Positions 1 to 64,000 of a stretch of 64,000 nt of DNA are shown here, in pieces (the first letter of the stretch is position 1; every line of letters begins with the position of its first letter). The notes under the pieces were generated by a model that was not told the DNA's origin, made no database searches, and was given only the letters and a program-made list of their open reading frames with translations. The stretch spans positions 1 through 64,000 of the forward strand of contig CAMYJU010000011.1 of the NCBI GenBank assembly GCA_947258795.1, given 5' to 3'. Origin of the DNA: an uncultured Gammaproteobacteria bacterium (lineage in GTDB: Bacteria; Pseudomonadota; Gammaproteobacteria; DRJJ01). The position numbers and the translations under genes were made by a program.

Positions 1-2057
1 ACCTCACGCGCCTCACCGGTTTCGATCACGATACCAATGCGGGTACGGGCATGGTAGCGCACCAGGTGATGATGCACCGCGCCGGTAGCCAGCAACATGG
101 ATAGCGGAACACGGTCTGCACTGATCGCACGATCAGTCAATACAATCAGACTATAACCCTGCTCAATCGCGTCACTGGCTTGATCGCAGATACGGTCCAG
201 TGTCTCGGCCACGCCATTCTTGCCCTGATCACGTGCGAAGGTAGTATCAATCGTTTTGGCTTTCCAGCCACGGTGATCGATATGCTTGAGCGCCGCCAGT
301 TCTTCATTGGTCAGGATCGGATGCGGTAACAGCATACGGTGTACGTGCTGCTCACTGATATCGAGCAGATTACCCTCCGGCCCGATATAACACTGCAGCG
401 ACATCACCACCTCTTCACGGATGGAGTCGATCGCCGGGTTGGTGACCTGCGCGAACAGCTGTTTGAAATAGTCGTAGATCATGCGCGGCTTGTCGGACAG
501 ACAGGCCAGGGCCTGGTCATTACCCATCGAGCCGACCGGGTCACGTCCTTCGCGCACCAGTGGCAACAGCATGAACTGCATGGTCTCGGTGGTGTAACCG
601 AATGCCTGCATACGCGCGAGCAGCGTGTCCTGATCGAAGCCATGCGGCTCCTGGTTGGGCTGCAATAGCGCCGGGACGATACGCGCATTCTTGATCCATT
701 CGCCATACGGACGGCTGGTCGCAAAACTGTGTTTGAGTTCCTCGTCCGGGATCATGCGACCCTTTTCGAAATCGATCAGGAACATCTTGCCTGGCTGCAG
801 GCGGCCCTTGAACTTGATGTTTTCCGGCGGTACCTCCAGTACCCCCACCTCGGATGCCATGATCACCTTGTCGTCATGGGTCAGGTAATAGCGGCTCGGA
901 CGCAGGCCGTTACGGTCCAGTACCGCGCCGATATAGTGGCCATCGGTAAACGCAATCGAGGCCGGTCCGTCCCAGGGCTCCATTTGCGCCGAGTTGTATT
1001 CATAAAAAGCGCGTTTTTCTTCCGACATGGTTTCATCGTTCTGCCATGCTTCCGGAATCATCATGGTGATCGCTTCCTGCAGACTGCGGCCACTCATCAA
1101 CAGGAGTTCGAGTACATTATCGAAACTGCCCGAGTCCGAACAATCCGGTTCAATGATCGGGAACAGCTTTTTCAGGTCATCACCAAACAGCTCACTTTCG
1201 CAAACCCCTTCGCGTGCATGCATCCAGTTGATATTACCCCAGCGGGTATTGATCTCACCGTTATGAGCCATAAACCGGTTTGGCTGGGCGCGGTCCCAGG
1301 ACGGGAAGGTGTTGGTGGAAAAACGCGAGTGCACCATGGCCAGGTGGGCCTGGTAATCCTCATCGACCAGGTCTGCATAAAAACGCATCACCTGGTCCGG
1401 GTTCAGCATGCCCTTATAGACCATGACCTTGCTGGACAGGCTGCAGATATAGAACAGGTCGCGTTGCTGCAGACTTTCGTCGGCGCGGATCGCGTGGGTC
1501 ACGGCCTTGCGGACCATATACAGCTTGCGTTCGAACGCATCACCTTCGAACCCGTCACTGGCTTGCACAAACAGTTGTTCGATCACCGGCATGGCCGCAC
1601 GCGCGGTCGGGCCAATATCGGCATGGATCGGGTCGGCCGGCACCGTGCGCCAGCCCAGGAAGGTATGACCGGTCTCTGCAATCATCTGCTCGACACGCTG
1701 CTTGCACTCGCTGCGTTCGGAGTCGTTAGTCGGCAGGAATACGTTACCGGCCGCATAGTGGCCCGGATCAGGCAAATCCAGGCCGAGATCGGCCTTGGCC
1801 ACCTTGGCAAAAAATCCATGCGGCAGGCTGGTCAGCATACCGGCACCATCACCGGTATTGGTTTCACAACCACAGGCGCCACGATGCACCATACGCCTTA
1901 ACACATGGTCTGCATCGAGTACGATCTGGTGACTGGGTCTGCCCTTGATATCCGCAACAAACCCGACACCACAGTTTTCATGCTCGAATGCCGGGTCGTA
2001 TAGCCCCTGTTTTTTCGGAAAAGCTGTTCTGTATTGCGCTGCCGGTGACTTTGCCAT
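1..2057 (-). CDS. gltB: Glutamate synthase large subunit (5' part; runs off the left edge)
   Basis: NADPH-type glutamate synthase large chain: glutamine plus 2-oxoglutarate give two glutamates in ammonium assimilation. About 685 N-terminal residues are visible of an expected ~1500. The start at 2057 gives a short propeptide ending at HENCGVGF; Cys29 would be the N-terminal nucleophile of the mature class II amidotransferase domain, as in the family. Further on, typical glutamine-amidotransferase and central-domain stretches are visible (AQMEPWDGPASIAF, DRNGLRPSRYY, GSMGNDQALACLS). The FMN/FeS synthase domain lies outside the window. The identification is firm; only the 3' end is missing. Confidence 0.96.
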   Translation of the reverse strand, partial: MAKSPAAQYRTAFPKKQGLYDPAFEHENCGVGFVADIKGRPSHQIVLDADHVLRRMVHRGACGCETNTGDGAGMLTSLPHGFFAKVAKADLGLDLPDPGHYAAGNVFLPTNDSERSECKQRVEQMIAETGHTFLGWRTVPADPIHADIGPTARAAMPVIEQLFVQASDGFEGDAFERKLYMVRKAVTHAIRADESLQQRDLFYICSLSSKVMVYKGMLNPDQVMRFYADLVDEDYQAHLAMVHSRFSTNTFPSWDRAQPNRFMAHNGEINTRWGNINWMHAREGVCESELFGDDLKKLFPIIEPDCSDSGSFDNVLELLLMSGRSLQEAITMMIPEAWQNDETMSEEKRAFYEYNSAQMEPWDGPASIAFTDGHYIGAVLDRNGLRPSRYYLTHDDKVIMASEVGVLEVPPENIKFKGRLQPGKMFLIDFEKGRMIPDEELKHSFATSRPYGEWIKNARIVPALLQPNQEPHGFDQDTLLARMQAFGYTTETMQFMLLPLVREGRDPVGSMGNDQALACLSDKPRMIYDYFKQLFAQVTNPAIDSIREEVVMSLQCYIGPEGNLLDISEQHVHRMLLPHPILTNEELAALKHIDHRGWKAKTIDTTFARDQGKNGVAETLDRICDQASDAIEQGYSLIVLTDRAISADRVPLSMLLATGAVHHHLVRYHARTRIGIVIETGEARE

Positions 2058-2244
2058 ATGCCGCCTCAAACCTACAAATTTCATAACATATTGATATTTA
2101 TGTCATTTTTAACATGCGCCAGTATTTGACGCACAGAAAACCCGCCGTCTGCTCATCACAAACGGGGCCGGTCATTGTATCGGACTAGTAAAGGGAATGA
2201 AAGATGACCCGTAATTGGTATGTAAGCTATTGATAATAAGACTA

Positions 2245-2748
2245 TTATGCGCCACCCAGGCGCCAGTTCCAGCTGACCCCGCCAGCCACAGCCTCAGGAT
2301 ACCGGCGGTGGATCTGATGCTCGATATCGGACACATTTTTGACACTGGTATCCACCATTAGCAACACCTCGCGATGACGCAGGGCATCCTCAAACTCGTG
2401 CATAGACACATCCGGCAGCAGGGTGACGGCAAGGCCGGCCAGGAAGGTCACCACCATCACTGCCAGCGCAATCGCTATGGTCAGGGTGGAGCCCAGCAAC
2501 AGACCCGCAAACAATACAAACAGGGCAACGAAAAACACACCGAGGTTGGTGTTCCACAATACACGCTCGAGCTGATGCGGCCAGTCACGGGTGATATCCT
2601 GCAACTCCGCCGGCAATTCCACCGCATCCTGTCTGCTACCGGTTTTGACGTGCAGTCTTAGGGGTGAGTAGTCGCTGTTACGCAAATCATTAACCAGACG
2701 CATACAGTGTTCTGCATCCGGCAGCAGGAAATATAGTCTTCTGTCCAT
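2245..2748 (-). CDS. Small two-helix membrane protein of unknown function
   Basis: A 167-residue protein I do not recognise. A soluble N-terminal part (about 1-65) is followed by a hydrophobic hairpin (about 68-111, containing VFFVALFVLFAGLLLG and AIALAVMVVTFLAGLAV), then a soluble C-terminal part ending in WNWRLGGA. This suggests an inner-membrane protein with both ends on the same side. A stretch before the start (AGGAG on the minus strand) is a usable ribosome binding site. It lies alone between gltB and the DsrC-like gene, all on the same strand. No catalytic motif is visible. Confidence 0.75.
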   Translation of the reverse strand: MDRRLYFLLPDAEHCMRLVNDLRNSDYSPLRLHVKTGSRQDAVELPAELQDITRDWPHQLERVLWNTNLGVFFVALFVLFAGLLLGSTLTIAIALAVMVVTFLAGLAVTLLPDVSMHEFEDALRHREVLLMVDTSVKNVSDIEHQIHRRYPEAVAGGVSWNWRLGGA

Positions 2749-2812
2749 TGCTCAGCTCCTGAAACCTCGTCTGTATAACACCGTCCCTGTCATCCTTTTT
2801 ACCCTTCAGCTT

Positions 2813-3208
2813 CTACTGCATATAGGTCTGAACCTCTTCGCCCGGGTTTGGCAAACCGGCAATACGCCAGACATCACGTCCGTGACAGTCAAAATGGGTA
2901 TTTATACAATGGCGATCGAGCCGGGCGATATGGCAGACATGGCGTAAGGTCGGATTCCCGCCTTGCTCGAAAAACGCATGACGCAGGGCGTTGATGATAG
3001 CCCACCGGGGCGGATTTAACGGCCAGCCAGCCCGGTCAGCCAGATACTCGGCCAGGCTTTCATCCCATTCGTCAGGATCCAGCAGGTAACCGTCGATATC
3101 GAAACGCAGACCGAGCAGGGTTTCATCCGATGCTGTCATAAAACTGTGCAAACCCTGGCGGGCGCTGTATGGCCATTTGTATAAAGGGTAATGTCTATGG
3201 TGGTGCAT
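2813..3208 (-). CDS. DsrC/TusE-family protein lacking the C-terminal cysteine
   Basis: A 131-residue DsrC/TusE/RspA-family protein. The start at 3208 is chosen because AGGAGGG lies eight bases upstream. Family signatures are DIDGYLLDPDEWDESLAEYL (about 37-56) and the C-terminal IAGLPNPGEEVQTYMQ. In DsrC and TusE the tail reads GLPKPTGCV-like, and its penultimate cysteine carries sulfur; here that cysteine position is Glu and no cysteine follows. Three cysteines remain further in (near CHIARLDRHC and FDCHG). This places it with the cysteine-less relatives proposed to be regulatory (family knowledge). It is divergent from a YeeE sulfur permease 320 bp away. Confidence 0.8.
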   Translation of the reverse strand: MHHHRHYPLYKWPYSARQGLHSFMTASDETLLGLRFDIDGYLLDPDEWDESLAEYLADRAGWPLNPPRWAIINALRHAFFEQGGNPTLRHVCHIARLDRHCINTHFDCHGRDVWRIAGLPNPGEEVQTYMQ

Positions 3209-3527
3209 AGTTTTATCCCTCCTGAACAGCCTGAGCGGAATCCACGAAGCTGTTGTATTGCACTTTCCAGTCTGGACCAGCGGAAACACGCAGATATTAT
3301 GGAATACTACAGGTATAGATGTCCCGAGTGTTTTAGTCAACTATTACGGCAAACCTGAACAATTACCGAAACTTGCGCCACTATCACACATTTTCCAGGC
3401 CCATGCTTCACAGCCCCCGGTTGTTGTTCCGGGTAGGCTTAGTCATCAAGGGCAGGCGGCATCCTCTGAACCACAGTGAGATGACCAGGTGGACGACCAG
3501 CATGCGCGCAAACACGAGGACACAGAT

Positions 3528-4631
3528 ATGGACAATGAATTCAACCTGTTGCTAGTCGCAGGCGGCCTGATCATCGGCCTGCTGTTTGGCGCATTAACCC
3601 AGCGCAGCCGCTATTGTATGGCCGCAGTCGTGTCCAACCTGGTATTGATCGGTGACCGTCGTCAGCTGCACGCATGGCTGGTCACGATACTGATCGCGGT
3701 ATCCGGCGTCTATTTCCTCGAGTCCGGCGGCGTGGTCGCGATCGATCAGTCAGCCTATCGCCAGGCCAGTATCAGTGTGGTCGGTGGCCTGTTAGGAGGA
3801 CTGATATTCGGTATCGGCGCAATCTTCGCCGGTGGCTGTATCGGCCGCATCCTGACCCTGACCGGCGAGGGCAATCTCGGTGCGCTACTGGCGCTGCTGA
3901 CCCTCGCGTTTGGCGCTACTGCCAGCTATGTCGGTTTCATCGAACCGACACGCTTGTGGCTGGATCGCTCACTCAGCTTTGAGGCGACAAGCGGGGACGC
4001 CGCGGTCAGTTCGCTATTGCAGTTACCACTCTGGTTACCGGCCACGCTGGTGGTTGGCCTGATAGCCACCTACCTGTATCGGAAGAGGGGGTATGGCAAT
4101 AGCCCACAGCTGTTGTTTGCCGGTGCCACGGTGGGCCTGCTGGTGGTTGCCGGCTGGCTGGTCACCGGCCATATCGCGACCGATGAATTTAACGATACCG
4201 CTCCGCGCTCGCTGGGTTTCGCAGGCCCTGTTGCAAGCAGCACACTGCTGTTAGGTATCGGTAGCCAGCCCGCCAGTCTGTTTGGTATCTGCATGGTCAG
4301 CGGCACCGTGCTGGGCTCATTTCTGAGCGCCGTGATCAACAAGAGCTTCCGGCTGACACCACCTGACCCGGCCAGTATTGCCCGCATCCTGGCAGGTGGC
4401 TTCATGATGGGGGTCGGCGCGATCTGTGCCGGTGGTTGCAACATCGGACAGGGCGTCAGCGGACTGTCCACCCTGTCGTTCGAATCCATGATTGCCGTTG
4501 CCGCGATATTCTCCGGTATGTTTATCGGTGTGAAGTGGCTGCAGTTTGCAGAACAGCATGGTGCGCTGTGGAAGCTGCCGCAATTCCTGCAACTGCGTCA
4601 GCAGGAGTCGGACAACCAGCAACTCGTTTGA
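3528..4631 (+). CDS. YeeE/YedE-family sulfur-compound permease
   Basis: A 367-residue, highly hydrophobic inner-membrane protein of the YeeE/YedE (TsuA-like) family, members of which import thiosulfate or related sulfur species. Conserved cysteine-bearing loops are visible: RSRYCMAAVV near the N-terminus, FAGGCIGR in the middle and AGGCNIGQGVSG near the C-terminus; in the family these cysteines relay the sulfur substrate. About nine membrane segments can be recognised. The start at 3528 is preferred over 3489 because GAGG precedes it and the membrane part begins directly after it. Divergent from the DsrC-like gene, suggesting joint handling of reduced sulfur. Confidence 0.88.
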   Translation: MDNEFNLLLVAGGLIIGLLFGALTQRSRYCMAAVVSNLVLIGDRRQLHAWLVTILIAVSGVYFLESGGVVAIDQSAYRQASISVVGGLLGGLIFGIGAIFAGGCIGRILTLTGEGNLGALLALLTLAFGATASYVGFIEPTRLWLDRSLSFEATSGDAAVSSLLQLPLWLPATLVVGLIATYLYRKRGYGNSPQLLFAGATVGLLVVAGWLVTGHIATDEFNDTAPRSLGFAGPVASSTLLLGIGSQPASLFGICMVSGTVLGSFLSAVINKSFRLTPPDPASIARILAGGFMMGVGAICAGGCNIGQGVSGLSTLSFESMIAVAAIFSGMFIGVKWLQFAEQHGALWKLPQFLQLRQQESDNQQLV

Positions 4632-4671
4632 TCGCCTGACTTACAACTGTTTTTGCAAGCATAAACAAAAA

Positions 4672-4696
4672 GGCCCGTAGTGATCTACTACGGGCC
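4672..4696 (-). terminator. Rho-independent terminator of the pnt operon
   Basis: A perfect 10-bp stem (GGCCCGTAGT paired with ACTACGGGCC, 5-nt loop). On the minus strand it is followed by CTTTTTGTTT, as expected for a terminator of pntB. In the plus direction no T tract follows, so it serves the convergent permease gene less well. Confidence 0.85.
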
Positions 4697-4722
4697 CTGG
4701 TTGGTTTGCACAATTGTGCGCG

Positions 4723-6062
4723 TTATACGCTTTTGACGCCCTGTACCAGCTTCGCCGCCATGTCCTGGCCGTCACCGTAAAGCATGCGGGTCTTGTCGTC
4801 ATAAAACCGGCACCTGTACCGCGTTTGATCACGATGATATTTTTCGATTTGTCCGCATCCAGTATCGGCATACCATATATCGGGCTGTCCGGATTGGTCC
4901 GTGCGACCGGGTTGACCACGTCATTGGCGCCGATCACCAGGGCGACATCACAGGTAGTAAAGTCCTCGTTGATCTCGTCCAGGTCAAAGATCAGGTCGTA
5001 CGGCACCCCGGCCTCAGCCAGTAGTACGTTCATGTGACCCGGCATACGACCGGCAACCGGGTGGATTGCAAATTTTACCGTTACGCCACGTTCGATCAAC
5101 TGCTTCGACAGTTCCCAGATCTTGTGCTGGGCCTGCGCTACCGCCATGCCGTAACCGGGAACGATGATCACCTTGTCGGCGAAGGCCATCATCACCCCGG
5201 CGTCATCCGCTTCGACCGGCTTCAATGAACCTTCGACCTGCTCCTCACCGGCGCCACCGCTGGACCCGAACGAACTGAACAGTACATTGGTCAATGGCCG
5301 GTTCATGGCCCTGGCCATCAACTGGGTGAGCAGGGTACCGGCTGAACCGACCACGGTACCGGCGATGATCATCGCGGCATTGTTCAGCACAAAACCTTCC
5401 AGGCCAACCGCCAGGCCGGTCAGGGCATTGAACAGCGAGATAACCACCGGCATGTCAGCACCACCGATCGGCAGGGTCATCATCACGCCAAACACCAGCG
5501 CCAGTACAAAGAACAACACGATCACAGTAGCGTCGGGCTCGACAAAGCCAATATAGACACCACTAACCACGGTCAGTGAGAACAGCAACAGGTTGATCAA
5601 CTGCATCATCGGCAGGTTCACGGCCTTGCGTAACCAGCCCTGCAGTTTTGCAAACGCGATCAGACTGCCACTGAATGATACCGCGCCGATCAGGGCACCG
5701 AGCACGGCCAGGTTCATATGCACCAGGCTGTGTTCGCCGTACTTGACCAGCTCGACCGCGGCGATTGCGGCGGCCGCGCCACCGCCCATGCCGTTATACA
5801 ACGCAATCATCTGCGGCATGTCAGTCATCGCCACGCGTTTGCCGGATACGTATGCAATCACTGAACCCATGATGATCGCAACCAGCATCAACGCAATATT
5901 TTCCAGGCCGGGGATCGCAAAGGTCACCAGCGTAGCAGCCATCATGCCGACACCGGCCCAGAGGATACCGCCGCGCGCCGTCGACGGCGAGCTCATGCGC
6001 TTCAGGCCAAAGATAAACAGGAAGGCAGCAACGAAATAGATGGCCTCGATCAGGTTATCCAT
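4723..6062 (-). CDS. pntB: NAD(P) transhydrogenase subunit beta, frameshifted near the C-terminus
   Basis: Membrane and NADP(H)-binding subunit of proton-translocating transhydrogenase. The start at 6062 follows AAGGAGAAAAAG. Membrane helices fill the first half; the NADP(H) domain holds IVPGYGMAVAQAQ, HPVAGRMPGHMNVLL and IGANDVVNPVA. The reading frame as sequenced breaks after KRGTGAGF: plus-strand 4803-4806 has four A where five would restore the normal ending (YDDKTRMLYGDGQDM and GVKSV, stop 4723-4725). Read unshifted, the frame continues to 4641 with a nonsense tail. The restored protein would have 446 residues, normal for the family. Either a sequencing error in a homopolymer or a recent mutation. 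Confidence 0.93.
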
Positions 6063-6351
6063 TCTTTTTCTCCTTGCTGCTCTTGAACATTTCCAGCATG
6101 CGCTCGGTGACCACATAACCGCCGACAGCGTTCATCGACGCCAACAGCACACCGAAGAAGCCGATCACCTGCTCGGCTGTGGTTTCGGCATGGCCCAGTG
6201 CGATCATCGCGCCGACCAGCACAATACCGTGGACAAAATTCGAGCCGGACATCAGCGGGGTGTGCAGGATCACCGGGACCCGGCTGATCACTTCATAGCC
6301 GGTAAATGCGGCCAGCATGAATATATAGAGTGCGGTAAAACCTTCTATCAT
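6055..6351 (-). CDS. pntAB: NAD(P) transhydrogenase alpha subunit, part 2 (membrane)
   Basis: A 98-residue membrane part of the transhydrogenase alpha chain (split-subunit type, as in Rhodospirillum). The start ATG at 6351 overlaps the pntAA stop (ATGA), pointing to translational coupling. Three hydrophobic helices are visible (ALYIFMLAAFTGYEVI, FVHGIVLVGAMIALGH, VIGFFGVLLASMNAVGGY), with the conserved HTPLMSGSNFVHGI loop between the first and second. The 3' end overlaps the start of pntB by 8 bp. Confidence 0.93.
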   Translation of the reverse strand: MIEGFTALYIFMLAAFTGYEVISRVPVILHTPLMSGSNFVHGIVLVGAMIALGHAETTAEQVIGFFGVLLASMNAVGGYVVTERMLEMFKSSKEKKNG

Positions 6352-7481
6352 GAGGATGCTCCTTCCAGACGCTCCCGGGTCGCCTCGTGTACGATTGCTG
6401 CGTCCCGGGTGATGGTGCAATCGAGCAGGATCTCGTCTTCCCAGTCCGGCTTCAATTCACCATCGACGATCAACAATTGCACCAGGTTATACAGATTACG
6501 CGAGTACATCTCACTGGCATGGATGCCGAGCATGCCGGGCACATGCAGCGGACCATGTATGGTTACACCTTTGTGGGTAATGGTCTTGCCGGGTTCGGTC
6601 AGCTCACAGTTGCCACCGCTTTCCGCAGCCAGGTCGATGATCACTGAGCCCGGTTGCATGCGTTCGACCACCGCGGTTTCAATCAGGCGCGGCGCCGAAC
6701 GACCGGGCACATGCGCAGTACAGATCACCGCATGTGCTGCGGCGACCGTGTTCTCCATCATCTCGCGTTCCTTGTGTTTTTCCGCCTCGGTCAATTCACG
6801 GGCATAGCCGCCTGCACTGGACGCATCGACGCCGATCTCCAGAAACTTGGCGCCCAGCGATTCAACCTGCTCCTTGGTCACACTACGCACGTCATAGGCC
6901 TCGACCATCGCACCCAGCCGCTTGGCCGTGGCGATGGCCTGCAGTCCGGCGACACCGGCACCGATCACGAATACCTTTGAAGGACGTATCGTGCCCGCCG
7001 CGGTGGTCAGCATCGGGAAAAACCGCGCACTCAGATCGGCTGCCATCAAGGCCGCCTTGTAGCCGGCAATCGCGGCCTGTGAAGACAGGCTGTCCATCGA
7101 CTGCGCGCGTGAAATACGTGGCACCATTTCCATCGACAGTGCGGTGATCTTGCGATCACGCAAGGCCTTGATCACCTCATCATTGTCATACGGGTTCAGA
7201 TAGGAAATCAGGATGGTCCCTTCCTGCATCAGCGCGATCTCATCCACAGATGGCGGCGCCACCTTGAGTATGATGTTGGCTTTCGAACAGGCACCTGCTG
7301 CACTATCACTGAACTCGATATCGTCGTAATCGCTGTCAGGATAGAAACTGCCCTCACCTGCCCCGTTCTGCAGCACGACCTGTACACCAGCGCGGCTGAA
7401 TTTTTCGGCAATGGCCGGCACGATCGCGACCCGGTTTTCGCCCTCGCTGGTCTCTGTGGTGATTGCCACGCAAATAGACAT
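6348..7481 (-). CDS. pntAA: NAD(P) transhydrogenase alpha subunit, part 1 (NAD-binding)
   Basis: A 377-residue soluble NAD(H)-binding subunit (dI) of transhydrogenase, the first gene of pntAA-pntAB-pntB. The AlaDH/PNT fold is clear: N-terminal ETSEGENRVAIVP, the central SRAQSMDSLSSQA segment, then the Rossmann motif VIGAGVAGLQAIATAKRLGA and EAYDVR. It passes hydride to the PntB NADP site while protons cross the membrane, balancing NADH and NADPH. The upstream 330-bp gap to the divergent HNH gene should hold the operon promoter. Confidence 0.95.
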   Translation of the reverse strand: MSICVAITTETSEGENRVAIVPAIAEKFSRAGVQVVLQNGAGEGSFYPDSDYDDIEFSDSAAGACSKANIILKVAPPSVDEIALMQEGTILISYLNPYDNDEVIKALRDRKITALSMEMVPRISRAQSMDSLSSQAAIAGYKAALMAADLSARFFPMLTTAAGTIRPSKVFVIGAGVAGLQAIATAKRLGAMVEAYDVRSVTKEQVESLGAKFLEIGVDASSAGGYARELTEAEKHKEREMMENTVAAAHAVICTAHVPGRSAPRLIETAVVERMQPGSVIIDLAAESGGNCELTEPGKTITHKGVTIHGPLHVPGMLGIHASEMYSRNLYNLVQLLIVDGELKPDWEDEILLDCTITRDAAIVHEATRERLEGASS

Positions 7482-7814
7482 AGCACTTCTCCGCTTGATT
7501 CAGTTCTTATCTCGTGGACTGCCACGAGTGTGTTTTTTAACTATTCCCCAATAAAACAATGAGATGAAACCCATTGCCTGGTGAGCATGCGGAACCCTTG
7601 GTTTAAATTTGGGAATTTTTTCCCTATTTACTCCGCTTATTAGACCATATATTACGCTGGATCGCCCGGTCAACCAAATTCCTTGTTATCTGTGACCCTG
7701 TTTTCGTTCCCATGCAGCAAGTGGACGGCTCGATTTTCGGGTTAGCTGCTTGCCCGCTGTCATATTGCTGAGGTATAAACAAGCGGGAGTTCTGCTCATT
7801 AAGGGAATGACAAT
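7482..7814. other. Divergent intergenic region, pntAA / HNH gene
   Basis: AT-rich 333-bp gap with outward-facing genes on both sides, so promoters in both directions are expected. The only structure seen is a short palindrome GGGAATTTTTTCCC at 7611-7624, a possible operator. No small gene is convincing here. Confidence 0.4.
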
Positions 7815-8417
7815 ATGGCTGACCTGCATCAGCAAGTACTCAGAACGGATATATCCGGTATGCCGCTGGAATGGGTCGGCTACCAGGATGCTGTGCGCCT
7901 GTATCACGCCGGCCATGTGATCTATGACTGCGGTTCACGCCTGTATCGCATCCACGGCGGCATCAATGCCATCAGTGGGTGTCGCAGCAGTATCGACATC
8001 AATTCCATTATTGCGACCGAAGGCAACCACCATGTACTGGAGAAGGCACGCAACCGTTATACCCCGCCATTGAACAACCGCGCGTTGTTCAAACGCGATG
8101 CCTGTCTTTGCCTGTATTGCGGCAAAAAACATACGACACACGAACTGTCCCGGGACCATGTACGGCCGCTAATCCAGGGCGGTACCGATACCTGGAACAA
8201 TGTCGTCACTGCCTGCAAGCGCTGTAATAATCACAAGGCCGGACGCACACCCGAACAGGCACATATGCAACTGCTTGCGGTGCCGTTTACCCCCACTCAC
8301 GCCGAGTATGTCTATTTACAGGGTCACCGCGTGCTGGCCGACCAGATGGAATTTCTGCTCAAACACTTTCCACGCAAAAGCCTGTTGCACGAACGCCTGC
8401 AACTGGTCAGTGCATGA
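7815..8417 (+). CDS. HNH endonuclease family protein
   Basis: A 200-residue protein with a C-terminal HNH nuclease fold: CLYCGKK (first zinc knuckle), LSRDHVRPLIQGGTDTWNN (DH catalytic pair and Asn) and ACKRCNNHKAGRTP (second knuckle) at about residues 96-145. The N-terminal ~90 residues are the less conserved part seen in many stand-alone HNH proteins of proteobacteria. No methylase or restriction partner is nearby, so a role in restriction is not supported. The start is preceded by GGGA. Confidence 0.85.
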   Translation: MADLHQQVLRTDISGMPLEWVGYQDAVRLYHAGHVIYDCGSRLYRIHGGINAISGCRSSIDINSIIATEGNHHVLEKARNRYTPPLNNRALFKRDACLCLYCGKKHTTHELSRDHVRPLIQGGTDTWNNVVTACKRCNNHKAGRTPEQAHMQLLAVPFTPTHAEYVYLQGHRVLADQMEFLLKHFPRKSLLHERLQLVSA

Positions 8418-8469
8418 AACAAAACTTACCCGGTTTACACTGCCGGCCGTGATCCAGTATCGTTAGTGT

Positions 8470-9348
8470 ATGAGCTTCTGGAACGATATCGATCAGGCCA
8501 TCAGGGATGCCAGCGGTGTAGACATCAACATAAGCGACCGCCATACCGTGGGTGGCGGCTGTATCAATGAAAGCTGGCAATTAACGGGTGAGAGTGGTTC
8601 CTGGTTCGTTAAACTCAACCGCGCATCGAAGCTGGACATGTTCGAGGCGGAGGCCCGTGGTCTCGAGGAAATGCACCGCAGCAATACCATCCGCGTGCCA
8701 CAACCACTGCTTTGCGGCACTACCGGCAATACCGCCTACCTGGTGATGGAATACATCCCACTGGGATCGAACCTGGACCGCCTGTTACTCGGCCAGCAAC
8801 TGGCGGCCATGCACCGGGTCACGCGTCCCTCGTTCGGCTGGGATATCGATAACACCATCGGCTCCACCCCACAGCACAACGCGAACAGTGACGACTGGAT
8901 AGATTTTTTTGCGCATCAGCGCCTTGGCTACCAGCTGGAACTGGCACGCGGCAAGGGTCATCGCGGCAGGCTGCAGAAGCTGGGTGGGCAGGTCATCGAA
9001 CGCTTCCCGGCCCTGTTTGAAAACTATGAACCACAAGCCTCGTTGTTGCACGGTGATCTCTGGGGCGGCAACTGCGCCGGAGATGCTGACGGCCGGCCAG
9101 TGCTGTATGACCCGGCCACTTACTATGGCGACCGTGAAACCGATCTGGCCATGACCGAGTTATTCGGTGGTTTCGGCCACGAGTTCTTCGCGGCCTATGA
9201 TGCCGCATGGCCGGTCGATCCCGGCTACCGGCAACGCAAGACCCTGTATAACCTTTACCATATCCTGAATCACCTGAACCTGTTCGGCGGTCACTATGGC
9301 ATGCAGGCAGAACGCATGATGGAAGACCTGCTCAGCGATTTACGTTAA
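8470..9348 (+). CDS. Fructosamine kinase family protein
   Basis: A 292-residue aminoglycoside-phosphotransferase-fold kinase. Visible: VGGGCINESWQL (glycine loop), WFVKLNR (ATP Lys), YLVMEYIPLG (hinge), LLHGDLWGGN (catalytic HGD and Asn) and YDPATYYGDRETDLAM (the Mg-binding aspartate). This is the bacterial fructosamine-3-kinase/YniA pattern; the substrate is probably a ketosamine on protein or small molecules, removed after phosphorylation. It overlaps the convergent DUF3106 gene by 4 bp. Confidence 0.92.
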   Translation: MSFWNDIDQAIRDASGVDINISDRHTVGGGCINESWQLTGESGSWFVKLNRASKLDMFEAEARGLEEMHRSNTIRVPQPLLCGTTGNTAYLVMEYIPLGSNLDRLLLGQQLAAMHRVTRPSFGWDIDNTIGSTPQHNANSDDWIDFFAHQRLGYQLELARGKGHRGRLQKLGGQVIERFPALFENYEPQASLLHGDLWGGNCAGDADGRPVLYDPATYYGDRETDLAMTELFGGFGHEFFAAYDAAWPVDPGYRQRKTLYNLYHILNHLNLFGGHYGMQAERMMEDLLSDLR

Positions 9349-9968
9349 CGCTGCCTGCGCTGGATATTCTGGCGTAACTGCCTGCGCTGGGCCGGGGTCA
9401 TCTGGCGGATACGGTCACGCGCGTCGCGTCGTTCGGCCGGTGACATGTTCCGGGTACGATCACGCAGTGCGCGACGCTGTTCCGGGGTCATGGTCTGCCA
9501 GTCCTGCCGGATCTCTGTGCGTTCCTGTTCAGACAGACCACGGTACCAGGCCCGGGTCTCACGGATACGGGCCTGCTCATCCGCTGGCAGGGAGCGAAAT
9601 ATACGGTATCGTTCGCGCAATTTTGCCTTCTGCTCGGCCGGCAGACCACGCCAGTATGCAAGGCGCTTGCGCATCTCGGCACGTTGCGCCGGATCAAGCT
9701 TGACCCAGCGCGTCGCACCTTTGTGCAGGCGATGCTGTCGTTCGGGAGTCAACTCAGCCCACTCGTGTTCAAAACGCTGCAGGATTTTCTGCTCCTGTTC
9801 GGTCATGGACGCCCATGCCAGCGATTCCATGTCGGCCATGGCAGCCTGCCCGAACAGTAACGTAAAAACAAGCAATGTGGCATGCAGTAACGACCAGCAC
9901 GCTCCGAACATGCCGTTTCGCGCAGTTTTGCTGTTATTCAATCTGTTCTCAGGATTCATCATGTTCAT
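9345..9968 (-). CDS. DUF3106 domain secreted protein
   Basis: A 207-residue protein with an N-terminal export signal (hydrophobic LLHATLLVFTLLFGQAAMA, cleavage after about residue 45) followed by a highly charged repeat region. Units such as LTPERQHRLHKGATRW, LPAEQKAKLRERYRIF, MTPEQRRALRDR and MSPAERRDARDRIRQM are degenerate helical repeats typical of DUF3106. Function unknown; it ends the sigma factor operon and overlaps the gene before it by 20 bp, so it is probably co-translated and part of the same envelope-related regulon. Confidence 0.85.
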   Translation of the reverse strand: MNMMNPENRLNNSKTARNGMFGACWSLLHATLLVFTLLFGQAAMADMESLAWASMTEQEQKILQRFEHEWAELTPERQHRLHKGATRWVKLDPAQRAEMRKRLAYWRGLPAEQKAKLRERYRIFRSLPADEQARIRETRAWYRGLSEQERTEIRQDWQTMTPEQRRALRDRTRNMSPAERRDARDRIRQMTPAQRRQLRQNIQRRQR

Positions 9969-10176
9969 CTACCATTGGCTGTTTCGGTACATCCCGCTCC
10001 AGTATTGCCGGGTCTATCCATTGCCCGTCCACGGTCTCCCAGTCGGCAAGAAATTCAAGCATCTCCAGGCTGGGCATGGCCTCATCGGCCAGCGGTTCTG
10101 CAAAGCCCGGCCGGCCACCTGTAAAACTGACCAGCATCATCAACAGCTGGCATATCCGTATACCGGGCTGGTTCAA
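9949..10176 (-). CDS. Small exported protein of the sigma operon
   Basis: A 75-residue protein that starts with TTG; the choice rests on GGAGG six bases upstream and a TTGA overlap with the stop of the DUF3619 gene. It has a short hydrophobic N-terminus (ICQLLMMLVSFTGGRPGFA) resembling a signal peptide, and an acidic, proline-containing mature part. It sits between the DUF3619 and DUF3106 genes, an arrangement I associate with beta- and gammaproteobacterial ECF-like operons. Function unknown. Confidence 0.7.
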   Translation of the reverse strand: MNQPGIRICQLLMMLVSFTGGRPGFAEPLADEAMPSLEMLEFLADWETVDGQWIDPAILERDVPKQPMVDEHDES

Positions 10177-10550
10177 CCGGTGCCTCCCGCCTCGTCAATC
10201 ATGGCCTCACTGAGCCATTGATAAAACTCCAGGTCCTCGACTACCTCCAGGGTGTCCTGGCTGGCCAGCAACTCGAATTCGGAGGCGTCAAGCTCGCCAG
10301 TCAGGTTGGCCGGTCCGGTGCTGATCATGATCGCGGTCAGGCCTGCCGCCAGTGCCGTTGCCAGGCCACCAGCCGGCCACAACCAGCCTTGCCATAGCGG
10401 CTTGCTGCTTGCTGCCTCGACTGCCTGCGCCCGTGCCCGGCGCAGTGCGGCCACGGTATGCTGATCAAGCTCATCGACACTGCGATCGAGCAGTTCGCTG
10501 ACCGATGTCAGTTGTTCCGCCGATGTCTGTTTTTCGTTACCCGGTTTCAT
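10173..10550 (-). CDS. DUF3619 family membrane protein, putative anti-sigma partner
   Basis: A 125-residue protein with one membrane segment (WPAGGLATALAAGLTAIMIS, about 59-78), a cytoplasmic N-terminal helix region (SVDELDQHTVAALRRARAQA) and a periplasmic acidic C-terminus (FELLASQDTLEVVEDLEFYQWL). The layout matches DUF3619 proteins. Its ATG overlaps the sigma factor stop (ATGA), so the two are translationally coupled. Such position and topology are what an anti-sigma factor would have; this is inference. Confidence 0.8.
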   Translation of the reverse strand: MKPGNEKQTSAEQLTSVSELLDRSVDELDQHTVAALRRARAQAVEAASSKPLWQGWLWPAGGLATALAAGLTAIMISTGPANLTGELDASEFELLASQDTLEVVEDLEFYQWLSEAMIDEAGGTG

Positions 10551-11044
10551 ACATGCTCCTGCAGGCTGTCACGCAAACTATGTACTGCCCGCGAATAATG
10601 TGTCTTGACACTGCCGGCCGAACAACCCATTGCCGCGGCGGTGGCCTTTACATCCAGGCCTTCCCATACCCGTAGTAAAAAAACCTGCTGTTGCCTTAAC
10701 GGCAATCGGCGTAATGCGTTTTGCAAAACATCCATCGATATAGACTCCATCAGCTGTTGCAGTGGATCAATCGCAGTCGGATCGGCCAGTGTCGCCACCG
10801 GGTCCTCACCCGGGTTGTGTTCATCCTGATACAACCACAGTCGCCAGCGATTGCGAACCTTTTGCCGCCGGTACCAGTCGCGTATGCGTGATTGCAATAT
10901 ACGATAGAACAACGCGCGCCACTGGTCTGCAGGGCGTTTGGCATAGCGCCGGGCCAATTCAAGCATCGCGTCCTGGACCAGGTCCAGTGCGTCTTCCCTG
11001 CTACTGGTGGCCAGTTCGGCCATGCGGAACGCCTTGCGTTCCAC
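10547..11044 (-). CDS. ECF-type RNA polymerase sigma factor (5' end shifted)
   Basis: Sigma-70 family factor. Region 2 is visible as REDALDLVQDAMLELARRY with WRALFYRILQSRIRDWYRR, and region 4 as LRRLPLRQQQVFLLRVWEGL and AAAMGCSAGSVKTHYSRA. The frame as sequenced can only begin at GTG 11044, which cuts into region 1/2. In the same frame upstream, ILDSSEELDRFLASVERKAF continues the family's normal N-terminus. An ATG at 11102-11100, overlapping the stop of the small gene upstream (TAATG), would read into it if one A/T at 11090-11091 were removed. So the gene is probably 10547-11102 with a 1-bp insertion or error. Confidence 0.85.
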   Translation of the reverse strand: MERKAFRMAELATSSREDALDLVQDAMLELARRYAKRPADQWRALFYRILQSRIRDWYRRQKVRNRWRLWLYQDEHNPGEDPVATLADPTAIDPLQQLMESISMDVLQNALRRLPLRQQQVFLLRVWEGLDVKATAAAMGCSAGSVKTHYSRAVHSLRDSLQEHV

Positions 11045-11101
11045 CGAGGCCAGAAACCGGTCGAGTTCTTCTGAGCTATCCAGAATAGCAATCCTTATAC
11101 A

Positions 11102-11248
11102 TTAATGATGCCGGTCATCATACCGGTGGGCGCGTACACCTCTACGATCGAGAGTGCTATGGATACTATCACCAAGTACTGCATAAGCCGTTGATAGGCA
11201 AGTGTATGCCAGCAGGCCCGGCAAGCCAATGCCCAGTCGTTTCATCAT
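11102..11248 (-). CDS. Small 48-residue protein with signal-like N-terminus
   Basis: A short gene directly upstream of the sigma factor, starting with two ATG codons behind GGAG. The product begins MMKRLGIGLPGLLAY and TCLSTAYA, a plausible export signal, and ends in a basic/His-rich tail (RRGVRAHRYDDRHH). Its TAA overlaps the likely true sigma start (TAATG), suggesting a coupled first gene of the operon. No homologue is recognised; moderate confidence because of its length. Confidence 0.45.
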   Translation of the reverse strand: MMKRLGIGLPGLLAYTCLSTAYAVLGDSIHSTLDRRGVRAHRYDDRHH

Positions 11249-11333
11249 CGTCTCCAGCTAAAACTTGTCTTCTCACTTACAAAAAACGCTGTAATGCGCA
11301 AACGGTTGACACGGATTTTGATAAGATGGACGC

Positions 11334-13565
11334 ATGAGCCAGTCCGTTGTCCTGTCCGTTGCCGTACCGGCACCCCTGTACCAGTACTTTGACTACTTAC
11401 CACCTGTCGACGTCACCACTGCCGAGCTGACCCCGGGTATAAGGCTGGAAGTGCCGTTTGGCCGGCGCCAGTGCGTCGGCGTGTTGCTGGCCGTGCATAA
11501 AGGTAGTGATTTTCGCGGCCAGCTCAAGCGGGCAACACGGGTGCTGGATAGCGAACCGGTGCTGGATGACAACATGCGCCAACTACTCGACTGGGCCGCC
11601 TCCTATTATCACCACCCGCCCGGCGAGGTGTACAGCACCGCCCTGCCGGCCAGTCTGCGTCGTAGCCGGCCGCCCCGCCAGCACACCCTGGACGTCTGGC
11701 AACTGACCCAAAGCGGAAGGCAGGCATCAGTGGATGAGCTGAAGCGCAGTCCGCGCCAGCGCGAAATCCTGATTGCACTACAGAAACTGCCGGATGAACC
11801 TGACAGCGGACTCGACCGGCAACAGCTGCAACAACTTGGTGGCGACTGGCGCAATGCACTAAAAAAACTGGTAGCACGCGGTTGGGCCTGTCAGCGCAGC
11901 AGGCCATCCGCCCGTGACACGGAAGCCTTGCCAATTGAAGCATCTGCGGCCACGCAGGCCGTCACCCTGAACAGCCATCAGCAGATCGCGGTACAAAGCC
12001 TGCTTGATGACCTGGAACGTTTCCAGGTCAGCCTGCTGTATGGCGTGACCGGTAGTGGCAAGACCGAGGTCTACCTGCAGGCCATCGCCAGTGTGCTGCA
12101 GCGTGGGCGGCAGGCGCTGGTGCTGGTACCGGAGATCGGCCTGACCCCCCAACTGGTTACCCGGTTCAGACAACGCTTTGGCGCGGTGGTGGATGTAATG
12201 CATTCAGGTCTGAACGACGGCGAACGCTACCGGGCATGGCAGCGTGCCGCCAGCGGCCAGGCCCGGATAATCATCGGTACCCGTTCGGCCGTGTTCACCC
12301 CGTTGCCTGAGCCGGGCATCATCGTGGTCGACGAGGAACACGACAGCTCATTGAAACAGATGGAAGGTCTGCGCTATTCCGCCCGGGATGTGGCCATCAT
12401 GCGCGCGCGCCTGAGCAGTATCCCGATCGTGCTCGGCTCGGCCACGCCGGCGTTGGAGAGCTATCACAACGCCAATCGTGGCCGCTACCGCTTGCTGCAT
12501 CTGCCCGCGCGCGCCGGGGGCGCAATGCACCCGACCATGCAATTGCTCGATGTGCGCGGTCAGCCCATGGACGAGGGCATCAGTTGGCCGCTAATGCAGA
12601 GCATACAACAGCACCTGCAGCGCGGCGGCCAGGTACTGCTGTTTCTGAACCGGCGTGGCTATGCACCGACACTGCTATGCCATGATTGTGGCTGGGTCGC
12701 ACAGTGCCGGCGCTGTGATGCGCATATGACCATACACCAGCGCGCCGAACGCCTGCGCTGTCACCACTGCGGTGCCGAGGCCGCACTACCGAAAAAATGT
12801 CCTGGCTGTCTGAGTAATGAATTGCGCCCGGTCGGCCAGGGTACCGAACGCACCGAAACGGCATTGCAACAACATTTTCCGGAACAGCGCATCCTGCGCA
12901 TTGACCGGGACACCACGCAACGGCGTGGTCAGATGGACGCCTTGCTGGAACAGGCTGAGCGCGGCGAGGCCGATATCCTGATCGGCACCCAGTTGCTGGC
13001 CAAGGGCCACCATTTTCCCGGCGTTACCCTGGTCGGCATCCTCAATAGTGACCAGGGCCTGTTCAGTGTCGATTTCCGCGCGCCGGAGCGTATGGCCCAG
13101 CAGGTCTTACAGGTGGCCGGCCGTGCCGGCCGTGCCGACAAACCGGGTGAAGTCATCATCCAAACGCATAGCCCGGATCACCCGCTACTGCACAGCCTGA
13201 CCCGGCAGGACTATGACCGCATTGCGCGCACGCTATTACAGGAGCGCGAACTGGTCGAACTGCCACCGTATTCATATATCGCCCTGCTACGCGCCGAGGC
13301 GACCGATGCCCAACATCCGCAAACCTTCCTGCACCAGGCGGCCGGAAAAATTACGGCATCTACAAACAATGTGGAAACACTCGGCCCGGTACCGGCACCG
13401 ATGGAAAGACGGGCCGGACGCTATCGCTACCAGTTGCTGATCCAGTGCGCTGAACGCGGCCGCCTGCATCACGCACTCGCTACGGTGATCCCGCAACTGG
13501 GTACACTGAACGCGGCCAAACGGGTCAGGTGGTCGGTGGACGTCGATCCGGTAGACAGTTATTGA
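11334..13565 (+). CDS. priA: Primosomal protein N' (replication restart helicase)
   Basis: A 743-residue 3'-5' helicase that reloads the replisome at stalled forks. N-terminal 3'BD domain (VPAPLYQYFDYLPP, EVPFGRRQCVGVLL), Walker A GVTGSGKTEVYLQ (about 236-248), Walker B VDEEHD, helicase motif GSATPALES, zinc-binding cysteines in CHDCGWVAQCRRCDAHM and CHHCGAEAALPKKCPGC, then motif VAGRAGRADKPGEV. Length and domain order are standard. The start follows a poorly conserved ribosome site but fits the family N-terminus. Confidence 0.97.
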   Translation: MSQSVVLSVAVPAPLYQYFDYLPPVDVTTAELTPGIRLEVPFGRRQCVGVLLAVHKGSDFRGQLKRATRVLDSEPVLDDNMRQLLDWAASYYHHPPGEVYSTALPASLRRSRPPRQHTLDVWQLTQSGRQASVDELKRSPRQREILIALQKLPDEPDSGLDRQQLQQLGGDWRNALKKLVARGWACQRSRPSARDTEALPIEASAATQAVTLNSHQQIAVQSLLDDLERFQVSLLYGVTGSGKTEVYLQAIASVLQRGRQALVLVPEIGLTPQLVTRFRQRFGAVVDVMHSGLNDGERYRAWQRAASGQARIIIGTRSAVFTPLPEPGIIVVDEEHDSSLKQMEGLRYSARDVAIMRARLSSIPIVLGSATPALESYHNANRGRYRLLHLPARAGGAMHPTMQLLDVRGQPMDEGISWPLMQSIQQHLQRGGQVLLFLNRRGYAPTLLCHDCGWVAQCRRCDAHMTIHQRAERLRCHHCGAEAALPKKCPGCLSNELRPVGQGTERTETALQQHFPEQRILRIDRDTTQRRGQMDALLEQAERGEADILIGTQLLAKGHHFPGVTLVGILNSDQGLFSVDFRAPERMAQQVLQVAGRAGRADKPGEVIIQTHSPDHPLLHSLTRQDYDRIARTLLQERELVELPPYSYIALLRAEATDAQHPQTFLHQAAGKITASTNNVETLGPVPAPMERRAGRYRYQLLIQCAERGRLHHALATVIPQLGTLNAAKRVRWSVDVDPVDSY

Positions 13566-13582
13566 ACCCGTATCGTAGCAGG

Positions 13583-14044
13583 CTAGACCTGGCCAGGCCG
13601 GATATTCCGTACCGTCCAGTACAGGTGCAGTTCCTTGATCGCATGGAAGAACTGCTCCAGATCCACCGGCTTGCGCACAAAGCCGTTGGCACCCAGCATG
13701 TAGCTGCGCACCACATCGCACTGTTCGTCAGACGTGGTCAACACCACCACCGGTAACAGGCTGGTACGCCGCTCAGCACGTATGCGCTTCAACACTTCCA
13801 GTCCGCCGATGCGCGGCATGTTCAGATCCAGTAACACCACCGCCGGTAACTCATGCACCCGCCCGGCATACTCGCCTTCGGCAAACAGGTAATCCATTGC
13901 CTCGCGGCCATCGCGGGTAACCACAATACGGTTGGTCAGATTGCCCTGCTTGATCGCACGCAAGGTCAGGTCCACATCATCCTGGTTATCCTCAACCAGC
14001 AGGATATAGTCGTCCTGGTTTCTATCCATATCCATAGTGATCAC
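13583..14044 (-). CDS. Single-domain response regulator (Rcp1-like)
   Basis: A CheY-fold receiver of about 150 residues without an output domain. Phosphorylation site [12 protein letters not shown] (Asp in LDLN), acidic pair VEDNQDD, switch Thr/Ser VLTTSDEQ and conserved Lys FVRKPVD are all present. The long insert [12 protein letters not shown] and the C-terminal ELHLYW are typical of Rcp1-type regulators paired with phytochrome-like kinases. GTG at 14044 or ATG at 14035 may be the start; the preceding histidine kinase frame ends at 14041, but only its last 46 codons are left, so the regulator has lost its partner here. Confidence 0.92.
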
Positions 14045-14180
14045 TCATGCTCATGATTGATTGAACGCGATGGCAGGGTGAAATAAAACGTTGCCCCCCG
14101 GTCTACCTCGGCCTCGGCCCAGACGCGCCCGCCATGGCGATGGATGATGCGCTGGACGGTGGCCAGCCCGATGCCGATTT
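14041..14180 (-). pseudogene. Histidine kinase C-terminal remnant
   Basis: The minus strand encodes [18 protein letters not shown], then [17 protein letters not shown], then a stop overlapping the response regulator start. This is the G2 box and end of an HATPase_c domain. Upstream of the glycine box the homology stops abruptly and about 220 bp of unrelated AT-rich DNA leads to argS. The rest of the kinase has been deleted. The closest relative in this window is the kinase at the right edge (GIGLATVHRIIERHGG). Confidence 0.8.
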
Positions 14181-14405
14181 TTCGACATTTAAATCAGATA
14201 TAGCTGGCGAGTCGACGCCTGTCAAAAAATCACAGCGTTACGTTGGTAACGGGGTATCCGGTCATACCATGTCGGGATACCCTGATTGCAGGCTATTCGA
14301 GGCTGCAAGCGTATCCGCGCCAACATTCAAATCAGACCGGGATTGTGTTTCACCCTGAATACAAGGGATAATAAGCACCGATATGACACACGGTTATCAA
14401 ATTGA

Positions 14406-16166
14406 ATGAAACATATACTCGAACAGCTGGTTCAACAGGGACTGGATACGCTTAAAAAAAACGCTGACCTGCCCGCTGATCTCGAGCCACCCATCCAGAT
14501 AGAACGCACGCGCGACAAGGCCCATGGCGATTATGCCTGTAATATTGCGATGATGCTGGCCAAACCGGCACGCAGGGCGCCGCGCGATATTGCACAGGCC
14601 CTGATCGATCAACTGCCGGACTCGCCTGAGATCGAACGCATTGAGATTGCCGGTCCCGGATTTATCAACTTCTATCTCGATCCTGCCATTCACTACCAAC
14701 TGATCGACAGGATACTGGATGAAAGCGACCAATATGGCCGCAGCGATATCGGTGGCGGCAAGGCCGTGCAGGTCGAGTTTGTCTCGGCCAACCCGACCGG
14801 TCCGTTACATGTCGGCCATGGACGCGGCGCGGCCTATGGCGCGGCGGTCGCCGACCTGCTCGATGCGGTGGGTTTCAATGTACACCGCGAATACTATGTC
14901 AATGACGCCGGCCGGCAGATGGACATCCTCGCCACCAGTGTATGGCTGCGCTACCTGGACCTGTGCGGCGAGGAACTGGCATTCCCGAGCAATGGTTACA
15001 AGGGCGACTATATCTGGGACATCGCCGCGACCATCCATCGCGAAAAGGGCGACAGCTATCGACACCCGGCCGACACGGTATTCGGCGACATCCCGGCAGA
15101 CGAGCCGCAAGGCGGTGACAAGGAGACCCATATCGATGCGCTGATCGCCCGCGCAAGTGAGTTACTCGGTGAACAGGACTATTTGTACATCTTCGACACC
15201 GGCCTGGACACCATCCTGGACGATATCCGCCGTGACCTGGAAGACTTCGGCATTACCTACCAGGACTGGTTCCGTGAACGCTCGCTGACCCGTTCCGGCA
15301 TGGTCAAGCGCACCATCGAGCGCCTGAAGGCCAGCGGTCATGTGTATGAGAAAAATGGTGCGCTATGGTTCCGCTCGACTGACTATGGCGATGAAAAGGA
15401 TCGCGTGATCGTACGCGACAACGGCGCAACCACCTATTTTGCATCCGATATTGCGTATCACGCCGACAAGCTCGAACGCGGTTTCGAACGCGTGATCGAT
15501 GTCTGGGGCGCAGACCATCACGGTTATGTACCACGCGTCAAGGCCGCGATGCAGGCGCTGGGTGACGATGCCGGCAAACTCGATGTGCTGCTGGTACAGT
15601 TTGCAATCCTGTACCGCCATGGTGAAAAGGCGCAGATGTCGACCCGCTCCGGCGAATTTGTGAGCCTGCGCGAACTGCGCGAGGAGGTCGGTAATGATGC
15701 GGCGCGTTTCTTTTACGTGATGCGCAAGAGCGAACAGCATATGGATTTCGACCTCGACCTGGCCAAGTCCCAGTCCAGTGACAACCCGGTGTACTATATC
15801 CAGTATGCGCATGCGCGCGTGGCCAGCGTGATGCGCCAGCTGAATGAAAAAAACCTGGAGTGGGATCACCACCACGGCGCGGCCAACTACCTGCAGCTGA
15901 CCGAACAGCACGAACGCGACCTGATCGACATGCTTGGCCGTTACCCGGAGGTGGTCGAGGCCGCGGCGCTGAACCACGAGCCGCACCAGCTCACCCACTA
16001 CCTGCGTGACCTGGCCAATCATTTTCATACCTATTACAACGCGCATACCTTCATCGTTGAAGATGATGCCTTACGCAACGCACGCTGCAACCTGATCCAG
16101 GCAGCCCGCCAGGTCATCCATAACGGCCTGTCAATACTCGGCGTTTCAGCACCGGAATCGATGTAA
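14406..16166 (+). CDS. argS: Arginyl-tRNA synthetase
   Basis: A 586-residue class I synthetase charging tRNA-Arg. Visible: N-terminal Add-1 domain, [19 protein letters not shown] with the HIGH-type motif HVGHGR (about 131-136), [11 protein letters not shown], the KMSKS-equivalent [15 protein letters not shown], and the C-terminal anticodon-binding domain with [15 protein letters not shown]. Typical length. It overlaps the SPOR gene by one base (TAATG), a pairing seen often in gammaproteobacteria. Confidence 0.97.
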
Positions 16167-16750
16167 TGACAAGAGACTATAAAAACCGTGGCGGCAAGCG
16201 CAAGAAACCGGCTGTACCCGGCTGGGTATGGGGGCTGACCGGACTCACGGTCGGCCTGCTGATTGCGTTGCTGGTCTATCTTTATGAACATGTACCCGAC
16301 CAGTCCAGCGCTCGTGACAAGACCAGTACCACGGTTGCCAAAAAATCCAAATCCGCAAAAAAGCCTGCTGCCTCGAAAAAGCCGAACTCCGACTCATCGA
16401 AGGTCAAGTTCGAGTTCTATACCCTGCTGCCCGAGTCCGAGGTGGTGATCCCGGAACAGGAACTGGTCGAAGACCGCAGCAAACCGGTCAGCAAGAAACC
16501 GGACAGTGGTACGCGCTACATGTTGCAAACCGGTTCATTCCGGCATGGCCGCGAGGCCGACAGCCTGAAAGCCAAACTGGCGCTGCTCGGTATCGAATCA
16601 CATGTGCAGAATGTATCCATCAGTGGTGAGGACTGGCACCGGGTACGCGCCGGTCCGTACAGCTCGATGCGAGAGGTGCGACAGGTACGCGAGCGCCTGC
16701 GCCGTAACAAGATCAACGCGATCCCGATCAAGGTTAGTTCCAAAAAGTAA
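16166..16750 (+). CDS. SPOR domain protein (FtsN-like)
   Basis: A 194-residue bitopic inner-membrane protein: basic cytoplasmic start (RDYKNRGGKRKK), one transmembrane helix (VWGLTGLTVGLLIALLVYLY, about 22-41), a Lys/Ser/Pro-rich periplasmic linker, and a C-terminal SPOR domain (RYMLQTGSFRHGREADSL to KINAIPIKVS). SPOR domains bind denuded glycan at the division septum. Position directly after argS supports an FtsN-type cell division protein; the linker is shorter than in E. coli FtsN. Confidence 0.88.
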   Translation: MTRDYKNRGGKRKKPAVPGWVWGLTGLTVGLLIALLVYLYEHVPDQSSARDKTSTTVAKKSKSAKKPAASKKPNSDSSKVKFEFYTLLPESEVVIPEQELVEDRSKPVSKKPDSGTRYMLQTGSFRHGREADSLKAKLALLGIESHVQNVSISGEDWHRVRAGPYSSMREVRQVRERLRRNKINAIPIKVSSKK

Positions 16751-16771
16751 ACTTACTCTGATCAGATCAGT

Positions 16772-16850
16772 ACCGCCTCATAGAACGCTTGCAGCGGGAA
16801 TCTACACACCACTTGTTTAATGGATCCCCGACAAAATCCTTCAGGGATGA
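16772..16850. repeat. Dispersed repeat, copy 1
   Basis: Two modules, one around TCATAGAACGCTT (16772-16796) and one beginning ATGGATCCC (16820-16850), recur in swapped order at 54918-55001. They lie in gaps after the SPOR gene and before aprA. No coding sense is seen; probably an intergenic repeat family of this genome. Confidence 0.55.
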
Positions 16851-16879
16851 CCGCTAGGCACCAGGACATCACCAGGGCA

Positions 16880-17794
16880 TCAGCTCTGATTAAAAAGTTC
16901 CTGCTTCAGTTTAAACAACACGGAGATATCCTCATCACCATGGCCGGCGTCCAGCAGTCTCTGATAGTGTTCACGGGTCATCTCGACCAGAGGCAAACGG
17001 ATGATTTCACGGTCCGTATCCGTATTCAGATCGGCAATCATACCCTGGCAAATAGTCAGGTCCTTGTAGTGCAAGGCCAGCTTGAAACCGGGCGGGTACT
17101 CACCGCGTACCATGGTCTTGCCGCGGTGGCTCAGAAACCAGTTGCCGGCGGCGCCCGCGCCAACCACATCAATCACCTTGTCCAGATTCAGCTCCAGGGC
17201 CTCCGCAAACGCGAGCGCTTCGGACACAGCCTGGTTAATCCCGGCGGCCATGACCTGGTTGACCGCCTTGGTGGCCTGACCGCTGCCGGACGGGCCCATA
17301 TGCGTAATCCGTTCACCGACACACTCCAGCACTGGCTGCACGCGCTCCAGTACCTGCTCATAACCTCCGACCATGATCGACAGGCTGCCTTTTTGTGCCC
17401 CCTCGGTACCGCCGGATACCGGCGCATCAAGAAAGTCCGCCTGTACACTGGCGAGTCTGGTCGCCGCCTGTTGCGCGGTGGCTGCACTGACCGTGGACAT
17501 GTCGATCACTACCGCCTCGGCCTGCAAATGCGGCAGCATGTCGTCAACCAAATCCAGCACCATATCACCCCGGGATACGCACAGGAGAATGACATTACAC
17601 TGTGATGCAAGCTCCGCAACGGATTCCGCAACTACCACCTGATGCTGGTCAGCAAAAGCTTGCGCCTTGTCGATAGTGCGATTGTAGACTGCCGTCAGCA
17701 GACCGGCCTGGCTGAGGTTACGCGCCATCGGCATACCCATCGCACCCAGACCGGCAAAACCGACACGTAAGGACTCATCTGATTGTTCTGTCAT
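16880..17794 (-). CDS. 3-hydroxyisobutyrate dehydrogenase-family NAD(P) oxidoreductase
   Basis: A 304-residue beta-hydroxyacid dehydrogenase. N-terminal Rossmann motif VGFAGLGAMGMPMARNL; substrate-binding segment LDAPVSGGTEGAQKGSLSI (about 123-141); catalytic Lys in GSGQATKAVNQVMAAG; cofactor motif YKDLTI near the C-terminus. This is the GarR/GlxR/HIBADH pattern: tartronate semialdehyde or 3-hydroxyisobutyrate reductase or a succinic-semialdehyde reductase relative; the exact substrate cannot be read from sequence. It lies 42 bp upstream of speA on the same strand's downstream side, so it may be read through from speA. Confidence 0.88.
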   Translation of the reverse strand: MTEQSDESLRVGFAGLGAMGMPMARNLSQAGLLTAVYNRTIDKAQAFADQHQVVVAESVAELASQCNVILLCVSRGDMVLDLVDDMLPHLQAEAVVIDMSTVSAATAQQAATRLASVQADFLDAPVSGGTEGAQKGSLSIMVGGYEQVLERVQPVLECVGERITHMGPSGSGQATKAVNQVMAAGINQAVSEALAFAEALELNLDKVIDVVGAGAAGNWFLSHRGKTMVRGEYPPGFKLALHYKDLTICQGMIADLNTDTDREIIRLPLVEMTREHYQRLLDAGHGDEDISVLFKLKQELFNQS

Positions 17795-17836
17795 GATCTA
17801 TTCCGGTTACCTATGAGATGAAAAGTGACTGGAAAA

Positions 17837-19735
17837 CTATTCTTCCAGATAGGTGTAGCCACGCAACCCCGCCTCGAGCTCATCCAGATAACTGGTACGC
17901 AAGGACTCGTCCAGGTCCTCGAGGTCGGCCTTCTCCTGTAAACGGGACAGCAATTCATCGGCATCCAGGTGCACATAACGCAACACCTCATCGACCGTAT
18001 CGCCCAGTTCCGAATTCTCAAGGCGATATCCATTATCCTCGAACACCACATTGACCGAATCGGTATCCCCAAACAGGTTATGCATATCGCCCAGGATCTC
18101 CTGGTAGGCACCGACCAGAAAAATACCCAGTAGATAGGGTTCGCCATTGACCGGCGTATGTAACGGCAAGGTCGATTCCAGTCCTTCATGGTCGACATAC
18201 TGGTCGATCCGGCCATCCGAATCACAGGTCAGGTCCTGCAGCACCACACGTTGTTGCGGTGCCTCGTCCAGCCGGTGCAGCGGCATGATCGGAAACACCT
18301 GTTGTATTCCCCAAACATCCGGTAACGACTGGAACACCGAAAAATTGAAAAAGTACTTGTCCGCAAGGATTTCATTCAACTCGTCGAGCAGTTGGCGCTG
18401 GGCGCGAGTGGCCGGATTCAATTTCGGTAACAGCGCCTGCCCGGTTGCATAGTAGAGTTGCTCGGCCAGCGCCCGGCTGGACAGGTCCAGCACGCCATGA
18501 TCGAACAGGCTGCAGGCCTCACCGAAGCGATAACTGGCATCATGCCAGCTTTCCAGCACCGAACGCTGGTCGAGTTGCCGGTATACCTGCCACAACTCCT
18601 GTATCACTACGTCGGCATCATCATCCGGTTTCGGTGGCGGTTCACCACCCGGCGCATATTCGACATCGGTCAGATTGGTAATCAGTACAGCATGGTGCGC
18701 GGTCAACGCGCGACCGGATTCCGATAACAGGTCCGGGTGATCGATATCCTCGGCATCACAGGCCTCGGCCAGGGTCTGCACGATCTGTTGCGCGTATTCC
18801 TCGATAGTGTAATTCATCGAGCAAAAACTGCGTGAACGCGTACCCTCATAATCCACACCCAGTCCACCACCCACATCAACCACGCGTAACGGCACACCGA
18901 GTTTGACCAGTTGCACATAGTAGCGCGCCGCTTCACGCATACCGTTGTGGATATCCTGTATATTCGAGATCTGCGAGCCCATATGAAAATGCAACAGTTC
19001 CAGACAATGCAGCATACCAGCGTTGCGCAGCTCATCGACCAGTTCCATCAGCTTGCCAGCCAACAGACCGAACTTGGAACGGGCGCCGCCGCTGTTCTGC
19101 CAGTTTCCGGCACCCAGTGACGACAGGCGCACCCGCACACCGAGGCGTGGTGTGATATCAAGATCCGCTGCCTCACGGATAATATGTTCCAGCTCGGTAG
19201 CCTTTTCGATGACCAGGTACACGCGCAGGCCCAGTTGCTGCCCGATCAGTGCCAGGCGTATGTATTCACGGTCCTTGTAACCATTGCAGATGATCACACT
19301 GCCAACCGGCGCCAGCGCCATCACCGCCATCAGCTCCGGTTTACTGCCGGCCTCCAGCCCGACGTTGTCCTGTCCACCGGCCTGCAGCCCCGTCGCCAGG
19401 ATCGACTGCACCACGCTGCGTTGCTGGTTGACCTTGATCGGATAGATGACGCTGTAGCTACCCTGGTAATCGGCAGACCGGGTGGCCGTTGTAAACGCAT
19501 TCGCAAGGCGATGCACACGCTGTTCAAGGATATCCGGGAAACGCACCAGTACCGGCAGTGACAGGCCGCCCTGCTGCAGGCTGGCACTCAGGGTATACAG
19601 GTCGACACCCGCCGGGTCACTATCGTCCAGCCGTACCGCGGCATGGCCGTCTGCATTAATAAAGAAATGCCCGCCACTCCAGTGGCGAATGGCATAGGTA
19701 TCTTCTGCGTTACTGTGCGTCCAGTTGTCAGTCAT
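17837..19735 (-). CDS. speA: Biosynthetic arginine decarboxylase
   Basis: A 632-residue PLP enzyme converting arginine to agmatine, the first step of the plant-like polyamine route. Visible: YPIKVNQQRSVV with the PLP lysine (about residue 99), GLEAGSKPELMAVMA, VRVRLSSLGAGNWQNSGG, LHFHMGSQISNIQDI, VVDVGGGLGVDYEGT, and the C-terminal ADELLSRLQEKADLE region. Length fits SpeA. It faces speE on the other strand with about 100 bp between the start codons, so the two polyamine genes share a divergent promoter region. Confidence 0.96.
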   Translation of the reverse strand: MTDNWTHSNAEDTYAIRHWSGGHFFINADGHAAVRLDDSDPAGVDLYTLSASLQQGGLSLPVLVRFPDILEQRVHRLANAFTTATRSADYQGSYSVIYPIKVNQQRSVVQSILATGLQAGGQDNVGLEAGSKPELMAVMALAPVGSVIICNGYKDREYIRLALIGQQLGLRVYLVIEKATELEHIIREAADLDITPRLGVRVRLSSLGAGNWQNSGGARSKFGLLAGKLMELVDELRNAGMLHCLELLHFHMGSQISNIQDIHNGMREAARYYVQLVKLGVPLRVVDVGGGLGVDYEGTRSRSFCSMNYTIEEYAQQIVQTLAEACDAEDIDHPDLLSESGRALTAHHAVLITNLTDVEYAPGGEPPPKPDDDADVVIQELWQVYRQLDQRSVLESWHDASYRFGEACSLFDHGVLDLSSRALAEQLYYATGQALLPKLNPATRAQRQLLDELNEILADKYFFNFSVFQSLPDVWGIQQVFPIMPLHRLDEAPQQRVVLQDLTCDSDGRIDQYVDHEGLESTLPLHTPVNGEPYLLGIFLVGAYQEILGDMHNLFGDTDSVNVVFEDNGYRLENSELGDTVDEVLRYVHLDADELLSRLQEKADLEDLDESLRTSYLDELEAGLRGYTYLEE

Positions 19736-19834
19736 GGGTCTATCCGTACAATATAGAATTTAACCACAGAGTACACGGATAACACAGCGGTTTTTACCTA
19801 ATGACCGTTGTATCCGATCAACGGGGATATCAGT

Positions 19835-20692
19835 ATGTTACAGGAAGACCAATGGTTTACCGAGATCTGCGAGGAAGGGGGTTCGGCCTTCTCGCTGGAA
19901 CTGAAAAGTAAATTGCACGAGGAACGCACCCCCTTCCAGCGTATCGAGATCTTTGACACCCAAACCTTCGGCCACCTGATGATAATCGGTGGCTGCACCA
20001 TGGTTTCGCAGCGCGAGAACTTTATCTATCACGAGATGATGAGTCATCCGGCCCTGTTTACGCATAACAGACCTGAAAATGTCGTCATTATCGGCGGTGG
20101 CGACTGTGGCACCCTGCGCGAGGTGCTACAGCATGCTGAAGTCCGCAAGGCCACCCAGATCGAGATCGACGAGCGTGTGACCCGGCTGGCAGAGCGGTAT
20201 TTCCCGGAACTGTGCACATCCAACCACGATCCACGTGCAGAATTCTTTTTTGTTGACGGCATCCGCTGGATGCAAGAGGCCGAAGCGGATTCGCTGGACA
20301 TTATTATTATCGACAGCACCGACCCGGTCGGACCGGCCGAAGGCCTGTTTACCGAAGCCTTTTATGAAGACTGTTACCGGGCGTTACGCAGCGGCGGCAT
20401 CATTGTGCAGCAGAGCGAATCGCCGCTGTACCATCTCGAATTGATCAAGGGCATGCATCAGTCCATGCGCTCGGCCGGGTTTGACAGCAGCCGAACCATG
20501 CAGTTTTCCCAGTGCATTTACCCAACCGGCTGGTGGTCCTGCACGCTGGCCGGCAAGGACTGCGACCTGGAAACATTTCGTGAAGCCGATTGTAATCGCC
20601 GTGACTTCGTCACACGTTATTACAATGCCGCCATACACCGGGCAGCGGGTGTGTTGCCTGAGTTTGTGCAGGTGGCGCTGAAAGCTACTTAA
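19835..20692 (+). CDS. speE: Spermidine synthase (polyamine aminopropyltransferase)
   Basis: A 285-residue aminopropyltransferase moving the aminopropyl group from decarboxylated SAM to putrescine. The start MLQEDQWFTEI at 19835 is preferred to 19808 because GGGGAT precedes it and the family begins here. Signatures: HEMMSHPALFTH, GGGDCGTLREVL (dcSAM loop), DSTDPVGPAEGLF (catalytic Asp). Its stop overlaps the convergent fetB stop by 8 bp. No agmatinase or SAM decarboxylase gene is in the window, so the pathway is completed elsewhere. Confidence 0.95.
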   Translation: MLQEDQWFTEICEEGGSAFSLELKSKLHEERTPFQRIEIFDTQTFGHLMIIGGCTMVSQRENFIYHEMMSHPALFTHNRPENVVIIGGGDCGTLREVLQHAEVRKATQIEIDERVTRLAERYFPELCTSNHDPRAEFFFVDGIRWMQEAEADSLDIIIIDSTDPVGPAEGLFTEAFYEDCYRALRSGGIIVQQSESPLYHLELIKGMHQSMRSAGFDSSRTMQFSQCIYPTGWWSCTLAGKDCDLETFREADCNRRDFVTRYYNAAIHRAAGVLPEFVQVALKAT

Positions 20693-21476
20693 GCCTGTCC
20701 AGCCTCAACCGATGTCGTAGATCAAATAACCGCTTCGACCCAAACCAGATCGCGGTCACGGTACCCAATCCGGTACCGGCACTGATCATGAACATAATCA
20801 GGATCTGGTACTTGACCGCCTCGACCGGTGGGGTGCCGGACAGGATCTGCCCGGTCATCATGCCCGGCAGACTGACGATACCGGCCGCGGCCATCGCGTT
20901 GATAATCGGAATCATACCGGTACGCGCGCTTTCGCGACGCAGGTCAGAAATCGCCTCGTTCCAGCTATGACCCAGACACAATCGCGCCTCGATCATGGCC
21001 TGTTGCTGCATCGCACCGGAGGTCATACGGTCCAGTGACAGTGCGATACCATTCATGGTGTTACCCAGCATCATGCCCAGCAACGGCACCGCGTATTGCG
21101 GCAGATACCACGGATCGGGCTGCACCATGGTCAACAAGGCCAGCACCGTAATCGAGAATGACGAGATGAACATCGACGTGGTACCGATCGCAAAACCCCA
21201 GCTACCGCGATAACGATGTTTCTGCCTGGACATCACCTCGCGCCCGGCCGCGAGCAGCATCACCAGTGCGACCAGTGTCAGCCAGCCGAGATGGATAGCC
21301 CCGAACAGGACCTTTAGCACCAACCCGATCAGGGTCAGCTGTATCGCGGTACGCAGCGCGGCAATCAGCAGCGTCTGCTGCAGACCCAGTTGCAGGCGCC
21401 AAGATACCAGCGCAAGCACCAGCACCAGCAAGGCCGCCAGCCCGAGGTCAAGATAAGTCAGGTGAATGACATTCAT
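20685..21476 (-). CDS. fetB: FetB-type ABC transporter permease (iron export)
   Basis: A 263-residue integral membrane protein of the UPF0014/FetB family with about seven helices. Characteristic stretches: LQQTLLIAALRTAIQLTLIG, MLGNTMNGIALSLDRM, and SLPGMMTGQILSGTPPVEAV. With FetA it forms an ABC exporter linked in E. coli to iron export and oxidative-stress resistance. Its start overlaps the fetA stop by 4 bp. Confidence 0.9.
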   Translation of the reverse strand: MNVIHLTYLDLGLAALLVLVLALVSWRLQLGLQQTLLIAALRTAIQLTLIGLVLKVLFGAIHLGWLTLVALVMLLAAGREVMSRQKHRYRGSWGFAIGTTSMFISSFSITVLALLTMVQPDPWYLPQYAVPLLGMMLGNTMNGIALSLDRMTSGAMQQQAMIEARLCLGHSWNEAISDLRRESARTGMIPIINAMAAAGIVSLPGMMTGQILSGTPPVEAVKYQILIMFMISAGTGLGTVTAIWFGSKRLFDLRHRLRLDRLK

Positions 21477-22078
21477 GCTGCCGATCCCTGTAACTGGCCT
21501 TTGTGCATCAGCAGCTGCCGGGCGCCCAGGCGCTCACGCTGTGCCGGATCATGGCTGACCCAGATATAGGCGGCATCATGCTCGCGACAGTAGGCCTGCA
21601 CCACGGCCTCGGTCGCTGCGGTCTTGTCCGGGTCCAGGTTGGCGGTCGGCTCATCCAGCAACAGTACGCGCGGCTCGCGTTCGAGCATCCTCAGCAGCGC
21701 CAGGCGATGCCGCTCGCCGGTAGATAGCCGGCTGACTTCCCAGTCAACGACACTTTTATCGAAACCGAGACTGGCGAATAGCTGCTCATCGAACGATTCA
21801 AAATGCTCACCGACGCGCGAACGCCACCAGGCACTCTCGGCTGGCAGATAGGCGACCTGACGTCGCCACAGAGGCGCACTTATCTGCTCGCGCGCGATCC
21901 CGTCCAGTCGTACATCGCCATGATTCAGGTCCAGATCGGCAATACTGCGCAACAGCAGTGTCTTGCCGCTACCGGACGGGCCGCTCAGCACCAGCGGCCT
22001 TCCCTGGACCAGGTCCAGACTGACTGGGCCGATATAACCGGACTGTAAGTCCTTGATGCTTAAAAGACTATCGCTCAT
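21473..22078 (-). CDS. fetA: FetA-type ABC transporter ATPase
   Basis: A 201-residue ABC ATPase partnered with the permease downstream. Walker A GPSGSGKTLLLR (about 30-41), signature LSTGERHRLALLRML, Walker B RVLLLDEPTANLD, H-loop WVSHDPAQ. The start at 22078 (MSDSLLSIKDL) is preferred over 22105 since the family begins there. The short length is normal for FetA/YbbL. Confidence 0.9.
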   Translation of the reverse strand: MSDSLLSIKDLQSGYIGPVSLDLVQGRPLVLSGPSGSGKTLLLRSIADLDLNHGDVRLDGIAREQISAPLWRRQVAYLPAESAWWRSRVGEHFESFDEQLFASLGFDKSVVDWEVSRLSTGERHRLALLRMLEREPRVLLLDEPTANLDPDKTAATEAVVQAYCREHDAAYIWVSHDPAQRERLGARQLLMHKGQLQGSAA

Positions 22079-22338
22079 ACCGACACCATACCGAGAGCCA
22101 GTCACGGACTCAAGTTTATTGAGCAGGTAATTGACAGCAAGCGAAAAAACTAACTAGAATGTCAGACATGGGTAAACGGATTACCCGCCGAAACTGACAC
22201 CGTAGCTGAAAAGGACTTAAAGCGATGGATACGCATATAGCGTTTTATACCGGCACTCCCGGTTCGCCAGACAATTATTCCATACCCGTAACAGATCAGC
22301 ACGCCGCCCATTGCGGCTAGCACGCCTGCACCCGCACA

Positions 22339-23913
22339 ATGGAACAGCGCCTGCCAGGTAGTACCAACCCGCGTAGTCCGGTGGTCTATGCCCGGGATAA
22401 TTACCTGTACCTGATTGCCGGCCAGGATTACTGGCCGACCTACTGGGTGGCCAGTCATCGCGATGAAATGAGCGGCGTCATTGTTGCGCAGTTCGTCAAT
22501 GACCTGCAAATTGACACCGTGCACGACATCCTCGACCGCTACAGCCAGACACCACCGTCCGGCAATCACAACTACGATCCACTATCCTTGCGCCGTGAGC
22601 TGATCCAGCTAATCCAACTGAAAAAGATCAAGGTGTACAAACTCAGCCGCCTGCATTACACCTCGACCCTGATGGATATCAACAATCACCTGACCAGTGA
22701 TCTCAACATCATCGACCGCGTCACCCATCGTAGCGAGGAGAACCTGCTGCACAAACAGCTCGAACTGAGCCAGGAACTGAGCACCATCCTGAGCGTGCGC
22801 TGGGAACACAAGATCAGGATGGACGACCAGTTCTGGGCACAGGCCTGGTATAACCGCCTGCTGGTTGTCACCGGTGGCGCACTGAACTCAATCGGCGAAG
22901 GTATCGCCGGCCTGGTCAAGCTCGGCGCAGTGGTGATCGAAGGCGTCTATGACGCCAGTGCCTATCAGCTCAAGCTGCTCGGCCAGCTCAGCCAGGGCGA
23001 GTTCGAACAAGTCGGCCGGGAACTGGTCAAGCTGGGTATCGACACCGTCAACGAGGTCGAGGATCTACAGCAACAGATCCAGCAAGGCTATGAGATCCTG
23101 GAACCACTGCTCGAAGACGAGAAAAGCCGCAAGCTGCTGATGGACTTCCTGTCCGGCTATGTCGACTCGGTGCCGTACGTCGAGAAAGGTGCATTTGCAG
23201 TGTCGATCCCGCTGGAAGTCCTGATTGCGCTGGCCACCATGGGCGCCGGCGCCGCGATCACCGCCAGCAACGCCGCACGAAGAGTCGGCCAGTTCAGCAC
23301 CCGGGCGCTGGAACTGATTATCGAACTGTCCCGGGCATTGAAGCGGTTCAGGCAGAAGCCGAGGTTTGAGGCGCCGGCATCTGGTAAGAAATCACGGGGC
23401 AAGGTTACTGGAACAAATGATACAATCACAAGCCAAAAGAGTGTCAGGAAAAGTAATACAGACAAAACCATCTCTGCGAGCTCACCTGCTGAGATCTATC
23501 ATGGATTTGGAAGCCTATCTAAAAGACAGCAAGATCTCCTTGATCAGCTCCCAGACAGTTTATCAAATGTAAAATTAAACAAATCCAATGTAAATGTTAC
23601 AGATCTGGCTGCATTAACAGCGCAAACAGGTGATGAGTTTGCACTATTTACTCGTGGTAGCCAACGTATGATAGTTAGAGGTAACCAATATGGTGTACCA
23701 TTAACAAGAAGCGAGCTGGCAGAATTACAAAGGCAAGGATTCAAGTTTTCCGGTCATACCCATCCAGGTACAAGTGACATCACATTAAATGCTTCGGGAA
23801 CACCTGGAGACCGTGAAGTCTTAAGGATATTCAATCAGCAACAAAGTTTAATTTTGAATAGCTCAGGTAGAAGAAGTGTATATGATGCAGCCACTGATAG
23901 AAGGGTCCCATAG
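22339..23913 (+). CDS. Polymorphic toxin with C-terminal HxH (JAMM-like) tip
   Basis: A 524-residue protein with the build of a modular toxin. Residues 1-150 are a conserved-looking N-terminal domain I cannot name; about 170-330 is helical/hydrophobic (GIGEGIAGLVKLGAVVI-like and VLIALATMGAGAAITASNAA segments); a low-complexity Ser/Lys linker follows; the last ~110 residues form a tip with GHTHPGTSDITLNASGTPGD, an HxH...SxxxD arrangement like JAMM metalloproteases. Base composition changes from GC-rich to AT-rich at the linker (about 23380), as expected for exchangeable tips. No signal peptide is seen; delivery is unknown. An in-frame ATG at 22225 with AAGGA upstream is cut off by an amber codon at 22318. 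Confidence 0.75.
   Translation: MEQRLPGSTNPRSPVVYARDNYLYLIAGQDYWPTYWVASHRDEMSGVIVAQFVNDLQIDTVHDILDRYSQTPPSGNHNYDPLSLRRELIQLIQLKKIKVYKLSRLHYTSTLMDINNHLTSDLNIIDRVTHRSEENLLHKQLELSQELSTILSVRWEHKIRMDDQFWAQAWYNRLLVVTGGALNSIGEGIAGLVKLGAVVIEGVYDASAYQLKLLGQLSQGEFEQVGRELVKLGIDTVNEVEDLQQQIQQGYEILEPLLEDEKSRKLLMDFLSGYVDSVPYVEKGAFAVSIPLEVLIALATMGAGAAITASNAARRVGQFSTRALELIIELSRALKRFRQKPRFEAPASGKKSRGKVTGTNDTITSQKSVRKSNTDKTISASSPAEIYHGFGSLSKRQQDLLDQLPDSLSNVKLNKSNVNVTDLAALTAQTGDEFALFTRGSQRMIVRGNQYGVPLTRSELAELQRQGFKFSGHTHPGTSDITLNASGTPGDREVLRIFNQQQSLILNSSGRRSVYDAATDRRVP
23229..23358 (+). repeat. Direct repeat in the toxin gene, copy 1 (expressed)
   Basis: The pre-toxin segment encoding ATMGAGAAITASNAARR and the following helix matches 26156-26285 without gaps; 81 consecutive bases (23251-23331 and 26178-26258) are identical. 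The spacing is 2,927 bp and the frame is the same in both copies. Confidence 0.92.
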
Positions 23914-24198
23914 ATGCAACTCCTAAAAGAAAAAGCTTCAAATGGTTTATTGGCAAAACGAGAGTGGTGGTCCTTAGGAGATATGTGTGAAGCCATGATT
24001 GTGTATGAACATGGAAAATGCTCAATAAATATAACGGGAGACAGTGGGGACATATCGCTTACTATTGGTGAAAAAATCAATAAAGAGCGTTCCAGAAAAT
24101 ATCCTACAACAGTTACAATTGATTCTGGTTTTATAGAAGTACCCGAAGACGAATTAAATGAAGTACTCTCATTAATAGAAAATCTTTGTTGCCAATAA
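23914..24198 (+). CDS. Putative immunity protein for the HxH toxin tip
   Basis: A 94-residue acidic, cytoplasmic-looking protein whose ATG follows the toxin stop without a gap. No family is recognised. Small size, AT-rich composition shared with the toxin tip, and strict adjacency are the usual marks of a cognate immunity gene; function is inferred from position only. Confidence 0.65.
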   Translation: MQLLKEKASNGLLAKREWWSLGDMCEAMIVYEHGKCSINITGDSGDISLTIGEKINKERSRKYPTTVTIDSGFIEVPEDELNEVLSLIENLCCQ

Positions 24199-24271
24199 CG
24201 ACTTAGGGTTGACCAGCCTTCTGCAGCTCAAATCCGTTTGACGATATGTTTGGTTTATAATGAGGGCAAAA

Positions 24272-24577
24272 ATGAATATTGAAAAAGCCGAACAAATTGC
24301 CAAAGACAGAATGAAAGAATTTTTTGAGCCACACTCGAAAGAGATGCAATCATTATCTAATAGAATGGTTTTATACTCTGAAAAGGATGGTGAGAACTGG
24401 ATAGTTTATCTTGGGTTACTGCCAAAAGATAGCCAATCATATGAAGACTTCAAACGCTCCCCTGATATGAATGACTCCGAAAACATGCGGGCAAAAGATT
24501 GGTTAAAAGTTATTGTGAATTCAGGAACTGGCAAGTCAGAGATAGAAGAGGTTAACTTATTTCAGGAAATTATTTAG
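24272..24577 (+). CDS. Orphan immunity-like protein
   Basis: A 101-residue protein starting MNIEKAEQIAKDRMKEFF; the start at 24272 is chosen for GAGGG five bases upstream (an ATG-free reading from 24260 adds four residues). It contains ENWIVYLGLLPKDSQ and ends EEVNLFQEII. AT-rich like its neighbours and lacking an intact toxin in front of it, so it looks like an immunity gene left behind or kept as protection against relatives. No family recognised. Confidence 0.55.
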   Translation: MNIEKAEQIAKDRMKEFFEPHSKEMQSLSNRMVLYSEKDGENWIVYLGLLPKDSQSYEDFKRSPDMNDSENMRAKDWLKVIVNSGTGKSEIEEVNLFQEII

Positions 24578-24756
24578 CTTTATATATTCCAGCAAATCTG
24601 GATTAGAGGGATAACGGGTCAATCGCTCACTGGGCTCTCAATGGTCAAAAGGCAACAGACTGTATGACGGACGCGGCTGCCGAAGCTGCACTGGAATAAT
24701 ACGGGCCTGACGCCAAGATGAATGTCGAGCTGAAATGTTGCCCAGGGTAGGTAAAC

Positions 24757-24923
24757 ATGGAATAAGAATATCTGGAACATTTTCTATCCAAGTTCGGAGA
24801 ACCAACGGTTCAGACGGATGACAACCCGCACTATGTCCAATAATACAGGGGCAAACTGCCTGATGCCCGGCTTGGTGAAAAACAGGTCATGGGACCGGGT
24901 GAACTGGCCAGGGCGGCAAGATA
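24757..24923 (+). pseudogene. GAD-like/DUF1851 remnant
   Basis: The plus strand reads EYLEHFLSKFGEPTVQ, a stop (TAA) at 24841, then YRGKLPDARLGEKQVMG. The order FGEP...YRGKLPD resembles the start of GAD-like domain proteins, which often sit beside secreted toxins. Interrupted, no start, no full domain: a decayed fragment. Identification from memory of the motif, so tentative. Confidence 0.35.
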
Positions 24924-24931
24924 AACAACCA

Positions 24932-24977
24932 GGCCAGAGAACACATTTCTAATCTTAGTGGATATTGTTCTCTGTCC
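24932..24977. repeat. Imperfect inverted repeat, toxin store (copy 1)
   Basis: GGCCAGAGAACA pairs with TGTTCTCTGTCC across a 22-nt spacer. The arms match the perfect inverted repeat at 25536-25585, so the same element flanks two orphan toxin pieces. Confidence 0.6.
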
Positions 24978-25004
24978 CGGTTTTTTTAAATTCTTTCGGC
25001 TTAA

Positions 25005-25151
25005 TTCCCATTGTTAGATCGATTAGAGACTAGTGGCCTTGGAAGTGCAGAGACACACGTTAAAGATTTTATGATTAGGCACCAAAAAATGCCTGGGCTA
25101 AGTGATGAAGATATTCAGTTATTACAAATATTAAGAGATAAGGGGCTGTAA
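25005..25151 (+). pseudogene. Orphan toxin tip (C-terminal fragment)
   Basis: An open frame from just after TAA 25002-25004 encodes LDRLETSGLGSAETHVKDF and then ends SDEDIQLLQILRDKGL, with no start codon of its own apart from an internal Met. It stops three bases before an immunity-like gene. The layout is that of a displaced toxin C-terminus paired with its immunity gene. Activity not recognisable. Confidence 0.5.
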
Positions 25152-25153
25152 TC

Positions 25154-25429
25154 ATGGGTATAAGAATGAATATTCATGAAAAGTTTGAGTTATCTGATGG
25201 AATGACGGTGCTGGCATGTAGTGGTTATGAACCGGAGTTCCATGTGATAGGGAAGCAACTCGGTTTGATTTTTGGTGATGAGGTAAGACAAACCCTGACA
25301 ATATCTGGTGAGCGGAAGATGTTAAATCAGAAAGAAAACATTACCCAAAGAGCCTTCGAATCACACGATACCATCCAGCTTACACCAGAAGAAGCACGGA
25401 GCGGCAATTGGCAATTGATTGGTGATTAA
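25154..25429 (+). CDS. Orphan immunity-like protein
   Basis: A 91-residue protein (MGIRMNIHEKFELSDGMTVL start) preceded by AAGGGG at a good distance. It follows the orphan toxin tip by two bases. Contains VIGKQLGLIFGDEVRQTLTI and a C-terminal LTPEEARSGNWQLIGD. It reads as a small beta-rich binding protein; immunity role inferred from position. Confidence 0.55.
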   Translation: MGIRMNIHEKFELSDGMTVLACSGYEPEFHVIGKQLGLIFGDEVRQTLTISGERKMLNQKENITQRAFESHDTIQLTPEEARSGNWQLIGD

Positions 25430-25535
25430 AATAGTGAAATTAGGGTCCGCGCTGTCGTCAAAAGCACAGACGGATCAACTGATTTTGTCGATCAAAAACT
25501 GGGGCCATTTGACTTGAAAGGACCAAAATCAAACC

Positions 25536-25585
25536 GGGTCAGAGAACAATTGTTGATAATATTAGGCTAAATTGTTCTCTGACCC
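25536..25585. repeat. Perfect 16-bp inverted repeat
   Basis: GGGTCAGAGAACAATT and its exact complement AATTGTTCTCTGACCC, 18-nt spacer. The next toxin-tip fragment starts at its right edge. A related arm (TTACTCTGACCCAAAT) occurs alone at 27667-27682. The arms recall REP-type sequences mobilised by TnpA-REP transposases (from memory, unverified). Confidence 0.75.
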
Positions 25586-25706
25586 AAATGGCACTAAGCA
25601 CGAAACCGCTGAGAGATGGTATGAAATGAAGCATAACTCAGGATATACAGAAGCACATGATGCTGTAAATTCACGCTGGCCTGGTAACCCATGGGGAACA
25701 GAATAA
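25566..25706 (+). pseudogene. Orphan toxin tip (C-terminal fragment)
   Basis: A frame opening inside the inverted repeat encodes DPNGTKHETAERWYEM, KHNSGYTEAHDAV and ends NSRWPGNPWGTE. Its TAA overlaps the ATG of the next gene (TAATG), exactly as for a toxin-immunity pair. Upstream, 25430-25535 encodes another loose piece (RAVVKSTDGSTDFVDQ) without start or stop context. No promoter or start codon. Confidence 0.5.
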
Positions 25707-26053
25707 TGAAATTTATTAAAGAGGGTGATATCTATAAAGTTGCACGTATAACTGGAACTCAAGACAATATACTTGGTATAAGCCTGGCAGAAAATGACAC
25801 AGATATCGAAATAGTGGAATGGAATATCAAGGAGGGCAGCCAAAGAAAATCTTCATCACACGAAGTCTTTGAACAAGTTTTAAAAGGCCTTAAAAAAACA
25901 AATGAAGAGCTAGGTAAAAACTATAAATTATCAAAAATTTATTTCCTGCCTACCGATAGCGCAACAAATTCAATCTACCAACACCTCATCACTGAAATTA
26001 TTAAGCGAATTGACGGAAAAGGTGAATTTATAGCAGCCCAGTACAAGCATTGA
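25706..26053 (+). CDS. Orphan immunity-like protein
   Basis: A 115-residue protein beginning MKFIKEGDIYKVARITG; the start at 25706 overlaps the stop of the toxin tip. It has a central EVFEQVLKGLKKTNEELG helix and a C-terminal TEIIKRIDGKGEFI. AT-rich. No family recognised; immunity role is inferred from coupling to the tip fragment. Confidence 0.55.
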   Translation: MKFIKEGDIYKVARITGTQDNILGISLAENDTDIEIVEWNIKEGSQRKSSSHEVFEQVLKGLKKTNEELGKNYKLSKIYFLPTDSATNSIYQHLITEIIKRIDGKGEFIAAQYKH

Positions 26054-26155
26054 AAATCAAAAATGGATTTGAAACACCCAAGAAGGATAAAGTCGGGATA
26101 ACAGGGTCGCACCAAGCCACCCTAATGAAATCATTTGGGATAACGGGGCCGCCCT

Positions 26156-26285
26156 GCTGGCCACCATGGGCACCGGAGCCGCGATCACCGCCAGCAACGC
26201 CGCACGAAGAGTCGGCCAGTTCAGCACCCGGGCGCTGGAACTGATTATCGAACTGTCCAGAGCCCTGAAGCGATACAGACAAAAA
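26156..26285 (+). repeat. Direct repeat in the toxin store, copy 2 (silent)
   Basis: Second copy of 23229-23358; the homology begins abruptly after the GGGATAACGGGGCC stretch at 26137-26150. The two halves diverge only at two positions before the 81-base identical core and then increasingly toward the tip. Confidence 0.92.
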
Positions 26286-26818
26286 ACCAGAATCGGATCT
26301 TCTACCTCGACATCTTCCAGCAATAAATCCCAGTCCAGGACTGCTAAAAATAACAAGAGTGATACAAGCTCCAATTCTTCGACGAATAATAATAAGGAGC
26401 TGATGAAGGGAAAAATTGCCGAGCTAAGCAATGAGACTGGTCTTTCTCCAAAAGTCATTAAACAAACAGTTGATGAAGCCAAAACAATCCTGAATTCCAA
26501 AAAGTTTAAAGAATTGGTTGAAGGGGCCGAGAAGGCCGTACACTTGTTAGAGTAATCAACGGCAGAATAATAGATATTGATGCAGCAAATGATTTTTCAT
26601 TTTCAGCATTCACTAATTTTGAGAAAAAAGGTTTTACACTAGGTCCCGATTCACTAAGTTCTCCAGATGAGTTAAGAAAAACTGTTCTACAGGAACTGAT
26701 AAGATTAAGAACGAGTAATACCAGCAGGAGTTTGTCTTCAGCGGTGGGAGACTCTGCTGTAGAGACAAAAACAGCATTTAAATTTGCGGAGGGTGCCAAT
26801 GACATTTTCTTCAAGTGA
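26156..26818 (+). pseudogene. Silent toxin module: duplicated pre-toxin segment plus frameshifted tip
   Basis: Starts mid-protein with the second copy of the pre-toxin repeat (ATMGTGAAITASNAARR), then a Ser/Asn/Lys linker, then GKIAELSNETGLSPKVIK. The frame stops at 26555 (EKAVHLLE), but one extra G at 26534-26535 would carry it on as EKGRTLVRVINGRIIDID to EGANDIFFK and TGA 26816-26818. The tip overlaps the next immunity-like gene by 20 bp. There is no start or promoter, so it is a stored module; recombination at the repeat would attach it to the intact N-terminus. Confidence 0.7.
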
Positions 26819-27029
26819 TCAGGACGATCTGATCAGAAAGCAGTGGCTTAAAGCTGCTTCAATAGCAAGAGACAACCTTGAAGCCAAAATTGATTGCCCG
26901 TCTTGCGGCAAGGGTAATCTTGAGATTTGGGATGTCCCGTTTGGGGATGAAGATAATCCCGCGGGCAGAGAAATCTACCTAAAATGTCCGGTTTGCAATA
27001 AAGAGGAAAGCCTACTGGTAAGGAATTAG
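26799..27029 (+). CDS. Zinc-ribbon immunity-like protein
   Basis: A 76-residue protein, start at 26799 chosen for GGAGG upstream. Two knuckles, CPSCGKG and CPVCNK, 32 residues apart, form a likely zinc ribbon; the N-terminus is helical (DQDDLIRKQWLKAASIARD). It overlaps the frameshifted toxin tip, the standard place for an immunity gene. Binding partner unknown. Confidence 0.6.
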   Translation: MTFSSSDQDDLIRKQWLKAASIARDNLEAKIDCPSCGKGNLEIWDVPFGDEDNPAGREIYLKCPVCNKEESLLVRN

Positions 27030-27079
27030 CTTAATATTTTTATACTTAGAATCAGCACATTTCTTTTGTTAAAGTTAAA

Positions 27080-27550
27080 TCACATTTTTTCTTGTTTGAA
27101 CAGGCCTTCGGCTCGCTTGTTTAATTCTTCTGGCGTTAAATCTTCTTTATGAGTAGCTATGAACCACCTATGACCATACGGATCTTCTATAGTACCGGTT
27201 CTATCACCATAAAATTGGTCCTCAACTGGATTAATTGAATTAGCTCCAGCAGTTAACGACTGAGAATACATCCTATCAACATCATCTACATATAGGTACA
27301 GCCCTACAGTTGAACCCCCCAAAGACTTAGGGTCCCCGAATGAAACATCATCACAGGGATCGGCTATCATTATTCGGGAATTTCCTATTTGTATTTCTGC
27401 ATGGCCAATGATCCCACCCGGCATATCCAATCTGAATAGCTCAATTGCATCAAACGCTTTCTTATAAAATTCTATAGCATCAGATGCACCCTTAATGCTT
27501 AGATATGGTGTTACACTATGGTATCCATCTGGAATTGCTTTTACAGGCAT
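27080..27550 (-). CDS. VOC (glyoxalase/PhnB-like) family protein
   Basis: A 156-residue vicinal-oxygen-chelate fold protein: start MPVKAIPDGYHSVTPYL, helix AIEFYKKAFDAIEL, strand pair GIIGHAEIQIGNSRIMIAD and the second half VDDVDRMYSQSLTAGA with DQFYGDRTGTIEDPYGHRW. This is the PhnB/YdcA-type pattern. Substrate unknown. The C-terminal LTPEELNKRAEGLF tail is common in this subgroup. Confidence 0.9.
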   Translation of the reverse strand: MPVKAIPDGYHSVTPYLSIKGASDAIEFYKKAFDAIELFRLDMPGGIIGHAEIQIGNSRIMIADPCDDVSFGDPKSLGGSTVGLYLYVDDVDRMYSQSLTAGANSINPVEDQFYGDRTGTIEDPYGHRWFIATHKEDLTPEELNKRAEGLFKQEKM

Positions 27551-27832
27551 TGGATTATATCTCCATATGAAGTTCTAATTAAATATTGAATAACAATACA
27601 ATTTATATTTGATTATTTTAGGTTTGTGTAAAAACAAAGACTAGGATTTGTTGGTGTAGGGAATTTTTACTCTGACCCAAATCACTATAATAAGGTATTT
27701 TAGACAATATAATTATGAATAATAAGGTGTGATGATTAATTAAAGGGCCTGAGCCCTTAACATTAAAATTATTTTGGTTATAGATTGATAAGACGTTTGC
27801 AATTTGAGGCAAATTACAAATAGTAGATTCCT
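27551..27832. other. AT-rich intergenic region with a REP-like arm
   Basis: A 282-bp AT-rich stretch between two minus-strand genes. It holds one copy of the TTACTCTGACCCAAAT arm (27667-27682) related to the toxin-store inverted repeats. Nothing else is recognisable. Confidence 0.4.
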
Positions 27833-28351
27833 CTATAGTCTTATTTTTTTAAACAGATCTGGATTGACGCTGGCTGAGCGCATACTTTCGATCTCTTCCA
27901 GTACAGCACCCGGACCAGGTTGTGGGCGCAGGTTGCGTACAGTCAATTCACCACCACAATGCGCACAAACCACCTTGGCTGTCGACACCTGGCCACAATC
28001 GGCATGCACAAATTCAACTGGGGCCTGACCATCTTCACTCAACCAACGGTCTCCCCAACGCATCAAGACCAGCAAGACAGGCAATAGATCCAGGCCACTA
28101 GCTGTCAAACGGTACTCATAGCGACACGGATTATGTTGATAAGGCACCTTGCGCAGGATATTTTCTTCCGTGAGGCGTTTCAGTCGATGGGTCAGCACCT
28201 TGCGGGAGATACCTAATTGCTCGACCAGAGGCTCAAAGCGGCGTACGCCATAGAAAATATCCCTCAGGATTAATAGGGTCCACCACTCACCGATGATATC
28301 CAGGGTCCTGGCAACGGAACAGTGTTGGGCTGAAAAAGTCGTACGTTGCAT
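27833..28351 (-). CDS. HxlR-type winged-helix regulator
   Basis: A 172-residue regulator. The HxlR domain covers about 10-100: CSVARTLDIIGEWWTLLIL, GVRRFEPLVEQLGISRKVL (recognition helix), RLKRLTEENIL and the wing RYEYRLTASG. A C-terminal extension carries CGQVSTAKVVCAHCGGEL, a possible metal knuckle also found in longer HxlR proteins. Divergent from the hydrolase gene, with two similar palindromes between them, so it probably represses both. Confidence 0.92.
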   Translation of the reverse strand: MQRTTFSAQHCSVARTLDIIGEWWTLLILRDIFYGVRRFEPLVEQLGISRKVLTHRLKRLTEENILRKVPYQHNPCRYEYRLTASGLDLLPVLLVLMRWGDRWLSEDGQAPVEFVHADCGQVSTAKVVCAHCGGELTVRNLRPQPGPGAVLEEIESMRSASVNPDLFKKIRL

Positions 28352-28365
28352 GGACTTTATTATAG

Positions 28366-28416
28366 AGTTTCTTCAAGAGATGTACTATAATTAATCTTAA
28401 GTTTCTTTAAGAAACT
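28366..28416. promoter_or_regulatory. Putative HxlR operator pair
   Basis: AGTTTCTTTAAGAAACT at 28400-28416 is a near-perfect palindrome; AGTTTCTTCAAGAGAT at 28366-28381 shares one full half-site. Both lie in the 89-bp gap between the regulator and the hydrolase, as expected for autoregulation and control of the divergent gene. Confidence 0.55.
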
Positions 28417-28440
28417 ATAGCAAGAATATAATAATTATTA

Positions 28441-29304
28441 ATGAGGATGCTCTGGATGAGTCGATACCTGCTCAAGGCAACCCGCCTTTACTTCCGTGTT
28501 TTCAGCTACTTATCGCCATCCCTGGCTATCCATTTCGCGGCCCGTCTGTTTACCACACCCTTCAGGAAAAGGCCTCTGAGTGATATGGAAAAAGAAGTCC
28601 TGAGCAAAGCTACCCGCCTCTACATCCCCTATCACAATGCCAGCAAACTCGTTGCTTACCGCTGGGGCAAACCATCCGCTCCAATTGTGCTGTTTGTCCA
28701 CGGCTGGACCGGCACGGCTTCGAGTTTCGTCATGTTTATTGAGCCATTGGTAAGCAGGGGGTTTCAAGTCATCGCCTACGATGGTCCGGCCCATGGAGCA
28801 TCGCCGGGTAAAACTGCAAATTTGATTGAGTGGTCGGATGGTGTGATGGCGGTGATACAGGAGTTGAACCAGGTGCATTGCATCGTCGGCCACTCCCTTG
28901 GCGCAGCAGCGATACTGGTTGCCTCTTCAGTGGGATTGAATACCAACAAGATCGTGATGATCGCACCGTTCAACGATATCATCAGCATCACTGATAATTT
29001 TGCCACACATTTGTCGATCCCACGCAAGACGATTTCGGGAATGCGTGATTACATTGCTGTAAAGTATCAGCAACAACTTGCCAGATATGGGAATGATTGG
29101 AACGATATCTTTCACTCTGAATATAAGGTACCTACGTTAATTTTGCATGATAAGGATGACAGAGAAATACCTTGGAATAATGCCAAGGCTATTGCCGATC
29201 AATGGCCATGGGCGACGTTCATTACGACACAAGGATTGGGGCATCGACGCATCCTTATTAATGTAGAAGTAGTAAATCAAGTTACTGAATTCCTTTCCGC
29301 ATGA
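28441..29304 (+). CDS. Alpha/beta hydrolase
   Basis: A 287-residue alpha/beta-hydrolase. Oxyanion region VLFVHGWTGTASS, nucleophile elbow IVGHSLGAAA (Ser in GHSLG, about 152), acid ILHDKDDREIPW and His in TQGLGHRRIL. The N-terminal ~50 residues are hydrophobic (YLSPSLAIHFAARLF), so it may sit at the membrane. ATG 28456 with GAGG upstream is an alternative start. Probably regulated by the HxlR protein. Substrate unknown. Confidence 0.88.
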   Translation: MRMLWMSRYLLKATRLYFRVFSYLSPSLAIHFAARLFTTPFRKRPLSDMEKEVLSKATRLYIPYHNASKLVAYRWGKPSAPIVLFVHGWTGTASSFVMFIEPLVSRGFQVIAYDGPAHGASPGKTANLIEWSDGVMAVIQELNQVHCIVGHSLGAAAILVASSVGLNTNKIVMIAPFNDIISITDNFATHLSIPRKTISGMRDYIAVKYQQQLARYGNDWNDIFHSEYKVPTLILHDKDDREIPWNNAKAIADQWPWATFITTQGLGHRRILINVEVVNQVTEFLSA

Positions 29305-29311
29305 TATGAAG

Positions 29312-29405
29312 TGCTAACGACTAAATAAACCGGACCTGCTACCGCGCAGTGTTTGAGGCTCCGAGCAGGGCCAACGGCCATGCGTGGTTGAATACCTTGC
29401 TAGAG
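29312..29405 (-). other. attC site of the FxsA-like cassette
   Basis: Outer core TGCTAAC at 29312-29318 and GCTAGAG at 29399-29405, the latter overlapping the gene's stop. Between them an imperfect palindrome with CCTGCT...AGCAGG. It is the last site of the array. Confidence 0.5.
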
Positions 29406-29828
29406 TTTAGGTTCATAATTTGAGTCAAAGTTTCGAACAATTGGACTGGTTATCCAGGCAAAAAGAATTACTAAACCCAGTGCATCTGTGACTACACCAG
29501 GAATTATTATAAGTATAACCGCCCAAATAAATAGCCCAACCAATATACCTACCTTACCAAAATACTGTACATATGGATCATTGGGATCTTTTTTACTTTT
29601 ATCAGACATAGATTCCCAATCAGCGTTTTTAATTACTCCAAGCATTTCTTTTTTTCGGGATCGATTTATCCAGACAAACAACAATCCTGCTGCTGTTGTC
29701 ACTATATATACAGAAACTAAATTTAAAATGCCGAGTTTATCAACTAAGTACGCAGTTACAGTTACCTCTGCAATAGCTGCAATTAACATGATTACTGTAA
29801 ATACAGCAATTTTATTTTTGGTAATCAT
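29400..29828 (-). CDS. FxsA-like membrane protein (cassette gene)
   Basis: A 142-residue protein resembling FxsA: two N-terminal helices (VFTVIMLIAAIAEVTVTAYL, LVSVYIVTTAAGLLFVWI) and a C-terminal pair containing LIIIPGVVTDALGLVILF, the PG-x-TDxxG signature of that family. In E. coli FxsA is an inner-membrane protein linked to exclusion of phage T7 by F. Its stop lies in an attC core, marking it as a cassette. Confidence 0.75.
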   Translation of the reverse strand: MITKNKIAVFTVIMLIAAIAEVTVTAYLVDKLGILNLVSVYIVTTAAGLLFVWINRSRKKEMLGVIKNADWESMSDKSKKDPNDPYVQYFGKVGILVGLFIWAVILIIIPGVVTDALGLVILFAWITSPIVRNFDSNYEPKL

Positions 29829-29835
29829 TGAAAAA

Positions 29836-29910
29836 CTCTAACGCCTCTAGCCTGCGACCTCGGAAAGCACGTAGCGCTTAAAGCGGTTCGACTGCATGCG
29901 CTTGTTATGT
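29836..29910 (-). other. attC site of the 74-residue cassette
   Basis: CTCTAAC at 29836-29842 and GTTATGT at 29904-29910, with partly complementary inner arms and a central AGCGCTTAAAGCGG hairpin. The GTTATGT core matches the ACATAAC core on the other side of the cassette. Confidence 0.6.
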
Positions 29911-29964
29911 GTGACTTTGTCTTTCATTTATTCGGTTTGCTTTCCTACCTCGTCGCTATTTCTT

Positions 29965-30189
29965 TTAATTTCGCCTTTGGGAGGGTGCTCCAAATTCCTC
30001 TTTGAATTCTGCAAATGCTTTCTCCAATTCTTCGCTGTTGGTAATCTTATCGAGGTTCTCTAATAAAATTGTCAATAGATAGTTGTTACCATAGTGATAC
30101 TTATCGTTCAGGCTGCGAAGGTTTTCATATGCTTTTTCCGATAACGCCGCATTGAATCGTTTGGGTAGTGGAAATCTTTTTGCTGGCAT
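29965..30189 (-). CDS. Small ribbon-helix-helix-like protein (cassette gene)
   Basis: A 74-residue basic-then-acidic protein: KRFNAALSEKAYENLRSLND and YHYGNNYLLTILLENLD. The strand-helix-helix order is reminiscent of CopG/Arc proteins and antitoxins, but no partner toxin is adjacent and the match is by eye. Bounded by attC cores ACATAAC and GTTATGT. Confidence 0.55.
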   Translation of the reverse strand: MPAKRFPLPKRFNAALSEKAYENLRSLNDKYHYGNNYLLTILLENLDKITNSEELEKAFAEFKEEFGAPSQRRN

Positions 30190-30216
30190 CTTTTTATTTT
30201 AGCTCCTCCTCGTCAC

Positions 30217-30282
30217 ACATAACGTTAAAATTGTGGAGACGGATAAAGCGCACAGCGCTTTAAACGGTCCCACACGAATAAC
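30217..30282 (-). other. attC site split by an IS110-type element (larger part)
   Basis: ACATAAC (30217-30223) followed by GTTAAAATTGTGG, a central AAAGCGC-aca-GCGCTTT hairpin and CCACACGAATAAC. The matching outer core GTTATTC lies at 30796-30802. Joined directly, the right end mirrors the left end base for base around TAACGTTAT, so the intervening 513 bp were inserted between the inner arm and the outer core. Confidence 0.7.
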
Positions 30283-30795
30283 TTGACAATCATTGAGGCC
30301 TCCTTCCCCGACTTTCAGGCTCCACCCCGAAGGGTGCTCCTAGACGTCCATAGACGTAAGTTGTTCTTGAGAACAATGCGAAAAAGGAGGCCTCACATGC
30401 AATTCTACACTAAAATTCAACAACATTACTGCGGTACCGTTCTGCATACTTTGACCTTGTATGTCTGCATACTCAACCAAACGGCTGTCATATTAGTTCA
30501 TCATAATATTAAGATAGACCAAGGCCGATGATGCCTAGCTGTATTACCTGCTCGGCTCGATCTGCGTCATCGGCAAGATCCTGACCCTGACCTTGCTATA
30601 TGAGATCCAGCACATTCAGCGCTTTCCGAGCGCCGGTCAGTTTTATCTTATGCTCGATTGGTGTTTAGTCGCAGGCGATGCCTGTTGCTGTGGTTGGAAT
30701 CAAGTCAGAATATATGGATAAACCTGATTAGGATAAAGCGGCTATCGCCGCTTTATAAACCTCTATTGCCTGTTGACAGCGGGGGCCTCGTAGGT
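30283..30795 (+). mobile_element. Decayed IS110-family element inside an attC
   Basis: The N-terminal part of the transposase (MQFYTKIQQHYCGTVLH, 30397-30531) and a later piece (ICVIGKILTLTLLYEI followed by RFPSAGQFYLM, about 30550-30650) are present, with the middle deleted. The first metal-binding Asp of the GIDLH motif is replaced (GTVLH). Both ends carry sub-terminal GAGGCC/GGCCTC. It has no target duplication, as expected for the family. Clearly inactive. Confidence 0.7.
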
Positions 30796-30814
30796 GTTAT
30801 TCGCTTCTTCTTAC

Positions 30815-31321
30815 TTAAATCGAGTTAATGAATTTATCAACGTCATTTTTATATTCAACTGGGTTATACCCATTTTCACAGTTTGCATGGACATACCCAC
30901 CATAGTTCATTCCTAGATACTCAAATGTACTTTTAAAAGAATTAATGAATGAACTGTCAGCATCATTACTAATTGATGTACATACAATGTAAGCAGTCTT
31001 ATTCCTTAGGCTCCGACCTATATCTTTTAATTCATCTACATCTAATAAATCTGAGGTTCTATCTATAAATGTTTTCATTTGTGCGCTGGGTCCATACCAA
31101 TAGATAGGCGTTACAAAAATAATTTTCTCATATTCCAATATGCAATTCATTACAGTAACAAAATCATCATTGATGTTTTTGTGTTCGTAATCATAAGGAG
31201 TAATATCTTTTTCTGATAGATCGATGATTTGAATGTCCATGCTGCTACCGATCCAGTCAATAAACTGGCCTGTATTACCATTTCTTCTGGCACTTGCGAA
31301 TAACGCTATTGCTTTACTCAC
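30815..31321 (-). CDS. Flavodoxin-fold NAD(P)H reductase (cassette gene)
   Basis: A 168-residue flavoprotein-like protein: ALFASARRNGNTGQFIDWI (FMN phosphate loop), IIFVTPIYWYGPSAQMKTF and IDRTSDLL typical of NADPH-dependent FMN reductases. AT-rich compared with the core genes. Lies between two attC sites. The substrate cannot be told. Confidence 0.85.
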   Translation of the reverse strand: MSKAIALFASARRNGNTGQFIDWIGSSMDIQIIDLSEKDITPYDYEHKNINDDFVTVMNCILEYEKIIFVTPIYWYGPSAQMKTFIDRTSDLLDVDELKDIGRSLRNKTAYIVCTSISNDADSSFINSFKSTFEYLGMNYGGYVHANCENGYNPVEYKNDVDKFINSI

Positions 31322-31338
31322 TATCGATTTCTTTTAGC

Positions 31339-31455
31339 GTATAACAACGCCTTTGTAACAGACATTTTTTGTGGAGTGGAGTTTTGGGGTAAAGTGGTGA
31401 AGCCACCCCAAAATGGAGCGTAACAAAAAATGTCCTGTTGACAAAATTGTTATGC
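31339..31455 (-). other. attC site of the YdeI-like cassette
   Basis: GTATAAC at 31339-31345 and GTTATGC at 31449-31455, which overlaps the stop codon of the cassette gene. Inside, ACATTTTTTGT pairs with ACAAAAAATGT and TTTTGGGGT with ACCCCAAAA, giving a long stem with bulges: a clear attC. Confidence 0.82.
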
Positions 31456-32052
31456 ATTTTTCGTCTTTTTGAAGCCAAAGCCCGGCTTTTCTTCTCGGAC
31501 AAGCATGTCCATGAATATTACAAATCGACTCTTTCTAGTTTCGGGTTTCTTCGCACTTGTCAATCCGTGCGCGATGACATAACGACTCGATTTGTTGAGC
31601 GTTTCAAAAAACTGTTTCGCCTTCGGCTTGCTCTCCAGTACTGCCAGGAAATCCGCTGGCACTTTCATATCACTTGCCGCATAGGCGTTCTCCCACCGGC
31701 CGTCCGCTTTGGCAGCACGAATATGCACGAGACCTGACTCCGTCATCCGGCCCTCGCTTATCAAACGCTCCGCATGCTCTCTGTTCCTTTTCGACCAGTT
31801 GCTTCGAGCTTTTCTGGGAGTAATTCGCTGGAAATAGGCTTGGTCATCGATTGACTTCTTGACGCCGTCGATCCAGCCCCAGCACAGTGTCTCAATCACG
31901 ACATCGTCCCAAGTCACGCTCGTAATACCAGTCTTTTTCTTGAATATCTTCACCCACAGTTCACTTTCGGTGGCGTGATTCACCTTGAGCCACCGGCCGA
32001 GATCTTTCGGCGTTGTAAAGGTCATGATTCTCGCTGGATCGGGTTCAGGCAT
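31450..32052 (-). CDS. YdeI/OmpD-associated family protein (cassette gene)
   Basis: A 200-residue protein with the YdeI pattern: LGRWLKVNHATESELWVKIF, CWGWIDGVKKSIDDQAYFQR, ITPRKARSNWSKRN and the C-terminal segment with ETLNKSSRYVIAHGLTSAKK. The family is linked to tolerance of cationic peptides and to bacteriocin protection in some hosts. It is GC-richer than the other cassettes, hinting at a different source. Confidence 0.85.
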   Translation of the reverse strand: MPEPDPARIMTFTTPKDLGRWLKVNHATESELWVKIFKKKTGITSVTWDDVVIETLCWGWIDGVKKSIDDQAYFQRITPRKARSNWSKRNREHAERLISEGRMTESGLVHIRAAKADGRWENAYAASDMKVPADFLAVLESKPKAKQFFETLNKSSRYVIAHGLTSAKKPETRKSRFVIFMDMLVREEKPGFGFKKTKNA

Positions 32053-32070
32053 GAAACTTGATTCTCTTCG

Positions 32071-32125
32071 GCATAACGTTCTGTTAACTGGCGGAGGCGC
32101 GTCAGCGCCGGAGACCAGGTTGAAC
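32071..32125 (-). other. attC site split by a second IS110-type element (larger part)
   Basis: GCATAAC (32071-32077), then GTTCTGTTAACTGG, a GGCGC-gtca-GCGCC hairpin and CCAGGTTGAAC. The other core, GTTATGC, is at 32793-32799. Rejoined, CCAGGTTGAAC-GTTATGC mirrors the left end. The insertion is at the same place as in the other split site. Confidence 0.7.
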
Positions 32126-32792
32126 TGCTTGATACTTGTTTATGAAATTCTACACCAAAACATATCAAAATTATTGCGGAATTGATCTGCATACCAAAAC
32201 ATTGTTTGTCTGTATTATCAATAACCGAGGTGAAATATTAGTGTATCGTGATATACCAGCAAACCCGGAGCCTTATTTTCAAGGTCATCGCCGATTATCG
32301 TGAGGACCTGGTCGTCGGCGTGGAATGTATATTTTCATGGTACTGGCTCACATTAAGCTGACGAACTATCAATATAACTTTCCCACCCTTGAAAACACAT
32401 TGGCAAGAAAGGCTATCGTTAGGATCTGGCTGAACGCTTTACCGATGCCAGTGTACGTAATAATGTCAAGGTTGATTTGGCAGTGGCTGATCACACGCAT
32501 GAGCTGATCACCCAGCTCGAAAACTATTTAGTCCGCCACGCCAAATAATTTGATCCCAGAACCTATTATCGATTGCAACCGGTGCGCGGTATCGGAAAAA
32601 TACTGGCGCTGGTGATCATTTCGATCATAAGAAACGCGTAACGGATGCTCGATAGATGTTTGCTTGCAGCCATGCCTGCTAAACCGATTAACTTGTGTGC
32701 AGCCGTGGCGTTATTTGCTCTTATACTACAACAAAAAGTGTTTTTTTGTTTTAGGACCGGTTTGCGCTATTGACAGGGGCGGTCATATAGAT
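32126..32792 (+). mobile_element. Decayed IS110-family element inside an attC
   Basis: Transposase pieces in several frames: MKFYTKTYQNYCGIDLHT with the catalytic GID at 32142, EDLVVGVECIFSWYWL near 32300, a middle part with DASVRNNVKVDLAVADH, and LQPVRGIGKILALVI near 32580. Stops and shifts disable it. Its right end (TTGACAGGGGC...GAT before GTTATGC) is similar to that of the other element. Its insertion changed the end of the neighbouring cassette gene. Confidence 0.75.
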
Positions 32793-33155
32793 GTTATGCC
32801 GGTATACACTAATTGATTTAAAACACATAACGATTTGCGATATCAAAAGTATCACCACTAAATACTTTATATAATTTTCTATATACGACAATCCAAGGAT
32901 ACTTAGTAGTATTACAATTAGTAAAGAAACAAATAAATTTAGTATATTAAAAATAAGCACGTTAGATATACTTCTAAATTTATATCTTGCGATATTTCTA
33001 GCGCCATATGCTAGTAAGCCGAAAGCTATTACACCAAGTACATATAACAGAATTGTCGTATAGAATATAACTTGCTCAAGGCCTGCACCATAAGATGCAT
33101 ACGCACATGTTGGTAGCAAAACTATAGAAAATAATGTTTTTACTGCTCGGCTCAT
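32751..33155 (-). CDS. Membrane protein of unknown function (cassette gene, altered C-terminus)
   Basis: A 134-residue protein with an N-terminal signal-like helix (LFSIVLLPTCAYASYGAG) and three further hydrophobic segments (FYTTILLYVLGVIAFGLLAY, ISNVLIFNILNLFVSLLIVI, YLVVILLISQIVMCF). The frame crosses the attC core at 32793-32799 and ends inside the IS remnant (IYMTAPVNSANRS); before the insertion it would have ended shortly after HN. Function unknown. Confidence 0.6.
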   Translation of the reverse strand: MSRAVKTLFSIVLLPTCAYASYGAGLEQVIFYTTILLYVLGVIAFGLLAYGARNIARYKFRSISNVLIFNILNLFVSLLIVILLSILGLSYIENYIKYLVVILLISQIVMCFKSISVYRHNIYMTAPVNSANRS

Positions 33156-33170
33156 AAATCACCTTATAAG

Positions 33171-33284
33171 GCATAACGCAGCCTTTAACCAGACAACAAT
33201 AGTAACACTTGTTTGTGATAATTGTGCACAACGACATATACAAACCAGGTGACGCTATCGGCAACCTGATTTGAAGGGCATTGT
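33171..33284 (-). other. Degenerate attC site of the acetyltransferase cassette
   Basis: GCATAAC at 33171-33177 with CAGCCTTTAA, opposed by TTGAAGGGCATTGTTTATT ending at 33284. Arms are only partly complementary and the right core is off consensus. Assigned mainly by position between two cassette genes. Confidence 0.4.
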
Positions 33285-33291
33285 TTATTTT

Positions 33292-33915
33292 TTATTTGCA
33301 CACATACTCATATATACACGCTTGGCCACCTTTAGTAGCAAACTCATGCAGTGGTGAATCAAAATCACCCAGGTGCCTAAATCCCAGCAGCTCATAAAAG
33401 CTACTAGCACCGAGCTTGTTAGTTTCTACAAGAATCGAACTAACACCGCTATCTTTACACTGTTGTAGAAATCCAGACCAAAGCTTCTTTCCATATCCCT
33501 TTCCTTGATGTTCCCTGCCCACAACAAATAAAGTAATTTCACTTCTTTTTCTACCTGTTAATTTGTTTCTGTTATGTTCGTGATCTTTAATCGCATTTAA
33601 AAAATCCTTTTTATTCACGGGTCTCTCAGACTTTACTCTTATTAGTCTCCATAACATACTCAGTCTGTAAAGAATATTTATACCCGGCTTTCCTGATCGC
33701 TCATTAAGACCAAAAATAAACCCTGCCACTACACCATCTACTTCGATCACCATTCTATAGTTACTAACCAGAACCGAACCTTTTGTATACATGCATTTTG
33801 CCAAATTCGACAGAGCTTCAGGAGCGTAAATAGTGTCGAAACCCCATGCCTGATTCACTAGAGATTCACACTGCTCATAGTCCTCTTCTCTATATTCTCT
33901 CAGTATCTCTTTCAT
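33292..33915 (-). CDS. GNAT N-acetyltransferase (cassette gene)
   Basis: A 207-residue acetyltransferase. Motif A VVGREHQGKGYGKKLWSGFL with the acetyl-CoA loop HQGKGYG (about 143-149) and motif B VETNKLGASSFYELLGFRHL are clear. The N-terminal half (YREEDYEQCESLVNQAWG) is also typical. Acceptor unknown. Acetyltransferases are common in cassettes. Confidence 0.9.
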   Translation of the reverse strand: MKEILREYREEDYEQCESLVNQAWGFDTIYAPEALSNLAKCMYTKGSVLVSNYRMVIEVDGVVAGFIFGLNERSGKPGINILYRLSMLWRLIRVKSERPVNKKDFLNAIKDHEHNRNKLTGRKRSEITLFVVGREHQGKGYGKKLWSGFLQQCKDSGVSSILVETNKLGASSFYELLGFRHLGDFDSPLHEFATKGGQACIYEYVCK

Positions 33916-34014
33916 TTATTCCCACATAATAAATAATGGCGATACCTGACAAAATTCTAATAATCACAACAATTCTTCTCAGGCCCAGTTTTTAACTCAA
34001 GTTATTACTCCGAC

Positions 34015-34086
34015 CCCTAACTCCCACTGCGAATGGGCTTATTGATGATTTATTATTGGGCTTGATGCTACTGTCGCTTGTTAGGC
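34015..34086 (-). other. attC site of the DM13 cassette
   Basis: CCCTAAC at 34015-34021 and GTTAGGC at 34080-34086. The right half (CTACTGTCGCTTGTTAGGC) is nearly the same as that of the 34602-34688 site, but the left arm pairs poorly, so the exact left end is uncertain. Confidence 0.5.
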
Positions 34087-34099
34087 GAAGTTGTTTTCA

Positions 34100-34576
34100 T
34101 TATTGGTACTTGGCCGACGTAATAAATTGGCTAAAAGCCTCGCACCAAACAATAACGCTGTTGTAGTTCGACGGATCGATACCTGGTGGCACTTCAACGA
34201 CAAAGTTATCAAATGTTTTAACATCTCCTATGCGCACCATAGTGGTCTTTAATCGATTGAAGTCAACTTCAGTCTCAACGAATTCTGGAGAAAGATAGAG
34301 CTTGTAATCCGGACCGGGTGCAAGCTTACCCATAAGGGTAATGGAGTTAGATCCAACTGAAACCGTACCCTCTCCCCAATGCAGTGTATCGCTATCTTTA
34401 AGATCTTTTCGGAATTGTGCTACGTACTTAGCTTGCGAAGACATTACCTTGATCTCTTCTTCACTGGGAGCAGGCGGAGCAGTAAGAATAGGGAGCAAAT
34501 AGATTCCAGCTCCGACTCCTAAAGCACCTACCACGCAATGTGTAGCAATAAGGAATGCGATAGTACGTATCTTCAT
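34100..34576 (-). CDS. DM13 domain protein (cassette gene)
   Basis: A 158-residue exported or membrane-anchored protein: N-terminal helix (TIAFLIATHCVVGALGVGAG) then a DM13 domain (GEGTVSVGSNSITLMGKL, GPDYKLYLSP, FDNFVVEVPPGIDPSNYN and SVIVWCEAFSQFITSAKY). DM13 domains are proposed to bind a redox or metal group through the conserved Cys in the VWCEAF motif. Common in cassettes of marine gammaproteobacteria (from memory). Confidence 0.85.
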   Translation of the reverse strand: MKIRTIAFLIATHCVVGALGVGAGIYLLPILTAPPAPSEEEIKVMSSQAKYVAQFRKDLKDSDTLHWGEGTVSVGSNSITLMGKLAPGPDYKLYLSPEFVETEVDFNRLKTTMVRIGDVKTFDNFVVEVPPGIDPSNYNSVIVWCEAFSQFITSAKYQ

Positions 34577-34601
34577 AATGATTCTAAGTATGTTTGTTTG
34601 C

Positions 34602-34688
34602 GCCTAACGACTACGCTCAGTTGAAAGCAAAAGCAAGCGAAGCGCCGCTTTAGTGAATCAACTGGAGCGCCACAGTCGCTTGTTAGGC
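34602..34688 (-). other. attC site of the DUF4279 cassette
   Basis: GCCTAAC (34602-34608) and GTTAGGC (34682-34688) are perfect complements; inside, CAGTTGA/TCAACTG and AGCGAAGCGCCGCTT give the usual bulged stem. The gene's TAA lies in the right core. A textbook 87-bp attC. Confidence 0.92.
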
Positions 34689-35108
34689 ATTTTCATCTTT
34701 AACAGGGTCATAAATGTCTAAACCTAATTCAATGCCTCTAGCTCCCAAAGAGTATAACGTAGCCGGCGAAATTGCGAGGCCTTCATTACTTTCTTCCATG
34801 AATAAACCACAGAACAAATCAAGTTCATATTTTTCTGATAGCTTTTTCCATACTGCCAAATCATTTGATAGTTTATTTAGCATTTCTGATACCTGAGCAT
34901 CAATGTTCTCAGGCTCACAATCTTCGGCACATAAGCGCCACATACCAATTTTAACCACCCTTTCTCTACCTGTTTTCTTACCAACTATTACCTCACCTTT
35001 TATTTGACCATGAGTTGGCTGGCATCCCAGTATTTTTGTTATTTCGTCTGGTAATAATTCATCACCGCTAATTCTTAAAGTAGCTACTGAGCGTGAGAGA
35101 TGTGCCAT
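34683..35108 (-). CDS. DUF4279 domain protein (cassette gene)
   Basis: A 141-residue protein matching the DUF4279 pattern: VATLRISGDELLPDEITKIL, GCQPTHGQIKGE, a GMWRLCAEDC strand, a helical middle and the ending LGARGIELGLDIYDPV. Function of the family is unknown. Stop codon in the attC core. Confidence 0.85.
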   Translation of the reverse strand: MAHLSRSVATLRISGDELLPDEITKILGCQPTHGQIKGEVIVGKKTGRERVVKIGMWRLCAEDCEPENIDAQVSEMLNKLSNDLAVWKKLSEKYELDLFCGLFMEESNEGLAISPATLYSLGARGIELGLDIYDPVKDENA

Positions 35109-35118
35109 TTTATTTTAT

Positions 35119-35202
35119 GCCTAACGTTTTACTCAGCGGAAAATCACCTGTCGAGCCGATAGGCGGAGCAGATGAATTTTCCGCTGAAGTGGCTTGTTAA
35201 GC
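35119..35202 (-). other. attC site of the first cassette
   Basis: GCCTAAC (35119-35125) and GTTAAGC (35196-35202). CAGCGGAAAATC pairs with GAATTTTCCGCTG, with a bulged TCGAGCCGATAGGCGGAG loop. Right core overlaps the gene's stop. The GTTAAGC core equals the one at the array's start (35842-35848). Confidence 0.9.
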
Positions 35203-35822
35203 ATTAGTGTACTCTGGTGCTATCTCTTCTAGGGACAATATAGTTTCATGTGCTATTTGCCTAATGCAGGCTAGCTCTGGTTTGCCCTTAAACTTTTCTT
35301 GAATATCACCTTTAGAAAACACCCAGCCAAGTGAATTATTTCTAGATAAATCCATATATGCTTCTTCAAGATCAGGATCAACATGAGCACCACCGTCGGT
35401 GTCAGCTACATTTTGGATAAGCTCACGTCTACAGAACTTTCCTCCCTTCTGATCTTTAAGAACAGGCTCATTCCACCATTCAACAAATTTGACTCGCTTT
35501 GGCTGATATGGGGAGCCACCCGCTTGGCAGGCGGCCAGGTATATTGCCTCTTCATTGCTCATCTTCATAACTACCAATGGCATTTCAGATAACAAATTAT
35601 CATGGTTCAGTGGGCCAGCCGAATCAAAAAACCTATTATTCCGAAGGTCAAGCTGTTCTAGGAGTGAGCGAGACTGACCATGATGGTGAATTAAAACTCT
35701 CAATATCAGAGCAATATGCTTTCCGATCGCTTCCAGTCCCGAATCGTAAGAATCACAAGAATTTTTCAGCAGGGAGATCTGGTCTCTTCTTTGCTTCTAG
35801 CTACACGCTTTTTCTTTGTCAT
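35197..35822 (-). CDS. Hypothetical cassette protein with an apparent frameshift
   Basis: The uninterrupted frame covers 35197-35703 (TTG start) and encodes IHHHGQSRSLLEQLDLRN and VKFVEWWNEPVLKDQKGG. It is open further upstream (LLKNSCDSYDSGLEAIGKH) without a start codon, while a good start exists at 35822 (AGGGA then ATG, MTKKKRVARSKEET) in the next frame. One missing base near 35777-35780 would join both into about 208 residues. No family recognised. The cassette boundary lies 20 bases before the ATG. Confidence 0.6.
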
Positions 35823-36004
35823 GCTATCCCTAACTATTGATGCTTAACAGTGTATTAGCCGAACGTTCGGCTAAATCTTTCCAAAAAAGTTGAAGTTTGA
35901 TACATTCATCTTAACAATCCTGTCTACTTATTACACTTTCATTTTAGCTAAGGATGGCATAATGATGAATGATGCAGAATCCCCTTTCAGGGACAATTAT
36001 AGTA

Positions 36005-36038
36005 GAAAAACAAACGCCCAATGACTCTATCAGGCGTT
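36005..36038 (-). terminator. Probable terminator of the nrdJ operon
   Basis: On the minus strand AACGCC-TGA pairs with TCA...GGCGTT and is followed by TGTTTTT. It is about 140 bp after the nrdJb stop. Confidence 0.6.
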
Positions 36039-36091
36039 CAGGTAACTCTCATCTTAAAGAGCGAGTCAGGAGATCGCAGGCAAGGCAAAAA

Positions 36092-36142
36092 GGGATTTTC
36101 GAAACGGAGTTTACATTTAGTAAATGAGTATTCGGAAATTCC
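36092..36142. repeat. Long imperfect palindrome
   Basis: A 23-bp-arm hairpin centred on GTTTAC-ATTTA-GTAAAT, with flanks GGGATTTTCGAAAC and ATTCGGAAATTCC. Elements with a GAGTTTAC...GTAAATGA centre are familiar from many gammaproteobacterial intergenic regions (from memory). Role unknown. Confidence 0.6.
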
Positions 36143-36179
36143 ATTTTAACGCCGCATGCGGACTATCTGGCGACGCAAT

Positions 36180-36881
36180 TTAACCGCATTTGGAATCCCC
36201 GCAATTCAGACAGGTCATACAACCGTCCATCATGATGCTGGCCTTGGTGTTGCACTTGGTGCACAGTTGTGCGCCATCCGGGAATTCGCTGTCAGACTTG
36301 TCTTCGCTCTTGTCCGCCATGGATTCATACTGGGCGCGTTTTTCCTTGACCAGTTTGGCCTGGTGCTCGTCCAGTCCATCGTCCTTGAGCATGCCGATCA
36401 TGCGCAGGTGGCATTCGATTGCGTCACCGATTTCGGCGACCAGTGAAGGCATGTACTTGCCACCCTTTTTGAAATAGCCACCGCGCGGGTCGAATACCGA
36501 GCGCAGTTCTTCGACCAGGAAGGTGACGTCGCCGCCCTTTCTGAATACCGCCGAGATAATTCTCGTTAAGGCGACGATCCACTGGAAGTGATCCATGTTT
36601 TTCGAGTTAATGAAGATCTCGAACGGGCGCCTGATTTCATGTTCGGTTCCCTGGTTCAGGATCACATCATTAATCGTGACGTAAAGCGCGTGTTCGGATA
36701 AGGGTGTCTTGATCTTGTAGGTCGAGCCGATCAGCATCTCCGGTCGTTCGAGCTTTTCGGTCAAATGGACGACCTTACTGACTTCCTCTTTCTGCTCCGG
36801 TACCACGGCCGCAGCTTCCATTTCCTCTTCCGGCTTGGCGATGCCGTAATCTACAATTTTCTTTCCAATCTTGATTGCCAT
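36180..36881 (-). CDS. nrdJb: Class II ribonucleotide reductase, small C-terminal chain
   Basis: A 233-residue chain that in split class II reductases (as in Pseudomonas) supplies the C-terminal part of NrdJ. Visible: TYKIKTPLSEHALYVTINDV (TSCPD-type domain), PFEIFINSKNMDHFQWIVAL, and the C-terminal CTKCNTKASIMMDGCMTC with NCGDSKCG: the cysteine cluster that re-reduces the active site and/or binds zinc. Co-transcribed with nrdJa (63-bp gap). Confidence 0.92.
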   Translation of the reverse strand: MAIKIGKKIVDYGIAKPEEEMEAAAVVPEQKEEVSKVVHLTEKLERPEMLIGSTYKIKTPLSEHALYVTINDVILNQGTEHEIRRPFEIFINSKNMDHFQWIVALTRIISAVFRKGGDVTFLVEELRSVFDPRGGYFKKGGKYMPSLVAEIGDAIECHLRMIGMLKDDGLDEHQAKLVKEKRAQYESMADKSEDKSDSEFPDGAQLCTKCNTKASIMMDGCMTCLNCGDSKCG

Positions 36882-36944
36882 GTTATTCTCTCTCCGTGCC
36901 TGCTGTTCCAGGCGCCTGATGTCTTTGTACCCTGTGTCGGGCGT

Positions 36945-39900
36945 CTAGAACTTACCGTAATAGCCTTCTTTCAGAGCGTCATACAGATTGGCCGCAGTGT
37001 GCATCTCGCCATCGTATTCCACTTCCTCGTTACCCTTGAGTTCTACCACGCTGCCGTCATCCAGGGTAAAGGTATAGGTGGTGTTCTCCAGGTCTTCCTC
37101 TTTCACCAGTACGCCCTGGAACGCCTCAGGATTAAAGCGGAAGGTAGTACAGCCCTTCAGGCCCTGGTGATAGGCATACTGGTAGATGTCCTTGAAGTCC
37201 TCGTACGGGAAGCTGGTCGGTACATTCGCGGTCTTGGAAATACTGGAGTCGATCCACTTCTGCGCCGCTGCCTGGACATCGACGTGCTCACGCGGGGTGA
37301 CGTCTTCCGCGGTAATAAAGTAGTCCGGCAGTTGCTGTTCGGGCTCTTCACTGAACGGCATCGCTTCCGGGTTGACCATCTCACGATAGGCCAGCAGCTC
37401 GAACGAGTACACGCCGACCTTTTCCTTGGTTTTCTTGCCTTCACGGATCACGTTACGTGAGTAGTGATGAGCGAAACTCGGCTCGATACCGTTACTGGCG
37501 TTATTGGCCAGTGACAGCGAGATGGTGCCGGTTGGCGCGATAGAGCTGTGATGGGTAAAGCGCGCACCGGTCTTTTCCATATCTGCGACCAGTTGCGGAT
37601 CGACCTCGGCGACCTGCTGCATATAGCGGCTGTAACGTGCATGTAACACCTTGCCCTTGACCTTGTCACCTACTTCGTAACCTTCGTTGGCCATATCCGG
37701 ACGCTTGCACAGCATCTCGGCTGTGACCTCGAAGTCTTCTTCCATGATCGGTGCAGGACCCTTCTCCTTGGCCAGATCCAGGCCTTCACGCCAGCCTTCA
37801 ATGGCCAACTCCTGGCTGACTTTTTCGGTGAAGTCCAGTGAGGCACGCGAACCGTACTTCATGCGCAGCATGGTCAACGTCGAACCCAGACCCAGAAAAC
37901 CCATGCCATGACGACGCTTGTGCATAATCTCATGGCGCTGCTCTTCCAGCGGCAGACCATTAATCTCGACCACGTTATCAAGCATGCGTGTAAATATGCG
38001 CACGGTCTTGCGGTAGTCTTCCCAGTTGAAGCTGGCCTCTTCGGTGAACGGGTGTTCGACAAAGCGGGTCAGGTTGATCGAACCGAGCAGGCAGGAGCCG
38101 TATGGTGGTAACGGTTGTTCACCACAATTATGTGCATGCAAACCATTTGCATCAAAACTATTGATACCGGGTATCTGCACGTCATACACATCTTCAATAC
38201 CATCCTCAGTGACTGCCTCGACTCGCGCAACAAAACGCTCGCGATTCAGCTTGCGGTTATAGTCTGCCAGGGACTGCTGCAGGCGCTCCGCCTTGTCCGT
38301 ATCGGCGAAACTGATTTTTTCATTGAACTGCAACAGATTTTCACCGCTGATGACCAGTTCATGCTGCGCCCTGGTCTTGTATTTATCCATACCGCCTTTA
38401 CCATTTGGCAAAAAGCTGATAGATGCCGGACGACGGTTTTTGTACAGCCGTGAGACAATACCCAGACGCAGCAGCATGCGCTGCACCGCTTCCAGCCGCG
38501 GCAGATCAGATTGCGACAGGCGCACACTAACGCCTTTTTCCTGCGAACCCTGCACCGAGCCATCCACATCGAACAGACCGCGCAGGAAACCCTGGTAGAA
38601 ATCACTGGACGCCTTTTCTACACGATCAGTGATCGCTTTATCGCCGGGTTGCATGCCCACTTCGTTTGCAAGCTGATGTATGGCTGACAGCTTCAAACGG
38701 TATTCATTACGATCAGGTATTTCTGACCAGCCCTGAAAATCACTGCGGTGCGGCAGGGTTTCTGCAGCATTGAGCGCCTCGGCCATGACTGCCTCGACAC
38801 CACTGTGCAATTCTGCATCAGACGCATTTGCTACAGCGGCAGGTTTCCACACAGACAGCACGGCGGCATCCTTTTTCAGGGTGCCATCTCCAACCAGAAG
38901 ACCCAGTAAATATCCCTGCGCTTTGGTATATTCTCCTTGCCATTGCGGGTTTACACGGTGATCATTCAGCAATACCCGGTCACCGGTTTTCAGCTCACCG
39001 GCCGCACACCATTCCGTTTCGGTCTGATAACGCGTAAAGCTGCTCACACGCCGCACACGATGATCACTGGTAAGGCGTAGCTGGTAACCTTCCGCGGTCT
39101 GTAATGACAGAACCGGTTTGGTAGCGGTTTTAAAGAAACCTTCATGCCCTGATGCATGCGCCTGGCCATCAACCCGCGCCATGAACGGTATACCAATCAG
39201 GTCGCCAACCTGTTGCGGACCGTTAATGGTCTGCACCCAGGTATCCGCGGTCACGCAAGGATTGGTCGCACGGACATTTTCACAGAACCAGTTGTTGTTC
39301 AGTTCGTTGACCTTGTCGATCAGGATAAAGCCCGGCTCGGCAAAATCGTAGGTGGATGACATGATCACATCCCACAGCCGGCGCGCCGGTATGGTCTTGT
39401 ACACCCGGCAGGCAACCAGGCCCTGGTCGTTACTGACATAACCATCCGAGTCCGGCCATTCCCGCCAGATCAGGTTTTCGCTGTCTTCCAGGTCAATTTC
39501 ACCGCTTTCCTGCTCCTTTTTATCGATCGGGAAGGCCAGCTTCCAGTCCTTGTCATGCTCGACGGCCTGCATGAAGTCGTCGGTAATCAGCAGCGACAGG
39601 TTGAACTGACGCAGGCGACCGTCTTCGCGCTTGGCGCGGATAAAGTCCACCACATCCGGGTGACCGACATCGAAGGTGGCCATTTGCGCACCACGTCTGC
39701 CACCGGCACTGGAGACTGTGAAACACATCTTGTCGTAGATATCCATGAACGACAGCGGCCCGGAGGTATAGGCACCGGCCCCGGAGACATAGGCGCCTTT
39801 CGGGCGCAGGGTCGAGAATTCGTAACCGATACCGCAACCGGCCTTCAGGGTCAGGCCTGCCTCGTGCACCTTGTTCAGGATATCGTTCATGGAGTCATGT

Positions 39901-40229
39901 ATCGTGCCGGAAACGGTACAGTTGATCGTGGACGTGGCCGGCTTGTGTTCCTGGGCACCGGCATTGGAGGTGATGCGACCGGCCGGGATCACCCCGCGGC
40001 GCAGGGCCCAGGTAAACTGCTCGAACCAGTGCTCTTGCAACTCAGCCGTGGTTTCCACATCTGCCAGGGCACGGGCCACACGCTTGTAGGTGTCGTCCAT
40101 ATCCTGGTCAACCGGTTCACCACCCTTGCTTTTAAGCCGATACTTCTTGTCCCAGATGTCCATTGAGGCGGGCTGAAAGGGTATTTCGGTAACGCGCGTT
40201 GTGACAGATTTCAGATAGGCTGGCTTCAT
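36945..40229 (-). CDS. nrdJa: Class II (B12-dependent) ribonucleotide reductase with intein
   Basis: A 1094-residue precursor. The host enzyme reduces ribonucleotides using adenosylcobalamin and works with or without oxygen. Visible: PAGRITSNAGAQEHKPATS, GCGIGYEFSTLRPKGAYVSG, MATFDVGHPDVVDFIRAKRE, the active-site loop ATNP-CGEQPLPPYGSC split by the intein, and FTHHSSIAPTGTISLSLAN. After intein removal (residues 325-701) the mature chain has about 717 residues. The Cys after the intein (702) is the equivalent of the thiyl-radical cysteine (NxCxE motif). Confidence 0.95.
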   Translation of the reverse strand: MKPAYLKSVTTRVTEIPFQPASMDIWDKKYRLKSKGGEPVDQDMDDTYKRVARALADVETTAELQEHWFEQFTWALRRGVIPAGRITSNAGAQEHKPATSTINCTVSGTIHDSMNDILNKVHEAGLTLKAGCGIGYEFSTLRPKGAYVSGAGAYTSGPLSFMDIYDKMCFTVSSAGGRRGAQMATFDVGHPDVVDFIRAKREDGRLRQFNLSLLITDDFMQAVEHDKDWKLAFPIDKKEQESGEIDLEDSENLIWREWPDSDGYVSNDQGLVACRVYKTIPARRLWDVIMSSTYDFAEPGFILIDKVNELNNNWFCENVRATNPCVTADTWVQTINGPQQVGDLIGIPFMARVDGQAHASGHEGFFKTATKPVLSLQTAEGYQLRLTSDHRVRRVSSFTRYQTETEWCAAGELKTGDRVLLNDHRVNPQWQGEYTKAQGYLLGLLVGDGTLKKDAAVLSVWKPAAVANASDAELHSGVEAVMAEALNAAETLPHRSDFQGWSEIPDRNEYRLKLSAIHQLANEVGMQPGDKAITDRVEKASSDFYQGFLRGLFDVDGSVQGSQEKGVSVRLSQSDLPRLEAVQRMLLRLGIVSRLYKNRRPASISFLPNGKGGMDKYKTRAQHELVISGENLLQFNEKISFADTDKAERLQQSLADYNRKLNRERFVARVEAVTEDGIEDVYDVQIPGINSFDANGLHAHNCGEQPLPPYGSCLLGSINLTRFVEHPFTEEASFNWEDYRKTVRIFTRMLDNVVEINGLPLEEQRHEIMHKRRHGMGFLGLGSTLTMLRMKYGSRASLDFTEKVSQELAIEGWREGLDLAKEKGPAPIMEEDFEVTAEMLCKRPDMANEGYEVGDKVKGKVLHARYSRYMQQVAEVDPQLVADMEKTGARFTHHSSIAPTGTISLSLANNASNGIEPSFAHHYSRNVIREGKKTKEKVGVYSFELLAYREMVNPEAMPFSEEPEQQLPDYFITAEDVTPREHVDVQAAAQKWIDSSISKTANVPTSFPYEDFKDIYQYAYHQGLKGCTTFRFNPEAFQGVLVKEEDLENTTYTFTLDDGSVVELKGNEEVEYDGEMHTAANLYDALKEGYYGKF
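38127..39257 (-). mobile_element. Intein with LAGLIDADG homing endonuclease
   Basis: Residues 325-701 of the NrdJa precursor (377 residues). Block A starts CVTADTWVQTINGPQQVGDL; block B is RLTSDHRVRRV; endonuclease motifs are YLLGLLVGDG and FLRGLFDVDG, each with its acidic residue, so the nuclease may be active; block F is YDVQIPGINSFDANGLHAHN, followed by +1 Cys. All splicing residues (Cys1, TxxH, penultimate His, Asn, +1 Cys) except a classical His-Asn context are in order: the end is HN-C. Confidence 0.95.
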
Positions 40230-40347
40230 GAATCTGTTTACCTCCGAATAAGATAATTATTATCGATATTATTAAAAACCGGAAGCAAGCTGACTGGAAA
40301 AACCCCGTTTAGCGCAAAGTCCGGTAGTAATTCTGGAAAAATGACAA

Positions 40348-40363
40348 CCACTACATGTTGTAT
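40348..40363 (-). promoter_or_regulatory. NrdR-box-like site 1
   Basis: CCACTACATGTTGTAT agrees at about 12 of 16 positions with the NrdR consensus ACACTATATATTGTGT (recalled). 119 bp upstream of nrdJa. A similar site in reverse orientation follows at 40526. Confidence 0.4.
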
Positions 40364-40525
40364 TTATGGCATGCAAAGATAGGCCGCTATCGGGGTGCTG
40401 TCAAGGGCTTTTCGGCCCTAAATGAAGATTAAGTATATTAATAAAAACAAATACTTATGGTCATAACTAGATTTATTCAAGCTTTTCAATCAGATAGCTT
40501 TAATGGTACTGTCATAATCGACCAC

Positions 40526-40541
40526 ATACAAGATGTAGTAT
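40526..40541 (-). promoter_or_regulatory. NrdR-box-like site 2
   Basis: ATACAAGATGTAGTAT; its complement ATACTACATCTTGTAT matches site 1 closely. The distance between sites (about 178 bp) is longer than usual for paired NrdR boxes, so the assignment is tentative. Confidence 0.35.
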
Positions 40542-40576
40542 CCGACCTCCTCCCCAAACCTGCCCGATTCCGGGGT

Positions 40577-40604
40577 CTTGAAAATAAATTCCCCGCCTCC
40601 ATGT
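40577..40604 (+). promoter_or_regulatory. Sigma-32 (heat-shock) promoter of hsp20
   Basis: CTTGAAA, 13-bp spacer, CTCCATGT: close to the sigma-32 consensus CTTGAAA-N13-14-CCCCATNT. It lies about 40 bp before the hsp20 start, with AAGGAGA as ribosome site. Confidence 0.7.
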
Positions 40605-40645
40605 TGCGTAATATGAACAGATTAACCGCTTAAGGAGAACCAACA

Positions 40646-41089
40646 ATGAACATGATTCGCTATGAACCGTGGAGTTTATTCAACCAGCTCTCACGTGACT
40701 GGAACCAGATGTTTGACACCAGGCCGACCAACACCGACGAGCAGGGCAACCTGGTCGCCAGCGACTGGGTACCGGCCGTGGACATCAAGGAAGAGGATGA
40801 GCGCTTTGTCATCCATGCCGAAGTACCGGGTGTTGATCCGGACAGCATCGATGTGCATATGGAGGCCGGTGTGCTGAGCATCAGTGGTGAACGTCACGCG
40901 GAAGGTTCCGAGGAACGGAAAGGCTACAAACGCGTCGAGCGCGTACGCGGATCCTTCCTGCGTCGCTTTACCCTGCCGGATACCGCCCAGGCTGACAAGA
41001 TTACGGCCAACAGCAAGAACGGTGTGCTGGAAGTCGTGATTCCGAAGCGCGATCAGGAGCTGCCACGCAAGATCAAGGTCAACGGCTGA
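40646..41089 (+). CDS. Hsp20/alpha-crystallin small heat-shock protein
   Basis: A 147-residue small heat-shock chaperone that holds unfolding proteins. Alpha-crystallin domain about 40-140: WVPAVDIKEEDERFVIHAEV, PGVDPDSIDVHMEAGVLSI, the conserved RVRGSFLRRFTLPDTAQ and the A-x-x-x-NGVL motif (ANSKNGVLEVVIPK). N-terminus MNMIRYEPWSLFNQL is typical of the class A type. Preceded by a sigma-32-like promoter. Confidence 0.95.
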   Translation: MNMIRYEPWSLFNQLSRDWNQMFDTRPTNTDEQGNLVASDWVPAVDIKEEDERFVIHAEVPGVDPDSIDVHMEAGVLSISGERHAEGSEERKGYKRVERVRGSFLRRFTLPDTAQADKITANSKNGVLEVVIPKRDQELPRKIKVNG

Positions 41090-41118
41090 ACGGAAAACGA
41101 TGATCGGGGTCAATAAGT

Positions 41119-41150
41119 AAGGGGTCGGGGTAACCACGCACCTGACCCCT
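41119..41150 (+). terminator. Possible terminator after hsp20
   Basis: AGGGGTCGGGGT and ACCTGACCCCT form a GC-rich stem around an 8-nt loop, followed six bases later by TTTT. Modest T tract, so it may be only a processing or attenuation hairpin before degQ. Confidence 0.45.
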
Positions 41151-41197
41151 GACGAATTTTCTTAACATCGACCTGAATATAAAAACCAGGGAATCCT

Positions 41198-42553
41198 ATG
41201 CACAAGCGTATTCGATCCGGCTTTGTCCTCCTGATCCTCGGCCTGTTGTCCTTATCTGCTGCATCCGCTGCGTTACCGGTTGCGGTTAATGGCAATAACC
41301 TGCCCACCCTGGCACCGATGCTGGAGCGAGCCCTGCCCGCGGTGGTGAATATCGCAACCGAGGCACGTGTGAAGATTGCACGTGACCCGTTTTTCGACGA
41401 TCCGATCTTTCGTCATTTCTTCGACATGCCGGAACGCCAGCGTGAAAAGAAGACCCAGAGTCTCGGTTCCGGTGTGATTGTCGATGCCGACAAGGGCTAC
41501 ATCATCACCAACAGCCATGTAATCGACAAGGCCGACAAGATCACCGTGACCCTGCATGATGGCCGCCAGTTCGAGGCCAAGGTGATAGGCCGTGACAAGG
41601 ACACCGATATCGCGGTGATCCGCATCCAGGCAGACAAGCTGACCGAACTGACGATGACCGACTCGGATGTGCTGAAAGTCGGTGATTTTGTGGTCGCGAT
41701 CGGCAACCCGTTTGGCCTCGGCAACTCCGTCACCTCGGGCATTATCAGCGGCCTGCGCCGTTCCGGGCTGGGCATCGAGGGCTACGAGGACTTTATCCAG
41801 ACCGACGCGTCGATTAACCCGGGCAACTCCGGTGGTGCGCTGGTCAACCTGCGCGGCGAACTGATCGGTATCAATACCGCGATCCTGTCGCGCAGCGGCG
41901 GCAACATCGGTATCGGTTTTGCGATTCCGTCGAACATGGCGAAATCGCTGATGGCACAACTGATCGAATTCGGCGAGGTCAAACGTGGTCTGCTTGGCCT
42001 CAGCGTGCAGGATATTACTGCTGATCTGGCCAACGCCTTTGGCCTGAAGACCAACAAGGGCGTGGTGGTCACCCGTGTGGTCGATGGCCTGCCTGCCGAC
42101 AAGGCCGGGGTCAGGACCGGTGACATTATCCTGAAGATTAACAAACAGGCGGTACTGAATGCAGCCTCGATGCACAATGCGATTGGCCTGTTACGCGTTG
42201 ATCAACGCGTGAAAATGGAGGTGTTGCGTAACGGCAACCGTCTGCAACTGACCGCGATCGTTACCGAGCCCATCCAGGCACGCATGCCGGCCGGGAAAAT
42301 ACACGCCCGCCTGCGTGGCGCCACACTCGGTGAAATGCCAGAAGGCCTGGAAATGACCGGTATCGTGATTACCAGAATCAAAACCGACAGCCCGGCCTGG
42401 AACGCTGGACTGCGTGAAGGTGATATCATCACCTCGGTGAACAAGCAGCCGGTGCGCACCCTGAAGCAACTGCAGAATACCGCCAGCAGCAGCCGTTCCC
42501 TGCTACTGAACATACGCCGCGGCAATAACGCCCTGTTCCTGCTGTTACAATAG
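41198..42553 (+). CDS. degQ: Periplasmic serine protease DegQ/DegP type
   Basis: A 451-residue Do-like protease/chaperone. Signal peptide 1-25 (FVLLILGLLSLSAASA). Catalytic triad His107 (NSHVID), Asp137 (DKDTDIAV) and Ser211 (NPGNSGGAL). Two PDZ domains follow (about 250-345 with GVVVTRVVDGLPADKAGVRT, and 365-450 with GIVITRIKTDSPAWNAGLRE). Degrades or refolds damaged envelope proteins. Lies 109 bp after hsp20, so the two stress genes may be co-expressed. Confidence 0.95.
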   Translation: MHKRIRSGFVLLILGLLSLSAASAALPVAVNGNNLPTLAPMLERALPAVVNIATEARVKIARDPFFDDPIFRHFFDMPERQREKKTQSLGSGVIVDADKGYIITNSHVIDKADKITVTLHDGRQFEAKVIGRDKDTDIAVIRIQADKLTELTMTDSDVLKVGDFVVAIGNPFGLGNSVTSGIISGLRRSGLGIEGYEDFIQTDASINPGNSGGALVNLRGELIGINTAILSRSGGNIGIGFAIPSNMAKSLMAQLIEFGEVKRGLLGLSVQDITADLANAFGLKTNKGVVVTRVVDGLPADKAGVRTGDIILKINKQAVLNAASMHNAIGLLRVDQRVKMEVLRNGNRLQLTAIVTEPIQARMPAGKIHARLRGATLGEMPEGLEMTGIVITRIKTDSPAWNAGLREGDIITSVNKQPVRTLKQLQNTASSSRSLLLNIRRGNNALFLLLQ

Positions 42554-42615
42554 TTTTCATACTGCCCTGGCTGGCTGTATACCCAGCTGTAGCAGACAGA
42601 CTATACTACCTGTAG

Positions 42616-44106
42616 CAGTATGTTGTCGTCTGTACAGGTTATATACGCATCAACAGGGAACACTACAATACCCGTCCGCGATATCCGGAAGACAGCTCAC
42701 AGGCGTGGCTGTCTGCTGTTATCCTGCTCAGTTTTCTGATCCTGGGTCTGTTCACCGCCTACCAGGAACTGCGCAGCCACCAACAGAACAATATCAAGAC
42801 CGCGCAAATCGTGACCGCCTCGGTCGCCAGGAATATTTCATACCAGTTAAGTGAACTCAGGCGTTCGGTCAGACTGCTGGCACTGGCCAATATTCCATTA
42901 TTACAAAAGCTGCATGCCAATCCGAACAATTCCGTATTGCAAGCGAAGCTCAGGAACATTGTCTCACAACAGTTCCCGCGCTCGTTCGCAGTCACCCTTG
43001 CCGCCAGTAATGGTGAACTACTGCTGGACAATTTCAACGGCAACATTGGCGAGATCTGTATCAGAGACATCAACAGCTTCACCAGCTCCGGCCAGGAACC
43101 ACCCGCTGTCGTTCATCCCAATCCGGATGGTTATCATATCGACATCATGATCCGCGTGATGATAGACCCCGGCACGCCGGCGATCCTGTTTATCAGTTTT
43201 TTTGCGGAACTGTTCAGCCCGTTACTGTCGCAGAACCAGGCGATCGGCCAGCGCTTTCTGATTACCAACAGCAAGCATGGCAAACTGATTGAACTCACAT
43301 CGGGGGGCAGTAGAAAACAACTGGGTAAAGAGGTTTACCTGAACGACAGTGAACATCAGCAAATCATTGCCAGCAGCCCGGTACAGGGCGCGACCTGGAA
43401 TGTGATTGCGCTGCCGCATGGCAATCAGGCCGGTCTGTTCACCGGTGGTGTGTCCAGCAGCCTGCTATGGACCATTGCCTTTATTATCCTGTTCTCCGCA
43501 CTATCTGCGTTTCTGGCATTCCGCAGCCACAGGCAGCAGCGTCGTATGCAGCAGGACCTGGCCAACATCGATGACAACAGCCTGTTCCGGCAGCGTCAGT
43601 GCGCACAACCGCTGCTGGAGATCATGTCCAGGACCGGATCAAAGAGTGGCCTGCACGGGACCATGCATCACTGCCTGTCACATCTTCTAAAACTCAGCCA
43701 CAGCCAACACGGTATGATCCTGGAACGCAGCGGCCAGACCGAACAGGGATACATGGTGCATATCCTCGCATTCCTGCATGCCGATGATATGCTGTCATCG
43801 GCCACGCACCTGAATACGCAGTACTATAGCCCGGACAGCAACTCTGTGATCGGGCATGCACTGACCACCCCTGAAGTCACTTGCGAGGACCAGATAACGG
43901 CGGACAGCAACACCGGACTGCCAAGCGGCTACCCCGACACCGATACCCTGTATGTCAAAACGATCGAGTTTAACGGCGTCATTCTAGGTACGCTGGTACT
44001 GACCAACTGGGAACAGCAAAATGCGGATTCCCTGGAGGATTACAGTGCGATTATCAATTATTGCGCGATGTGCCTGAAATGTCATAAGCAGTCAGGCCAG
44101 GCCTGA
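42616..44106 (+). CDS. Membrane sensor-like protein with uncertain start
   Basis: The frame is open from 42616 but the first canonical start is GTG 42811. The codons before it encode a convincing membrane helix (WLSAVILLSFLILGLFTAY, 42706-42762), so the gene begins upstream: by an unusual start or after an indel; dropping two bases of the TATATA at 42640 would connect ATG 42620. The product has a periplasmic sensor-like domain (about 70-270), a second helix (LLWTIAFIILFSALSAFLAF) and a GAF-like cytoplasmic end (GMILERSGQTEQGYMVHIL, GVILGTLVLTNWEQQ). No kinase or cyclase domain follows. Confidence 0.65.
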   Translation, partial: QYVVVCTGYIRINREHYNTRPRYPEDSSQAWLSAVILLSFLILGLFTAYQELRSHQQNNIKTAQIVTASVARNISYQLSELRRSVRLLALANIPLLQKLHANPNNSVLQAKLRNIVSQQFPRSFAVTLAASNGELLLDNFNGNIGEICIRDINSFTSSGQEPPAVVHPNPDGYHIDIMIRVMIDPGTPAILFISFFAELFSPLLSQNQAIGQRFLITNSKHGKLIELTSGGSRKQLGKEVYLNDSEHQQIIASSPVQGATWNVIALPHGNQAGLFTGGVSSSLLWTIAFIILFSALSAFLAFRSHRQQRRMQQDLANIDDNSLFRQRQCAQPLLEIMSRTGSKSGLHGTMHHCLSHLLKLSHSQHGMILERSGQTEQGYMVHILAFLHADDMLSSATHLNTQYYSPDSNSVIGHALTTPEVTCEDQITADSNTGLPSGYPDTDTLYVKTIEFNGVILGTLVLTNWEQQNADSLEDYSAIINYCAMCLKCHKQSGQA

Positions 44107-44110
44107 TCCA

Positions 44111-47104
44111 TCAGGTGGTCAGTTGCCGGTAGATATCCGAGACCTTTAACGGCAGCTTGCGTACCTCGTCGATGACCGTGTAATTCACAGCACCATACAT
44201 ATGCGGCAAATAGTCAGCCCCTTCTGTGTCAATGGTGATACAGAACGGATGGATACCCATCTGCCGGGCCTCGATCAGCGCCTTGCGTGTATCTTCTATA
44301 CCGTACTCGCCACGATAGCCATCGAAATCATCCGGCTTGCCGTCCGACAGGGTAATCAGCAACTTGGTTCGCGCATCGACATTATCCAGCATCTTGCTCA
44401 GGTGGCGGATGGTCACACCCATTCGCGTGTAGTCCCTGGGCTCGATACCACTGATGCGCATACGTACCTGTTCGTCATAACCCTCTTCAAAACTTTTGAT
44501 ACGATAAAGTTCACAACGCTTGCGTGTCATGCCGGAAAAGCCGTAGATCGCATAGCGGTCACCGAGGATCTCCAGCGCCTCGCATAACAGGATCAGGGAT
44601 TCGCGTTCGGCGTCATTGATCCAACCCTTGGTGGAGCCGCTCATATCGACCATGAACATCACCGCGATATTGCGTTCCAGTTTCTGCTTGCGCGTAAACA
44701 GGCGTTCGGTCATTTCCATGCCGGTCGATACATCCGCGTTGGCCTCGACCAGTGCATCAATATCGATGTCATCACCATAGGGCTGGCGTTTCAGTACACA
44801 GGCCTCGCCTCGCAATATCTCAAAAGTACGACGAATACTGTGGGCCAGCCCCTTGTATTTATCCAGGGTGTCGCTGACAAAATCGGCCGACCGGGTCTTG
44901 CAGTCCAGCTCGCGCAGCACACACCAGTTCTTGCGAAACTGCTGGCGCTTGTAGTCCCATTCGTTGTACAGAAAGGCGCCTTCTTCATGGTAGGTGCCCT
45001 TCCAGACATCCAGCCCGGCCTCGCGCTCATTGTCCTGATCGGCATGGTAGGCACCCGGACCGGCCGCAACCAGGTATTCAGGCGGGATTTCACCCAGATC
45101 CTGGACGATTGAGGCAATCAGGCCGCGCGCCTCGTCCGGCGGCGCGACCGGCTTGCCATCGAGCAACAGTTCGAAAGACCGGTCTCCGTCTTCCTGCTCA
45201 TTGACCACCAGCTCAAACGCCGAACCGTCTGCAGCCGCCTGCTGCTCACCGAACTGGTCCTGCAGACGGTCCAGTTGCGCCAGCATGTTGCGAAAGCGTC
45301 CCTTTTCCCGTTCCAGTCGCGCCTCGGTGATCTTCTCTGCCTGCAGGATGTCCATCTCGCCCTGGAAACACAAAGCAGGTGGTACCGCCAGTGTATACAC
45401 GCTGTCCAGCAGGTCCAGACTGGTTTGCGCGCTGGCCTGCCGGTCGAGCAAGGGTGCGCATAACGCCTGCCAGACGTCAGGGATCAGCGTTTCCCCTGCC
45501 TGTTCCAGCAAGGCCCGCATAGCCCGATACAACCCGGGCAGATCATCTTCGATACGGGTCTGCAGGCGGATGATTTCGAGACGATGATACAACTGTGTCG
45601 CCTTGTCGTAATCATCATAGGTCGACAGCTGCCTACCGGGGTCCATCCGGTAACTGCCATACCAGAGCTGCGCCCACTGAAACACGGCGATCAATTTATA
45701 CAGCTCGAAATTCTGTTCGGTCGTATCAAACCGGTTGATGCGTTCCGGTAAAAACAGGGTTTCCGTATCAGTAAAGCTTTTGTCTGCCGTATCCAGATGC
45801 AGCTTGCGCCCGGCCAGACCACGTACAAACAGTTCCAGCACCACCGCGCATTCACTGAACTCCGCACCGCATTGACCAGCCAGGTGTTGTTCTGCAAACT
45901 GCTGTACATCTTTCAACAGTGCAATCGCGGCATGCAGCCCACGCACATCGTATTCATCAATGGCCTGCAACAGCCATACCCGGGTACCCTGTATGCCTAT
46001 TTCGGAAATGGCCTGATGCGCATATAACGCAAACTGATAGGCCATCTCGGCATTGGTGCGCGCCAGCACATCGACCCAGTGCAACACGAAATCCTGCTGC
46101 TCGCGGTTACTACCGGCCAGCTCCCTTGCCGGCTGGCTGGCGGTACGTCTTGAAGACAGCACCGGTTCCAGCGGCACATCCAGCCGTTCCTCCAGGGCGA
46201 GCGCATTCAGTGGCAGACGCTCACCTTCTACCGACAGCATCTCGTCATCGGTCAGACGCACGGCCATACCGGTCTGCAAGACCCGTCCGTCAACACAACG
46301 TACCGCCAGATCAAGCAATTCGATATCACGGCCCGGCATGGCCCGATACAGCATGTCAGCCAGGCTCTCCGCGTGCCAGCCACTGGCCTGTGGTGACAGC
46401 CACACACCACGATGATGCTCGGCCAGCAGACGTGGCAGGTAGGACACCAGTGGTGCCAGGTCGACCTTGATATCCCAGGAACGATGATGCGGCCCGCGTT
46501 GTATCTGTGGCGGTCTGAGCACAACCAGGTGAAACTTCTGGCCTTCGCGCACCAGGTGCTCGACATAGGCCAGCGGGTCCTCATGTACCCACTCCACCGC
46601 ATCGTCATGAATCAGTGAGCGCGAGCGTTCCAGCAACTCGGCTGACGAATTGACATGCACCACGGACGCACCGGCTGCGCAGGCACTGGCGGTTACACAG
46701 CCGCTGCCGCCAAACAGGACCAGTACGCGCAGATTATCGATATGGTAACAGCCACTCAGGCGCTGCCTGACCCAGTCCGCGCACAACGACTGCTCGGCCT
46801 GAAATCCGGTTCCACCCTTGTTGTCCAGGTCAACCTGGCACTGGCTCTCCGGGTAGTGCAGACGCCAGTTGGCATGCTGCTGCGGCTGACGTGGCCGCCA
46901 CATCCCGGTTGCGCCATTGATCACATGAACCCAGTCAGCCTGCCAGTTCCCATCAGCTGCCGGCTCGCGAATCGAGCGATCCGGGCGGTCTATCGTAAAA
47001 CGGCCCATTTTTTCGAGCACGCGGCCATTGCCAAAATCCAACAGGGCGTAATCGCCCGCGGATTCTGCGACCAGTTGTATGGTTTTAAATCTGCGATGAC
47101 TCAT
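44111..47104 (-). CDS. Fusion of a methyltransferase-like domain to a NorD/CbbO-type VWA protein
   Basis: A 997-residue protein. Residues 1-285 align by eye with RlmI-like SAM methyltransferases: start FKTIQLVAESAGDYALLDFG, motif I VLVLFGGSGCVTASACAAGA (127-146), then VNSSAELL where the family has VDxS, and VVLRPPQIQRGP where it has DPPxFxRGP. Both acidic residues are lost, so the domain is probably not a working methylase. The rest resembles NorD/CbbO, with GTYHEEGAFLYNEWDYKRQQ and a C-terminal VWA domain with MIDAS motif DMSGSTKG (Asp820), later TLSDGKPDD. Such proteins pair with MoxR-type AAA+ ATPases to activate metalloenzymes; the fitting ATPase is at 52946. Confidence 0.85.
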   Translation of the reverse strand: MSHRRFKTIQLVAESAGDYALLDFGNGRVLEKMGRFTIDRPDRSIREPAADGNWQADWVHVINGATGMWRPRQPQQHANWRLHYPESQCQVDLDNKGGTGFQAEQSLCADWVRQRLSGCYHIDNLRVLVLFGGSGCVTASACAAGASVVHVNSSAELLERSRSLIHDDAVEWVHEDPLAYVEHLVREGQKFHLVVLRPPQIQRGPHHRSWDIKVDLAPLVSYLPRLLAEHHRGVWLSPQASGWHAESLADMLYRAMPGRDIELLDLAVRCVDGRVLQTGMAVRLTDDEMLSVEGERLPLNALALEERLDVPLEPVLSSRRTASQPARELAGSNREQQDFVLHWVDVLARTNAEMAYQFALYAHQAISEIGIQGTRVWLLQAIDEYDVRGLHAAIALLKDVQQFAEQHLAGQCGAEFSECAVVLELFVRGLAGRKLHLDTADKSFTDTETLFLPERINRFDTTEQNFELYKLIAVFQWAQLWYGSYRMDPGRQLSTYDDYDKATQLYHRLEIIRLQTRIEDDLPGLYRAMRALLEQAGETLIPDVWQALCAPLLDRQASAQTSLDLLDSVYTLAVPPALCFQGEMDILQAEKITEARLEREKGRFRNMLAQLDRLQDQFGEQQAAADGSAFELVVNEQEDGDRSFELLLDGKPVAPPDEARGLIASIVQDLGEIPPEYLVAAGPGAYHADQDNEREAGLDVWKGTYHEEGAFLYNEWDYKRQQFRKNWCVLRELDCKTRSADFVSDTLDKYKGLAHSIRRTFEILRGEACVLKRQPYGDDIDIDALVEANADVSTGMEMTERLFTRKQKLERNIAVMFMVDMSGSTKGWINDAERESLILLCEALEILGDRYAIYGFSGMTRKRCELYRIKSFEEGYDEQVRMRISGIEPRDYTRMGVTIRHLSKMLDNVDARTKLLITLSDGKPDDFDGYRGEYGIEDTRKALIEARQMGIHPFCITIDTEGADYLPHMYGAVNYTVIDEVRKLPLKVSDIYRQLTT

Positions 47105-47141
47105 AAACCCATTCTATCCGTTTCCTGCCGCTTGTGCTTTA

Positions 47142-47549
47142 ATGGTGTCTGAAATCATGACACAGGGACTGGCCGTGACCGAAACCGAAACCGATACCGA
47201 TACCGATACCGATACCGATATGGACTCCAAAATCGCCGCGCTGCGTGTGGAATTTGTCAACGGCCTGCCCGCGCGTCTCGATACCATCTCCAGCCTGATG
47301 GCCCTGCTCAATGACCAGTCCGAACACCGACATGAACTGTATAGACAGGTACATAGCCTGACCGGTTCGCTGGGCTTGTTTGAATACGCCGAGGCCAGCA
47401 AGACCGCCAGGTCCATGTGTAACCTGGTCGAACCGGATATACCACTGGACGATGTACTGTATTCGCAGGATGAGCTGAACCGATTACTGGCGGAGCTGTA
47501 TAGGCAGGTTGAGGAGTTAGTGAGGTCAGGGCAAAAAAAAGCCCTCTGA
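47142..47549 (+). CDS. HPt-domain protein with a Thr-Asp repeat N-terminus
   Basis: About 110-135 residues. The helical part resembles a histidine phosphotransfer domain: ELYRQVHSLTGSLGLFEYAE with candidate phospho-His71, although the family's Lys after it is Thr. The N-terminus, if ATG 47142 is used, carries TETETDTDTDTDTD from a hexanucleotide repeat; ATG 47220 directly after the repeat is an alternative start that skips it. It is divergent from the VWA gene and ends at a terminator before hdrB. Confidence 0.65.
   Translation: MVSEIMTQGLAVTETETDTDTDTDTDMDSKIAALRVEFVNGLPARLDTISSLMALLNDQSEHRHELYRQVHSLTGSLGLFEYAEASKTARSMCNLVEPDIPLDDVLYSQDELNRLLAELYRQVEELVRSGQKKAL
47178..47219 (+). repeat. Hexanucleotide tandem repeat
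   Basis: Two ACCGAA units followed by five perfect ACCGAT units, ending at an ATG. In frame, so copy-number change alters length by two residues per unit without a frameshift. Confidence 0.95.
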
Positions 47550-47556
47550 CGAGGGC
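47540..47556. terminator. Bidirectional terminator between HPt gene and hdrB
   Basis: GCCCTC-TGACG-AGGGC hairpin with TTTTAA on the plus side and an A8 run on the other, which reads as T8 for transcripts from hdrB. It serves both converging units. Confidence 0.85.
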
Positions 47557-47583
47557 CTTTTAATACCTGCTGGTTATTGTGTT

Positions 47584-48483
47584 TTATTTTCCAGCTATCT
47601 CCTCCAGCTGTTTGGCCTTTATTATCTGTCCATTTAGCCCAGCTTGTTTTGCATCTTTGCCATATGCTACAGACATCAAAGTACTGTAATACACCACCGG
47701 CATCTTGAACTTGGTGTTGTATTTGGCGTTTATGTGGTCCTGGTAGAGCTCAACGTTGGCCTGACACAGCGGACAGGGGGTAACGATCATATCGGCACCG
47801 CCGTCATAGGCCGCTTCGATAATACCCTTGATCAGCTCATGGGACTTGTCCTGTTCGGAAAAGGCCAGTGCGCCACCACAGCACTGTACCTTCTTTTCGT
47901 AGCTCTCGATCGGCTCGGCACCCATAGTTTCGACCAGTTTGTCCAGGTATTTCGGATTCTCGTATGACTCGCCGTCGATACCGAATGGACGGTTGGTCTG
48001 ACAACCGACATAACCTGCGATCTTGATACCTTCCAGCGGCCTCTTGACGTGCTTACCCAGCTCATCATAGCCGAAGTCCTCGATCAGCACCTCGACCATA
48101 TGCCGAACATTCTGGTCGGCCTTGACGTTGAGTCCGGCGGCCGACAGGGCCTGGTTGGTCTCTTCCATCAGCCCATCGTCTTCATGCAGACGCTCCTGGG
48201 TCTCCTTGGTAGCCAACCAGCAGGCAGCACAGGTGGCAACCACGTCCTGACCGGGGTTGGCCTGTTCGGACAGGGCCAGGTTACGGGCCGACATGGCCAG
48301 GCGCGGCAGCTCACCGCCGCCGGCATAACCGATGGAAGCGGCACAGCAGTTCCAGTCCGGAATTTCGTTGAGCTGGACATCCAGTTCCTCGCACATGGCG
48401 TCCACGGACACCATGTAGTTGGCAGCGGAAGCCCCTTTCTGGGAAGAACAGCCGGGGTAAAAGGAATATTCTTTCTTAGCCAT
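47584..48483 (-). CDS. hdrB: Heterodisulfide reductase-like subunit B
   Basis: A 299-residue protein with two CCG domains: WNCCAASIGY with ATCAACW, and CGGALAFSEQDKSH preceded by VQCC, followed by VTPCPLCQANVEL. In HdrB these cysteines hold the non-cubane 4Fe-4S clusters that reduce heterodisulfides. Start at 48483 is chosen for AGGAG upstream. Last gene of qmoA-qmoB-hdrC-hdrB; HdrCB replaces the membrane subunit QmoC in several sulfur oxidisers and Gram-positive sulfate reducers (family knowledge). Confidence 0.92.
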   Translation of the reverse strand: MAKKEYSFYPGCSSQKGASAANYMVSVDAMCEELDVQLNEIPDWNCCAASIGYAGGGELPRLAMSARNLALSEQANPGQDVVATCAACWLATKETQERLHEDDGLMEETNQALSAAGLNVKADQNVRHMVEVLIEDFGYDELGKHVKRPLEGIKIAGYVGCQTNRPFGIDGESYENPKYLDKLVETMGAEPIESYEKKVQCCGGALAFSEQDKSHELIKGIIEAAYDGGADMIVTPCPLCQANVELYQDHINAKYNTKFKMPVVYYSTLMSVAYGKDAKQAGLNGQIIKAKQLEEIAGK

Positions 48484-48496
48484 TAATCTGTTCTCC

Positions 48497-49123
48497 TCAA
48501 CCTTCAAACTTCTTAATCTTGGCTTCTTCTATTTCTTTGGCCTTTTCGATGATTGCCTGCATGCCGGACTTGTCTTTCACGGTATGACCACCGAAAAACT
48601 CCATCGGGTTCAGGCGCTTGGCCTTGTACATACCCAGGCCAACAGCCTGCATCTTCAGCGAGGTCTTGATACCTTCAGCAATACCGTTCATGAAATACAC
48701 ACCCAGACTCAGCTTGAGTTCATTAACGCGACCGTTCTTGACAATGTTGTCCCAGAACTTATGGGCAAACTTCATCGTCGGTTGCTCCTTGGGCGCCATA
48801 CCCAGACGGTCGGCGTAATGGGCCAGACCATGCATGATGTGGGTAATCGGCAGGCCACGCGGACAGCGCACGATACAGTTGTAGCAAGAGGTACACATCC
48901 ACATGGAGCTGGAGGTCAGCACCTCTTCGCGCTTGCCGGCACGAATCATCATGAACAGTTCCTGTGGCGGGTGATCCCAGTGCGGACCGAACGGGCAGGA
49001 ACCCGAGCACACACCGCACTGCATGCACATCTTGACCCATTCACCCTCTTCCACGTTCGCAGTCACTTCCTTGAGGAAGTTGTTGCGATATTTTTCGATC
49101 ATTTCGGTATTCAGATTACTCAT
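48497..49123 (-). CDS. hdrC: Heterodisulfide reductase-like subunit C
   Basis: A 208-residue iron-sulfur protein with two classical 4Fe-4S motifs: CMQCGVCSGSCPFGPHWD and CTSCYNCIVRCPRGLP, the HdrC pattern, followed by a helical domain. It links QmoAB electrons to HdrB. Ten bases separate it from qmoB and 13 from hdrB, a tight operon. Confidence 0.92.
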   Translation of the reverse strand: MSNLNTEMIEKYRNNFLKEVTANVEEGEWVKMCMQCGVCSGSCPFGPHWDHPPQELFMMIRAGKREEVLTSSSMWMCTSCYNCIVRCPRGLPITHIMHGLAHYADRLGMAPKEQPTMKFAHKFWDNIVKNGRVNELKLSLGVYFMNGIAEGIKTSLKMQAVGLGMYKAKRLNPMEFFGGHTVKDKSGMQAIIEKAKEIEEAKIKKFEG

Positions 49124-49133
49124 GTCTGGATCC

Positions 49134-51350
49134 TCAGAACTTGAATGGGCTCATGCCGATCTTCTCGATCGTTTCAGCCATGTCGTTGATCAGTTGTGGT
49201 GCGCGTTCAATATCGGTGATCGCGACCTCGTAGGTAGCAACACGCTCCGGCTCCAGGCTCAGTGACTGCAGGGTATCGTCGACCTTGCTCATACGAACAT
49301 TGGCAATCTCGGAGCCCTTGACGAAGTGACACTGGTAGTTCTCGCCCTTCTGGCAGCCCATCAGTACAACACCGTCATAGCCGCTGTTCAGCGCGTCAGT
49401 TACCCAGATCAGGTTGGTCGAACCCAGGCAGCGAATCGGTATCACACGTGCAAAGGCACTATATTCGTTACCTTTCATCGCCGCCATATCCAGTGCGGGG
49501 TAGGCATCGTTTTCACAGGCCAGTACCAGGATACGCGGTTTTTCGTCGAACTCATCAGGCATTTCGACGTTCTTGATCTGGTTGCCGACGGTATCGACCG
49601 AGTAGTTCTCGAACGAGATCACACGTACCGGGCAGGCACCCATACAGGTACCACAACGACGGCAGCGGGCCTCGTTGAACAGCGGATAACGTTCCTCGTC
49701 CTCGTCGATCGCACCGAACGGGCATTCGACCGTACAACGTTTACACTGGGTACAACCTTCCTTACGGAAAGACGGGAAACTCAGGTCACCGGAACGTGGA
49801 TGTGCCGCACGACCCAGATCGGCATTTTCAGCTGCCTGGATGGCCTTCAGCGCGGCACCGGTGGCATCTTCCTTGGCCTGCAACATATCCATTGGACGGC
49901 GAACAGGACCGGCGGCGTAGATACCGGTACGGCGTGTTTCATACGGGAAACAGATAAAGTGTGAATCATTGAAGCCGTGGCGCAACTGCGGCACATCCTT
50001 ACCCTGGCGATAATCCATGTTAAGGATGGAATCAACGCTGACCTCCCACTGGCCAGGCTCGTCCTGTGGTACTTCATCAATATCAACACCGGCGTTGGCA
50101 ACCTGTCCGGTTGCCAGTACCACCAGGTCGGCATCGGCTGTGGTTTCCTCGTCGAGGATCAGGTCCTTGAACTTGACCGTGCAACCACCACCGCTGTCAG
50201 TCACTTCCGAGGCGATACCCTTGGTAAAAATAACGCCCTTGTCCTGGCCACTACGATAGAAGTCCTCACCACCGGCACCCGGGGTGCGCAGGTCGCTAAA
50301 CATCACCGTGGTATCGATATCAGGATTGTTGTCCTTGAAGTACATCGCCTGCTTGATCGAGGTCAGGCAGCAGTGGCCTGAGCAGTATGGCAAGTGGCCC
50401 TCTTCCTCACTACGCTGACCAGCGCACTGGATGAAGACCACGCTCTGTACTTCCTTGCCATCGGCGTTCTTGATCGGGCCGCCGTTGGCTTCAAGCGCCA
50501 TCGCATCCAGCTCGGCCTGGGTAACGACATTCTTGCTCTTGCCGTAACCGAGGTGCGGTAACTGGTTGGCATCATATTCGGTGTAACCGGAAGTCTGGAT
50601 GATCGCACCAAAGTTCTCGGTGGTCGTTGAACCGGACTCGGTAGTGATATCGGCCGAGAAGCGACCCGGCGCACCACTGGTCTTGGTGATCGTGCTGTTC
50701 AGGTGAACCTCGATCTTGTCGCTGGCTTCAACTGCTGCGATCAGTTCTGCCACCCCGGTATCTTCCGGGTCTGCGTATGGGGTATGCTCTGGAATACGCT
50801 TCCAGGCCTTCGCCGCAGCACCACCCAGTGAACCGGTTTTCTCAACCAGGGTTGATGCATAGCCGGCCTTGGCCGCTTCGACTGCAGCAGTCATACCGGA
50901 TACACCACCACCGACGACCAGCAGGTTCTTGCGACCTTCGGACTGACCGCTGGTTTGAGGAATGTTCATCGCGCCGACCTCAAACACCGCCATGCGCGTA
51001 TAGTCTTCGGCCATTTCCTGGGTGGTTTCCTGCGCTTCATCGGTGTCCGGACGCACCCAGAGTACACCTTCACGGATGTTGCCACGTGTGATGGCAACGT
51101 TTTCCAGGTTAAAGGCCTCGGTCTTGGCGCGTCGTGAACAGGCGACAATCGCAACATGGTTAACACCGTCGTTGTCGATGTCGTCCTGGATCATCTTGAC
51201 GCCTTCGGCGCTACACAGGAAGTCGTGTTCTTTGGTGACATTGGATTTGCACTCACGCTCGGCAATGGTTGCCATCTGTGAGGTGTTGATACGGTCGCCA
51301 ATGCCACAACCCTTACAGATATAGGTTCCTATTTTCTTTTCGTCTGACAT
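49134..51350 (-). CDS. qmoB: QmoB, FAD/iron-sulfur subunit of the quinone-interacting complex
   Basis: A 738-residue HdrA-like flavoprotein. N-terminal TYICKGCGIGDRIN; FAD-binding VVGGGVSGMTAAVEAAKAGY (about 147-166); two ferredoxin clusters CTQCKRCTVECPFGAID and CRRCGTCMGACPVRVI; C-terminal MvhD-like domain with ACENDAYPALDMAA, RCLGSTNLIWV and CQKGENYQCHF. It receives electrons from AprBA (sulfur oxidation direction) together with QmoA. GGAGGGG precedes the start; three bases after the qmoA stop. Confidence 0.95.
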   Translation of the reverse strand: MSDEKKIGTYICKGCGIGDRINTSQMATIAERECKSNVTKEHDFLCSAEGVKMIQDDIDNDGVNHVAIVACSRRAKTEAFNLENVAITRGNIREGVLWVRPDTDEAQETTQEMAEDYTRMAVFEVGAMNIPQTSGQSEGRKNLLVVGGGVSGMTAAVEAAKAGYASTLVEKTGSLGGAAAKAWKRIPEHTPYADPEDTGVAELIAAVEASDKIEVHLNSTITKTSGAPGRFSADITTESGSTTTENFGAIIQTSGYTEYDANQLPHLGYGKSKNVVTQAELDAMALEANGGPIKNADGKEVQSVVFIQCAGQRSEEEGHLPYCSGHCCLTSIKQAMYFKDNNPDIDTTVMFSDLRTPGAGGEDFYRSGQDKGVIFTKGIASEVTDSGGGCTVKFKDLILDEETTADADLVVLATGQVANAGVDIDEVPQDEPGQWEVSVDSILNMDYRQGKDVPQLRHGFNDSHFICFPYETRRTGIYAAGPVRRPMDMLQAKEDATGAALKAIQAAENADLGRAAHPRSGDLSFPSFRKEGCTQCKRCTVECPFGAIDEDEERYPLFNEARCRRCGTCMGACPVRVISFENYSVDTVGNQIKNVEMPDEFDEKPRILVLACENDAYPALDMAAMKGNEYSAFARVIPIRCLGSTNLIWVTDALNSGYDGVVLMGCQKGENYQCHFVKGSEIANVRMSKVDDTLQSLSLEPERVATYEVAITDIERAPQLINDMAETIEKIGMSPFKF

Positions 51351-51353
51351 GGC

Positions 51354-52640
51354 TTACCCCTCCGCTCCTGCTACGCTGTTGATGACCTGTATCGCTCGCA
51401 GGGCGCTGGCAGTTGCATTTTGTACTGCACGGTTCACATCGAGCGCATCGGCCGAACAACCGGCGGCGAACACCGCGCCATTGGATTCGTCAGCCTCGAT
51501 GAAACCTTCTTCATTGATTTTCACTTCTACCGGAAAGGCATCTGCCGGAACGCTGGGCTCCATGCCGATAGCCAGAACAACCAGATCATGCTCGTTGGCA
51601 TAACGGTTGTAACCCTCGGTGTCTACGCCATGCAGAACCGGGTTACCGTTTTCCTTGTTCTCGACGACGGATGCCACCTTGGACTTGGTGAAGGTCACGT
51701 TGGGCAGTTCCTGTACCCTGCGGTAGAAGTCATCGATACGGTCGATCGCACGGATATCGATGTAGTAAATGGTTGATTGGCCTTCCTCGCCGTATTTTTC
51801 GTTAACGTAGTTGGCGTGTTTCAGGCTGGCCATGCAGCAGATGCGTGAGCAGTGCTTCAGGTGGTTCTGGTCGCGTGAACCGGCGCACTGGATCATGGCC
51901 ACATTCTTGGCCTCCTGGCCGTCGGATGGACGCAGGATCTTGCCACCGGTCGGACCATGCGGATCACACAGGCGCTCAAATTCGACACTGGTGATTACGT
52001 TGGCAATGCGATCATAGCCATATGGCTGGATCTTGGCGGCGTCGTATGGCTGCCAGCCGGTTGCCCAGATAATCGCACCGACGGTCAGGTCGATTTCCTC
52101 TTCCTGCATATCCAGATCGATCGCATCGTACTTGCAGGCTTCCTTGGCCTTGGTCGCATCATCTGTGCCTATAACGCGTGGATCCAGTACATAGCGTTGC
52201 GGATGGGCCATCTTGTGTTGCAGGTAGGCACCCTTGCGTTTGCCCAGACCGTAGTTGAATTCATCATCAAACTCAGTCTCAACCACCTTGGCGCAGTCAC
52301 CACATGCTGTGCAATTTTCATTGACATAACGCGGGCTTACCTTGACCTTGACGCTGTAGTTACCGGCTTCACCGCTGACTGCAGCCACTTCGGCCATGGT
52401 CATGATGCGCAGGTTCTTGTTCATCTTGGTGCGGCGATTATTGATTTCCAGGCCGCAGGTAGGGTGACAAAGTTTCGGGAAGTAGCGGTACAACTGACTC
52501 ACACGTCCGCCTAAGCTGGGGCTTTTTTCGATCAAGATGACCTGTTTGCCGCACTCAGCAGCTTCTAGCGCTGCAGTCATGCCGCTGATGCCGCCACCGA
52601 CCACCAGAATCGTCTGGTTGGTTGCGATTACATCCGACAT
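51354..52640 (-). CDS. qmoA: QmoA, FAD subunit of the quinone-interacting complex
   Basis: A 428-residue HdrA-like flavoprotein. Start at 52640 is fixed by GGAGG before MSDVIATNQT. FAD motif ILVVGGGISGMTAALEAAEC, then YFPKLCHPTCGLEINNRRT, CTACGDCAKV with the cluster cysteines, and VFAAGCSADALDVNRAV. First gene of the qmoAB-hdrCB operon. With QmoB it hands electrons from APS reductase toward the membrane. Confidence 0.94.
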   Translation of the reverse strand: MSDVIATNQTILVVGGGISGMTAALEAAECGKQVILIEKSPSLGGRVSQLYRYFPKLCHPTCGLEINNRRTKMNKNLRIMTMAEVAAVSGEAGNYSVKVKVSPRYVNENCTACGDCAKVVETEFDDEFNYGLGKRKGAYLQHKMAHPQRYVLDPRVIGTDDATKAKEACKYDAIDLDMQEEEIDLTVGAIIWATGWQPYDAAKIQPYGYDRIANVITSVEFERLCDPHGPTGGKILRPSDGQEAKNVAMIQCAGSRDQNHLKHCSRICCMASLKHANYVNEKYGEEGQSTIYYIDIRAIDRIDDFYRRVQELPNVTFTKSKVASVVENKENGNPVLHGVDTEGYNRYANEHDLVVLAIGMEPSVPADAFPVEVKINEEGFIEADESNGAVFAAGCSADALDVNRAVQNATASALRAIQVINSVAGAEG

Positions 52641-52836
52641 TGGCTTTCCTCCGTTACGCACAGGCTGAATATCTGTTATTCGCCAGCCTTGGGTATCCGT
52701 GTTTGCCGCCTGCAATACAAGGACCGGATAAAGCCAGCATGAGGCGTATAATCTACTCCTGACAGCAGCGTGTTACCAGCAGAAACTGGCCCGGCGGGAT
52801 TGAAATTTCGAATAAGCAAATAGATTAGCTATATGA

Positions 52837-52855
52837 TGGTTATTGTTAATAACCA
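52837..52855. promoter_or_regulatory. Palindrome in the qmoA / AAA+ gene gap
   Basis: TGGTTATTGTTAATAACCA, a perfect 8-bp-arm palindrome midway between the two divergent genes. A candidate operator for a regulator of the sulfur region; no regulator gene is adjacent. Confidence 0.4.
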
Positions 52856-52945
52856 GCCTTTAACAGCAGACCAGCCATTAAGTTGCCAAACGCGTATAGA
52901 ATCCGCAAAATACCCCGGTATAACCGTCAGGAAAAACAACTCGCT

Positions 52946-53770
52946 ATGACCCAGGGACTAACAGCTAAGGCGCTGAAACCAGAAGAGTATTTCATCGAGG
53001 ATGAGCCCTATTACGAGGCCGTTGGCAATGAAATCGAGATCTTCGAGGCCGCCGACCGTAATCATTTGCCAGTGTTACTCAAGGGGCCGACCGGCTGCGG
53101 CAAGACCCGCTTCATGGAACATATGGCCTGGCGACTGCAACGCCCGCTGATTACCGTCTCCTGCCATGATGACCTGACCGCTTCGGACCTGGTCGGGCGT
53201 TATCTGATAAGCGGAGGCGAAACGGTCTGGATCGACGGGCCACTGGCCAGGGCGGTACGCCATGGCGCGATCTGCTACCTGGACGAGATCGTCGAGGCAC
53301 GCAAGGACACCGTCGTGGTGATCCATCCGCTGGCGGACGACCGCCGCGTACTACCGATCGAGAAGCTCGGTGAGCTGCTCGAGGCCGGTCCGGACTTTTG
53401 CCTGGCCCTGTCCTATAACCCGGGTTACCAAAGCGTACTGAAGGACCTGAAACAGAGCACCCGGCAACGCTTTGTCGCACTGGAATTCGATTACCCGGAT
53501 GCCGGGCTGGAAAAAAAGATTATTATCAAGGAATCTGGTGTCGACCAGGCGCAGGCCGCGCTGCTGGTCAAATTTGCACGTATGACCCGCAACCTGAAGG
53601 GCAGCGGCCTCGAGGAAGGCGCCAGTACCCGCCTGCTGGTGCATGCCGGCAAGCTGATCGCCAGCGGTATCCCACCGGTCAGCGCCTGCCAGAGCGCAAT
53701 CGCCCAGGCCTTAACCGACGAGGCCGAGATGCTCACCGCGATCAACGAGCTCAGCGCCTCGGTATTCTAG
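52946..53770 (+). CDS. NorQ/CbbQ-type MoxR AAA+ ATPase
   Basis: A 274-residue AAA+ ATPase. Walker [17 protein letters not shown], Walker [15 protein letters not shown], sensor region [16 protein letters not shown] and arginine-finger part [15 protein letters not shown] match CbbQ/NorQ. It starts at [16 protein letters not shown] (52946). CbbQ-CbbO reactivates Rubisco and NorQ-NorD inserts metal in NO reductase; neither target is in the window, but a VWA partner is (44111-47104). It separates qmo from ykgJ/apr and is on the opposite strand. Confidence 0.9.
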
Positions 53771-53821
53771 GTGGGAAAATCTCCGGAATAGCCCTACAGG
53801 GCTAACCGCATCACACCCGGA

Positions 53822-54757
53822 TCAGCTACTTTCCTCACCACCGGCGGCAGGGTCGCGCAGGCTGTATTTTTCGACATTTTCCTGGTGTTTCTTTTGTATG
53901 ACGTCCTTGCGCTGCTCATAACGCGCCTTGACCGCACCATCCTTCATCGGGATGGTTTGCTCACCAAACAGGACCTGTTTCAGGAAGCGCATACAGAACC
54001 TGACCAGTTCTTCATCGTTCTCGTCGATCGCCTTGCGCTGTTCGTCGTCCAGATCGAACATTTTGACAAAACCGTCACTTTGCGTGAACAGTCGGAATCC
54101 ATCCAGATCGTAGGATTGAGAGAACAACTGCATACTGCGCTGGCTTGGCGCTCCTACGGTCGGTCCGGATGAACGCTTCTTGATAATAATATCGAGCCAG
54201 TCACGGTTCATGTCATCGTAAATCTCGACACCCTGCTGCTGGCGAAACTCGGCAACCGTCATTTCGTTGTCTTCTTCATGCCCCTTGCAATGATCTTCCT
54301 TCACAACAAAATAGACATCTTCCATAACACCGGAATCCTTGCGACGCATACCCATGGTGCCATAGGGATAATAACGACAGGCGGTTGGGCGATCTTCGTA
54401 CACACTACAGCCTGCTTCGGTCATGAACTGGCAGGCAGCGCCTTCATCGACCGGACGCATCTTGATGCCGGGCATGCCATGAAAGTCCATTTCGTATGGA
54501 CGCGTGTATTTCAACTGTGCCTGCCAGGTTGGAATATCGAAATGGCGAGCCAGACGCAGGACATCATATGGTGTCATGGTGATATCGATATTGGAACAAC
54601 AGGCATTGAAACAGCTGATACCCTTGTAGCACTTGAAACTGATCTTCGAATCCAGCGCCAGCTGCTGGGGCTGCACGGCTGTTTTGAACGGCAGATCGAA
54701 TTCCTGGAAAATATTGTCGTCGTTGAAACGTTCCACTTCAGGCTTGTCGTCACTCAT
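53822..54757 (-). CDS. YkgJ-type cysteine-cluster protein
   Basis: A 311-residue cytoplasmic protein. The YkgJ cluster is in the first half: CYKGISCFNACCSNIDI, then CQFMTEAGCSVYEDRPTACR with RYYP, and a later CKGH. Such clusters bind iron or zinc; the function is unknown. The C-terminal half is charged and helical. It lies upstream of qmo and downstream of aprA on the same strand, so a role in maturing or serving APS reductase is a reasonable guess. Confidence 0.85.
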   Translation of the reverse strand: MSDDKPEVERFNDDNIFQEFDLPFKTAVQPQQLALDSKISFKCYKGISCFNACCSNIDITMTPYDVLRLARHFDIPTWQAQLKYTRPYEMDFHGMPGIKMRPVDEGAACQFMTEAGCSVYEDRPTACRYYPYGTMGMRRKDSGVMEDVYFVVKEDHCKGHEEDNEMTVAEFRQQQGVEIYDDMNRDWLDIIIKKRSSGPTVGAPSQRSMQLFSQSYDLDGFRLFTQSDGFVKMFDLDDEQRKAIDENDEELVRFCMRFLKQVLFGEQTIPMKDGAVKARYEQRKDVIQKKHQENVEKYSLRDPAAGGEESS

Positions 54758-54917
54758 ATCTCTATCCTGCCACCATGATGATGGGGTTTACTGCAAAGGG
54801 CTGCATATTTTAGCAGAACTCAGTCGGATTCACATATTTTTGTCTACTTTTTAGCCAGTTTTTGATGTGCTTAGCCAAAACTAAATGCTTACCAAGCCTT
54901 TAAAATAAAGCGATTTT

Positions 54918-55001
54918 ATGGATCCCTGACAAAATCTTTCGGGGAAGACAGCAAAGCGTCCGGGAAACAACTCCATACCGTCTCATAGAACGCTTTCAGC
55001 G
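54918..55001. repeat. Dispersed repeat, copy 2
   Basis: ATGGATCCCTGACAAAATC (54918 on) and TACCGTCTCATAGAACGCTT (54976 on) match 16820-16850 and 16772-16796, in the reverse order. See copy 1. Confidence 0.55.
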
Positions 55002-55109
55002 TTCGTTATGAGTACCTTATCCACCGTCCCGGTGGATCAAGGCGATTCCCGCGCAGGCGGGGACGGGAATGACGAAGCGACTAACAAGTCATATATAAAT
55101 GGTAAAAAA

Positions 55110-55133
55110 AACGGGCATCCGAAGATGCCCGTT
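55110..55133 (-). terminator. Terminator of aprBA
   Basis: A 10-bp perfect stem (AACGGGCATC / GATGCCCGTT) with a CGAA loop, followed by T8 on the minus strand, 24 bp after the aprA stop. Confidence 0.92.
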
Positions 55134-55156
55134 TCTTCAACACATTACCGAAGTAA

Positions 55157-57094
55157 TTATTTGTTGAGGTCTTTAATCAACTCAACGTAAGGCTCTTTAA
55201 CGAGAGCCCACTCTTTCGTCTTACGATCATAAGTTGAGTTCACGAATACACGCCAGTTGTCGTCGTCCAGATCAAGGAAGTCCGAACGATAGTAGTAACC
55301 CGGATAGCGGGTTTCTTCACGGAACTGGATGTGCTTCATGTGAGCCTCTGCAGCCATGATGCGGTGGTAGTTTTCCCAGGCACGCAACAGTTCGTGCAGG
55401 TCTTTCGCACGCATCTTCTCAGAGTCTTCTTTCAGCATGGTCAGCTTACGTTCAGCAACGCCCATCATCGCAGCGTTAGTCTGGTAGTAAGTTGATACAC
55501 CGGCTACGTACTCGTCCATGCATTTCTGCAGACGGAACTGAAGCATCTTCGGAGTGATGTAGTGAGGGTTAACGTCGATTGCAGTTGTGTAATCCTTGTG
55601 TTCCAGGAAGTTACGAACCGGCTTGTAGATTTCTTCAACCAGATCTTCAACTGAATCTTCCAGCTCGGGGCTGTAGTCCTTGTTATCCATTGCGAAACGG
55701 ATCATGGACTTGGCAGCCAGACGACCTTCAGTAAATGCACCTGAAGAGAACTTGTGGCCAGAGGCGCCAACACCGTCACCGGCAGTGAACAGACCGTTAA
55801 CGGTAGTCATTGCACGGTACTTGTTGCCATTTGAACCCCAGCTCCAGTGCTCAGGAACACCAGGCAGATCTTCGGGACCGGATACCCACAGACCGGCACA
55901 ACCAGCGTGAGAACCCAGCAGGTATGGTTCGGTCGGCATCAGCTCGGACATTTCTTTGTCCGGCTCGATGTTTTCACCGGCCCAGATACCACACTGACCA
56001 ATGGTCATATCCAGGAAGTCTTCCCAGGCTTCTGCTTCCAGATGCTTGATTTCCTTCGGTGTCATGGTTTCAGCGAGTTTGGCCAATGCAGACGGGGTGT
56101 CCATGAAGATAGGACCCTTACCGTTACGCATGTCTTCCATCATCAGGTGGTTACGCAGACAGGTACCCATGACGTGACCATGTGCATGGTTGCCATAGTT
56201 GTGCTCTTCCAGCATGTGAGCGTTGGTTACCTGATAGTCTTCACCGGCAGCATTCATGGCTTTCGCCTTGAACAGCAGGAACCATGCACCTACAGGACCG
56301 TAACCGTCCTTGAAACGTGCAGGTACGAAGCGGTTTTCCAACATGGTACCAGTTGCGCCAGCTTCCAGAGCCATCGCATAGGTAGAACCGGCGTTCCATA
56401 CTGGATACCAGGCACGACCCTGGCCTTCACCAACTGAACGTGGACGGAATACGTTAACCGCACCACCACATACCAGCAAACAGCATTTGAACTTGTAAAC
56501 GAAGACCTTGTCTTCACGTACGGAGAAGCCAACGGCACCAGCAACACGTGAAGGATCGTTCTTGTCATTTACCAGTTTAACAATGAAAACACGTTCCTGA
56601 ATCTTGTCCGTACCCAGTGACTTCTTCGCAGCTTCTGCAACGATCCACTTGTAGGACTCACCGTTGATCATGATCTGCCATTTACCAGAACGGACCGGCT
56701 TGCCGCCTTCAGTCAGCTTCTTGCCTTCGTCACCAGGCTGCTTCCAGACTGGCAGACCCCATTCTTCGAACAGGTGCACTGAACTGTCTACGTGACGACC
56801 ACAGTCATAAACCAGGTCTTCACGGATGATGCCCATCAAGTCGGTACGAACCATACGAACGTAGTCGGCAGGATCGTTATCACCCATATAAGTGTTAATG
56901 GCTGACAGACCCTGTGCTACCGCACCGGAACGGTCCATAGCCGCCTTATCAACCAGCTTGATGTTCAGATCGTTGGCTTCTGCATAACGCATCAGTTCAA
57001 CGCCCGCACCACAAGCCGCCATTCCGCCGCCGATCAGAAGAATATCAACTTCTTCTTCGACGACTTCCGGATTTCCAAATCCATACTCGGACAT
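55157..57094 (-). CDS. aprA: APS reductase alpha subunit
   Basis: A 645-residue flavoprotein forming, with AprB, adenylylsulfate reductase; in sulfur oxidisers it runs from sulfite plus AMP to APS. FAD motif VDILLIGGGMAACGAGVELM at the N-terminus, RSGAVAQGLSAINTYMG, FVPARFKDGYGPVGAWFL, and GDGVGASGHKFSSGAFTEGR are standard. Start at 57094 (MSEYGFGNPEV) matches the family. Follows aprB by 53 bp; ends at a strong terminator. Confidence 0.97.
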   Translation of the reverse strand: MSEYGFGNPEVVEEEVDILLIGGGMAACGAGVELMRYAEANDLNIKLVDKAAMDRSGAVAQGLSAINTYMGDNDPADYVRMVRTDLMGIIREDLVYDCGRHVDSSVHLFEEWGLPVWKQPGDEGKKLTEGGKPVRSGKWQIMINGESYKWIVAEAAKKSLGTDKIQERVFIVKLVNDKNDPSRVAGAVGFSVREDKVFVYKFKCCLLVCGGAVNVFRPRSVGEGQGRAWYPVWNAGSTYAMALEAGATGTMLENRFVPARFKDGYGPVGAWFLLFKAKAMNAAGEDYQVTNAHMLEEHNYGNHAHGHVMGTCLRNHLMMEDMRNGKGPIFMDTPSALAKLAETMTPKEIKHLEAEAWEDFLDMTIGQCGIWAGENIEPDKEMSELMPTEPYLLGSHAGCAGLWVSGPEDLPGVPEHWSWGSNGNKYRAMTTVNGLFTAGDGVGASGHKFSSGAFTEGRLAAKSMIRFAMDNKDYSPELEDSVEDLVEEIYKPVRNFLEHKDYTTAIDVNPHYITPKMLQFRLQKCMDEYVAGVSTYYQTNAAMMGVAERKLTMLKEDSEKMRAKDLHELLRAWENYHRIMAAEAHMKHIQFREETRYPGYYYRSDFLDLDDDNWRVFVNSTYDRKTKEWALVKEPYVELIKDLNK

Positions 57095-57147
57095 GTCTAT
57101 ACCTCTCAATTCTTAGATATTAATTTTTAACAATGATGCTCTATGAC

Positions 57148-57606
57148 CTAGTTGAACTGACTCATGTCACAGGAATGCAAATCATTGTCGAATAGCTTGT
57201 CGTATGCAGCCAGATCGCCTGAGTTAGCATCTGGACGGCCGGCCTGAGGATCAGCAGAACCTTCAGGTGTGGTACGGATCGGGAACTTGAAGCGCTTCAT
57301 ATTGCCGTTACGGAACTTGATGGTCCACATAATGGAGTCAGTACCGCGCAGCGGCTGAACTGAACCACCCAGCGGGACGATATCGGCATATGCACGACAT
57401 TCGATGGCCTGCTGAGGGCAGATCTTGATGCATGAATAGCATTCCCAGCACTGTTCCGGCTCCTGGTTAAAAGCTCTCATGGCATGGCCAGTTTCAGAAC
57501 CGTCCTTGTCAAGCTTCATCAAATCATGCGGGCAGATATACATGCAGGCGGTTTTATCCTGTCCTTTGCATCCGTCGCATTTGTCTGTACGTACAAATGT
57601 TGGCAT
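57148..57606 (-). CDS. aprB: APS reductase beta subunit
   Basis: A 152-residue ferredoxin-type protein. Two 4Fe-4S motifs: CDGCKGQDKTACMYICP (the long loop typical of AprB) and CWECYSCIKICPQQAIECR. The C-terminal tail (FRNGNMKRFKFPIRTTPEG onward) wraps round AprA in known structures. AGGAGAAAC precedes the start. Electrons from AprA pass through it to QmoAB. Confidence 0.97.
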   Translation of the reverse strand: MPTFVRTDKCDGCKGQDKTACMYICPHDLMKLDKDGSETGHAMRAFNQEPEQCWECYSCIKICPQQAIECRAYADIVPLGGSVQPLRGTDSIMWTIKFRNGNMKRFKFPIRTTPEGSADPQAGRPDANSGDLAAYDKLFDNDLHSCDMSQFN

Positions 57607-58098
57607 TTTTAGTTTCTCCTAAGAGTTACCGCGGTTTAAACATCCCGTCGAAGCTATCGACGGCTCATGAGTCATTAAAATTAATAACTTCAATTCTTAT
57701 TTTTATATGCGGACCTGATTTGCTTTCTGTTTCAGCAGCAGACCCCATAAAAATCCTGTAAAACTTCACCGGAAAATAGTCGCAATCCGGCCCCATTAGC
57801 GGGATAGGGTGCTAACCTTAGCGATTAACGCCCCAATTGCAAAACAGTTTTATCTTTGCCGGGCATAAGTGTGACTTATATAACTTGTTGATCTTAGCTT
57901 GAGAGTACCTGACCGGCAAGTTAAGGTATAAAATGTTAATAAATTCAATATATTATATAGCCATGCATAAATAAGGCTTTATAATCATTGTAAATATATT
58001 AGAATATTATAATTTTATGTTATCCATAAAATTCTTAATTGGCCCGGCCCATAGCAGGCAGGTAGAGTACCCCGAGTTTTTTAGTAAGGTTTTTACCA
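57607..58098. promoter_or_regulatory. Divergent control region aprBA / soeABC
   Basis: 492 bp, strongly AT-rich in 57900-58030, separating the two sulfite-oxidation operons. A stable hairpin CCGTCGA-agcta-TCGACGG (57645-57663) lies in the expected aprB leader. Promoters for both directions must be here, but no single -35/-10 pair stands out. Confidence 0.6.
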
Positions 58099-61002
58099 AT
58101 GAGTACACCAAATCCTATCCATGATCCCGTAACACAACCAGGTAGTGGTCATACCGAGGTCAAGAACACCACCTGTTATATGTGCGCCTGTCGTTGTGGT
58201 ATTCGCGTGACCTTGCGTGATGGTGAGGTGCGCTATATCCAGGGTAATCCTGATCATCCACTCAACAAGGGTGTGATCTGCGCCAAGGGCAGCTCAGGTA
58301 TCATGAAACAGTACTCACCTGCGCGCCTGACCAAACCATTGCTGCGCAAGGCCGGTGCCGATCGTGGCGATAACGAGTTTGAAGAAATCAGCTGGGAGCA
58401 GGCCTACAGCATGATGGAAGAACGACTGGCCGAGATCCGTAAAACCGACCCGAAAAAATTCGCGTTGTTTACCGGACGCGACCAGATGCAGGCACTGACC
58501 GGGTTGTTTGCGAAACAATACGGAACACCGAACTACGCTGCACACGGCGGCTTCTGTTCAGTCAACATGGCCGCCGGCATGATTTACACCATCGGTGGAT
58601 CGTTCTGGGAATTCGGCGGACCGGACCTGGACCGCTCCAAACTGTTTGTGATGATCGGCACCGCTGAAGACCATCATTCCAACCCGATGAAAATGGAGCT
58701 GTCCAAATTCAAACGTCAGGGTGGAAAGTTTATCTCGATCAACCCGGTACGTACCGGTTACTCGGCCATTGCCGATGAATGGGTACCTATCAAACCCGGC
58801 ACCGATGGCGCATTAATCCTGGCGCTGATCCATGAACTGATCAAGACCGGCCTGTATGACCGTGACTTCCTGATCGACTACAGCAATGCCGCCGAACTGG
58901 TAAATATGGATGAAAACAGCACCGAATACGGCATGTTTGTGCGCGCCGAGGTTCCGGAAGAGGAAGGCTGCTTTGATCCGCAGAACAAATTGTGGTGGGA
59001 TCGCGATCAGGACAAGGCCATAGTCGCCGATCGCCGTGAGGATATCGAACCGCGCATGCTCGGTGAATTCAACTTGCAGGATGGCACACCGGTTAAGCCC
59101 TCTTTCCAGTTGCTGGAAGAACGCGTATCACAATACACCCCGGAATGGGCAGCCGACATTACCGGTATCCCGGCCGAAACCATCCGTCGCCTGGCACACG
59201 AAATGGGTATTACCGCCCGTGATGAGAAAATCGAATTACCGATCGCATGGACCGATGTCTGGGGTCGCGAGCACGAAACCGTGACCGGAAACCCGGTATC
59301 GTTCCATGCGATGCGCGGACTTGCTGCACACTCCAATGGCTTCCATTCGATTCGCGCACTTTCGATCCTGATGACCCTGCTCGGCACCATCGATCGTCCC
59401 GGTGGTTTCCGTCACAAGGCACCGTTCCCGCGTCCGATACCTCCCTGTGCGAAGTCTCCGAAAGGACCGGAGGATGTAAAACCTGAAACACCGCTCAACG
59501 GTATGCCACTGGGCTGGCCGGCTGACCCGGACGACCTGTTTGTCGATGACCAGGGCGAAGCGGTACGTATCGACAAGGCCTTCTCGTGGGAGTTCCCGCT
59601 ATCGGTACACGGCATGATGCACAATGCGATCACCAATGCCTGGCGTGGCGACCCTTACCCAATCGACACACTGATGATTTTTATGGCCAACATGGCCTGG
59701 AACTCGAGCATGAACACCACTGAAGTGCGCAAGATGCTCAATGACAAGGATGAGCAAGGCGAATACAAGATTCCGTTCCTGATCGTCTGTGATGCGTTCC
59801 AGTCGGAAATGGTTGCGTATGCGGACCTGGTGCTACCGGACACTACCTACCTGGAACGCCATGACGTGATATCCATGCTCGACCGCCCGATCTCCGAATA
59901 TGACGGCCCGGTTGATTCGGTTCGCATACCGGTATTACCACCCAAGGGTGAATGCAAGCCGTTCCAGGAAGTACTGATCGAACTGGGTAGTCGCCTGAAG
60001 CTACCGGTATTCATGAACGAACAGGGCAAGCGCAAGTACCGCGACTATCCGGATTTCATCACCAACTTCGAGACCGAGCCGGGCTCCGGTATCGGCTTCC
60101 TGGCCGGTTGGCGTGGCAAGGGTGGTGAGAAGTTCATGAAGGGTGAACCCAATCCGAACCAGTGGAAGATGTATGAAAACAACAACTGTGTCTACCAGTA
60201 TCATCTTCCGCGTTCGTTCCAGTACATGCGTAACTGGAACCAGGGTTATCTGAAATGGGCACAGGAACACCGGCTGACGCGTTACGAAGAACCTATCAAC
60301 ATCCATATCTATTCCGAAGTGCTGCAGAAATTCCGCATGGCCGCACAGGGCAAGCACGACGGTAAACAGCCACCTGAACGCCTGCGCAAGCGCATCGAGA
60401 CCTATTTCGATCCGCTACCGTTCTACTTCGAACCACTGGAATCGCAGCTCACAGACAAGCATGCCTATCCGCTGAATGCCATCACCCAGCGCCCGATGGC
60501 GATGTATCACTCATGGGATTCGCAAAATGCATGGCTGCGCCAGATCCATGCGCACAACTATCTTCATGTCAATCCTGCTACTGCGCGTGCGCAGGGTATC
60601 GAGGACGGTGACTGGGCATGGGCGGAGTCGCAATGGGGCAAGGTGCGCTGTATGTGCCGCCTGTCCGAGGCCGTCGAACCCGGCACGGTATGGACCTGGA
60701 ACGCGATAGGCAAGGCCTCCGGCGCCTGGAACCTGACACCGGATGCGAACGAAGCGAAGAAAGGCTTCCTGCTGAATCACCTGATCTCGGAAGAACTGCC
60801 GGACAACCCGGATGGCGAGCATTTATCCAACTCCGATCCGGTTACCGGGCAGGCCGGCTGGTATGACGTACGTGTACGTATCTACAAGGCCGAAGACGAC
60901 GAGAAACAGGAAACCTTCCCGCAGTTCAAGACAGTCAAACCGGTACCGGGGCAAAGCAAGCGTGCGCGCTGGCTGGGCTGGTTTGCGGGAAAGAAACAGT
61001 AA
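58099..61002 (+). CDS. soeA: Sulfite:quinone oxidoreductase molybdopterin subunit
   Basis: A 967-residue DMSO-reductase-family molybdoenzyme. 4Fe-4S motif CYMCACRCGIRV with Cys in VICAKGS; likely Mo-ligand Cys in HGGFCSVNMAAGM (about 154); ends with the molybdopterin domain (THSWDSQN-like MYHSWDSQNAWLRQIH). No twin-arginine signal, so it is cytoplasmic, which fits SoeA rather than the exported polysulfide or thiosulfate reductases. Oxidises sulfite to sulfate; context next to aprBA supports this. Confidence 0.92.
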   Translation: MSTPNPIHDPVTQPGSGHTEVKNTTCYMCACRCGIRVTLRDGEVRYIQGNPDHPLNKGVICAKGSSGIMKQYSPARLTKPLLRKAGADRGDNEFEEISWEQAYSMMEERLAEIRKTDPKKFALFTGRDQMQALTGLFAKQYGTPNYAAHGGFCSVNMAAGMIYTIGGSFWEFGGPDLDRSKLFVMIGTAEDHHSNPMKMELSKFKRQGGKFISINPVRTGYSAIADEWVPIKPGTDGALILALIHELIKTGLYDRDFLIDYSNAAELVNMDENSTEYGMFVRAEVPEEEGCFDPQNKLWWDRDQDKAIVADRREDIEPRMLGEFNLQDGTPVKPSFQLLEERVSQYTPEWAADITGIPAETIRRLAHEMGITARDEKIELPIAWTDVWGREHETVTGNPVSFHAMRGLAAHSNGFHSIRALSILMTLLGTIDRPGGFRHKAPFPRPIPPCAKSPKGPEDVKPETPLNGMPLGWPADPDDLFVDDQGEAVRIDKAFSWEFPLSVHGMMHNAITNAWRGDPYPIDTLMIFMANMAWNSSMNTTEVRKMLNDKDEQGEYKIPFLIVCDAFQSEMVAYADLVLPDTTYLERHDVISMLDRPISEYDGPVDSVRIPVLPPKGECKPFQEVLIELGSRLKLPVFMNEQGKRKYRDYPDFITNFETEPGSGIGFLAGWRGKGGEKFMKGEPNPNQWKMYENNNCVYQYHLPRSFQYMRNWNQGYLKWAQEHRLTRYEEPINIHIYSEVLQKFRMAAQGKHDGKQPPERLRKRIETYFDPLPFYFEPLESQLTDKHAYPLNAITQRPMAMYHSWDSQNAWLRQIHAHNYLHVNPATARAQGIEDGDWAWAESQWGKVRCMCRLSEAVEPGTVWTWNAIGKASGAWNLTPDANEAKKGFLLNHLISEELPDNPDGEHLSNSDPVTGQAGWYDVRVRIYKAEDDEKQETFPQFKTVKPVPGQSKRARWLGWFAGKKQ

Positions 61003-61050
61003 GCGTTGCGGTATATGCATGCATACACAAGTTAACAATCGTCACTTACC

Positions 61051-61140
61051 GGTCAGGTTGTTTACAGACACGCTGTAAATACATCCATGTAAGCTCGACG
61101 GCAGCATCCCTGCTGCCGACGGTCTGCAAACAACCTGACC
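61051..61140. repeat. Nested inverted repeat between soeA and soeB
   Basis: Outer arms GGTCAGGTTGTTTACAGAC (61051-61069) and GGTCTGCAAACAACCTGACC (61121-61140) differ at one position over 19; inside is CGGCAGCA-TCCC-TGCTGCCG (61099-61118). The ACGCTGTAAATACATCCATG stretch between them is typical of a hairpin repeat seen in many gammaproteobacteria (from memory). It occupies the 203-bp gap inside the operon. Confidence 0.85.
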
Positions 61141-61205
61141 TCAAAGTGACTTGTAAATCATTAGTTCATAACTAGTGACTGATATGAACAGAAACGGTTG
61201 GTAAC

Positions 61206-61937
61206 ATGACACAATTAGCACTTGTAATTGATCTGAACGTCTGCGTGGGCTGCCATGCCTGTGTGACGTCCTGTAAACAGTGGAATACATCGGGTCCGGC
61301 CGGCTTTATGTCGGATGACAACCCGTATGACAAGGACCCTAACGGTACCTTCTTCAACCGCGTGCAGTCGTTCGAGATCGGCGAATTCCCTAAGACCGAG
61401 ACCGTGCACTTCCCGAAGAGTTGCCTGCACTGCGAGGATCCGCCATGTGTACCGGTGTGCCCGACTGGCGCCAGCTACAAGCGCGAAGAAGATGGCATCG
61501 TACTGGTCGATTACGACAAGTGTATCGGCTGCAAGTACTGCTCCTGGGCCTGCCCTTACGGTGCGCGCGAACTGGATGAGCACCAGAAGGTCATGAAGAA
61601 GTGCACTCTGTGTGTTGACCGGATTTATGATGAGAGCCTGCCGGAGTCCGAGCGCAAACCAGCCTGTGTTATGGCCTGCCCGACCGACGCGCGCCTGTTC
61701 GGCGACGTACATGATCCGGACTCGCAGGTCTCTACTGCGATACGCGAAGAAGGTGGTTACCAGTTGATGCCGGAATGGGGCACCAAACCGGCCAACCATT
61801 ATCTGCCACGCAGGAAGACGCGTATCAAGATTCATGAAGACGAATTGATCAGGGCAGACAACCCGCTGAAGAAGGAAGGGGTTAAACCGAGAACCGTTGT
61901 TGATGAGCCGACACTGGACGATGTAACCAGCTGGTAA
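61206..61937 (+). CDS. soeB: Sulfite:quinone oxidoreductase iron-sulfur subunit
   Basis: A 243-residue ferredoxin-type electron-transfer subunit with four 4Fe-4S motifs: CVGCHACVTSCKQWN, CLHCEDPPCVPVCPTGA, CIGCKYCSWACPYGAREL and CTLCVDRI with CVMACPTDAR. This is the DmsB/PsrB/SoeB layout. It carries electrons from SoeA to SoeC. Its distance from soeA (203 bp) is filled by an inverted repeat. Confidence 0.94.
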   Translation: MTQLALVIDLNVCVGCHACVTSCKQWNTSGPAGFMSDDNPYDKDPNGTFFNRVQSFEIGEFPKTETVHFPKSCLHCEDPPCVPVCPTGASYKREEDGIVLVDYDKCIGCKYCSWACPYGARELDEHQKVMKKCTLCVDRIYDESLPESERKPACVMACPTDARLFGDVHDPDSQVSTAIREEGGYQLMPEWGTKPANHYLPRRKTRIKIHEDELIRADNPLKKEGVKPRTVVDEPTLDDVTSW

Positions 61938-61991
61938 ATTGTGTCGTAGTTGTAGCGGACAGTTATTTTATTTATAGTACCTGGAGTAAGT

Positions 61992-62969
61992 ATGCATCCG
62001 GCATTTTCTGTAATTTTTCTGACGACCCTGATCGGCGTAGGCCAGGGACTGTTTCTGGCATTGATGACCGGGCAAAGCTATGCGGCGGTAGGCCTGGTCA
62101 CAGTTTCCAATCCGAATGAATTCTATGCCTATGGCAGCGTCACCGCGCTGCTGTTCCTGATTGGCGGGCTGATCGCCTCGTTTTTCCATCTCGGACGCCC
62201 CGAACGCGCATGGCGCTCAGCTGCTCGCTGGCGCACCTCGTGGTTGTCCAGAGAAGTGATTGTGCTGCCGATATTCATGTTGCTGGTATTTGTCTATGGC
62301 ATGCTGCATTTCATCGGCTGGGATCCGAATATCCTCGGCGCTGAACAACCGCTACAGGGTCAACTGTCATTGTTTGTCGGTATCCTGGGCATGGTGGCTT
62401 GTTTTGCGCTGTTTATCTGTACCGCCATGATCTATGCCTGTATGAAATTCCTGCAGGAATGGTATTCACCGCTGACGGTAATCAATTACATCGTGCTGGG
62501 TGGCGCATCCGGCTTTACTCTGGCCACACTGCATGCCTCGGTGTACGAACCCGGCCTGACCCAGCTATTTGGTGTCTGGGCAACCATCATCACGCTGGTC
62601 GCCCTGGTTACCCGTCTGGCAAGCCTGTATCGAAACACACGCATCAAGCACAAGTCGACGATACAAAGTGCGATCGGCGTACGTCATAGCAGTATCGACC
62701 AGAAGACCCAGGGCATGATGGGCGGCTCGTTCAACACACGTGAATTCTTTCATGGTGCCAGCCAGATCTGGTACCGTTCGGTCCGCTGGATTTTCCTGAT
62801 CCTGACCTTCCCGCTGACACTTGCCCTGTTATGGGCCGGTCTGGAGACAGGAAACGGACTGTTTCTGGCGCTGGCCTTTGTCAGCCAGTATCTTGGACTG
62901 ATTGCGGAACGCTGGTTCTTTTTTGCGCAGGCCAATCACCCGCAAAACATGTATTACCAGAGTATCTGA
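61992..62969 (+). CDS. soeC: Sulfite:quinone oxidoreductase membrane subunit
   Basis: A 325-residue DmsC-type membrane anchor with eight predicted helices, for example FSVIFLTTLIGVGQGLFLAL, LFLIGGLIASFFHLGRPERA, and SLFVGILGMVACFALFICTA. The HLGRPERAWRS loop is the family hallmark near the quinone site. Passes electrons to quinone. AGGA-like site upstream; 54 bp after soeB. Confidence 0.94.
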   Translation: MHPAFSVIFLTTLIGVGQGLFLALMTGQSYAAVGLVTVSNPNEFYAYGSVTALLFLIGGLIASFFHLGRPERAWRSAARWRTSWLSREVIVLPIFMLLVFVYGMLHFIGWDPNILGAEQPLQGQLSLFVGILGMVACFALFICTAMIYACMKFLQEWYSPLTVINYIVLGGASGFTLATLHASVYEPGLTQLFGVWATIITLVALVTRLASLYRNTRIKHKSTIQSAIGVRHSSIDQKTQGMMGGSFNTREFFHGASQIWYRSVRWIFLILTFPLTLALLWAGLETGNGLFLALAFVSQYLGLIAERWFFFAQANHPQNMYYQSI

Positions 62970-63013
62970 TTTGGGAACTTCTGAATGCATAACCTAACCG
63001 CCGCCCCGGGAAT

Positions 63014-64000
63014 TCAGGCCAGCTCGCATTTACCCAGCGTAAAATAAAATACCGCGCCCTCACCGGGCATGCCTTCGGCCCAGATACGGCCACCATGCCG
63101 CTCGATGATGCGGTGCACGGTTGCCAGTCCGATACCTGTACCCTTGAACTCGTCGTTATCGTGCAGGCGTTCGAACACCCTGAACAGCTTGTCGGCATAC
63201 TGCATATCAAAACCCACGCCGTTGTCTCGTATTTCGTAGACCACCTGGTCGTTCTCGCCCAGCGTATGGGTAAACTCGATAGTTGCCCTGTCGGTCTTAC
63301 TGGTGTAGTTCCAGGCATTTTGCAACAGGTTTCCCAGTGCAATACGCATCATTCCGGGATCACATTCACAAGGGGGCGTATCCTGTATATTAAATTCGAT
63401 CCGCCGATGTTCATTGCCTTCTTGTATATGCCCTACAATATCCCTGCACAGTTTACTTAGATCGGTAGTATCCGTTTGCATCTCCTTACGCGAGATTCTG
63501 GCCAGACTCAACATGTCATCGATCAATGCGGACATATGCCGGGTTGAAGAGCGAATGCGTTTCAGATAATTCTGGCCATCTTCATCAAGCTGGTCCAGAT
63601 GATCTTCCAGCAGTACCTTGCTGAACCCGTCTATCCGGCGCAACGGTGCACGTAAATCGTGTGATACAGAATAGCTGAAGGTCTCCATTTCTTTATATGC
63701 CCTCCTCAGTTCATTCGTGCGTTCGTTAACCAGGTCCTCGAGATGCAGGCGATAACGCTCGAGCTCCTGCTCCACCTGCAGACGCTTGGTAATATCATTT
63801 AGCGCCACGGTATAGATCCAGTGTCCATCGAAATTGATTTTCGAGATCGAGGCCTCGACCGGAAACTCCTGACCATCTTTTCTCATGCCGCTGACATAGT
63901 TTCTCTGCATGGCCGCTCGCATCACCTCGGATTCCCCACCGAAGGAGTACACCAGATTTTTATGGTTCAGACGGAAGCGTTCGGGTAACAGAACATCCAG
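63014..64000 (-). CDS. PAS-domain histidine kinase (C-terminal part; runs off the right edge)
   Basis: The frame is open to the window end (LDVLLPERFRLNHKNLVYSF upstream of the first Met). Visible: PAS with RKDGQEFPVEASISKINFDG, coiled coil ERYRLHLEDLVNERTNELRR, HisKA SVSHDLRAPLRRIDGFSKVL (phospho-His), N box GNLLQNAWNYTSKT, G1 DNGVGFDMQYADKLF, and G2 GTGIGLATVHRIIERHGG. Similar to bacteriophytochrome-type kinases and to the stump at 14041. Its N-terminal sensor part is outside. Confidence 0.92.
   Translation of the reverse strand: MDVLLPERFRLNHKNLVYSFGGESEVMRAAMQRNYVSGMRKDGQEFPVEASISKINFDGHWIYTVALNDITKRLQVEQELERYRLHLEDLVNERTNELRRAYKEMETFSYSVSHDLRAPLRRIDGFSKVLLEDHLDQLDEDGQNYLKRIRSSTRHMSALIDDMLSLARISRKEMQTDTTDLSKLCRDIVGHIQEGNEHRRIEFNIQDTPPCECDPGMMRIALGNLLQNAWNYTSKTDRATIEFTHTLGENDQVVYEIRDNGVGFDMQYADKLFRVFERLHDNDEFKGTGIGLATVHRIIERHGGRIWAEGMPGEGAVFYFTLGKCELA

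Follow-up and report, generated by a model that had tools for sequence, protein, structure and literature searches.

We conclude that two remnants in a cassette array of an uncultured Gammaproteobacteria bacterium, here called E1 and E2, are dead copies, reduced by internal deletion, of an IS110/IS1111-type lineage that homes to attC sites, and we put the probability of this whole explanation, including the RNA guiding and the circular form that we infer for the mobile element, at about 0.85. The window is the whole 64,000-nucleotide stretch that was analysed (contig CAMYJU010000011.1), and its relevant features are given below.

29400..35703, minus strand: cassette array of nine small genes (DUF4279, DM13, GNAT, OmdA, FMN reductase, FxsA and three without a Pfam match)
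30217..30282, minus strand: attC of cassette 7, R'-L'-L'' part (fold of the rejoined site)
30286..30794, plus strand: E1, internally deleted IS110/IS1111-type element (similar to intact relatives at both ends and in the transposase pieces)
30290..30399, plus strand: E1 leader, with the left repeat TGAGGCCTCCTT pairing with AAGGAGGCCTCA immediately upstream of the start codon
30397..30525, plus strand: E1 transposase N-terminal piece, profile residues 1-43 (profile E 7.5e-9)
30494..30643, plus strand: E1 transposase C-terminal piece, profile residues 204-253, with three stops (profile E 1.8e-6)
30664..30794, plus strand: E1 residual 3' noncoding region, hairpins and right end, with TTGACA at 30773-30778
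30797..30803, minus strand: attC of cassette 7, R'' core side (sequence and rejoined fold)
31339..31455, minus strand: uninterrupted attC of cassette 6, with spacer AAAATT before GTTATGC (internal control)
32071..32128, minus strand: attC of cassette 5, R'-L'-L'' part and spacer (fold of the rejoined site)
32132..32791, plus strand: E2, internally deleted, of the same lineage as E1 (ends and transposase pieces; left repeat lost)
32142..32367, plus strand: frameshifted N-terminal part of the E2 transposase in two pieces, profile residues 1-44 and 44-75 (E 2.1e-11 and 6.1e-4)
32414..32647, plus strand: E2 transposase middle/C-terminal piece, profile residues 170-247, with three stops (E 1.5e-9)
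32639..32791, plus strand: E2 residual 3' noncoding region, where ATAGATGTT equals the 9-mer of the E2 right end, with TTGACA at 32770-32775
32794..32800, minus strand: attC of cassette 5, R'' core side (sequence and rejoined fold)

E1 and E2 both lie inside attC sites of this one minus-strand array, and their transposase remains read on the plus strand, against the cassettes. No integrase gene was seen adjoining the array (~35.7 to 29.4 kb, within the window), and an Rfam gathering scan of the window gave 0 matches. As the original prediction stated, the two interrupt their attC at the identical point; this point lies between the spacer and the R'' core. The junctions of E1 read CGAATAAC-T-TG(30284-30285)-(30286-30794)-TG(30795-30796)-TTATTCGC, and those of E2 read GGTTGAAC-TGCT-TG(32130-32131)-(32132-32791)-TG(32792-32793)-TTATGCC. 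The exact borders first proposed are a few bases off from the borders given by intact relatives, and at E2 the bases following TTGAAC, which had been assigned to the insertion sequence, are attC spacer. Removal of the elements was predicted to restore the attC, and it does: the rejoined sites carry inverted cores and a hairpin, with fold z scores (RNA energy parameters) of -5.3 for E1 and -3.3 for E2 and 0/200 shuffles as stable in each case.

An IS110-family origin and decay of both transposases had also been proposed, and both proposals hold. Pieces of E1 and E2 match a profile built from four full-length, IS110-annotated relatives (E-values refer to one genome), which places both remnants in the IS110 superfamily. 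Because the profile matches of E1 cover residues 1-43 and 204-253 only, approximately residues 44-203 are missing, and by the same reasoning E2, with matches to residues 1-44, 44-75 and 170-247, lacks approximately residues 76-169. Both lack the transposase C-terminus, and the frames are further broken by the three stops in each of the later pieces and by the E2 frameshift. Pfam gave no IS110 match for the E1 piece, while the first 53 residues of E2 matched PF01548 with an E-value of 0.006, under the Pfam cut-off. These 53 residues also matched 14 records of plasmid IS110-type genes at 38-57% identity, with hosts in Alteromonas, Pseudoalteromonas, Vibrio, Salinivibrio, Catenovulum and Candidatus Manganitrophus.

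The ends of E1 are TTGACAATCATTGAGGCCTCC on the left and TTGACAGCGGGGGCCTCGTAGGTG-TTA on the right. With weight matrices for the ends of the lineage, no position on either strand of the window outscored the E1 left end, and the right end of E1 ranked 2 of 127,938 positions. The E1 repeats (GAGGCCTCC / GGGGCCTC) are unlike those of the lineage, yet they match one another. In E2 the left end is reduced to TTGATACT and ranks 9 in the window (both strands), and the right end, TTGACAGGGGCGGTCATATAGATG-TTA, is weaker than that of E1 (rank 197 of 127,938). The similarity of the two right ends (TTGACAG), pointed out from the start, reflects a conserved right-end motif of the lineage. Each remnant retains approximately the last 130-150 nt of the noncoding region, the 5' half being gone; E1 matches the noncoding region of relatives at 30726-30798 (nhmmer E 6.5e-4), and the E2 piece gave an nhmmer E of 2.6, which is not significant alone. 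With so much of the transposase and RNA region lost, E1 and E2 are probably dead, and neither should be capable of moving itself.

The intact lineage was collected by a scan of bacterial genomes with the alignment of relatives, which confirmed 194 stretches, the best 80 of which were retained. We used 84 loci, comprising 79 of the best 80 of 194 together with L012, L013, L016, L017 and L018. L026 was excluded from all counts as the same genome and match as L025, and L011, L014 and L015 were inspected by eye only. Judged by record titles, the hosts among the best 80 of 194 are marine or saline Gammaproteobacteria; the annotation around a P. aeruginosa plasmid IS (H16) is without a cassette array. 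The relatives of the remnants share 62-72% mutual transposase identity. Intact elements carry a single gene, for a DEDD transposase, and behind it ~450 nt of structured noncoding sequence; this longer noncoding region downstream of the gene is a trait of the IS1111 family. The left end, TTGATACTCATTGAGCCTYCTCCC, lies ~80 nt upstream of the start codon, and the right end, TATTGAC...GGCTCATATGTG-TTA, lies ~440-560 nt downstream of the gene, though in some loci it was not located or is truncated. If TG is a shared core, the repeats of ~6-9 bp (TGAGCCTYC / ..GGCTCA) leave ~8 and ~4 nt outside; the subterminal inverted repeats of IS1111 elements are described as 11-13 bp long in most cases, leaving 7 bp beyond the left repeat and 3 bp beyond the right one (PMC11187229). 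The left repeat pairs with the bases directly upstream of the start codon in 69/70 distinct leaders, and also in E1, and this pairing may hold translation low while the element is inserted.

For the target, each element was removed, its flanks were rejoined by script and the product was scored for an attC-like hairpin. Scoring covered 62/84 loci; the other 22 had a right end that was not found or was cut (19), no left end (2) or a short left flank (1). An attC-like hairpin was restored in 41/62 loci, compared with 191/1239 random GTTR sites from the same loci, which may include genuine attCs from the same arrays, and 103/1240 shuffled flanks. An alternative hairpin rule called 38/62 loci attC-like (controls 112/930 and 97/1240). 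These two looser rules replaced a first, over-strict rule requiring near-perfect outer cores, under which loci and control did not differ (11/62 and 95/744). Gene context gave a second, independent measure, taken in the 60/84 loci whose right end was located and had 450 nt or more of sequence behind it. An open reading frame of at least ~80 codons on the other strand ended between -25 and +90 nt of the right end in 48/60, compared with 130/1200 random places, as would be expected where a cassette gene precedes its attC. The transposase of these 48/60 relatives thus reads against the cassettes, the orientation also seen in E1 and E2.

In 11 rows an occupied flank could be set beside an uninterrupted attC with the same final bases, and 8/11 of these rows read NNNNTT-GTT as predicted; in the remaining 3/11 (L071, L072 and L085) the alignment is not clean. 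Among the distinct generic sites, a T stands two bases before GTTR in 14/14 and immediately before it in 12/14. From the uninterrupted attCs, the empty target is therefore NNCTTG-TTA. Occupied targets read NNCTTG-ATACTC...GGCTCATATG-TG-TTA, with TG on both sides, and E1 and E2 fit this pattern. Other IS110/IS1111 elements target palindromic repeats, REP among them (PMC11187229), and 21/62 sites were not called attC-like under the rule that called 41/62, so one could suppose that any palindrome or hairpin serves them as a target and that attC is only one frequent case. We consider this improbable, since the gene context (48/60) and the fixed NNCTTG-TTA of uninterrupted sites fit attC, and several of the uncalled sites resemble by eye long Vibrio-type, very short or damaged attCs.

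The noncoding region downstream of the gene has a conserved fold. In an alignment of 19 of 20 selected sequences (L039 left out), the consensus has 46 pairs, and in 29 of these both partners vary among the 19 relatives with pairing preserved. The fold is incomplete in E1 and E2. Approximately 130 nt before the right end stands ATATGTGTT, which equals the element's own right-end 9-mer followed by TG and TT. The right end carries ATAGGTGTT in 4/67 loci, and all 4 also have ATAGGTGTT in the RNA region; the two 9-mers differ in 4/67 loci, and in 2/67 the RNA match was not found. E2 carries a variant of its own, ATAGATGTT, at the right end and in the RNA region alike. At the position of the 9-mer, E1 has bases that coincide with transposase codons and prove nothing. 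A repeat common to E1 and E2, ATGCTCGAT..TGTTT, was considered as a shared guide and rejected on the ground that its left half in E1 reads as transposase codons; therefore, only the repeat of E2 was used as evidence for a guide. The region yielded one candidate guide segment, and a second segment for the other half of the target was not identified.

Target choice in IS1111 and IS110 elements is made by an RNA that is transcribed from the noncoding region and bound by the transposase, and the joining of the ends creates a promoter (PMC11187229; PMC11208160). By analogy with the tested seekRNA and bridge-RNA elements, we suggest that an RNA from the downstream region of this lineage would join the transposase and that the complex would recognise NNCTTG-TTA at the R'' end of attC. 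A circular element would then be directed into the target with strand exchange at TG, leaving TG on both sides and the transposase gene against the cassettes. The right-end TTGAC(A) could supply the -35 part of the promoter made when the ends are joined, and a cassette whose attC is interrupted in this way would presumably lose its mobility.

The original prediction regarded E1 and E2 as old members of the IS1111-attC group, to which ISPa21, ISKpn4 and ISPst6 belong. Several features are shared: that group also consists of insertion sequences in attC, with the transposase against the cassettes, a downstream noncoding region and repeats inside the ends (ISPa21 compared by sequence; ISKpn4, ISPst6 and ISPa25 by description, PMC11187229), and the group is itself diverse, TnpKpn4 and TnpPa25 being 46% identical (PMC11187229). 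ISPa21 is an attC-targeting element of the IS1111 group (PMC11616780), which we located on plasmid pME-1a with the aid of PMC7232449 and PMC6739498. The plasmid record annotates it merely as an 'IS110 family transposase', and its position after smr in the integron agrees with the papers. Like E1 and E2 it reads against the cassettes, but its repeats are GGACTCTCCCC/GGGGAGAGTCC rather than the TGAGCCTYC/GGCTCA of the lineage, and it has GGCTTGAA on the left and GAATTGTTAG on the right. Uninterrupted sites of pME-1a read GGCTTGAACGAATTGTTAG. Comparison of flanks and uninterrupted sites therefore places ISPa21 before the attC spacer and the E1/E2 lineage after it, and because the spacer GAATT stays on the right side of ISPa21, the two insertion points are ~5 nt apart.

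The transposase comparison, made with ISPa21, also does not support membership. The ISPa21 transposase matches relatives of E1 and E2 only locally, at ~20-30% identity (best E 3e-5), compared with the 62-72% among those relatives. ISPa21 pairs instead with another insertion sequence of the window's genome, C18 (45% identity, tree support 96/89), apart from the lineage; the tree has long branches and weak deep forks, and we therefore claim this pairing only. The C18 element has an open frame, and its right side ends GGGAGCGTCCATAGACGATTTGTTAG, adjoining another cassette-like stretch with an attC; no attC was seen on its left side. Its right flank is the ISPa21-type position, and thus one genome carries traces of both kinds. 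Given the differences from ISPa21 in kinship, insertion point and repeats, membership of E1 and E2 in the IS1111-attC group is improbable, and we assign them to the separate marine lineage.

A further alternative, that E1 and E2 are non-autonomous mini-elements still mobilised in trans by a transposase encoded elsewhere in the genome, has in its favor that both outer junctions are kept in each and that the genome holds four intact IS110-type genes outside the window's remnants. It is very unlikely, since all four fall outside the lineage (the best, C6, is ~30% identical to L013), no other copies were found, the left repeat of E2 is lost and both remnants are without the 5' half of the RNA region. 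A search of the rest of the genome for further copies returned only 22- and 26-bp chance-level matches. Of the two genomes that represented the family and the order, 1/2 gave a match, and this was the window's own, so that a closer relative was not found within the taxon.

As dead copies of the attC-homing lineage, E1 and E2 by themselves are ordinary; the interest is in the intact lineage and its separate route into attC. We lean, by a narrow measure, toward the view that attC has been reached at least twice by separate RNA-guided branches of IS110/IS1111, and that the branch of E1 and E2, widespread in marine Gammaproteobacteria, exchanges strands at a TG beside the R'' TTA, its guide RNA having come by convergence to read the best-conserved part of the integron recombinase's recognition site, ~5 bases from the solution of ISPa21. 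If true, RNA-guided transposition would have arrived at attC more than once, and the ~5 bases between the two solutions would allow direct comparison of guide RNAs that settle on a folded recombination site. Such insertion may also be a common way for cassettes in marine integrons to be frozen. The lineage supplies dozens of intact elements with natural variants of ends and guide.

The seekRNA elements ISEc11, ISPa11 and ISEc21 resemble the lineage in having one transposase, one structured noncoding region and a fixed target (PMC11187229). Their joined ends form a promoter (PMC11187229), for which the -35-like TTGAC at the right end of the lineage would be one half; the lineage differs in being known from sequence, with one candidate guide segment recognised. 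IS621, a bridge-RNA element of the IS110 group, shares the DEDD recombinase (PMC11208160). The IS110 group has its RNA upstream, whereas the RNA region of the lineage is downstream, as in IS1111. In the published model of IS621 a dinucleotide is reportedly common to both junctions, and the TG on both sides of the lineage can be likened to it. Class C-attC group II introns are also mobile elements at home in attC (PMC9229058), but these are retroelements that have nothing in common with E1 and E2. The same source describes no IS interrupting attC as detected in Shewanella (PMC9229058), and among open-access titles and abstracts we found no report of attC insertion by this marine lineage. Compared with the known attC-targeting insertion sequences, ISPa21 by sequence and ISKpn4, ISPst6 and ISPa25 as described, the lineage appears to home to attC in a different way.

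In 69 of the 70 distinct leaders of the relatives, the intact lineage of the two attC-borne remnants E1 and E2 in marine Gammaproteobacteria, the bases preceding the transposase start codon pair with the left end repeat. The left end repeat of E1 likewise pairs with bases ahead of the start codon, within a leader at window positions 30290-30399. At the other end of the element, five Shewanella copies (loci L048, L063, L066, L070 and L076) carry an additional TTGAC..GCAGTCAAAT.AGTTA unit ahead of the usual right end, which is perhaps a nested or duplicated end.

The cassette gene that precedes E2 (32751-33155, reverse strand) extends across the R'' core, the attC end next to which the remnants are inserted, into the right end of E2, and its final codons and stop are supplied by the IS. 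Elsewhere in the window, matches to Intein_splicing and LAGLIDADG_3 indicate an intein within the ribonucleotide reductase large chain gene (36945-40229, reverse strand).

An integron integrase match in the window's own genome, G000, sits outside the window's contig, at 5465-6441 of the 7406-base contig C39 (L117, L118, L122). It is broken across two frames, covering profile positions 1-117 and 110-314; perhaps intI carries a frameshift here, or the assembly is in error.

At about 46-48 kb on contig C18 of the same genome lies an IS of the IS1111 type whose reading frame is open (L002, L116). On inspection no attC was visible in its left flank, and GATTTGTTAG follows its right end, at a second cassette-like stretch in G000. 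Compared with ISPa21, a named IS1111-attC member of another lineage that inserts approximately 5 nt from the E1/E2 point in attC, the C18 IS shows 45% identity.

Follow-up and report, generated by a model that had tools for sequence, protein, structure and literature searches.

A VWA protein with a methyltransferase-like head, and its predicted CbbQ-type ATPase partner, linked to APS reductase and qmo-hdr genes in Gammaproteobacteria

What does a methyltransferase-like domain contribute when it is joined, in frame, to the VWA adaptor of a MoxR-type ATPase, and on which enzyme would such a machine act? The question is raised by one gene in a 64,000-nucleotide stretch of DNA from an uncultured gammaproteobacterium (GenBank assembly GCA_947258795.1, contig CAMYJU010000011.1, positions 1 to 64,000), referred to here as the window. 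The minus strand of this gene is a single ORF of 997 amino acids with no internal stop, and the plus-strand reading of the same interval meets several stops. We confirm that the ORF joins a methyltransferase-fold head to a complete NorD/CbbO-type protein, with the following parts.

44111-47104, minus strand: fusion gene, pseudo-methyltransferase head plus NorD/CbbO-type VWA protein, 997 aa (ORF, phmmer)
46250-47104, minus strand: head, aa 1-285, predicted class I methyltransferase fold of the 2igt/Atu0340 type (phmmer to 2igt, AlphaFold2 model)
46694-46723, minus strand: motif I, LVLFGGSGCV, aa 128-137, glycine-rich loop mostly retained
46643-46657, minus strand: motif II, HVNSS, aa 150-154, with Asn152 in place of the acidic residue
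46493-46525, minus strand: motif IV, VVLRPPQIQRG, aa 194-204, with Arg197 in place of the catalytic Asp of DPP
44984-46219, minus strand: NorD/CbbO-like N-terminal domain and linker, aa 296-707 (profile comparison)
44114-44983, minus strand: VWA domain, aa 708-997 (phmmer to NorD 9qhd)
44633-44647, minus strand: MIDAS DMSGS, aa 820-824, with T893 and D921 elsewhere in the domain (alignment to 9qhd)

A second MAG of the genus, assembled independently, has the same fusion, with the gene divided across contig ends, and the same in-frame arrangement in many independent genomes rules out a chimeric assembly or a chance fusion. Within the tail, residues 708-996 match the solved NorD structure (PDB 9qhd) with a phmmer E of 9e-49, and the MIDAS is complete, with D820-x-S822-x-S824, T893 and D921 in the DxSxS-T-D pattern; a sequence-only reading of this DNA had described just such a C-terminal half with an intact MIDAS. 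The middle of the protein, about residues 296-700, matches the N-terminal regions of NorD and CbbO with probabilities of 94.7% and 84.2%, respectively, in a profile comparison. A structure prediction for the full-length protein, computed from a three-row alignment, has a pLDDT of 38, too low to place the domains relative to one another.

The same reading had called the N-terminal ~285 residues an RlmI-like methyltransferase. The methyltransferase fold stands; the RlmI assignment does not. A search with the N-terminal part gives a significant methyltransferase match, with residues 11-239 aligning to PDB 2igt_A at a phmmer E of 4.7e-18, and the match to RlmI (PDB 3c0k) is weak (E=0.0012). The head stays under the cut-offs of curated Pfam and NCBIfam models, scoring 14-17 bits against a cut-off of 712 for the model of RlmI, the 23S rRNA m5C1962 methyltransferase. 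An AlphaFold2 model of residues 1-294 has a mean pLDDT of 70.5, with block means of 73-97 across the core (residues 101-240) and a poor N-terminal 90 residues. In a structure search this model retrieves 2igt chains first, over its whole length (E=5e-23 to 2e-22), followed by RlmI-type and RlmK-type enzymes. Judged by sequence and predicted fold, the nearest solved relative of the head is Atu0340 (2igt), not RlmI. The 2igt structure is of a SAM-dependent methyltransferase of Agrobacterium, and we know of no assigned function for enzymes of this type. The likeness in sequence and fold extends over nearly the entire head and includes the signature DYxLLDFGxGRxLERxG together with motif I. In contrast to the head, a part of a 997-aa protein, Atu0340-type proteins stand alone at about 300 aa, and DPP is intact in all 14 relatives sampled outside Gammaproteobacteria, whereas the window head reads RPP. 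A search of viral contigs with the head yields no match.

The surroundings of the gene contain the following features; qmo and soe are named here from the domains encoded and the order of the genes.

47142-47549, plus strand: small Hpt-domain gene, divergent from the fusion gene
47584-52715, minus strand: qmoA-qmoB-hdrC-hdrB operon (51354, 49134, 48497, 47584)
52883-53770, plus strand: CbbQ/NorQ-type MoxR AAA+ ATPase, predicted partner (Pfam AAA_5 1e-32, CbbQ_C 6.5e-30)
53822-54757, minus strand: CxxCxxCC-domain (YkgJ-like) protein between the ATPase and aprA (Pfam PF03692 3.5e-10)
55157-57109, minus strand: aprA, APS reductase (TIGR02061 above cut-off)
57148-57606, minus strand: aprB, APS reductase (TIGR02060 above cut-off)
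58099-62969, plus strand: soe-type molybdoenzyme cluster

Along the minus strand the order is aprB, aprA, the CxxCxxCC-domain protein, qmoA, qmoB, hdrC, hdrB and then the fusion gene. Because a hairpin and then eight T follow hdrB, and the plus-strand Hpt gene intervenes, the fusion gene is probably transcribed separately from the operon. An Rfam search of 42000-58000 returns no match.

Several further observations concern the neighborhood itself. The Hpt gene has a run of six-base repeats near its start that encodes an acidic/Thr stretch. A CxxCxxCC-domain protein lies beside aprA in two loci of different families, that of the window and L104 (484-1329), and is a candidate for a cofactor protein of APS reductase. 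Adjoining the fusion gene, 42811-44106 (plus strand) encodes a protein of unknown family; larger proteins encoded next to headless VWA genes in L097, L101, L129 and L141 share its N-terminal part at about 28-32% identity. An HtrA/DegP-type protease, encoded in the window at 41198-42553 (plus strand) and also in L054, L057, L059, L064, L065 and L115, is recurrently found near the head or VWA gene, even where the chaperone part is gone. The window also encodes, at 36945-40229 (minus strand), a ribonucleotide reductase large subunit with an intein that bears a LAGLIDADG homing endonuclease domain.

Known MoxR/VWA systems suggest how the protein may work. NorQD, represented by NorD of Paracoccus denitrificans and Jhaorihella thermophila (9qhd), shares the layout of N-terminal domain, linker and VWA domain as well as the MIDAS, and its MoxR partner has the same pore-hairpin motif as the window CbbQ. 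NorD is needed for FeB insertion into cNOR. Unlike the window protein, NorD is about 590-650 aa long, lacks a methyltransferase head, serves nitric oxide reductase and belongs to a separate clade; the window tail falls outside the NorD-like rows, and its locus is apr/qmo rather than nitric oxide reductase genes. The source genome has another NorD-like gene, at C6. The CbbQO rubisco activase of autotrophic bacteria likewise combines a VWA domain, a MIDAS and a CbbQ-type ATPase partner, but CbbO is headless at about 770 aa, its N-terminal part is just remotely similar to that of the window protein, and the CbbO-like outgroups form another clade. RavA-ViaA is likewise a MoxR ATPase with a VWA protein and acts on a respiratory flavoprotein complex (FrdA), but ViaA has an unrelated helical N-terminal domain (PMC10585395).

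In the NorQD cryo-EM structure a finger of the VWA domain occupies the pore of the ring, the MIDAS presumably touches acidic residues of the client and the NorD N-terminal domain forms a second leverage point (PMC13036017); that domain has also been proposed to confer target specificity (PMC9976466). The window ATPase contains Walker A and B motifs and a 10-residue stretch that corresponds to the NorQ pore-hairpin motif GRXLL/IXXXXT (PMC13036017). In ten further headed loci a CbbQ-type ATPase gene lies no more than 2.5 kb from the fusion gene, and the pairing of the two genes, proposed in the sequence-only reading, is conserved across genomes.

By analogy, the fusion protein would be the VWA adaptor of a MoxR-type remodeling machine. 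On the pattern of NorQD and CbbQO, the CbbQ-like ATPase would assemble into a ring of six subunits. The C-terminal VWA domain of the fusion protein would reach with its finger into the pore of that ring, and its MIDAS would bind an acidic patch of the client. The most likely client is an enzyme of the APS reductase/QmoAB-HdrCB electron-transfer chain, which the machine would open so that a cofactor can be inserted or release from an inhibited state. AprA matches fumarate reductase flavoprotein models, and the VWA domain of ViaA binds the flavoprotein FrdA (PMC10585395); since AprA resembles this type by model matches, RavA-ViaA may serve as a precedent for such a client. With both NorD-type leverage domains already present in the window protein, the head would most simply add or alter a contact with the client. 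We regard as evenly balanced the overall reading that CbbQ and the VWA fusion form a NorQD/CbbQO-like machine for APS reductase/Qmo-Hdr, in which the head is a pseudo-methyltransferase docking or sensing domain.

A profile built from two heads retrieves 12 fused genes from 369 genomes of the class, one of them (G067) cut by a contig end, and later searches bring the set to 24 genes in 10 families of Gammaproteobacteria, including L033; the L033 gene (J048) and that of G767 are near-copies. Among 398 genomes of the phylum there is no fusion besides that of the window, and the head matches best to free-standing ORFs of about 300-490 aa; stand-alone 2igt-type relatives are common in the phylum outside Gammaproteobacteria. 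Two long ORFs that resemble fusions (G258 and G354, 1004-1018 aa) were rejected, their first 300 residues being CbbQ read out of frame, and a third (G212) looks like the same kind of extension.

Of the 369 genomes, 59 carry the tail family, a count that takes in the 12 with a fusion; outside those 12 the protein has about 700 aa, and most members of the clade are headless. In a tree of 78 VWA proteins the tails group together, apart from the NorD-like and CbbO-like rows, and a long branch (SH-aLRT 100) divides them from the CbbO-like outgroup of roughly 755-800 aa. On this phylogeny, the tail is a third clade of NorD/CbbO-like proteins, distinct from the outgroup rows related to NorD and to CbbO. 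The 12 headed rows and the headless G083 form one group (SH-aLRT 94), in which the headed state needs two changes; this topology suggests, with some uncertainty at that support, that the head was gained once and cleanly lost once, in G083. As separate observations, six loci (L098, L102, L105, L108, L129 and L134) have a second, headless VWA paralogue, with a family member elsewhere in the same genomes, and the stretches examined around these paralogues contain no recognizable CbbQ gene.

A neighborhood table built with tblastn links qmoAB-hdrCB to 10 headed and 13 headless loci, 23 in total; the gene-neighborhood survey in sulfur oxidisers that the sequence-only reading had proposed is therefore positive. 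The headed loci are those of J048, G090, G290, G204, G122, G067, G156, the window and G001, all with the operon within 10 kb of the tail gene, and that of G771, in which part of qmoA appears at the edge of the piece examined. In the 13 headless loci the ATPase and VWA genes are adjacent and divergent from qmo; in the window genus the fusion gene lies on the other side of the qmo operon, yet remains linked. The stretches examined in G263, G359 and G099 contain no qmo linkage (the contigs of G263 and G099 are short), and in G284 the ATPase/VWA pair is far from qmo. Since headless orthologues share the qmo context, the head is dispensable to the core function.

Across the 369 genomes of the class, with phylogeny ignored, the tail co-occurs with AprA in 49 of 59 cases (p about 7e-22) and with QmoB in 43 of 59 (p about 1e-30; QmoB scored only in genomes with AprA or the tail); these p values overstate the evidence, because genomes are treated as independent and the search for QmoB was confined to AprA or tail genomes. 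AprA is found in 11 of the 12 fused genomes. As 16 of the 59 tail-bearing genomes, some of them incomplete, show no QmoB and 10 show no AprA, the tail family is not restricted to the Apr/Qmo pathway, and the 14 genomes with QmoB and no tail indicate that the machine is not universally needed.

These exceptions bear on the choice of client, which we infer from linkage. The machine could instead serve an enzyme outside Apr/Qmo, such as Rubisco or one of the cytochrome enzymes, with the qmo linkage reflecting co-inherited autotrophic sulfur genes. CbbQO does act on Rubisco (PMC4660213), and some tail loci without Qmo or AprA have other neighbors, including cytochrome c genes in three. However, the tail clade stands apart from both the CbbO-like and the NorD-like outgroups, and physical linkage persists throughout the loci counted above, even where the gene has been relocated. 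We consider another client rather unlikely, and retain an enzyme of the APS reductase/QmoAB-HdrCB chain as the most likely target.

The window head reads VNSS at residues 151-154 and LRPP at 196-199, as the sequence-only reading had described (VNSS for VDxS, LRPP for DPP), and a second genome of the genus, the only one found besides that of the window, reads VNPS and VRPP, so these changes are not sequencing errors. That reading had treated both motifs as degenerate. For motif IV this extends to the family: the Asp is present in 2 of 24 fused heads versus 17 of 17 stand-alone relatives, with R, S, P, Q, N or T in the other 22. For motif II it does not, since an acidic residue (D or E) is retained in 21 of the 24; it is replaced by Asn in both species of the window genus and by Ala in G156. 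Positions 43, 44, 109, 134, 164, 171 and 197 are fixed in the outside methyltransferases and in three stand-alone gammaproteobacterial heads, and are scrambled in fused heads; position 102 holds F in outside enzymes and Y in those three heads, and varies among the fused heads. Twenty-two columns are still common to fused heads and outside enzymes, including the N-terminal signature and a motif I glycine, and other positions, such as W243, D211 and PGR at 257-259, are newly fixed in fused heads. Between close pairs dN/dS is 0.09-0.21 for heads and 0.07-0.19 for tails, a result that holds in unsaturated pairs; between the window and G001 it is 0.095 for the head and 0.072 for the tail, with dS saturated. 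The head is thus under purifying selection, like the tail, and is constrained although its methyl-transfer chemistry is probably gone.

Three other accounts of the head compete on this evidence. It could be an adenosine-binding sensor of SAM, SAH, AMP or APS that gates the machine with no methyl transfer, consistent with a motif I and, mostly, a motif II that outlast the catalytic motif, and with a pathway whose substrate and product (APS and AMP) are adenosine nucleotides (PMC2211403). The motif II acid is nevertheless missing from the window genus and G156, and T134 in motif I is lost along with other positions, and we think a sensor of this kind unlikely. Alternatively, the head might still methylate a client or cofactor through a non-canonical motif IV. 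The retained motif I, the frequent motif II acid and purifying selection are compatible with activity, and DPP itself persists in two fused lineages (G099 and G156) and in all three gammaproteobacterial stand-alone heads, so that the heads of G099 and G156 may, on this residue pattern, still be catalytic. Replacement of the motif IV Asp in nearly all fused heads, with six more conserved positions changed and the motif II acid also gone from the window protein, makes activity distinctly unlikely for the head at issue. Finally, that the head is a functionless, decaying passenger of an accidental fusion is very improbable: its catalytic residues are lost, it is cleanly gone from G083 and it is absent from most orthologues, but it has been retained in 10 families at tail-like dN/dS, still shares 22 columns with real methyltransferases and has fixed new ones.

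A recruited recognition domain, as first proposed from the sequence alone, fits the evidence of lost catalytic residues, purifying selection and N-terminal position. On this view the head would descend from a free-standing SAM-dependent methyltransferase that was joined to the VWA protein a single time in Gammaproteobacteria. It would have lost methyl transfer in most lineages and been kept as an additional domain for docking the client or sensing a ligand. We do not argue for several separate losses of the catalytic Asp, as the head tree needs a single loss followed by residue changes; on the tail tree, G099 nests among the non-DPP rows.

Three gammaproteobacteria (G132, G094 and G244) have the head as a free gene of 280-290 aa. 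They carry another type of apr cluster, in which aprBA adjoins a membrane gene that its position and hydrophobicity mark as a candidate aprM, and give no QmoB match. In G132 the head is intact, with DPP; a VWA remnant in the same frame lies directly past its stop, and a CbbQ remnant lies on the opposite side.

L059, 10300-12700: decayed CbbQ and VWA remnants flanking an intact free-standing head gene

From this arrangement the G132 head appears to have persisted as a gene once the chaperone part was deleted. The pattern is suggestive of a working enzyme in the early fusion, with lineages later keeping either the enzyme or the machine.

In the literature searched, with subscription papers only partly covered, work on CbbQO, NorQD and RavA-ViaA is found, with no description of a VWA partner that bears a methyltransferase head or of a MoxR/VWA pair linked to apr/qmo; the earlier statement that no described CbbO/NorD protein has such a head holds to this extent, yet genomes contain 24 undescribed fused genes. 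The literature searched likewise names no factor that matures or reactivates APS reductase or the QmoAB-HdrCB of sulfur oxidisers. The conserved qmo linkage now provides named candidates for that role. The tails also add a third clade to the known NorD/CbbO-like proteins. We propose tentatively, and at somewhat less than even confidence, that this clade represents a third CbbQO/NorQD-type class, acting on APS reductase/Qmo-Hdr in gammaproteobacterial sulfur oxidisers, one clade of which bears a non-catalytic adenosine-sensing or docking head. The fusion shows that MoxR/VWA adaptors are able to acquire an entire fold as a head, and its relatives offer a natural series from enzyme to binding domain: stand-alone with DPP, fused with DPP, fused without DPP, and head lost.
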